Virus record (IMG/VR): IMGVR_UViG_3300047546_001428
Span: 1-20,255 of that record
DNA: 20,255 nt
From: a virus
Reading direction: 5' to 3' (one strand)
The translations under genes were made by a program, and so were the position numbers. Of this stretch, positions 1-20,255 are shown in pieces; positions within the stretch are counted from its first letter, which is position 1, and each line of letters begins with the position of its first letter. The notes beneath the pieces are model-generated. The model worked only from the letters and a program-made list of their open reading frames with translations, searched no databases and was not told the DNA's origin.

Positions 1-512
1 CGCACGCAAACCACAGGAGGAATGCGCCACACCTCGTTCTTTACCAACTCCGGACTGATCAGGTCCGTGTACGCTTTATTGTTTCTGGAAGTTAAGTTCT
101 CCCATCTCACATTCTAGTGGTGAGCTCACACTGCAGGGATCAATCTGCAGTAAGAGTGCATACGAATATGCACTGCTTTAGCCACTTCCTTTCAAGTGGC
201 CTAAGTCATGTCGCTTTCTTCTCTAGGGCTGCGACAAACCTTCAGGCGCTTAACCACACTGTATCGTTTCTTCTGCTCAACCTTTCTTACTACTTAGGTA
301 TCTAAGGTAAGGGACACCGTCTCACGACGGGATCCAGGGAACGGAAGACCTTTACAGATCAACGCCCGGTCAGCGCTACAACAACTCTTACGAGTTCTGA
401 CGTATAACGCTGAAATATCTTTCTGCCTACTACATATCAGTATGTAGAGACAGAGAGAACCTTAACCCGGTGAGGGGTCTTGTTCGTGGAAATGTGCGGA
501 CACATCTCCATG
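1..512 (-). ncRNA. Probable large structured non-coding RNA (incomplete at left edge)
   Basis: No convincing gene occupies this stretch. Instead it is a run of short perfect hairpins (stem/stem): 51-55/63-67, 106-110/120-124, 130-136/145-151, 155-162/167-174, 181-187/194-200 (extended by 178-180/202-204), 209-214/231-236, 293-297/302-306, 317-321/326-330, 383-387/392-396 inside 369-373/397-401, 430-436/441-447 inside 422-425/451-454, and 485-490+492-496/501-505+507-512. Strand is inferred as minus: two loops then read C(GTGA)G and C(GTAA)G, classic GNRA tetraloops, and the single-stranded linkers become A- and purine-rich. Large ornate phage RNAs such as GOLLD and ROOL are known and have this general look, but I cannot assign a family. 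No tRNA or rRNA was recognised. The 5' end would lie near 512 and the RNA appears to continue past base 1. Confidence 0.5.
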
Positions 513-548
513 TAAAAGAAAAGAAAAAGAAAAGAAAAAACAAAAAGA
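513..548 (+). other. Polypurine tract
   Basis: About 36 bases that are almost all A and G (one C, at 541), built from irregular AAAAG and AAAAAG units, sit between the last hairpin of the structured RNA region and the terminator stem, which they enter by a few bases. On the - strand this is a long pyrimidine tract that supplies an extended U-rich tail to the terminator of the 63-aa gene. It may have no other role. Confidence 0.5.
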
Positions 549-578
549 CCCCCTTACCTTTCGGTAAAGGGGTCTTTT
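543..578 (-). terminator. Intrinsic terminator, probably bidirectional
   Basis: AAAAGACCCC at 543-552 pairs with GGGGTCTTTT at 569-578. Beyond one mismatch the stem continues as 554-558/563-567, closed on the - strand by a GAAA tetraloop. On the - strand it begins 4 bases after the stop codon of the 63-aa gene and is followed by a long U-rich tail, so it clearly serves that gene. Read on the + strand it is followed by TTTTCTTCT and could also stop rightward transcripts. Confidence 0.88.
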
Positions 579-581
579 CTT

Positions 582-773
582 CTACCAGATGGTTTCCACC
601 TCCTCGTCAGTAAGGCGGTGCAATGCCTTGAAGTCGCGGCGGGCCAAAGCCCAACCGCGAGTTGTGGTGATGGTGACCTGTGCCACCACCACGTCACCCT
701 TGATGGCAAGGAAGGTGAAGGTTTCCTTCTTGATGACCATTTCCCGCCCGTGGGAATCGACAACCTTGATCAT
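582..773 (-). CDS. Small 63-aa protein of unknown function
   Basis: I do not recognise the family. The gene is supported by a strong Shine-Dalgarno GGAGGT (777-782 on the + strand) three bases before the ATG and by an intrinsic terminator immediately after the stop. The protein begins MIKVVDSHGREMVIKKE, has an alternating hydrophobic/polar central part (FLAIKGDVVVAQVTITTT) suggesting a small beta-rich fold, and ends in a charged, probably helical tail with LTDEEVETIW. No signal peptide or membrane segment is visible. Codons are G+C-rich (GTGGTGGCA, CGCCGCGAC) unlike the AT-rich late genes on the other strand. With its own leader and terminator it looks like an independently expressed, possibly early, gene. 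Confidence 0.8.
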   Translation of the reverse strand: MIKVVDSHGREMVIKKETFTFLAIKGDVVVAQVTITTTRGWALARRDFKALHRLTDEEVETIW

Positions 774-785
774 ACTACCTCCAAA

Positions 786-864
786 GATCTACTCAGTGAT
801 TCCTCATGTGCACACCATATGAAATATATGGTTACACCCTTTCGGATTGTGGATGAGTTAGATC
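786..864 (-). promoter_or_regulatory. Structured 5' leader of the 63-aa gene
   Basis: On the - strand GATCTAACTC (855-864) pairs with GAGTAGATC (786-794) as nine base pairs with one bulged A. Inside are a hairpin with a C(GAAA)G tetraloop (836-839/844-847, extendable) and a perfect 7-bp hairpin ACCATAT/ATATGGT (814-820/826-832). The resulting closed multi-helix domain ends a few bases before the Shine-Dalgarno. That architecture resembles a cis-regulatory leader or a stabilising 5' structure; no known riboswitch was recognised. The 814-832 inverted repeat could instead be a DNA operator. Confidence 0.45.
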
Positions 865-877
865 CGTTAAAAAAAAG

Positions 878-920
878 AAAAGCTCTAACCTAACAGATAA
901 ACTGTTAAGCTAGAGCTTTT
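878..920 (-). terminator. Intrinsic terminator after the 26-aa gene
   Basis: AAAAGCTCTA (878-887) pairs with TAGAGCTTTT (911-920), with an inner stem TAACAG/CTGTTA (891-896/902-907) around a 5-base loop. On the - strand the stem is followed by TTTTCTTTTTTTT, a strong U-tract. It begins only 3 bases past the stop codon of the small peptide gene, so it ends that transcript before the leader of the 63-aa gene. Confidence 0.87.
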
Positions 921-923
921 CCC

Positions 924-1004
924 CTACATTGGCAGGCTCTTCCAGCCCACCCGCAGGCAGACTGAGAAGAGGCAAACGAACGCGACCAAGGCAAGCGTTG
1001 CCAT
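924..1004 (-). CDS. 26-aa hydrophobic peptide
   Basis: This is a very short reading frame but it has unusually good support: AGGAGG (1010-1015 on the + strand) lies 5 bases before the ATG, and a strong intrinsic terminator starts 3 bases after the TAG. The peptide begins MATLALVAFVCLFSVCLRVG and ends WKSLPM. Residues 2-17 are a continuous hydrophobic segment containing two cysteines, followed by Arg, Trp and Lys, which is the layout of a single-pass small membrane peptide. Function is unknown; phage inhibitory peptides, small holin-like factors and toxin-like peptides share this size and layout, but nothing here decides between them. Codons are G+C-rich like those of the neighbouring 63-aa gene. 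Confidence 0.68.
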   Translation of the reverse strand: MATLALVAFVCLFSVCLRVGWKSLPM

Positions 1005-1057
1005 GAGAACCTCCTGTGTTGTTGTTCTCGTTAAAAAAAAGAGAACTGCCACACAGG
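1005..1057 (-). promoter_or_regulatory. Leader with alternative pairings around the 26-aa gene start
   Basis: On the - strand CCTGTGT (1051-1057) is complementary to ACACAGG (1013-1019), which overlaps the AGGAGG Shine-Dalgarno, while GTTCTC (1041-1046) pairs with GAGAAC (1024-1029) inside it. The same GAGAAC can instead pair with a second GTTCTC (1005-1010) that abuts the start codon. The two GAGAAC pairings exclude each other. A run of eight U follows the first GTTCTC (1033-1040), so an attenuator is also possible. Consistent with translational or transcriptional control of the peptide; not demonstrated. Confidence 0.42.
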
Positions 1058-1095
1058 GGGGTGGGCTCGTTAGGATCCGGGGTGAGATTTTCTCA

Positions 1096-1277
1096 GTAAA
1101 ATAACCTCCCCAACCATATAACTATATTTCAATTTGCTTTTTGCTTTTAGTTCCAAAAACTTCGACCCAGACTTATTTCTCGTTTCTGAAAAATTTTTCA
1201 GAAAAAATATCGCTTTCCTATAAGGCTTTTTGTAAAATATTTAAAAAATAATTTTTACTTTCCATATAGGGGATTTT
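1096..1277. promoter_or_regulatory. AT-rich divergent promoter region
   Basis: This gene-free stretch separates the leftward small genes from the rightward late operon. For the + strand a plausible promoter is TTTTCA (1195-1200), an 18-base spacer and TATAAG (1219-1224); its -35 overlaps the palindrome at 1183-1204. For the - strand TATAGT (1121-1126 on the + strand) is a good -10 but no good -35 is present. The assignments assume host sigma-70-like recognition; a phage-specific late promoter could look different. Confidence 0.35.
1183..1204. repeat. Perfect 22-bp palindrome, candidate operator
   Basis: TTTCTGAAAAA followed directly by its exact complement TTTTTCAGAAA gives a 22-bp perfect palindrome with no spacer. 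It lies in the divergent promoter region and overlaps the best + strand -35 candidate. With only two G:C pairs per arm and no loop it is a poor terminator; a dimeric regulator binding site is the more natural reading. Confidence 0.55.
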
Positions 1278-1580
1278 ATGAATTACGAAGAATATTACTT
1301 GGTTTCTAAAAAGTTAGAGAGAATTGTAGAGTTGGCTAAACTGATTACTGGTACTCATTTGTTTAGAGTTTGTAAGTTAGCAGATGGATCTCAGAAGGGA
1401 ATGCAATGTACTTATGCTCAGATATCTTCTAAATTAGCTGTAATAGAAGAGGCTAGTTTTTTAGATTATCTTAAAGATAATATTGATATTGTTTCGCCTG
1501 AACTTATTCAGCAGATAGAAGTTTTGTTTGAGAATTCCGGCGCCAATATTTCCTCTAACCTAGATGATAACAATGTCTAA
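1278..1580 (+). CDS. Hypothetical protein, 100 aa, first gene of the late operon
   Basis: I do not recognise this protein. It starts MNYEEYYLVSKKLERIVELA after AGGGGA, which is 5 bases upstream of the ATG, so the start is reasonably firm. The sequence is mainly helical and mildly acidic, with no signal peptide, membrane segment or repeated motif; two cysteines (in FRVCK and MQCTY) are present. It is the first gene to the right of the divergent promoter region, and its 3' end overlaps the next gene, so the two are probably translated together. The position just ahead of a terminase-small-subunit-like gene suggests a packaging or head-associated role, but that rests on position only. Confidence 0.78.
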   Translation: MNYEEYYLVSKKLERIVELAKLITGTHLFRVCKLADGSQKGMQCTYAQISSKLAVIEEASFLDYLKDNIDIVSPELIQQIEVLFENSGANISSNLDDNNV

Positions 1581-2346
1581 GTCTTTAATGAAAACTACTA
1601 GTACTGATTTGGTTAAGACACAAGAAGAGTTAATTAGTAATCTTATGACAGTAGAAGATGATTACCTTAACTACTATAACTCTTTAACACCAGATAAAAA
1701 GAACCGTATTAGTAATTCAGTGAATGGTATACATAATGGGTTACAGGCTGTGGCCCCAATCATGTGTATGGGGCCACAGAAGTGTCCGTTTATAGAGAAG
1801 TGTCCTATACCTGATAGAGATTCTTGTGGGGAGCTGGTTTACGGCGCCAAGACTCTTTACCCTATAGGAAGAGAATGTATCTTAGAGAAATTCTTTATCA
1901 AACAAAAGATGGTTGATTACGTTAAACACTTAAATGTAGATCCTAATAATCCTATAGAAATGTCTATAGTAAATGAATTAGCACTTATAGATCTTTATAA
2001 GAATAGAGCCTTGATGATTATGTCTGTTGGAGATAAATCAAACCAAGGTAGAGATTTTATGAGAGTAGATATTATTGGGTTTAATGAGAATGGTGAGAAA
2101 GCAGAACAAGCTTCTTTGCACCCTGCTGTAGAAATGATAGATCGTTTAGAGAAGAGAAGAGAGAAGTGGTTAGATCGTTTGATGGAGACAAGGAAATCTA
2201 AAGCAGATTGGGTTGCAAAGATGGGCGGGAATAATTCTGAGTCTAAGATATTGGTAGAGATACAGAAGTTAAGAGAGGCTCTGAATACAGTAGATGAAGT
2301 TAAAGAACTTACATTAGATAGTGATGATAAAATACTAATTAAGTAG
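1564..2346 (+). CDS. Cysteine-rich protein, candidate terminase small subunit
   Basis: The 260-aa protein sits two genes upstream of TerL. Around residues 67-107 it has a cysteine cluster: MCMGPQKC, then C in IEKCPI, in DSCGE and in RECIL, a pattern able to bind zinc or an iron-sulphur centre. Near residues 185-210 there is HPAVEMIDRLEKRREKWLDR, which resembles the C-terminal helix of P27-like small terminases that typically starts with an N/H-P-A motif. From that and position I infer a small-terminase-type DNA-recognition role, with low certainty. No strong Shine-Dalgarno precedes either ATG; the internal ATG at 1573 (MSKSLMKTTS) is an equally likely start. The gene overlaps its upstream neighbour. 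A 10-bp perfect hairpin lies within it at 1748-1779. Confidence 0.62.
   Translation: MITMSKSLMKTTSTDLVKTQEELISNLMTVEDDYLNYYNSLTPDKKNRISNSVNGIHNGLQAVAPIMCMGPQKCPFIEKCPIPDRDSCGELVYGAKTLYPIGRECILEKFFIKQKMVDYVKHLNVDPNNPIEMSIVNELALIDLYKNRALMIMSVGDKSNQGRDFMRVDIIGFNENGEKAEQASLHPAVEMIDRLEKRREKWLDRLMETRKSKADWVAKMGGNNSESKILVEIQKLREALNTVDEVKELTLDSDDKILIK
1748..1779 (+). repeat. In-gene perfect 10-bp hairpin
   Basis: CTGTGGCCCC (1748-1757) and GGGGCCACAG (1770-1779) flank a 12-base loop inside the cysteine-rich gene. The stem is G+C-rich although the gene is AT-rich. No U-tract follows, so it is not a terminator. Confidence 0.6.
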
Positions 2347-2356
2347 GTTGTAGTAA

Positions 2357-5300
2357 ATGGATTGGAAGAGTCTATATTTACAAGCAGTTATTGCTGACAC
2401 CGAAACCTTTGGTCTCGAACGAGGCGTAGGTATGCAAGAGGCGTCTCTTTATAGAGTCGCCACTAAAGAGGTAAACCAGTATTTAATTGCGCCGAACTTA
2501 ACAATTGTAGAGCCCGCAAATAAAAACCAAGACTTCGTTAATTATTCTTCTAAAGCCAGTGATAAGCATAGAGTACACCCCGGCCTAAGAGAACTAGGCT
2601 CTGATGCTACATGGGCAGATGCAGTAAAAGCTCAGCTTCTAATGGAGAAAGGGAAAGAGAGCCAAACTCTTTTAGGGCTAACTATTGCTGAAATCAGAGG
2701 TATGTCTGATGATGATTTAAGAGAAGAAATGAGAAAGCGCCTACCCAAAGTTATGAAATGGGTAGAGGAAGGCAGGTATCCCTGGTTAGCAGATTTAGCT
2801 AATAGGCTTGCTAACAATCCCGGTAAAACAGTTAAAGATAACTGGAACGAAAGAACCGCACTAGCTGAAGCCAGAAAGATTGGTGCTGAAGTCGATGTAT
2901 TTAATATACATCGAGTAAAAATAGAAGATTTGTTTACTAACAATTCTAACTTTGCAAGAAAGTTAGGAGAAAGTGCAATCTGGATCGCTAACTCTAACTT
3001 CGAATCTAAGCAGTTAGGTGCAAAGCTAGCTGCTATGGAAGAAGCAGTAAGAGAGCAAGTAAGAATCGGCGCTATGACGAAAGCAGAGGCCGCCAAAAAA
3101 CTAAACGAAATGTCGCCCTTGCGACAAGTAATAACTGAAACCCCAACAGATGTTTCAGACTTATTTAGTGTAACTGGTAAAGAAGTAAACTTAGCACGTT
3201 ATAGAGGTTACTCTACAGGTGACTGGAGAGGCGTTTATAAAGCAATTCTAGAAAACACAAAAGCAGGTGATGTTCGAGACATTATTGATGTGGTTCGCGC
3301 GCAACAATCTTACCTGCAAAAAATGAATTTCATATCTGGTAAAGCTCCCAGTCAATTATCTATGGATATACAGGGAAGACTATACGGCTTTTCTATTGCT
3401 AAAAACGCAGATGAAGCTTTTAACTTTTTGACAAAGCCAGAGTTACATGCAGCCTGGGCAGACTCTTCGTTCACAGAGAACTTAGTTTTAAGAGAATCTT
3501 TACGTCAAACAGATGCACTAGATCAGGTAGAAAGACGTACAGCTCAAGGTCTTGAACTAATAGAGCAAGCTAAGAGAGGAGAGGGCGCCTTCTATTCAGC
3601 GATGAGATACGCCGCGGCCAAACAATCTCTAGACCAGTTACAAGAAGGTTCTGCAAGACAGAATATAGCTCGTGCTGCACTTGATCTCCTAAATGAAGGA
3701 GTTACATATCAAAGCGGAGGACATGAACTCGGCAGCAATAAACGATTACTAAGAAGCGGACTTATAGAAAAGATACCCTATGCAAGACCAGGAAAAAGAA
3801 GAGATTTTACAAACTTAGATAAAGTAGTAGAAGCAATATCTACGCGCCCCGACTATTCAGAAATAGATGTTCAACAAGTCTATAAAGAGATGCAAGAAGA
3901 CTTTGTAAATAAAGGGTTTATAGACGCGCAAAACAAAACAACAATTCAAAATAATTTAGACAGTTACCGAACACATCTAAGAAGCATTGTAGAAGGCGGC
4001 AATGAATACATAGAAGATCACTTCAAGAAAGTAGAAGCTTCTATGAGTACTAGAAAAGCAGAGTACATACGTTCAATAGAAGAGAACGTACCATCTCAAT
4101 TTAGAAAAGCAGAGAATTATGTTTCTCAAATACAAGATCTAAAAGCATTAAAAGGTAATGCAGGTAAGATACTAAAGGGGGCAGGCGCTCTTGCTGCAGG
4201 TTTAACTCTAGCAGGTTTAACTATAGGTGAAAGACACTCCTTCAAGAAAGAAAAAGAAGGCATTGATACAGTACGTACAATGAACTATGAGAAGTGGTTA
4301 AGTCTGCAACAAGAGTTTTCTAGTTTAGAGCAAGCAACAGGTACTGGTAGTGGTTTCCAAGAACAAGGTGTAGGGGCGGCCCAAAGACACCAGATGACAG
4401 ACTTCGGTTCTCCATACCAAGGACCTGTAGCTTCTAGTTTAATCTTTCAACATCAAGATCTATTAAACGAAAGAGAGAAGTATAATCGAAAAGCCTTCGG
4501 CGCCACACACTATGATCCACAGTCCAGTATAGGCAGTTATATGGCTGCCTTCGGCTTCAACAGGAACATAGGCATACTTACCTCTCTAAATGGATTTAAA
4601 AGCCATTATACGAAGTATACGATACCTTCTGACGGTCACTACGTAGAGACACAAGGATATGAAGGTTTAAGTAAAGGCACTCTGCTTAACGTAAACTTAT
4701 CTAATTATAAGTTAACTGCACAAGACGCAGACACTATTACCTTAGAAAAGAAAGGAGTTATTAACTCTATATCTTCCTTCTTTGGTTTCAGTTCACCTAT
4801 GAGTGTGCGTTTCTCAGGTATAGATGCTCCTGAGACTGCTCACGAGAATAGAGGTGCAATGCCTTTAGCAGAGAACTCTAAGGTAGCATTACAAGCAATG
4901 TTAAACGGTGGGGGTAATCTACAACTATTGGTAGATCCATCTAACATCACGTATGGTCGTACTGTAGGTTTCTTGTTCAAGGACGAGACTAACGTTAACT
5001 TAGAATTGGTTAGACAAGGTAAGGCTGCTTATCTTCCGTTCAGAGGCGGCCCAAGAAACTATTATAACCCTGCTATCTTTTCTAGAACAGAGAAATTAGC
5101 TCAAGGTTCTGAAAAGCAAATGTGGGGACAGGGCTACTACAAAGCATATAGAGATGTAGTAGCGTCTTCAGGTAGCACAATTACCTTTAACACTTTAGTT
5201 AATCCAGAAAAAGTAGCCAAGAATGCTTCACTAATGTCAGCTGTAAGTTTAATGAGAACAGCAGATGATATGGGGTTATATACTCCAGATATGGCAATGG

Positions 5301-5677
5301 AAGCAGCAGATATAGGTAGAAGATTAAAAGGATCTAACTTTCAAGATGACTATAAGAGGCCAATACTATTTAACCATACAAGTAAAGAAGGTGGAGCAGA
5401 ACTTGAACAGTTAAAATTTGAGACTGGCAAACTTATGCAAATGAGAGAGGGGAGTACTAGTAACAAGCTATCTAGAAAGATGGGATATGGAGATCTAGAT
5501 AAGTCGCTAGTCCTTGACAGTATGGGCTCGACAGGTTCAATCTTTAATAAGAGAAGATTAAACACTTACGAAACTTACGACGTAGATAAAGAAAGACGTA
5601 AACAGGAAGCAGCTATGCTTCAGAGAAATCAGTTAAAGCAAATGTTTAGTAGTCCAATTGGCCATTATAGGATGTAA
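2357..5677 (+). CDS. Dual nuclease: DnaQ-like exonuclease fused to staphylococcal-nuclease domain
   Basis: This 1106-aa protein carries two recognisable nuclease domains. N-terminal part: Exo I is IADTETFGL (D14, E16), Exo II resembles IANSNFESKQL (residues 210-220, with E216 where Asp is usual), and Exo III is HAAWADSSFTENL (H364, D369), the H-x4-D spacing of DEDDh exonucleases. C-terminal part, about 775-935: a staphylococcal-nuclease (SNase) domain with DADTITL (D792), VRFSGIDAPE (R818, D823, E826) and YGRTVGF (R868), which match the Asp21, Arg35, Asp40, Glu43 and Arg87 positions of the prototype with identical spacing in the 35-43 block. Between them are charged helical stretches and a hydrophobic Gly/Ala/Leu segment (606-624). 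It lies between the terminase-small-subunit candidate and TerL, where no such gene is usual. Likely role: virion-associated or head-module DNA processing, or host DNA degradation after ejection; both are inference. The SNase call is firm; the exonuclease call is good but not certain. Confidence 0.82.
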   Translation: MDWKSLYLQAVIADTETFGLERGVGMQEASLYRVATKEVNQYLIAPNLTIVEPANKNQDFVNYSSKASDKHRVHPGLRELGSDATWADAVKAQLLMEKGKESQTLLGLTIAEIRGMSDDDLREEMRKRLPKVMKWVEEGRYPWLADLANRLANNPGKTVKDNWNERTALAEARKIGAEVDVFNIHRVKIEDLFTNNSNFARKLGESAIWIANSNFESKQLGAKLAAMEEAVREQVRIGAMTKAEAAKKLNEMSPLRQVITETPTDVSDLFSVTGKEVNLARYRGYSTGDWRGVYKAILENTKAGDVRDIIDVVRAQQSYLQKMNFISGKAPSQLSMDIQGRLYGFSIAKNADEAFNFLTKPELHAAWADSSFTENLVLRESLRQTDALDQVERRTAQGLELIEQAKRGEGAFYSAMRYAAAKQSLDQLQEGSARQNIARAALDLLNEGVTYQSGGHELGSNKRLLRSGLIEKIPYARPGKRRDFTNLDKVVEAISTRPDYSEIDVQQVYKEMQEDFVNKGFIDAQNKTTIQNNLDSYRTHLRSIVEGGNEYIEDHFKKVEASMSTRKAEYIRSIEENVPSQFRKAENYVSQIQDLKALKGNAGKILKGAGALAAGLTLAGLTIGERHSFKKEKEGIDTVRTMNYEKWLSLQQEFSSLEQATGTGSGFQEQGVGAAQRHQMTDFGSPYQGPVASSLIFQHQDLLNEREKYNRKAFGATHYDPQSSIGSYMAAFGFNRNIGILTSLNGFKSHYTKYTIPSDGHYVETQGYEGLSKGTLLNVNLSNYKLTAQDADTITLEKKGVINSISSFFGFSSPMSVRFSGIDAPETAHENRGAMPLAENSKVALQAMLNGGGNLQLLVDPSNITYGRTVGFLFKDETNVNLELVRQGKAAYLPFRGGPRNYYNPAIFSRTEKLAQGSEKQMWGQGYYKAYRDVVASSGSTITFNTLVNPEKVAKNASLMSAVSLMRTADDMGLYTPDMAMEAADIGRRLKGSNFQDDYKRPILFNHTSKEGGAELEQLKFETGKLMQMREGSTSNKLSRKMGYGDLDKSLVLDSMGSTGSIFNKRRLNTYETYDVDKERRKQEAAMLQRNQLKQMFSSPIGHYRM
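2892..2914 (+). repeat. In-gene perfect 9-bp hairpin
   Basis: TCGATGTAT and ATACATCGA flank the loop TTAAT within the exonuclease part of the dual-nuclease gene. It has no U-tract and no reading-frame reason to exist. Confidence 0.45.
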
Positions 5678-5679
5678 GA

Positions 5680-6546
5680 ATGATTGAAGCTTTTAGAGAA
5701 TATTTAATGGGTGGTTTCAGAGGAAGTATGGGGTTTAACCCATTAACTGCTGCTGAACTCGCTGATACAACTTTTAAAAGTGGAGCAACCCCTACAAGTG
5801 GGAGTTTATTGCAATTAGGTCCTAAAGTATTTCACTTTAATGCAAATGATCCTTTTAAGATGCCTGAAATTGTTGGATCAGTTAAAAATTGGAAGATGTC
5901 TGCAGCTGGGTCAGCTTTTGCTGTTGGTTCAACAGCTTATATGGCTTATACCGGATATCAAGAGAATGGTGTATCAGGCTTAAAAGATGCTCTAGTATGG
6001 GACGTAGCAGTTAACTCTGCAGTTATGTCCTCTTACACTGATGGTCCCAATTTAACAAAAGAGCTTATGCCTGGTAGATTTACAATGACAGGGGTAGCAG
6101 CTAGACAAACTGGAGCAATAGGTACAGTAGGTAAGCTTGCTGGTGGATTTAAAACATTTGCTGGTGCTGGAATTGGAGCGAGTTTAGGACAAGAAGCTTT
6201 AGGTACTCCAGGAGCATTTGCAGGTGCATACTTAGGTGCCAGAATGGGCAGAGGTACTTCTAGCTTAGTTATTGCTGCTGGAGCAGCTTTTGCTTATGCT
6301 GGAAGCGAAGTAGTAAAGAAAGGTGGAGCAATTCTTAAAGCTGGTTATGTAAACCAACAGATGAGAAGAAGAATAGATACTGCGGGCTCAATGGCTAGCT
6401 TTATGACACAAAACGCATATACAGAGAGATCAAGAGCAGTACAAGCTATGCACAGATCTCACCTTAATGCTAGAAGTGCTTTAGGTGGAGAAGCCGGCTA
6501 CTTACATATGAATAGAGATTACTTCTCTAATTACAAGAGGTTTTGA
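5680..6546 (+). CDS. Gly/Ala-rich protein with hydrophobic segments, putative virion protein
   Basis: The family is not recognised. The 288-aa protein starts two bases after the dual-nuclease stop, with AGGATG upstream as a weak ribosome binding site. Three stretches are hydrophobic and rich in small residues: about 75-95 (AAGSAFAVGSTAYMAYTGY), 152-190 with repeated GxxxG/GxxxA spacing (GAGIGASLG, GAFAGAYLGARMG) and 193-208 (SLVIAAGAAFAYAG). Such glycine-zipper-like segments are common in membrane-inserting and pore-forming proteins, including phage ejection proteins. The C-terminus is basic (MRRRID, RSHLNARS). The stop overlaps the TerL start as TGATG, implying translational coupling. Role in DNA ejection or as an internal head protein is inference. 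Confidence 0.75.
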   Translation: MIEAFREYLMGGFRGSMGFNPLTAAELADTTFKSGATPTSGSLLQLGPKVFHFNANDPFKMPEIVGSVKNWKMSAAGSAFAVGSTAYMAYTGYQENGVSGLKDALVWDVAVNSAVMSSYTDGPNLTKELMPGRFTMTGVAARQTGAIGTVGKLAGGFKTFAGAGIGASLGQEALGTPGAFAGAYLGARMGRGTSSLVIAAGAAFAYAGSEVVKKGGAILKAGYVNQQMRRRIDTAGSMASFMTQNAYTERSRAVQAMHRSHLNARSALGGEAGYLHMNRDYFSNYKRF

Positions 6547-8747
6547 TGTTAGAGGAAATTAAAAAGTTGCTTTATATAGAGAATGAGTACGGGTATCAAC
6601 ATCAGAATCCAGAAGCAGAGCTACCTGAAGAAGTAGTACAAAGCTTAATTGAGAAGTACGATATCAAGAAGCAGGTACACAGAACTTGTATCAACTGCCA
6701 AGCAAGGCAGTTGATAAAGTACGGCAAGAACGCTATTAAGTGTAGTTACATTGCAGAGGGGCTTCCAAAAGGAAGTTTATCTAAAGCAAAAGAGATAGCG
6801 TTACAGTCAGATATACCGTTTGAAAGAGCGGCACAAATACTTCTTTCTACCATTGATCCTGTTGCTTGGGCAGAACTAATGTTCGGCTTTACAGATAAAG
6901 ATGAACAATGGAAGTTAAGGAATTATCAAAAAGAACAATTAAGATGTAGTGCTCGTAGAATGGTAGTAAGAGAAGGTCGCCGTGCAGGTAAGACCTTTGC
7001 TATGGCTTTAAAGCTTCTCTATTATGCTTTTAACTTAAAGGTAAATAAAGGAAGGAACTCTCAAGGCAAAGATATAAAGTCTGGCCCAAGTATATTGATA
7101 GTTACTCCTTATCAGTCACAGATATCTAACATCTTTGCAGAAATAGAGTCTCTTCTAAAGAGAAATGAAGAACTAGTATCTTTTTGTACTACGGATTCTG
7201 GCGGCAACCTCTATGTAAAGACTCCTTTTTTTAGAATGGAGTTTGAGTTCCCAGATGGTAGCAAAGCAAAGATCTCAGGCTTCGTATCAGGAGTAGGAGT
7301 TAAAGAAGATGGATCTGGCGGTGGTGTTATGCGCGGTCAGTCTGCTGATATTGTTTACTTAGATGAAATGGATATGATTCCAGAAGAAGTATTAGAAGCA
7401 GTAGTAACTCCTATTTTGCTTACTCGTCCAGATACAATCATGTTAGCTACTTCGACACCTATTGGTGAAAAAGGTAAGTTCTACGAATGGTGTACTGAAA
7501 GGCCAGAATATAAAGAAGATTACTACCCTTCTACAGTACTTCCACACTGGAGTCAGATTAAAGAAGAGTTAGAAACAGAATCTACTAAAGATGGATTCGT
7601 TGCAGAATATATGGCAGCATTCCCTGATAGCACAGACGGTGTATTCAAAATGTCTTGGATCAAGAATGCAAGAGTTGAGTATGACTACGACTCTACAAAT
7701 GATCCAATGTATGTAAAGAAGACAACTGGTATTTCTGATGCAGGAGACTTAATTAAAAGTATAGGGATAGACTGGAACAAAAATGCAGGTACAGAATTCT
7801 ATGTTGTAGGTTATTCAGCAGCGAAGGGTTGCTGGGTAACACTTGAAGCTATCAACGTTCCTGCTTCTGAGTACTCTGCTAAGAAATGGGCAGAAGAAGT
7901 AATTAGACTTAACTATAAGTGGAAGCCGAGCTATATCTATGCAGACGAAGGTTACGGCCATACAATTATTGAAGATCTTAAGCTGCTTTCTCATAACTTA
8001 AAAAGTAAAAGAAACAAGACTCAAATGGATCAAGAGACAGCTCAATTAGAAGAAAGGTTGGTCTCGTTTAACTTCTCCAGAAATGTAGAACTTAAAAGTC
8101 CTATTAACGGCGAGACTATTGTTAAATCAGGTAAGCATTATCTAGTAGAAAACATTATCAGAATTATGGAAGACGGAAAGTTTATCTATTCAAATTCAGA
8201 TGATAACTTAACAAAGCAGTTGCAGAACTACAAGATTATTAAAAGAAATGCAGCTACTAGCAAACCTGTATATGGTATGGAAAAGCAGTCTATCGGAGAC
8301 CATAGACTGGATGCTGCTATGTTAGCCTTGGCCGCACTAACCTTAGAAGAATCAGTTTATTCAAAGAACAAAATACCTTACTCAACTCCAGGTTTAGTTT
8401 CTAAAGAAAAAGAAGAGAGCTATAACTGGGGTTCTGTACATGAAGATGCAAATAAAAGTGTAAGTGCATTACGTAGAGCTGGTTTACCTGGTGCTTTAGA
8501 AGTATTAAAAATTATAAGAGGTAATGGTAGTGAAGAAGAAGATAGAGCAATAAAGCAAAAGTATAGACAGCAAGGACTTTGGAAAACGGAAGAATCTCCT
8601 ACTTCTAGAAGCTTGTTTGGAAATGGTAAAAAAGATTCTAAACCAAGTATACTTGAATCAATTAATAAACAAGAGAATCAGTTCTCTACTCCTTTACGTT
8701 CTGGTCCAAGAAGATCAAATAGAGGAAGTAGAAGCTGGAACAAATAG
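6546..8747 (+). CDS. terL: Terminase large subunit (packaging ATPase-nuclease)
   Basis: The protein powers DNA translocation into the prohead and cuts the concatemer. The ATPase domain has a Walker A GRRAGKT (144-150), Walker B IVYLDEMD (D273, E274) and the coupling motif ATST (301-304). The RNase-H-like nuclease domain shows three acidic sites: GIDWN (D409), IYADEG (D467) and GDHRLDA (D585/D589). Residues 48-66 carry C-x2-C and a further Cys, a possible half zinc ribbon not typical of terminases. At 733 aa it is longer than most, with a Ser/Arg/Gly-rich tail. The ATG at 6546 is preferred over the in-frame TTG one codon earlier because AGAGG lies 5 bases before it and it forms a TGATG overlap with the upstream gene. 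Confidence 0.96.
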   Translation: MLEEIKKLLYIENEYGYQHQNPEAELPEEVVQSLIEKYDIKKQVHRTCINCQARQLIKYGKNAIKCSYIAEGLPKGSLSKAKEIALQSDIPFERAAQILLSTIDPVAWAELMFGFTDKDEQWKLRNYQKEQLRCSARRMVVREGRRAGKTFAMALKLLYYAFNLKVNKGRNSQGKDIKSGPSILIVTPYQSQISNIFAEIESLLKRNEELVSFCTTDSGGNLYVKTPFFRMEFEFPDGSKAKISGFVSGVGVKEDGSGGGVMRGQSADIVYLDEMDMIPEEVLEAVVTPILLTRPDTIMLATSTPIGEKGKFYEWCTERPEYKEDYYPSTVLPHWSQIKEELETESTKDGFVAEYMAAFPDSTDGVFKMSWIKNARVEYDYDSTNDPMYVKKTTGISDAGDLIKSIGIDWNKNAGTEFYVVGYSAAKGCWVTLEAINVPASEYSAKKWAEEVIRLNYKWKPSYIYADEGYGHTIIEDLKLLSHNLKSKRNKTQMDQETAQLEERLVSFNFSRNVELKSPINGETIVKSGKHYLVENIIRIMEDGKFIYSNSDDNLTKQLQNYKIIKRNAATSKPVYGMEKQSIGDHRLDAAMLALAALTLEESVYSKNKIPYSTPGLVSKEKEESYNWGSVHEDANKSVSALRRAGLPGALEVLKIIRGNGSEEEDRAIKQKYRQQGLWKTEESPTSRSLFGNGKKDSKPSILESINKQENQFSTPLRSGPRRSNRGSRSWNK

Positions 8748-8762
8748 TTTAAGGAGATAGTT

Positions 8763-9680
8763 ATGTCAAGACAAGCAAATTTAATACGTAGAGCATTAAA
8801 TATGGCAAGTGAGCCAGTACAAGCACCAGCAGTAACTGTAAGAGTTCCATCAATGCGATATCCTGATATGAAATGGGTAGAAGATAATTATCAGGCGCAC
8901 TTCCGTCGTAATGATCCAGCTTTCGCAAGAGAATACGAGCGAGAACGGACTATTTTTGCAGAAAAAAAAGGAAGGGTTTTGCCATCACGATCAACGGCCA
9001 GCACCCCAAAAGGAAGTGTACCATCAATAAATACTAGGCCTGCTCCATCTGAAGTCAGACAGATGCAGCAGAAAAGACAAGTTGAACAGCGTTTATTTGA
9101 AATGGAAGTAGACAGTGGAAATCTAAATCCTGAAATGGCTGCAGTTCAACGGAAATTAGAATTCTATGAAAAAAGAGAAGCTTCTATTGGTAGAAATCAA
9201 TCAAATATTCCTCTTCAAATTGTTCAAGAGAAAATTAAACAAACAAAAGCTGCAACTTCAAAATCAACGACGAGTTCTCCAAGCAATATGCCAGTTGCAG
9301 GATCTCAAGTCGGGTCTACACAGGCAGCAGATATAGCTGGATACAATTTAGATAGAAATGCTATGCATACTGCATTAACTGCAGGAGCAGGCGGATTAAT
9401 AGGTGGTGTTACTTCTTATGCTACTGGTGGAGAATTTGGTCAAGGAGCAATGGCTGGTACTATGGGTGGCTTAGCTATACGTGGAGGCGGACATATTTTG
9501 AATTCAAATAAACAGTTAGCAGGGAAAATGTCTGAAGGGTTACAAAGCGCTACAAGCGCTTTCGTTGACAACAACAGAGCAGCTATGTTAGCAGGAGGTG
9601 GATTAACAGGCTTTGTTTTTGGCGGTAAACGCGAAAGTAAAAAGCGAGGCTTTAACAGTTCAAGAGGTAACGGTTTCTAA
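8763..9680 (+). CDS. Putative virion protein with glycine-zipper-like C-terminal region
   Basis: The family is not recognised. Start is firm: AAGGAGAT lies just upstream of the ATG. The N-terminal two thirds of this 305-aa protein are basic, Gln/Arg-rich and largely helical or disordered (EYERERTIFAEKKGR, RQMQQKRQVEQRLFEME), with a Ser/Thr-rich linker near 165-185. The C-terminal third is hydrophobic and glycine-rich: GAGGLIGGVTSYATGG and GAMAGTMGGLAIRGGG (about 207-245), then AMLAGGGLTGFVFGG before a basic tail. It resembles the product of 5680-6546 in its glycine-rich membrane-like segments. It lies just after TerL and overlaps the next gene as TAATG. A role in membrane interaction during ejection is speculation from composition. 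Confidence 0.75.
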   Translation: MSRQANLIRRALNMASEPVQAPAVTVRVPSMRYPDMKWVEDNYQAHFRRNDPAFAREYERERTIFAEKKGRVLPSRSTASTPKGSVPSINTRPAPSEVRQMQQKRQVEQRLFEMEVDSGNLNPEMAAVQRKLEFYEKREASIGRNQSNIPLQIVQEKIKQTKAATSKSTTSSPSNMPVAGSQVGSTQAADIAGYNLDRNAMHTALTAGAGGLIGGVTSYATGGEFGQGAMAGTMGGLAIRGGGHILNSNKQLAGKMSEGLQSATSAFVDNNRAAMLAGGGLTGFVFGGKRESKKRGFNSSRGNGF

Positions 9681-10123
9681 TGGCAACTCAGCAACTCATA
9701 TTCTTAAATGAAGAGTATCAACCTTTCAGTAGTGATCCTTTAAGATCTTTTCATGATGGTCATCGTGGAGACTCACATGAACAACTCTTCTATTTAAGAA
9801 ACAAAGACTCATCTGTTTACTACACTAATGTAGAACTAGTACCACAATTTACTGGACCTTATAATGATTCAGGAGAATTTGGTAATACTGGATGGGGCGT
9901 AAAACTAATATATGGTAAACGAAGACCTACTGAAACAGAGTGGGATTTAATACGTTCAGGTGATGGTATACAGATACCAGATATAGGTTCAAAAGAAGCC
10001 GCAGATACTTTTACTAATCATCCAATATGGATAAGAATTTACTGTCCAGGTAATGAACCAGCTAAGATTAAAACAAATATGCAGATTAAAGTTTCATACT
10101 TTATAAGAAAGGTTGGAGCGTAA
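9680..10123 (+). CDS. Hypothetical beta-rich structural protein, 147 aa
   Basis: No family is recognised. The ATG overlaps the previous stop (TAATG), so translation is probably coupled. The protein is rich in aromatic and beta-forming stretches (YYTNVELVPQFTGPY, GWGVKLIYGK, PIWIRIYCPGNEPA, MQIKVSYFIRKVG), without charged helices, membrane segments or signal peptide. That composition fits a small beta-sandwich virion component such as a head decoration or connector protein. It lies between TerL and the portal with other unknown genes of the same transcript. The start is placed by the overlap and by colinearity; no better ATG is available. Confidence 0.75.
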   Translation: MATQQLIFLNEEYQPFSSDPLRSFHDGHRGDSHEQLFYLRNKDSSVYYTNVELVPQFTGPYNDSGEFGNTGWGVKLIYGKRRPTETEWDLIRSGDGIQIPDIGSKEAADTFTNHPIWIRIYCPGNEPAKIKTNMQIKVSYFIRKVGA

Positions 10124-10683
10124 TGTCTAACAAAGACTTTAATAAAATCTTCTCAGATATATTCTCTGGAGAACTCTCCGACAATACAGAGAATCTAACA
10201 AGAGCAGTAACTGTTGAAATGGACAGAATTAAAGAAACTGCCAGACAAACATTACTTGAAAAACAATCAGAGATTAATAAAGTTCAAATAGGTAAGGGCA
10301 ACAGACCACAATCTGTTCAAAAACCTTTAACTAAAGAAGAGTCCACATTAGTAGATGAAAAGATTAAAAGACTTAGAAGCAAGTTAGATTCTATTTCACG
10401 CAAGTTAGAGTTTGCTGAGAAATCTATTATTTCTCAGCAAGAAACTGACAAGGACCAGCCTAGCTTCACTTTTGATATTTCAGATAAACCTAGACTTAGA
10501 AAATTTGCTCGTATCATTTTTGGAGAACGACTTAACCAAATAACTTTTGCTCAATACAAAGCAATGCTTGAAGAGAAACAAAGATTAGAAAAAGAAGATG
10601 GTAATAGTATGTTCGAGCAAGAAGAAAATGATAATGTATCTGGAGATGCAAAGGACTTTACCTCTTTGTTAAAGAAGAAGTGA
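10123..10683 (+). CDS. Hypothetical coiled-coil protein, 186 aa
   Basis: The product is not recognised. It is highly charged and helical. Residues 20-60 and 75-105 have heptad-like spacing (VDEKIKRLRSKLDSISRKLEFAEKS is split across a hairpin-encoding stretch), predicting coiled coils; the tail is acidic and ends in Lys (LLKKK). No membrane segment is seen. The start overlaps the upstream stop as TAATG. Composition would suit a scaffold-like or adaptor protein, but a better scaffold candidate lies next to the capsid gene. A 12-bp perfect inverted repeat lies inside the gene at 10412-10440. Confidence 0.74.
   Translation: MSNKDFNKIFSDIFSGELSDNTENLTRAVTVEMDRIKETARQTLLEKQSEINKVQIGKGNRPQSVQKPLTKEESTLVDEKIKRLRSKLDSISRKLEFAEKSIISQQETDKDQPSFTFDISDKPRLRKFARIIFGERLNQITFAQYKAMLEEKQRLEKEDGNSMFEQEENDNVSGDAKDFTSLLKKK
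10412..10440 (+). repeat. In-gene perfect 12-bp hairpin
   Basis: TTGCTGAGAAAT (10412-10423) and ATTTCTCAGCAA (10429-10440) flank the loop CTATT. It is the longest perfect stem in the window and lies wholly inside the coiled-coil gene. No terminator-type U-tract follows. Confidence 0.65.
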
Positions 10684-10686
10684 TAT

Positions 10687-10998
10687 ATGGGATTTCTTAA
10701 AGACACAGCAAAGAATTATGCTCCTGACGAAGAAGAAAGTAGTAAAGATCCAAAAGCTTTAGAAGAAGTTTATCAAAGACTCTTCATGAAGATCGGGCGC
10801 GACTTTATTACTAGAGAAGACTTTGTTTCAGTTATAGAGCAAATTATCTCTGTAATAGATCCAGAAGGAATAGAGAACATTGATCCCTGGGAAATGGGCG
10901 GGACAATGAATAAAGCAGCAGACTACAGAGATTTGATTCGGCAAGGTAAATCTTCTAAGATGCAGTATCTCGATCTAATAGATCTAAGTGATGACTAA
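10687..10998 (+). CDS. Hypothetical acidic protein, 103 aa
   Basis: The family is not recognised. The 103-aa product is acidic and mainly helical, with an N-terminal charged stretch (DEEESSKDPKALEEVY), a hydrophobic helix (FVSVIEQIISVIDPEG) and the C-terminus YLDLIDLSDD. There is no membrane segment. The gene starts three bases after the upstream stop and its own stop overlaps the next ATG as TAATG, so it is an integral part of the operon. The ribosome binding site is weak, again pointing to translational coupling. Size and position would suit a head-completion or chaperone-like factor, but nothing in the sequence proves this. Confidence 0.72.
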   Translation: MGFLKDTAKNYAPDEEESSKDPKALEEVYQRLFMKIGRDFITREDFVSVIEQIISVIDPEGIENIDPWEMGGTMNKAADYRDLIRQGKSSKMQYLDLIDLSDD

Positions 10999-12794
10999 TG
11001 GCACGAATTAAAGAAGAGCACTATCGTTATGCATATCTTTCAGACTTAACTACAGAGTACAGAAAGGCTGCAATAGAATCAGGTACTCGAAAGGGTACCG
11101 TTGCTGCTATGTGGCAGCCAGTAAAAGGAGTAAGCTTTGTTGTTAACTCAACAAATAATATGCTCGATTCTTTTGATCGTTTTTCTAGAGATGCTAATGA
11201 CGCTACTAGAAAGAACATAGAAAGAGAAGCAAATAGAAATAAAACTGCTCAGAGCAGTTCTGAGAGTACAACTACTAGTGGATGTGATGTTAATCAGGGT
11301 CCAGAGAAGCAAACATTTAAAACACTACTAAGAGATGTTGGCGACTCTTCTAGAGATGCGAGCCTCAACTATACAATTACTCCTGGTAATGACGGACCAT
11401 TACAGCAGTTACTTGGTAAGAATCCAGATAATATTCTTGGTCTTGATGAAGACATCTTACGTTACTTACAAGAGTGCTGGGACTGTGATCTTAAGATTCA
11501 GTTTGACTGGCAGTTAAAACCTCTAAACCTTTTAATAGGTTTAGAGGGATTCCTTGATGATATCGAAGATCTAATTAACATGATTAACGATATGTTAGAC
11601 CCTGCTAAATTCTTGGCCAACTTCTGTGACTTCTTTGATGGATTTAGTTGGATATGTCCACCTGATCTAGTTGCGCTTTTACTTGCGCTAGCAATGCTTA
11701 TTAAAAAGTATATGATGCTAGCTATCAATATTAATTTAGATTGGACCGCATTACTGGGTCCATTAATTAAATGGATTATTGATGCAATAGCATCTTTCCT
11801 TCAACAGATTGTCCAGATTATTGTAGCCCCATTAGATTGTGTAATAGGGGCATTGCAATCAATACAAAGCGTAATTGATGCTGCTGATGAACTTGGAGAT
11901 ACAGCTATATCTGCTGCTAGTTATTTAAGTTCAGGTATGGGAATGTTTGATGGAGAAACAAATCCAACATCTTCAATTATAGCTTCTAAGGGTAATGATA
12001 GATGGCAAAGCTATTATGATGAAGAAAAAGAAAGAGAGAGCATCCCTAAGCAGTTTAAATCTGTTAACGAAGAGATCAAAACAAATCCCAATGCAAGCTT
12101 TGAAGATACAGACTTTGCAGCTAAAACTGACGCTATTAGAGAAACTCAAAGAGATGGATTCCAAGCTTTAGGATTTGGACTTGCAAGAAAGGTAGTTGAT
12201 GACAGCGCTAAATTTTCACAGAGTGTAGAGAAGAATAAATTTAATATACCAACAGGTATCAATATAGGCGTTAGCGATACCTTTGATTCTTTCTTTGCTA
12301 AGAGAAAGAAAGATAAAGAGCAAGGTAAAGCAGTATTTGATTTATCTAAGATTAGCGTATTTAAAACTTCTATTCTTGCAGTACAAACTGCAAGACAATA
12401 TATTGTTGATTTCTTCAATCAAATATTGTTTGCATTAACTTCTTTGAATGCAATGTTCAATGCAAAGCTTTCTTTGAATGTAGAGTCTTTAGGACTGATA
12501 CTTCTTATTATTGATTTAATTAAACTAATAAAGATGTTGATAGAACTAAAACATGCAAACTGTCAGAATTTAAAGGACAATCCAGAACTAGTATTAAGAG
12601 CTCTTGAAAGACAATACCCTAATATGACTTTTGAGTTGACAGATAATGGTACGATTGAAAGAACTGACACAGATCTCTATACTATTAAAGTTCCATTAGA
12701 TTCTTGCGATACCAATAGAACTTCAGAAGAAGTTTCAAGAAGCAGGAAGCTTAAAGAATCTGTACAAAAAATCTCTGGACTTAAACTCAGATAG
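10998..12794 (+). CDS. Large protein with multiple hydrophobic segments, putative virion membrane-active protein
   Basis: The family is not recognised. The 598-aa protein has a charged N-terminal part with a Ser/Thr-rich linker (about 85-100), then long hydrophobic stretches at about 221-245 (PPDLVALLLALAMLIKKYMM) and 251-290 (LLGPLIKWIIDAIASFL onward), and another hydrophobic region at about 470-520 (LGLILLIIDLIKLIKMLIEL). Between them lies a polar, Lys/Glu-rich segment. Cysteines are grouped around the first block (ECWDCD, NFCDF, WICPP), so disulphides or metal binding are possible. There is no N-terminal signal peptide. Coded between TerL and portal, it is more likely a virion component than a lysis protein. 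Its TAATG overlap couples it to the preceding gene. Membrane insertion at infection is inference. Confidence 0.77.
   Translation: MARIKEEHYRYAYLSDLTTEYRKAAIESGTRKGTVAAMWQPVKGVSFVVNSTNNMLDSFDRFSRDANDATRKNIEREANRNKTAQSSSESTTTSGCDVNQGPEKQTFKTLLRDVGDSSRDASLNYTITPGNDGPLQQLLGKNPDNILGLDEDILRYLQECWDCDLKIQFDWQLKPLNLLIGLEGFLDDIEDLINMINDMLDPAKFLANFCDFFDGFSWICPPDLVALLLALAMLIKKYMMLAININLDWTALLGPLIKWIIDAIASFLQQIVQIIVAPLDCVIGALQSIQSVIDAADELGDTAISAASYLSSGMGMFDGETNPTSSIIASKGNDRWQSYYDEEKERESIPKQFKSVNEEIKTNPNASFEDTDFAAKTDAIRETQRDGFQALGFGLARKVVDDSAKFSQSVEKNKFNIPTGINIGVSDTFDSFFAKRKKDKEQGKAVFDLSKISVFKTSILAVQTARQYIVDFFNQILFALTSLNAMFNAKLSLNVESLGLILLIIDLIKLIKMLIELKHANCQNLKDNPELVLRALERQYPNMTFELTDNGTIERTDTDLYTIKVPLDSCDTNRTSEEVSRSRKLKESVQKISGLKLR
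11520..11547 (+). repeat. In-gene perfect 10-bp hairpin
   Basis: CCTCTAAACC and GGTTTAGAGG flank an 8-base AT loop inside the large hydrophobic protein gene. A second, bulged stem-loop follows in the same gene at 11826-11851 (GCCCC+ATTA with TAAT+GGGGC). Confidence 0.55.
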
Positions 12795-12802
12795 GTAATG
12801 AA

Positions 12803-14236
12803 ATGAAATTAGAACTCTTACAGTTAGCTTTATCTATTACTGACGAAGCTCAACCCACTGGCTATCAAAAGAACTTTGTTGATGCTAACAAACCTAGCGT
12901 TATTAAAAAAGTTAAAGATAGAGGTATCTCTTATGCAGAGAGACATAGAGGTAGTTGGTATAAACCAGAATATGATTTAGAAGAAATTTCTATTGCTCAA
13001 GATACTGACTCATACATCTATAGAGCTTTAAAGAAAAAGAACAATCGCTTTCTAATCTCTGGATGTGAGATCGTTGGTTTTAATGAAGAGTACGTTAACT
13101 ATGTAAAGAGAAGAGTTTCTGAAATAGAGACCGCCCAAAACAAACCTTTCTACATTCTTCTAACAGAAACTGCTTTTGACTTAGACAGATACTCTAACTG
13201 TATGTGGGTTAAAGCCAGAGACCCAGAGGTCTCTTCTGGAAAGAAGAGAACTCTTTATACTGGTAAAGAAATTGATCCAGTAGCAGCTTACTTCATTCTT
13301 CCTTTTGAAACACTTTACTTCAAAAGCAAAATGAATGGAGAAATAAAAAAGGTTCTACAAGAGACACCTAGTGGAGAAACAAAAGAGTTTTTCCCAGAAG
13401 ATCTCATTCACTTCTACGACAACAAGAAGCCTGGATTCACTATGGGGACTCCAGCGCTTTTACCAGTACTACAAGATGTTTCTCTTCTAAGAAGATTAGA
13501 AGAGAATGTAGAAGAGCTAATAGAGTCAAATCTATTCCCTCTGTTCCATTACACTGTAGGTACTGATGAGTATCCAGAAAGATATAGCCCAGATGGCTAT
13601 AAAGAGACAGAGATCGTTAGAAAGTCTATAGACTATATGCCTGCAGGTGGTGTTTATGTCTCCGATCATAGACACAAGATCAGCGCTATTGGATCTCAGG
13701 GTAAAGCATTACAAATAGAATCCTACCTTGACTACTTTAAGAAAAGAGTATTCTCTGGTTTGGGAGTGTCTTCTGTAGACATGGGTGAAAGCGATACAGC
13801 TAATAGAGCAACTGCTAACGTTCTTTCTAAGAGTGCAATACAAGATGTAGAAGCACTACAAGAAATAATTAGAAACTTTGTTGAGTTCTACGTATTTAAA
13901 GAACTGCTTTTAGAAGGTGGATATGAATTTGATCTTCACGATCCAATGAAGAAAGTAAGTATTAAATTTGGTTCCGTAGATAAAGAGCAGCAAATAAAGA
14001 TTGAGAATCAGGCAACCCAATTATTTAATAACAACTTACTAACCAAAAACGAAGCAAGAAAAAGAATTGGTGAGAAACCATTTAGTCAAGAAGATGAGCT
14101 TCAGACTAATTTCGAATTACACCAAAAGCCATTAGCTTTGTTAAAATTTCCAGGTGCTTCTATTGACGGCTCAGTAGAAAATACAAGTATGCCTGAGAAT
14201 CAATTCGGTAAGAATACAAGTCCTAACTTAGAGTAA
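12803..14236 (+). CDS. Portal protein
   Basis: The 477-aa product forms the dodecameric ring at the unique vertex through which DNA enters and leaves. Family signs are the central block LIHFYDNKKPGFTMGTPALL (201-220), followed by PVLQDVSLLRRLEENVEELI, the typical portal pattern in which a clip/stem region leads to long crown helices. Others are the segment KKRVFSGLGVSSVDMGES (313-330) with the phage-portal xGxP/S-type loop and the helix carrying NVLSKSAIQDVEALQEIIR. Length is usual for the family. An AGGTAATGAA stretch precedes the start; the gene begins 8 bases after its neighbour. Position between TerL and protease supports the call. Confidence 0.93.
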   Translation: MKLELLQLALSITDEAQPTGYQKNFVDANKPSVIKKVKDRGISYAERHRGSWYKPEYDLEEISIAQDTDSYIYRALKKKNNRFLISGCEIVGFNEEYVNYVKRRVSEIETAQNKPFYILLTETAFDLDRYSNCMWVKARDPEVSSGKKRTLYTGKEIDPVAAYFILPFETLYFKSKMNGEIKKVLQETPSGETKEFFPEDLIHFYDNKKPGFTMGTPALLPVLQDVSLLRRLEENVEELIESNLFPLFHYTVGTDEYPERYSPDGYKETEIVRKSIDYMPAGGVYVSDHRHKISAIGSQGKALQIESYLDYFKKRVFSGLGVSSVDMGESDTANRATANVLSKSAIQDVEALQEIIRNFVEFYVFKELLLEGGYEFDLHDPMKKVSIKFGSVDKEQQIKIENQATQLFNNNLLTKNEARKRIGEKPFSQEDELQTNFELHQKPLALLKFPGASIDGSVENTSMPENQFGKNTSPNLE

Positions 14237-14249
14237 AACTTGCATTGAT

Positions 14250-14274
14250 GTTTTTACTTCTGTAAAGTAAAAAC
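14250..14274 (+). repeat. Intergenic perfect 10-bp hairpin between portal and protease genes
   Basis: GTTTTTACTT (14250-14259) and AAGTAAAAAC (14265-14274) flank the loop CTGTA in the 59-base gap. No U-tract follows on the + strand, so a terminator is unlikely. It may be a messenger processing or stabilising element that separates expression of the protease unit from the upstream genes. Confidence 0.6.
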
Positions 14275-14295
14275 AAAACCTTAACAGGTAATAAT

Positions 14296-16221
14296 ATGAA
14301 CAGCTTTAAATTAAAAGATTTCTTGCAAATCAAACCCGATAGCTCATTCTCTACATTGAGCAGCGGACAAAAAATATCAATCATTGATTCTCTTATAGGA
14401 GGTTCAACTCCTAGAGGTCTTATTATCAACTATGATTTAAGTCACTCAGGTAGAAGAATCAACAATAGAATCTATACTGTAAATGGACAGAAGTCTGGTA
14501 TAGAGTCATTGGTTACTCCTTATCCTAAACCTATTATCAGGAATCATGATCAAGAATCAGAACCAATAGGTAGATTTTTAGGTGGGAACTATATAGATAA
14601 CTCAGAGAATGCTCTTGGATATTTCACTAATGTAAATGAATACATGGAAGTTCAGCGTGCATTTGAAGAAGATTCTCCTGATCGCATTTACAAGACACTT
14701 AAAAGATACGGGTTACTAACTTCAAAGAACTGGCCAGGTGTAGGCAGCATGAGAGTTAGTGCAAAAATTAATGATAAAGATGCTATCGAAAAGTTCTTAG
14801 ACGGAAGATACATTACCTTCTCAGCAGGAAGTACTACTGACAGACACGTTTGCTCTGTGTGTGCTTCTGATTGGGCTACAGGAGATATGTGCGAGCATCG
14901 TCATGGAAGAATTTACAACGATGAACTATGTGTCTTCGTTACTGGTAAATTTGAAGTATTGGAAGGTTCAGTAGTTAACACTCCTGCCGATGACTTGTCT
15001 CAAATACTTTCAATGGAAATGAGTGATGGTCTTAAGGTCGATGACCTACGACCATTTGCAGTTGACAAGACTACAGTATTTTTCAGTGATTCAAAGTATA
15101 AAGTAGGAGAAACTAATGAAAGCCAAGAAACCAATGAAGTCAACCAAAGTGAGCATGAGCAAAAAGAAGAAGACAACAACAAAGAAGAAGATGGCAATGG
15201 GTCCAGCAAGAATGGGTTACGCGAAGATCTACTAAGCGAAGAAGAAGAGGAAGGATCAGAAGATCCTTCCGAATCTAACACCAAAGAGTACGATCACATG
15301 CTGATGATTCCAGAAATGGCCATGCAGCTACTACACTCTACTGGACAAGCAGATGTTGTTACTCAATCTGGTAATGAGCAAATGACTATTAGATTAGTTT
15401 ATGAAAACTATTCTAGTGAAGATAGTATTGATTCATTAACAGAGGACTTATTAGAAGATGAAAAGAAGTTTAAAGTTCCTGAAGGTGCTAAGGGTAATGC
15501 TCGCAAAGTATTAGAGTGGAAAGATAAGTATGGTTCAGAAGTAAAAGGTATGACACCTGTTGGCTGGGCAAGAGCCCGCCAACTTGCTTCACAATCAGAA
15601 ATAGGTCTCTCTACTGTAAAGAGAATGGCTAGCTTTAACAGACATAGAAAGAATGCAGAAGTTAGCCCAGAGTTTAAATCAGAGCCTTGGAAAGATAGAG
15701 GTTATGTAGCTTGGTTAGGCTGGGGTGGAACTACTGGTATCGACTGGGCAATTAAAATATCTGCTAGTAACGACTCTTCTTTTGAAGAAGAAAACGCAGA
15801 TGCTGAAAGATCTTCTCCTGAAGGTAAAGGAGCAAAGACTCCTGCTAAACCTTCAGAAAGAATTAAAGGATCAGAAAAGAATCCAGAAGGTTCAGCATCT
15901 AAAGGAAATACTAGTATTGCAGTTGGAACCGCAGAAGAGGCTCTAAAAGAAAAAGTAAGCCAACACAATGAAAAGCATGGAAATGAAAAAGGTAAGCGTG
16001 TTACTCTAGGTATGCTTAAGTCTGTTTGGAGAAGAGGAGCAGGAGCTTTCTCATCTACTCATAGACCCAATATGTCTAGAGCAGGGTGGGCTATGGCAAG
16101 GGTCAATGCTTTCTTAAAACTTGTTAGAAGCGGCTCACCTAGTAATCCAAAGTATACAGTTGATAATGATCTGCTACCCGCTGGTCATCCAAAGAAAAGT
16201 AAAGGAAACACAAATGTTTAA
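14296..16221 (+). CDS. Prohead protease with acidic linker and two C-terminal extra domains
   Basis: Residues 1-250 look like a phage capsid maturation serine protease: GRRINNRIYT (52-61), NHDQESEPIGRF with candidate catalytic His84, and YITFSAGS with candidate Ser176. It also carries a knuckle-like insert HVCSVC...MCEHRHG (C186, C189, C199, H201/H203) that could hold zinc. Residues about 270-335 are a very acidic, low-complexity linker. Two more modules follow: KVPEGAKGNARKVLEWKDKY through YVAWLGWGG (393-477), and a region at about 546-633 with RVTLGMLKSVWRRGAGAF, WAMARVNAFL and DLLPAGHP. Both patterns are ones I associate with modules recurring in phage head proteins, of unknown function. 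AGGTAATAAT precedes the start. It overlaps the scaffold-like gene by 8 bases. At 641 aa it is far longer than usual proteases. Confidence 0.82.
   Translation: MNSFKLKDFLQIKPDSSFSTLSSGQKISIIDSLIGGSTPRGLIINYDLSHSGRRINNRIYTVNGQKSGIESLVTPYPKPIIRNHDQESEPIGRFLGGNYIDNSENALGYFTNVNEYMEVQRAFEEDSPDRIYKTLKRYGLLTSKNWPGVGSMRVSAKINDKDAIEKFLDGRYITFSAGSTTDRHVCSVCASDWATGDMCEHRHGRIYNDELCVFVTGKFEVLEGSVVNTPADDLSQILSMEMSDGLKVDDLRPFAVDKTTVFFSDSKYKVGETNESQETNEVNQSEHEQKEEDNNKEEDGNGSSKNGLREDLLSEEEEEGSEDPSESNTKEYDHMLMIPEMAMQLLHSTGQADVVTQSGNEQMTIRLVYENYSSEDSIDSLTEDLLEDEKKFKVPEGAKGNARKVLEWKDKYGSEVKGMTPVGWARARQLASQSEIGLSTVKRMASFNRHRKNAEVSPEFKSEPWKDRGYVAWLGWGGTTGIDWAIKISASNDSSFEEENADAERSSPEGKGAKTPAKPSERIKGSEKNPEGSASKGNTSIAVGTAEEALKEKVSQHNEKHGNEKGKRVTLGMLKSVWRRGAGAFSSTHRPNMSRAGWAMARVNAFLKLVRSGSPSNPKYTVDNDLLPAGHPKKSKGNTNV
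15249..15270 (+). repeat. In-gene perfect 9-bp hairpin
   Basis: GGAAGGATC and GATCCTTCC flank the tetraloop AGAA in the acidic-linker part of the protease gene. A bulged 10-bp stem-loop follows at 15559-15583. Confidence 0.45.
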
Positions 16222-17140
16222 GAAAGGAAGCAAAGTAGCAGACACTGAAAATGAATCTGTTACTGATACTGAAGTAATTGATGAAGCTGCTGTTGAACCC
16301 ACTGAAGAAGAACAGTTAGAGCATGATGCTTCTTTTGATGAAGCATCATCTGATACTGAAAATTCTAGTGAAGAGCAGCAGTCAGACAATTCAGAAGAAA
16401 AGGAAGAAGAAGTTAACTTTGATAAAGAGTTATCAGCTGCAGAAAGAGAGAAGCTTAAAGAATCTGTGTTTTGCGGTCCAGAGAGAAGCTATCCTGTACC
16501 AGACAAAACTCATGCAGTAGCAGCTCTTTCAAGAGCTAAACAGTTTGCTTCTGATGAACTTTATACAAAGATTAAAAACTGTGTGTGTAGGAAGTCTACA
16601 CAAAACGGTTGGGACCTACCCTCCTGTTCAGAAGATTCTTGGAGTCCAGAGCTAATCAAAGAAGCTCAAGATAAAGAGTCTCTTATTATGGGATGGATTA
16701 GTGAAGATGAATACAACGCAAATCTGCAAGCAGCAACGGCTTATAACGAAGCATTAGATAAAATTGCTAAGCTTGAAGAGAAACTAAATGAAGTTCTCTC
16801 ACATGTAATTGCATCTAGTGATAAAAAAATTGAAGAAAAAAGTGAGACAAAGCTTGCAGATAAACTACAATGGTTTGATAGTATTTCAAATGTAAAAGAA
16901 AACAACACAAACCAAGTATCCAAAAAGAACGTTGTAATAGATAACCCTTCAGTTGCTAGTTCAGATGATGGAGCTTCTCCATTAGAAGGAACTAGTGTTA
17001 AAAGTTTAGGATCTTTTGAAAGAAAGATTGTAGATAAATATAAACAAATCTTGAGCTCAGATGGGGAAGTCGCTGCAGAGAAATACTTTTTAAGCAATAA
17101 GCAGTATTTGGCACGCAACTTCCATCCAAAGAATTACTAA
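16214..17140 (+). CDS. Putative scaffold / head-assembly protein
   Basis: The 308-aa protein lies between the protease and the capsid genes, where scaffolds usually are. Residues 8-75 are strongly acidic and disordered. Residues about 73-127 hold a compact module: LSAAEREKLKESVFCGPERS, YPVPDKTHAVAALSRAKQF and IKNCVCRK; I associate the FCGP-x-RS-x-PVPD-x-x-H pattern with a small module of unknown function in phage capsid and scaffold proteins. Residues 168-210 form a coiled coil (DKIAKLEEKLNEVLSHVI). The C-terminus has a basic/aromatic tail (ARNFHPKNY) of the sort that contacts capsid protein. The ATG at 16214 is chosen because AAAGGA lies upstream and it overlaps the protease stop by 8 bases; the frame stays open further upstream without a good start. 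Confidence 0.74.
   Translation: MFKKGSKVADTENESVTDTEVIDEAAVEPTEEEQLEHDASFDEASSDTENSSEEQQSDNSEEKEEEVNFDKELSAAEREKLKESVFCGPERSYPVPDKTHAVAALSRAKQFASDELYTKIKNCVCRKSTQNGWDLPSCSEDSWSPELIKEAQDKESLIMGWISEDEYNANLQAATAYNEALDKIAKLEEKLNEVLSHVIASSDKKIEEKSETKLADKLQWFDSISNVKENNTNQVSKKNVVIDNPSVASSDDGASPLEGTSVKSLGSFERKIVDKYKQILSSDGEVAAEKYFLSNKQYLARNFHPKNY
16323..16349 (+). repeat. In-gene perfect 10-bp hairpin
   Basis: ATGATGCTTC and GAAGCATCAT flank the loop TTTTGAT in the acidic N-terminal part of the scaffold-like gene. Confidence 0.55.
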
Positions 17141-17157
17141 TTTACAGGAGATAACTC

Positions 17158-18540
17158 ATGGCTATTAAAAGATACAGCAGTACTTACCGTACCCGTACTG
17201 ATGTTATGGATAACATTACTCCAAACAACGTAGTTGTTACTCCAACTACAGGTATCGCTGTTCCTGCTGGTGAATTTAAGCCAGCAGCATGGCTCCCAGT
17301 TGTTTGGCAGGGTGACGCTTCAAAAGACTACTTCGTAATCTCATCAGGTAAGGTCGTTTCTTTTGATATCACTGGTAGAGTTTGCCCCACAGGTTACAAA
17401 GCAATTGCTGCTGGTGCAGCAGCAACCACTGACACTTTTGTTGAGTACACCTCAGTAGACGTAGCTGCTAAAACTGAAAGCCTTATTACTGGTGCTGCAG
17501 TAGCAGCAGCCGATGTAGTAACTATTCTAGAAGCCGCAACCGCTCTACTCCAGAGAGGTCTAGTTGACGAGACTATTCTAGGTGCCAACTTCGGTGGAAC
17601 TCTTGCTGAGTGCCAAATCGTTCTTGACACTTTCATTTCAGATCCAGTTGGTGTTTGCGCTTATGACGTTTACCATTGGGCTGGTGATCAGTTCGATGAA
17701 GAGCGTGGTCTAAACTTCAACAACTATCAGAAGCAGCACCTCGTTCAGTTCTTTACACAAGTACAGATGCAGATGCCAGTTGGTGGAGTTGTCTCTGTTG
17801 CAGGTGTTAACCTTGCAGGCGCAACTGTTTACGTCCCCACTACACCCACACATGGTAGACGCTGGCCAACCCCAGACACTCTAGGTTCCCCCCTAGCTCT
17901 TACTTCAACTCGTCTTGCTGGTCTTCTACGTTACTCAGATTCAACTCGTCCATCACTCTACATAACTGCAGGCAGCCCTGTCGTTGGTTATGCTCTACAG
18001 ACTGATGGTACCGGTGCAACTCTTGCTCGTAACACTGAGCGTACTCCATTTGTTGATGCAAACGGTGTACTCCTCACCGAGAAGAAGTCAGTTCAGGGCC
18101 TAAGAGCAGCTGGTGACTTCTTCATTGATGCAGATGCAGGTCTAGTTCTTGTTTACTCAAGCTGGGATCTAACCGGTGCTACTCCTCTAGCAATTGGCGC
18201 TACTTCTCTAAGCTATCATTTCCATGTTGCTGCAGGTGCTTCAACCTCATGGCACAAGGTTTCAGCAGTTGGTGAGTTTGCTCCAGGCGGCTACGTTACT
18301 TACGACGAATACTCAAACTTTGTTGTTGGTACTGCAGCTAATCACATTGGTCGTGTTCTAGCAGTTCACGTACAGCCTCGCGGTCTACTCGATAGAGTAA
18401 ACACTGCTTGGTCAGGCAGCAGCTTCGATGCAAGCGCCCAGATGCCTGGTAGCGCTACTAAGGGCTTCACAGATCTTATTACGCTCAGTGAGGAAACTGT
18501 TGCTGATAAGGTTCTAATTGTTTCCGTTAACTGCGCATAA
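17158..18540 (+). CDS. Probable abundant head protein (decoration or head-associated), 460 aa
   Basis: No named family is recognised. The 460-aa protein is Ala/Val/Gly/Thr-rich with many beta stretches and no membrane segment (VVWQGDASKDYFVISSGKVV, VSVAGVNLAGATVYVPTT, DADAGLVLVYSSWDL), typical of a virion surface or decoration protein. It lies immediately upstream of the major capsid gene, with a strong AGGAGAT ribosome binding site. Codon choice changes sharply from the neighbours: GTT, GCT, CTA/CTC and CGT/CGC rise and AGA falls, as for a very highly expressed product. The same bias runs through the capsid gene. A second capsid-type protein or a head fibre is an alternative reading. Confidence 0.72.
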   Translation: MAIKRYSSTYRTRTDVMDNITPNNVVVTPTTGIAVPAGEFKPAAWLPVVWQGDASKDYFVISSGKVVSFDITGRVCPTGYKAIAAGAAATTDTFVEYTSVDVAAKTESLITGAAVAAADVVTILEAATALLQRGLVDETILGANFGGTLAECQIVLDTFISDPVGVCAYDVYHWAGDQFDEERGLNFNNYQKQHLVQFFTQVQMQMPVGGVVSVAGVNLAGATVYVPTTPTHGRRWPTPDTLGSPLALTSTRLAGLLRYSDSTRPSLYITAGSPVVGYALQTDGTGATLARNTERTPFVDANGVLLTEKKSVQGLRAAGDFFIDADAGLVLVYSSWDLTGATPLAIGATSLSYHFHVAAGASTSWHKVSAVGEFAPGGYVTYDEYSNFVVGTAANHIGRVLAVHVQPRGLLDRVNTAWSGSSFDASAQMPGSATKGFTDLITLSEETVADKVLIVSVNCA

Positions 18541-18552
18541 TAGGAGATTAAA

Positions 18553-19857
18553 ATGAAACTTAAATTAGCTAATGGTCGCGCTCTCGACCTACCATCAAGT
18601 CAGGATGCTGCTGCTCGTTATGTAGCAGATATGATCGTCAATAGAGGTCACCTTCCTGATAGCAACGAAAGAGTTGAGTGGTCAACCTTTGCTGAAACTA
18701 TTTCACCAAAGAACACCGACCTAGTTCGTAGCTCAGAGATCACCCCACTACTCCAGCAAGCAACTGAGATCATCATTCGTGAACCAGTAGAGCCAAACAT
18801 GGTAATCACTGGTCTATATGATCGCGTTCAAGCCCAAGGCATGAACACTCAGATTCTTGCAGGCGCTATGGGTGCTGTTTATGCTCAGGATATCCAAGAG
18901 CATGGCCAGTATCCAGAGGTTAACTTCCAAGTTGGCGGTGCAGTAAGCACCGCTTACATTGGTAAGTGCGGTATTGCTGCTGCTTTCACAGATGAGTCAC
19001 TCCGTTACTCAACCTGGGATATCATGGCAATGAACCTTCGCCTAATGGGTCAGGCTCTTGTACGCCACAAGGAGCAGAAAGCTGCTTCATTCCTCAAGGC
19101 TCTAGGCACCACCCTTTACGATAACGCTAACCCTGCACAGTCACTTTTCGGTGTTACTTCAGGTCGTAGCGGTACACTAAGCGGTAACGGTACCATGACC
19201 ATGGATGACCTCATGAGAGCATTTGCTCACATGTCTCAGGAAGGCTTTACTCCTAACATCCTACTTGTTCACCCACTCCAGTTCTACTCATTCGTTCAGG
19301 ATCCAATCCTTCGCGATATGATGCTAGCTCACGGTGGCGGTGCATGGTTCAACCCCTACAACGGCAACCCCGGTCCTCGCGATCCTTATTCAAACGGTCG
19401 TATGGGCGCAATGGGTCCAAGCACTGGTCGTTCAATCGTTCCTCCTGGTTCACCAGGCGGTGCTGCAACTCCAGTAACTGGTTATAGCCAGCAGGCAACT
19501 TCAGTACCTAACCTACCCCCATACATGCCATTTAACTTCCAGGTTATTGCTTCACCTCTCGTTCCCTTCGATGTTGATCAGAACCTTGGCGATGTATTCC
19601 TCCTCTCCGGTGGTAACGTAGGCTTCCACCTCGTTGATGAAGAGGCACAGACTGTTGAGTGGCGTGACGAGAACGTAGATGTAACCAAGATCAAGATCCG
19701 CGAGCGTTACGGCTTTGCCGTCAAGCACGAGGGTCAAGGTGTTGGCGTCTTCCGCAACGTCAAGGCAGATCGCAACTACTGGAACGGTCAGGTTAACGCT
19801 ACACTCGATGCTAGCGGCGCTACCATACCTCTACCTCCTGGTACCCCTGTAGTCTGA
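18553..19857 (+). CDS. Major capsid protein (HK97-like fold)
   Basis: The protein forms the icosahedral shell. Evidence is the position after protease and scaffold, high-expression codon bias, AGGAGATTAAA before the ATG and family-type segments. These are an N-terminal helical arm that could be trimmed by the protease, a central ITPLLQQATEIIIREPVEPN stretch, the beta-hairpin/spine region GKCGIAAAFTDESLRYSTWD (137-156) with the long helix IMAMNLRLMGQALVRHKEQK, and a TPNILLVHP motif (233-241) of the axial domain. About 261-325 is an unusual Gly/Pro/Asn-rich insertion (FNPYNGNPGPRDPYSNGR) without obvious helices, perhaps an exposed loop or capsid-stabilising element. The 434-aa length is within the usual range. 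Confidence 0.88.
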   Translation: MKLKLANGRALDLPSSQDAAARYVADMIVNRGHLPDSNERVEWSTFAETISPKNTDLVRSSEITPLLQQATEIIIREPVEPNMVITGLYDRVQAQGMNTQILAGAMGAVYAQDIQEHGQYPEVNFQVGGAVSTAYIGKCGIAAAFTDESLRYSTWDIMAMNLRLMGQALVRHKEQKAASFLKALGTTLYDNANPAQSLFGVTSGRSGTLSGNGTMTMDDLMRAFAHMSQEGFTPNILLVHPLQFYSFVQDPILRDMMLAHGGGAWFNPYNGNPGPRDPYSNGRMGAMGPSTGRSIVPPGSPGGAATPVTGYSQQATSVPNLPPYMPFNFQVIASPLVPFDVDQNLGDVFLLSGGNVGFHLVDEEAQTVEWRDENVDVTKIKIRERYGFAVKHEGQGVGVFRNVKADRNYWNGQVNATLDASGATIPLPPGTPVV

Positions 19858-19878
19858 TAGCTTAGCTATCCTGCAATT

Positions 19879-19912
19879 GAGGGGGATGAGTTTACGCTCA
19901 TCCCCCTCTTTT
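19879..19912 (+). terminator. Strong intrinsic terminator after the capsid gene
   Basis: GAGGGGGATGAG (19879-19890) pairs perfectly over 12 bp with CTCATCCCCCTC (19897-19908), loop TTTACG, followed by TTTTGTT. This is the only strong + strand terminator in the window and ends the highly expressed capsid transcript. Confidence 0.93.
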
Positions 19913-19937
19913 GTTAGACTCCGAAAAGGGGTACTTA

Positions 19938-20132
19938 ATGACTTGGTTTAAAAACAATGAAGTAATCGCTGTTGATTTTGCTAAAAGAAAGAAGATTAAG
20001 AATGAAGCTTTTAGTGATATTGAAAGCGAATTTGAATTGGTTGTAATTAAAAAGATAGTTTATCCAGAAGAGAATAAAGTAGAGGGGGAAGAAGATGACG
20101 GCTCCATCAATAGCAGCAATTTATCCAAATAG
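19938..20132 (+). CDS. Small acidic protein, 64 aa
   Basis: The family is not recognised. The 64-aa product begins MTWFKNNEVIAVDFAKRKK and becomes very acidic (PEENKVEGEEDDG) at its C-terminus. The ATG at 19938 is preferred because AAGGGG lies 6 bases before it; an upstream in-frame TTG would fall inside the terminator tail. The end overlaps the next gene by 38 bases. The AT-rich codon use returns to that of the early late-operon genes. Position after the capsid terminator suggests a head-tail joining or unknown accessory role, with no direct evidence. Confidence 0.66.
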   Translation: MTWFKNNEVIAVDFAKRKKIKNEAFSDIESEFELVVIKKIVYPEENKVEGEEDDGSINSSNLSK

Positions 20133-20255
20133 TGGAGCTACTGCAGTTCCAGCGGGCGCTACTATTCAAATTACTTTTGATCAAGGCGTAGATATCAAAA
20201 GTATTTCAGAGTGCATAGTAATTTACGGTCCAGATTTTGATAAAACTTCAGGACC
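20095..20255 (+). CDS. Start of an Ig-like-domain protein (truncated by window end)
   Basis: The open frame begins MTAPSIAAIYPNSGATAVPA with GAGGGGG about 8 bases upstream and runs without a stop to the window end. The pattern P-x-I-x-x-x-Y-P-x-x-G-A-T-x-V-P-x-x-A-x-I-x-I-x-F-D-Q-x-V-D, then ISECIVIYG, is typical of bacterial Ig-like domains (SbsA/Big_5 type) found in surface and phage virion proteins. It probably encodes a virion surface, fibre or tail-associated protein. The remainder cannot be seen, so the total length and role are unknown. It overlaps the preceding small gene. Confidence 0.75.
   Translation, partial: MTAPSIAAIYPNSGATAVPAGATIQITFDQGVDIKSISECIVIYGPDFDKTSG

Follow-up and report, generated by a model that had tools for sequence, protein, structure and literature searches.

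The window analysed here, a virus record of 20,255 bases, begins at a contig end with a stretch crowded with hairpins, and the question raised is what kind of element occupies positions 1–512. The first-pass annotation had proposed a hairpin-dense non-coding RNA without a credible gene. This proposal was upheld: no credible ORF was found in positions 1–512, a tRNA search of the same positions was negative, and the minus-strand minimum free energy (MFE) was −193.3 kcal/mol (z −7.0 versus shuffled sequences). With perfect hairpins defined as stems of at least five Watson–Crick pairs and loops of 3–8 nt, nine were counted, compared to a mean of 2.3 in shuffled sequences, with 1 of 500 shuffles reaching nine. 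The density claimed earlier was therefore real; the original figure of at least eleven hairpins takes in near-perfect ones. The two C-G-closed loops described at the outset, GTGA and GTAA, were indeed present on the minus strand, together with two UNCG loops (TTCG and TCCG). GNRA or UNCG sequences accounted for four of the six tetraloops on the minus strand and none of the six on the plus strand. Because such loops appear on the minus strand only, this was taken to be the RNA strand; the plus-strand fold, terminator included, gave z −6.1. Positions 1–512 very probably belong to a large, structured minus-strand RNA that codes for no protein and is represented here by its 5′ part. Since the left edge of the window is the contig end, the element is truncated and its 3′ end is missing.

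Plus-strand genes run rightwards from position 1278. The left arm is divergent to them and is made up of small minus-strand units, each closed by a terminator hairpin and U-run (Table 1). Many left-arm units in relatives open with a U-run, then AAUGG, UAUGG or AACGG, and then a 5′ hairpin; the 5′ end of the window RNA would lie near the ACATGG element. When the 63-aa protein encoded upstream of the RNA was used as bait, homologues were found in L044–L046 only, at ~61% identity.

Table 1. Features of the window, and lengths of the RNA stretches at the equivalent place in relatives (L numbers), whose boundaries were set by eye.
Feature	Position or length	Strand	Basis or remark
Large structured RNA (candidate)	1..512	-	z −7.0, no gene, strand-specific GNRA/UNCG loops, position as in relatives' RNAs
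Shared module: hairpin with possible pseudoknot, then ACUUAG as joint, then hairpin of 7 bp and GAAAGG hexaloop	158..242	-	covariance model
Helix CUACAUA..UAUGUAG, then UAGG	430..447	-	weak
U-rich stretch with ACAUGG at its end	508..546	-	directly before RNA; sequence
Terminator hairpin, U-run on both strands	547..580	-	sequence; closes upstream minus-strand gene
Gene for 63-aa protein, upstream of RNA	582..773	-	
Possible 26-aa hydrophobic peptide (MATLALVAFVCLFSVCLRVGWKSLPM)	924-1004	-	strong ribosome-binding site ahead
GAGCCCACC-centred motif	1057-1075	-	start of minus-strand arm
Protein with invariant cysteines (CxGPxKCPFxxxCPIP)	1564-2346		beside structural genes, conserved clade-wide
Terminase large subunit	6543-8747		PHROG match
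Portal	12803-14236		PHROG match
Major head protein	18553-19857		PHROG match
Relatives' RNAs	L004 ~400 nt; L026 455; L069 535; L047 and L063 ~540		
Relatives' RNAs	L038/L039 600 or more; L112, L090 and L050 ~700; L101 730; L035 775		
Relatives' RNAs	L109 800; L105 915; L012 960; L009 1,310; L053 1,200 or more		

The GAGCCCACC motif was also observed at the equivalent place in L004, L026, L045, L047, L090, L095, L101, L103, L109 and L124, and, with one base changed, in L069 and L110; it might act as a promoter or antitermination element for the terminator-rich arm. A multisubunit RNA polymerase, looked for as the reader of a phage promoter, was not found; a search for a T7-type polymerase likewise gave no match, which says little because its controls were silent too. 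The cysteine-containing protein had no PHROG match and is probably zinc-binding.

At the DNA level, no meaningful similarity to 50,697 phage records was obtained with three queries, blastn returning short unrelated matches only, and an exact 53-mer from the window RNA was absent from viral contigs. Protein queries were more productive. The terminase large subunit (TerL) retrieved 51 viral loci, and an alignment of the neighbouring CxxGPxKCPF protein (1564-2346 in the window) retrieved 53, many of them on the TerL contigs. The left arms of these relatives often carry, at the equivalent place, non-coding and hairpin-packed minus-strand stretches of ~400–1,300 nt. Nineteen of 21 such stretches folded better than shuffled sequences (z −3.6 to −17.5). 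The two that were not clearly better were L103 (z −1.8) and L036 (z −1.6); the latter had first been listed as a member and was dropped on this score. In L124, which its neighbouring protein shows to be closely related, only a short stretch lies at this place, and some members of the clade are without a large RNA. Minus-strand hammerhead-like cores (CUGAUGA, a stem, GAAA) were seen at L110:350-440, L100:3880-4980, L102:4500-4600 and L094:4440-4480, in the arms of members where no giant RNA could be recognised; they went unreported by Rfam, even at E 1.

The relatives' RNAs almost never align with one another. What they have in common is their position, the layout of the transcription unit and the strand specificity of their tetraloops, and some also share modules; shared k-mers were in modest excess only. 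No full-length alignable homologue of the window RNA was found, the alignable part being a module of ~85 nt. The window RNA nevertheless occupies the same arm and strand, shows the same unit layout and carries RNA-type tetraloops on its sense strand only. The 3′ halves (254 nt) of the L063 and L047 RNAs (L063:393-645 and L047:446-698) were 96% identical and their 5′ halves were unrelated, which suggests modular exchange of RNA domains between phages. The ATATGTAGTAGG sequence of the helix at 430..447 recurs near the 5′ end of the L050 RNA, a weak match.

Evidence at the RNA level came from loops and from base pairs. Of 53 tetraloops on the sense strands of 20 RNAs, 15 were GNRA and 9 were UNCG, compared to 0 and 0 of 53 on the antisense strands and averages of 0.5 GNRA and 0.1 UNCG in shuffled sequences. 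With the window excluded, the counts were 13 GNRA and 7 UNCG of 47 on the sense strands versus 0 antisense. Base-pair covariation, named as a check when the element was first annotated, was assessed in the two pairs of relatives similar enough for comparison, L004/L026 (59% identity) and L038/L039 (85%). The fold of one sequence was imposed on the other, and the number of pairs in which both partners differed was divided by the number of broken pairs, the pairs being unselected for covariation. Ratios of 0.43 (L004/L026) and 0.36 (L038/L039) were obtained, compared to 0.05–0.20 in 14 controls that used coding sequence or other DNA from the arms; compensatory changes thus exceeded the controls in both. 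The opposite strands of the same RNAs gave 0.29 and 0.22, in line with what complementary folds should give. RNAalifold assigned both-sides changes to 25 of 83 and 7 of 164 base pairs in the two comparisons.

A direct link between the window and its relatives was provided by the shared module, in which a first hairpin is connected through a CUUAG joint to a second, of 7 bp, that has a GNAAGG loop. An 84-nt segment of L038/L039 alone served to build a covariance model (R1), which was searched against both strands of 35 loci (501 kb). It matched the minus strand of the window module with E 0.043 over the 501 kb, and L112 twice (E 0.018 and 0.031). These three were the sole matches under E 0.1 beyond the source loci, and each lay within an RNA candidate and on its RNA strand. 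On the window alone, E was 0.0018 and the next match 0.28. The R1 E-value is somewhat optimistic, since the module was chosen after the window hairpin had been noticed in L038 and L112. Between L038 and L039, the pseudoknot stem CCAAC/GUUGG is replaced by CCAUA/UAUGG. A second model, R2, takes in the window sequence, so that its match there is by construction; in its alignment, changes on both sides were seen in 13 of 17 pairs, and since the structure was fitted on this alignment the count is biased in its favour. As judged by the covariance model, the window RNA belongs with the relatives' RNAs through this common module. The GNAAGG module seems to be repeated within single RNAs (L039:11-76 and L112:5345-5664). 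A degenerate hairpin pattern run against viral contigs returned the L038/L039 contigs and one in-gene match, which was rejected as chance.

The gene that follows the RNA encodes a membrane protein in all 11 relatives with a complete next gene; in the window copy this place lies off the contig. A hydrophobic stretch of membrane-helix strength (Kyte–Doolittle mean 1.6) was present in 11 of 11 next genes versus 26 of the 93 remaining ORFs of the arms (p 3.8e-6), and within the first 60 residues in 10 of 11 versus 24 of 93 (p 4.2e-5), a statistic that is post hoc and depends on the RNA boundaries set by eye. No Pfam or PHROG family above cut-off was found for these proteins. In the ORFs after the L026 and L012 RNAs (L026:807-1835 and L012:437-1606), an in-frame ATG with a strong ribosome-binding site was observed past the hydrophobic part, so that these phages may also produce a shorter, soluble form. 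A membrane-protein gene immediately downstream of a large structured RNA, as in these 11 relatives, recalls OLE RNA, which is usually followed by oapA, the gene of a membrane protein to which the RNA binds (PMC12265935). OapA has four predicted TM helices, whereas most of the proteins here combine a single hydrophobic stretch at the N terminus with a long soluble tail; unlike OLE, the locus here is phage-borne and hypervariable, and it has no Rfam match, the OLE covariance model being unmatched in the window and in the relatives' loci. OLE/OapA is the closest layout, but no relative by any test run.

In kind, the closest known systems are GOLLD and ROOL. GOLLD is likewise giant and phage-borne, with a conserved 3′ region and a variable 5′ region, and ROOL, of ~600 nt, is phage-borne and ornate; both form RNA-only nanocages (PMC12286853). 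The resemblance suggested by the first-pass annotation held in this sense of a large, hairpin-dense, phage-borne RNA, and failed for sequence and structure. When the whole of Rfam 15 was run on the window, GOLLD and ROOL included, as had been advised, no match reached the gathering score; weak matches (E<1) were terminator-like or simple hairpins at the edge of or outside positions 1–512 and were ignored. No family matched in the 21 relatives' loci scanned, and the GOLLD (RF02032) and ROOL models were specifically unmatched in both the window and the relatives. A separate GOLLD search of 12 records was also negative, a result that is weak taken alone because the control genomes were silent too. 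GOLLD and ROOL are often near tRNA genes. The window contains no tRNA, and the RNA here does not sit in a tRNA array. That the locus encodes a strongly diverged GOLLD or ROOL RNA is very unlikely, despite similar sizes, the occurrence in phages and a variable 5′ part (PMC12286853); the absence of any Rfam match in the window and the relatives' loci scanned, and of tRNAs in the window, argues against it. Compared to ROOL, the RNA here is highly variable in sequence. As far as Rfam and the literature searched show, the element is undescribed, as first claimed. Large intergenic transcripts outside the described families, whose role is unknown, occur in ICP1 and phage K (PMC7567579, PMC9241854); these were seen as abundant transcripts. 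A replication origin, a packaging site or another element whose hairpins act at the DNA level would also be hairpin-dense and non-coding, and a place between divergent modules near the terminase gene would suit it. This is extremely unlikely, given the confinement of RNA-type tetraloops to one strand, the G-U pairs among the compensatory changes and the position within a row of terminated minus-strand units.

A stronger competitor, improbable as it still is, is that the stretch is no free RNA but a 5′ leader of exceptional length, through which the membrane-protein gene after it would be controlled in cis, by translation, termination or stability. In most members there is no terminator between the RNA and the next gene and the RNA runs into the ribosome-binding site, which would suit a cis leader; moreover, a 5′ hairpin also opens other left-arm units. 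In L090 and L101, however, the RNA has its own terminator ahead of the next gene, which favours a free RNA. A length of 400–1,300 nt with many independent hairpins also far exceeds the need of known leaders, and the L063 and L047 RNAs have wholly different 5′ parts, while the gene and 3′ half are ~96% identical.

On the present comparisons, the window RNA appears to be one example of a clade-wide, hypervariable large-RNA locus beside membrane-protein genes. We read its product as an RNA or RNP that probably acts in trans with a membrane protein as partner, similar to OLE/OapA in layout though not in sequence. The reading that we favour, by a modest degree of confidence, is that the window holds the 5′ part of a large RNA that acts in trans and is coupled to the downstream membrane protein. 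The membrane-coupled trans-acting mechanism itself is put forward tentatively: in infected cells the RNA would build up as a folded particle that acts in trans, either alone or together with protein. Its coupling to the product of the next gene, a membrane protein, would be much like that of OLE RNA to OapA, and its fast change would reflect an arms race or loose sequence constraint. Rather more speculatively, each phage of the clade might make its own giant RNA, anchored or shielded by a dedicated membrane protein as a phage-made membrane RNP. Were such an RNP made, which we regard as doubtful, the RNA sequence would turn over almost completely while position, strand and type of partner were kept.

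To our knowledge, few large structured bacterial or phage RNAs have been described, and their roles are mostly open. The RNA sequence changes so fast in this clade that family-by-family homology scans would miss such RNAs. A dedicated large-RNA locus that persists across a phage clade and is barely alignable would provide many natural variants for testing RNA function.

Follow-up and report, generated by a model that had tools for sequence, protein, structure and literature searches.

The window, that is, the whole stretch of 20,255 bases of viral DNA analysed here, stops with its record just past the capsid gene and carries a cassette of genes in the order N260-A-B-TerL-C-D-E-F-G-portal, separated by gaps of a few bases and all on the plus strand, to which every coordinate below refers. 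The left end of the cassette is N260 (1564..2346), a small and possibly terminase-related protein with conserved cysteines (C68, C74, C80 and C105, each in at least 80% of 31 sequences). It is followed by A (1106 aa; 2357..5677), B (288 aa; 5680..6546), the terminase large subunit TerL (6543..8747; TTG start, overlapping B), C (305 aa; 8763..9680), the conserved proteins D147 (9680..10123), E186 (10123..10683) and F103 (10687..10998), G (598 aa; 10998..12794) and the portal protein (12803..14236). TerL matches phrog_2 (E 4e-30) and Pfam Terminase_6N, the portal matches phrog_9232 (E 1e-48), and E186, a probable coiled coil, returned only weak coiled-coil matches in Pfam. The reading frames of B, C and G fall exactly where the original prediction had placed three membrane-active-looking proteins, and they do sit among head genes, with TerL and the portal adjoining them by these PHROG and Pfam matches.

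TerL and the portal are homologous to those of Acinetobacter phage ME3 (E 6e-34 and E 2e-50, respectively), and ME3 and the window share the order N260, B, TerL, portal, protease, h460, capsid. On the basis of these homologies and of the head-gene order, the window phage is assigned to the ME3 lineage of large phages. The cultured relatives ME3 and Bacillus phage KLEB27-3 encode contractile sheath genes, which were seen only in these two.

For comparative analysis we assembled 70 loci, 18 of which were removed as redundant (more than 60% common 5-mers of TerL, or of G for loci without TerL), leaving 52 non-redundant loci. Since L007-L057 were retrieved via TerL and most of L059-L109 via the B tail described below, the presence of TerL and B is partly by construction; gene order and the presence of other families are unaffected by this retrieval. 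The order A-B-TerL-C-D-E-F-G-portal is unchanged in up to 52 non-redundant loci: A precedes B in 48/48, B precedes TerL in 51/51, TerL precedes C in 42/42 and F precedes G in 38/38, with G lying before the portal and no more than 1.5 kb from it in 32 of 35 loci. N260 is found in 41 of the 52 loci and stands directly before A in all 41 that have both, and D147, E186 and F103 are present in 42, 41 and 38 of the 52, respectively. B, C and G hence each belong to a conserved family with an unvarying place in the gene order, which is more than chance would give, and the fixed order from N260 to the portal indicates that these genes are head-linked and probably late.

Protein A combines a DEDDh-type exonuclease, a Gly/Ala hydrophobic segment, a TDFGSPYQGP motif, a staphylococcal nuclease (SNase) domain and a C-terminal tail. 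Its N-terminal exonuclease region (2357..3646) presents the DEDDh motifs DxE, NxxF(D/E) and HxxxxD in order, with D14, E16, T17, F215, D308, H364 and D369 in 18/18 sequences, F-E/D at 215-216 and N212 in at least 90%. The best PDB match of the exonuclease profile was a PolC-type exonuclease (E 0.0067), an epsilon subunit was matched at E 0.19, and the PHROG family 'DNA polymerase exonuclease subunit' was matched by the distant relatives ME3_11 (E 5e-5) and L106 (E 5e-4). Pfam returned no exonuclease match for the A protein of the window, and RNase_T at E 0.039 for ME3_11. The most hydrophobic segment of A (aa 605-623, ILKGAGALAAGLTLAGLTI; 4169..4225; Kyte-Doolittle 1.58) precedes the TDFGSPYQGP motif (aa 681-690; 4397..4426), and in 34 of 35 motif-bearing A proteins (40 examined) the hydrophobic peak lies 44-96 residues ahead of that motif, which is present in 2 or 3 copies in the distant relatives L102, L104, L106 and L107. 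The SNase domain (4718..5128) matches PF00565 in 30/30 A members (window E 3.6e-12; 47 bits vs a cut-off of 21) and PDB thermonuclease at E 5e-21, and it holds a complete active-site set (D790/D792, R818, D823, E826 and R868) that forms invariant columns in the family. By sequence, A is a member of the staphylococcal nuclease family, and the upstream nuclease fusion, mentioned in the original prediction, is borne out by this Pfam match (4e-12 when rounded) together with the invariant DEDDh residues. A holds one Gly/Ala segment like those of B and C, and did not figure among the three proteins listed in that prediction.

Two nucleases around one membrane-type segment could also serve superinfection exclusion or host shut-off, in which a late, membrane-tethered dual nuclease and its partners would destroy incoming or host DNA outside the virion. 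Membrane proteins that keep rival DNA out are well documented, P22 SieA being one (PMC10883804). Genes of this kind are, however, usually accessory and variable, whereas here the gene order and the tails do not vary and are linked to packaging genes, and we hold such a function to be hardly probable.

Protein B is a Gly/Ala-rich helical protein with a conserved C-terminal tail. Its Gly/Ala-rich helices (6160..6255) contain glycines 166, 170, 175, 178, 182 and 186, conserved in at least 90% of 36 sequences, and the AlphaFold2 model of B, confident over residues 1-120 (pLDDT about 90), places helices at 147-174 and 176-192. Comparison of this model with the PDB gave no match at E<=0.001, a second comparison gave a best Z of 4.2 (rmsd 4.5, 52 aligned), and BFVD yielded one uncharacterised phage protein (E 9e-7) and no named protein. 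Protein C is likewise Gly/Ala-rich with a conserved C-terminal tail, and has a first Gly-rich stretch at about aa 204-244 (GGLIGGVTSYATGGEFGQGAMAGTMGGLAIRGGG; 9372..9494) and a second at about aa 272-287 (9576..9623). In spite of the Gly/Ala stretches and tails of both proteins, we rejected the possibility that B and C are paralogues, profile comparison giving a probability of 1.2%. Searching PDB sequences with profiles of B, C and G produced weak matches only, several of them to membrane proteins (e.g. SlyB at E 0.066 for B and haemolysin BL L1 at E 0.018 for C), which are probably due to composition.

A, B and C each end in a conserved tail. The A tail, SPIGHYRM in the window and SPIGHHRM in the family (5651..5674), is present in 43/48 non-redundant loci under a loose pattern, the B tail TMRxRAVQAMxKSHLNARSALGxEA...HMNRxYFSxYRR (6406..6543) in 50/51, and the C tail RGFNSSRGNGF (family RGFNxxRGNRF; 9645..9677) in 38/39. 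Among 1294 ORFs of at least 100 aa, the B tail pattern had 64 matches and the C tail pattern 53, all of them inside the B and C families, the tail patterns having been drawn up after the alignments had been viewed. Furthermore, a fourth small protein in the N260-to-TerL interval of distant relatives ends in the tail GATGDLVFALHNxRxG. A DNA pattern for the core of this tail found 19 stretches, 16 of which are borne by ORFs, always within 8 residues of the stop; 15 of these 16 ORFs lie near relatives of N260, A, B, TerL or the portal, and among the 16, L115 and L126 represent one and the same protein. A candidate prohead-protease cleavage motif common to the cassette proteins and the capsid protein was dropped, there being no clear site at the capsid N-terminus.

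To compare hydropathy, we defined a membrane-strength segment as a Kyte-Doolittle mean of at least 1.6 over 19 residues. Of B, C and G, G alone qualifies as a family, with three such segments in the window protein, and with redundant loci included at least one is present in 39/42 G, 19/52 B and 3/50 C proteins, the control families standing at 7/55 (TerL), 8/26 (h460), 0/41 (portal) and 0/24 (capsid). B and C are Gly/Ala-rich and only mildly hydrophobic and G is truly hydrophobic, so that hydropathy rules out a single membrane class for the three proteins. As anticipated in the original prediction, none has a signal peptide-like N-terminus, the best 15-residue Kyte-Doolittle mean within the first 40 residues being 0.29 in B, 0.57 in C and 0.19 in G.

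The three proteins had also been credited with one common hydrophobic or zipper feature, which does not hold: hydropathy sets G apart, and small-xxx-small pairs enrich B and C. These pairs cluster in B and C at a median of 10 per 45 residues, compared to 0-5 elsewhere, and with 100 shuffles per sequence they beat 99% of own-sequence shuffles in 13/41 B and 14/40 C proteins, against 0 to 3 members in each of the other twelve families. When the Gly/Ala-rich stretch alone was shuffled, the excess in GxxxG spacing was gone (p<=0.05 in 2/41 B and 0/40 C), and GxxxG periodicity was dropped as evidence. Pfam glycine-zipper families (PF13488, PF05433 and others) gave a weak match in 1/36 B (E 0.00086) and 1/28 C (E 0.047). 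Thus, of the description 'glycine-zipper-like', the Gly/Ala clustering and the conserved glycine columns (G166, G170, G178, G182 and G186 of B) survive, and a spacing signal of its own does not. A holin- or antiholin-like role of B, C and related small proteins in lysis might draw on a weak PHROG 'holin' match of one related small protein (L106, 8418-9428; E 0.0038) and on the membrane proteins, peptidoglycan-binding protein and lysozyme that ME3 encodes a few genes upstream. We consider it very improbable: in ME3 the B homologue, ME3_12, is a different gene from the putative membrane genes next to the lysozyme, B and C are long, mildly hydrophobic and tailed, and a run of three or more holins would be out of the ordinary.

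Protein G is a hydrophobic helical protein with an N-terminal coiled coil. Residues C160, C163, C220, C281 and G254 are invariant and C210, C522 and C570 near-invariant, and G bears no C-terminal tail of the A/B/C type. Its hydrophobic helices lie at aa 225-243 and 271-289 (11670..11864; Kyte-Doolittle 2.09 and 1.87), a pair covered by helices 221-243 and 249-313 of the AlphaFold2 model, and at aa 497-515 (12486..12542; Kyte-Doolittle 2.26), matching model helix 495-516. ME3_18 aligns with G over 10998..12794 (hhalign probability 89%) and keeps the same cysteine spacings (CxxC, 10, 61); these searches detected no relative of G in KLEB27-3 or Moorella phage MTATph1, though both keep B-type proteins. 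The G model is of low confidence (pLDDT 59.9), and fold searches with it gave no match of worth, the best being a coiled-coil chemoreceptor (Z 7.8, rmsd 31, 205 aligned). As regards the concern that these proteins might be soluble enzymes, neither the B model nor this low-confidence G model has a confident match to such a fold.

These observations change the grouping of the proteins. They are conserved, tightly linked to one another and to the nuclease, and carry membrane-type segments without signal peptides, and to this extent the original proposal is supported. A single set of B, C and G is not supported: A, B and C appear to go together by Gly/Ala segment and tail, and G is cysteine-bearing and adjacent to the portal. 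G is more likely a separate protein, linked to the portal or the membrane, that serves in assembly or as a gate. It might even be the one membrane-active protein of the locus, as a portal-linked gate or pilot, with B and C as structured head or neck proteins whose Gly/Ala helices pack mutually; G alone consistently passes the hydropathy threshold, and the N-terminal fold of B is confident. The retention of B-type proteins in KLEB27-3 and MTATph1 beside no detected G argues against G being the shared core of the cassette, and makes this arrangement improbable in our view.

The more distant relatives, Acinetobacter, Bacillus and Moorella phages among them, retain small tailed proteins next to TerL; the genes concerned are CDS0248-0253 in MTATph1 and gp006-gp009 in KLEB27-3, where gp009 is the B relative. 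The enzyme of A varies among them: it is SNase in the clade of the window, and instead of SNase the A protein of L107 carries a Cas4-like PD-(D/E)XK region (PHROG E 1.5e-9) and that of L106 an HExxH motif plus a weak kinase match (Pfam E 0.027). The kinase-like region of L106 alone had no significant match in the PDB, and searches for additional proteins like the L106 and L107 variants returned only these two. A second enzyme was not recognised in ME3_11, nor any enzyme in KLEB27-3 gp006, though the latter keeps an A-like tail by a match resting on 13 residues. Both are tentatively regarded as homologous to A; profile comparisons with A are weak (probabilities of 4.5% and 3.5%, respectively), and we kept the assignment because of position, the exonuclease motif of ME3_11 and the tail match of gp006. 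KLEB27-3 gp007 is tentatively related to C (profile probability 31%, E 5e-4).

From the ORFs, families, gene order, tails, nuclease active sites, hydrophobic segments and distant enzyme domains described above, we infer head location, ejection, membrane insertion, tag function and a nuclease target for these proteins. The cassette is real and little described; its ejection is unproven, and we rate at slightly short of even the probability that A, B and C are internal virion proteins ejected from the head, with A as polymorphic cargo, B and C as helpers and the tails sorting them into the head. The cargo enzyme A would join its two nucleases by a membrane-entering Gly/Ala segment, and B and C would be its small Gly/Ala-rich helpers. 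The conserved, mostly basic tails of A, B and C may act as address tags into the procapsid via the portal, the scaffold or the packaging complex. At infection, the three proteins would exit together with the DNA or before it. Insertion of B, C and A's Gly/Ala segment into the cytoplasmic membrane would open a passage for A and DNA, and A, once inside, would attack host or rival nucleic acid. The exchange of A enzymes (SNase, Cas4-like, HExxH/kinase) follows the pattern of delivered effectors.

A strong, if somewhat unlikely, rival is that these are membrane-bound packaging or assembly factors that remain in the cell, with B, C and G anchoring the procapsid, the portal and terminase to the cytoplasmic membrane on its inner side, A trimming or clearing DNA at the packaging site, and the tails binding TerL, N260 or the portal. 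T4 proheads start at the cytoplasmic membrane. In every examined locus the genes occupy the N260-TerL and TerL-portal intervals, with gaps of a few bases, and they are linked to TerL and N260 no less strictly than to the portal, in keeping with a packaging role. The nuclease-based nature of A and the position of the most hydrophobic protein, G, directly before the portal speak for it as well. The KLEB27-3 record labels gp017, gp018, gp021, gp022, gp031 and others 'structural protein' and gp006-gp009 'hypothetical', and the absence of the former label from the homologues agrees with packaging and weakens the ejection reading if the 'structural' labels come from mass spectrometry. On the other hand, swapping SNase for Cas4-like and apparently HExxH/kinase-like regions is what effectors typically show and would be strange in a packaging nuclease, and a tailed gp006 with no recognised enzyme (by the 13-residue match) indicates that trimming cannot be essential.

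Three further points weaken the ejection reading. ME3 and KLEB27-3 encode contractile sheaths, and contractile-tailed phages usually pierce the envelope and deliver DNA without a separate ejectosome, as is also stated in PMC8954989. Two active nucleases enclosed in the head with the phage DNA would have to be kept inactive. The Gly/Ala stretches show no spacing signal over and above their composition, the hydrophobicity of B and C is mild, and Pfam zipper matches are rare. A literature search found no virion proteomics of a near relative.

More broadly, it is possible, if doubtful, that an undescribed TerL-side delivery cassette, made up of several tagged Gly/Ala-rich proteins and an exchangeable multi-enzyme cargo, is common to large phages of Gram-negative and Gram-positive hosts. 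The tags would be RGFNxxRGNRF, SHLNARSALGxEA, GATGDLVFALHNxRxG and SPIGHHRM, one per protein, and the cargo an exonuclease with SNase, Cas4-like nuclease, zincin-like or kinase-like regions, which would cross the host inner membrane by its Gly/Ala segment in the manner of type VI secretion effectors. Work on ejection proteins has dealt nearly exclusively with short-tailed phages, and how contractile-tailed large phages transfer protein, and perhaps DNA, over the last membrane is poorly understood. If true, a tagged TerL-side set would provide a concrete gene list, testable peptide tags and signals for loading phage heads; should the set remain inside the cell, it would suggest that a broad group of phages uses membrane-bound packaging.

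Motif names, hydropathy scales and T4 comparisons follow general knowledge of the field. The ejection proteins of T7 (gp14/gp15/gp16) and P22 (gp7/gp16/gp20) resemble the cassette in being helical sets among head genes with membrane-type segments and no signal peptides; the cassette differs in its dual nuclease, its strict link to TerL and its contractile-tailed relatives. PHROG ejection-protein families, which diverge fast, had no match to B, C or G at E up to 1; the scan left B without any match and gave C an unnamed family (E 0.54) and G a tape-measure family (E 0.011). T4 capsid-targeting sequences are N-terminal, whereas the proposed address signals of the cassette are C-terminal, and no homologous proteins were recognised in T4 or the SPN3US/phiKZ group. 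The mostly basic C-terminal ends of A, B and C recall T7 gp16, whose five basic C-terminal residues are described as needed for infectivity and which inserts into liposomes (PMC8954989). Giant contractile-tailed phages are described as carrying head proteins that are ejected with the DNA, and the likeness to the SPN3US/phiKZ group and to T4 Alt and internal proteins lies in large contractile-tailed phages sending head proteins (PMC5694885).

The lineage of Bacillus phage 0305phi8-36 and ME3 is akin to the window in gene order and in the homology of TerL, portal, protease and capsid to ME3; the ME3 record itself cites 0305phi8-36 homologies. Domains that we take to be specific to polyvalent proteins (ArdC-N, LPD and the like) had no Pfam match in 30 A proteins or in the A proteins of L102, L104, L106, L107, L109 and ME3_11. 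A nonetheless resembles polyvalent proteins in combining at least two effector-type domains in one polypeptide (exonuclease and SNase) that differ among relatives, with the gene lying amid those for terminase and portal (Iyer et al. 2017, PMC5512222), and it is unlike them in having its own Gly/Ala segment and tail; the main text of that article does not name SNase or staphylococcal nuclease. Finally, the type VI secretion DNase effector Tde1, which is described as crossing the inner membrane of its target through a glycine zipper, is like A in joining a nuclease to a Gly-rich segment, which in Tde1 permeabilises the membrane; the GxxxG copies of Tde1 are N-terminal and needed by experiment, whereas the segment of A is central, Gly/Ala-rich and known from sequence (PMC10240207).

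The window spans an entire 20,255-base IMG/VR virus record. On its plus strand it carries N260, A (1106 aa, 2357-5677), B (288 aa, 5680-6546), TerL, C (305 aa, 8763-9680), D147, E186, F103, G (598 aa, 10998-12794) and the portal gene, in that order and with letters of our own designation, followed by a protease/scaffold region, h460 and a capsid protein gene; the portal and the genes after it were assigned by homology to Acinetobacter phage ME3 and Bacillus phage KLEB27-3. The ORF map reveals overlaps or near-contact between adjacent genes, and the coordinates originally predicted for B, C and G were all correct. The protease/scaffold region (14296-17140) is made up of two overlapping ORFs in different frames (14296-16221 and 16121-17140), so that the gene may be nested or split, or the record may contain a frame error; many relatives (e.g. 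contig loci L015, L016 and L029) have one ORF spanning both parts. The first 1000 bases of the window have a G+C content of 0.48 with negative skew, and the following 16 kb range from 0.33 to 0.41.

Among cultured phages, only ME3, KLEB27-3 and Moorella phage MTATph1 gave matches covering much of TerL or the portal. Weak portal matches came from six haloarchaeal virus records, and tblastn searches with A and G found no cultured phage. IMG/VR yielded 51 loci through TerL, one through G and 62 through the B family, many of the latter on contigs already obtained with other queries, and the GTDB genomes yielded, through B, one contig from a Gammaproteobacteria MAG. Profile searches, run iteratively, found all the cassette genes in most loci of sufficient length. 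Across the 52 non-redundant loci (of 70 examined), neighboring families, where both were found, share strand and order throughout: N260-A in 41/41, A-B in 48/48, B-TerL in 51/51, TerL-C in 42/42, C-D in 38/38, D-E in 41/41, E-F and F-G each in 38/38, and portal-protease in 31/31, with G at most 1.5 kb from the portal in 32 of 35 loci and about 2.2 kb away in the other three. Together these genes form a module for packaging and the head whose arrangement is fixed. The most constant left neighbor of the cassette, from ME3 through MTATph1, is N260 (1564-2346), which has four conserved cysteines and could be a terminase-related or metal-binding protein; the ME3 record names its homolog an RNA methyltransferase, a name for which our analysis gave no support. 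Several relatives have enlarged TerL ORFs (L108, 2242-5109; L056, L057 and L096, 1086-1114 aa), and that of L108 reads like an intein within the ATPase part.

The original prediction attributed one shared membrane-active character to B, C and G, which the comparison does not uphold. B and C are long proteins of only mild hydrophobicity that have Gly/Ala-rich stretches and strongly conserved C-terminal ends (TMRxRAVQAMxKSHLNARSALGxEA...YFSxYRR for B in 50/51 loci, RGFNxxRGNRF for C in 38/39). Among the 1294 ORFs of at least 100 aa in the loci, these tail patterns produced 64 and 53 matches, respectively, every one within the B and C families. In contrast, G is hydrophobic and helical, with at least one 19-residue stretch of membrane strength (2.19 on average) in 39/42 members, and its cysteines are invariant (C160, C163, C220, C281) or nearly so (C210, C522, C570). 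In ME3, the place of G is taken by ME3_18, which aligns over the G cysteine region (hhalign probability 89%) with the same spacings, a CxxC and later cysteines 10 and 61 residues apart. None of the three proteins matched a PHROGs or Pfam family at useful scores. The B model (pLDDT 75.9, pTM 0.63) starts with a small N-terminal domain, continues through a long helix into Gly/Ala-rich helices and ends in a tail of uncertain placement; one uncharacterized viral protein matched it, the PDB yielded nothing at E≤0.001, and a repeated fold search gave a best Z of 4.2 (52 residues, rmsd 4.5). The poorer G model (pLDDT 59.9, pTM 0.32), helical apart from a small sheet at the C-terminus, resembled only proteins with long helices or coiled coils. 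Neither the B model, of fair confidence, nor the weak G model indicates a soluble-enzyme fold.

A belongs with B and C, sharing their plan of a Gly/Ala-rich segment and a conserved C-terminal tail. Of 40 A proteins examined, 35 have a TDFG motif, and in 34 of these the single hydrophobic Gly/Ala-rich segment lies 44-96 residues ahead of it; the tail is SPIGHHRM-like in 43/48. The C-terminal half is a staphylococcal nuclease (SNase) with an intact active site (30/30 members), and the N-terminal part carries DEDDh exonuclease motifs in 18/18 sequences, four of them distant, with modest profile support (PDB PolC-type, E 0.0067; exonuclease-subunit PHROG, E 5e-5 in ME3_11 and 5e-4 in L106). A is polymorphic in its enzyme domains. 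The A protein of L107, a distant contig, lacks the SNase and has a Cas4-like PD-(D/E)XK region (PHROG E 1.5e-9) followed by an HExxH motif; in that of L106, an HExxH motif is accompanied by a region resembling a kinase (Pfam Pkinase E 0.027, short of the cut-off), for which the PDB gave nothing significant. Both the HExxH and the kinase assignments go no further than motifs. ME3_11 and L109 show no recognizable second enzyme beside their DxE(T/S)-type exonuclease motif, and KLEB27-3 gp006, in which neither was recognized, has a Gly/Ala segment and ends in IGHHKM. Two or three copies of the TDFG-type motif (GxAxxxRxxxTDFGSxYxG) occur in L102, L104, L106 and L107, bracketing enzyme regions that lie between or after them, in the manner of a linker reused to connect cargo domains. 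One A protein (alignment A4) has a weak Intein_splicing match.

Small Gly/Ala-rich proteins ending in GATGDLVFALHNxRxG or similar lie between N260 and TerL in further relatives (KLEB27-3 gp008; L102, 7884-9176; L109, 8313-8924; MTATph1 CDS0251; and others), indicating that the tagged set beside TerL extends to phages of Gram-positive hosts, in which G was not found. A DNA pattern for the core of this ending matched 19 IMG/VR stretches, 16 of which (counting L115 and L126, one and the same protein) have the peptide pattern in an ORF, always at most 8 residues from the stop, and 15 of these 16, all but L114, have N260, A, B, TerL or portal relatives nearby. In the pieces examined, L118 and L128 have such relatives and no ORF with the peptide pattern, L118 showing a near match (ARGDLVFALHNLRHGG), and L125 has neither. 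In a distant group (L113, 8937-9281; L124, 941-1285; L127, 9526-10125; L130, 4075-4386), another small protein after N260 carries a conserved GVPFI/GIPFV-type tail, and the last small protein before TerL ends, in several, in SNxQLY plus a few residues; both endings are possible further address tags.

We tentatively infer that the set comprises internal head proteins that would be ejected on infection, their tails acting as tags. This is suggested by the head-gene setting, the lack of signal peptides, the membrane-type Gly/Ala segments, the conservation of tails on varying bodies, and a partner enzyme, A, that swaps domains in the way known from delivered effectors. A role as packaging factors, which we consider less probable, would account just as well for the position beside TerL. 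Against ejection, KLEB27-3 gp006-gp009 are annotated as hypothetical while other genes carry "structural protein" labels, which may derive from mass spectrometry; the packing of two predicted active nucleases alongside the DNA of the phage itself calls for an explanation; and a shuffle test found no spacing signal in the Gly/Ala stretches beyond composition. The steps proposed for ejected head proteins are made plausible by precedents in the literature: a basic C-terminus that T7 gp16 requires for infectivity (PMC8954989), a DNase effector taken across the inner membrane by a glycine zipper (PMC10240207), and head proteins ejected by giant contractile-tailed phages (PMC5694885).

Among the papers found on 0305phi8-36, KLEB27-3, MTATph1 and polyvalent proteins, or on glycine zippers in ejection proteins and SNase in connection with ejection, no title or abstract opening describes this cassette. 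Proteins ejected from inside the head and injected proteins with several enzymes are both already known kinds.
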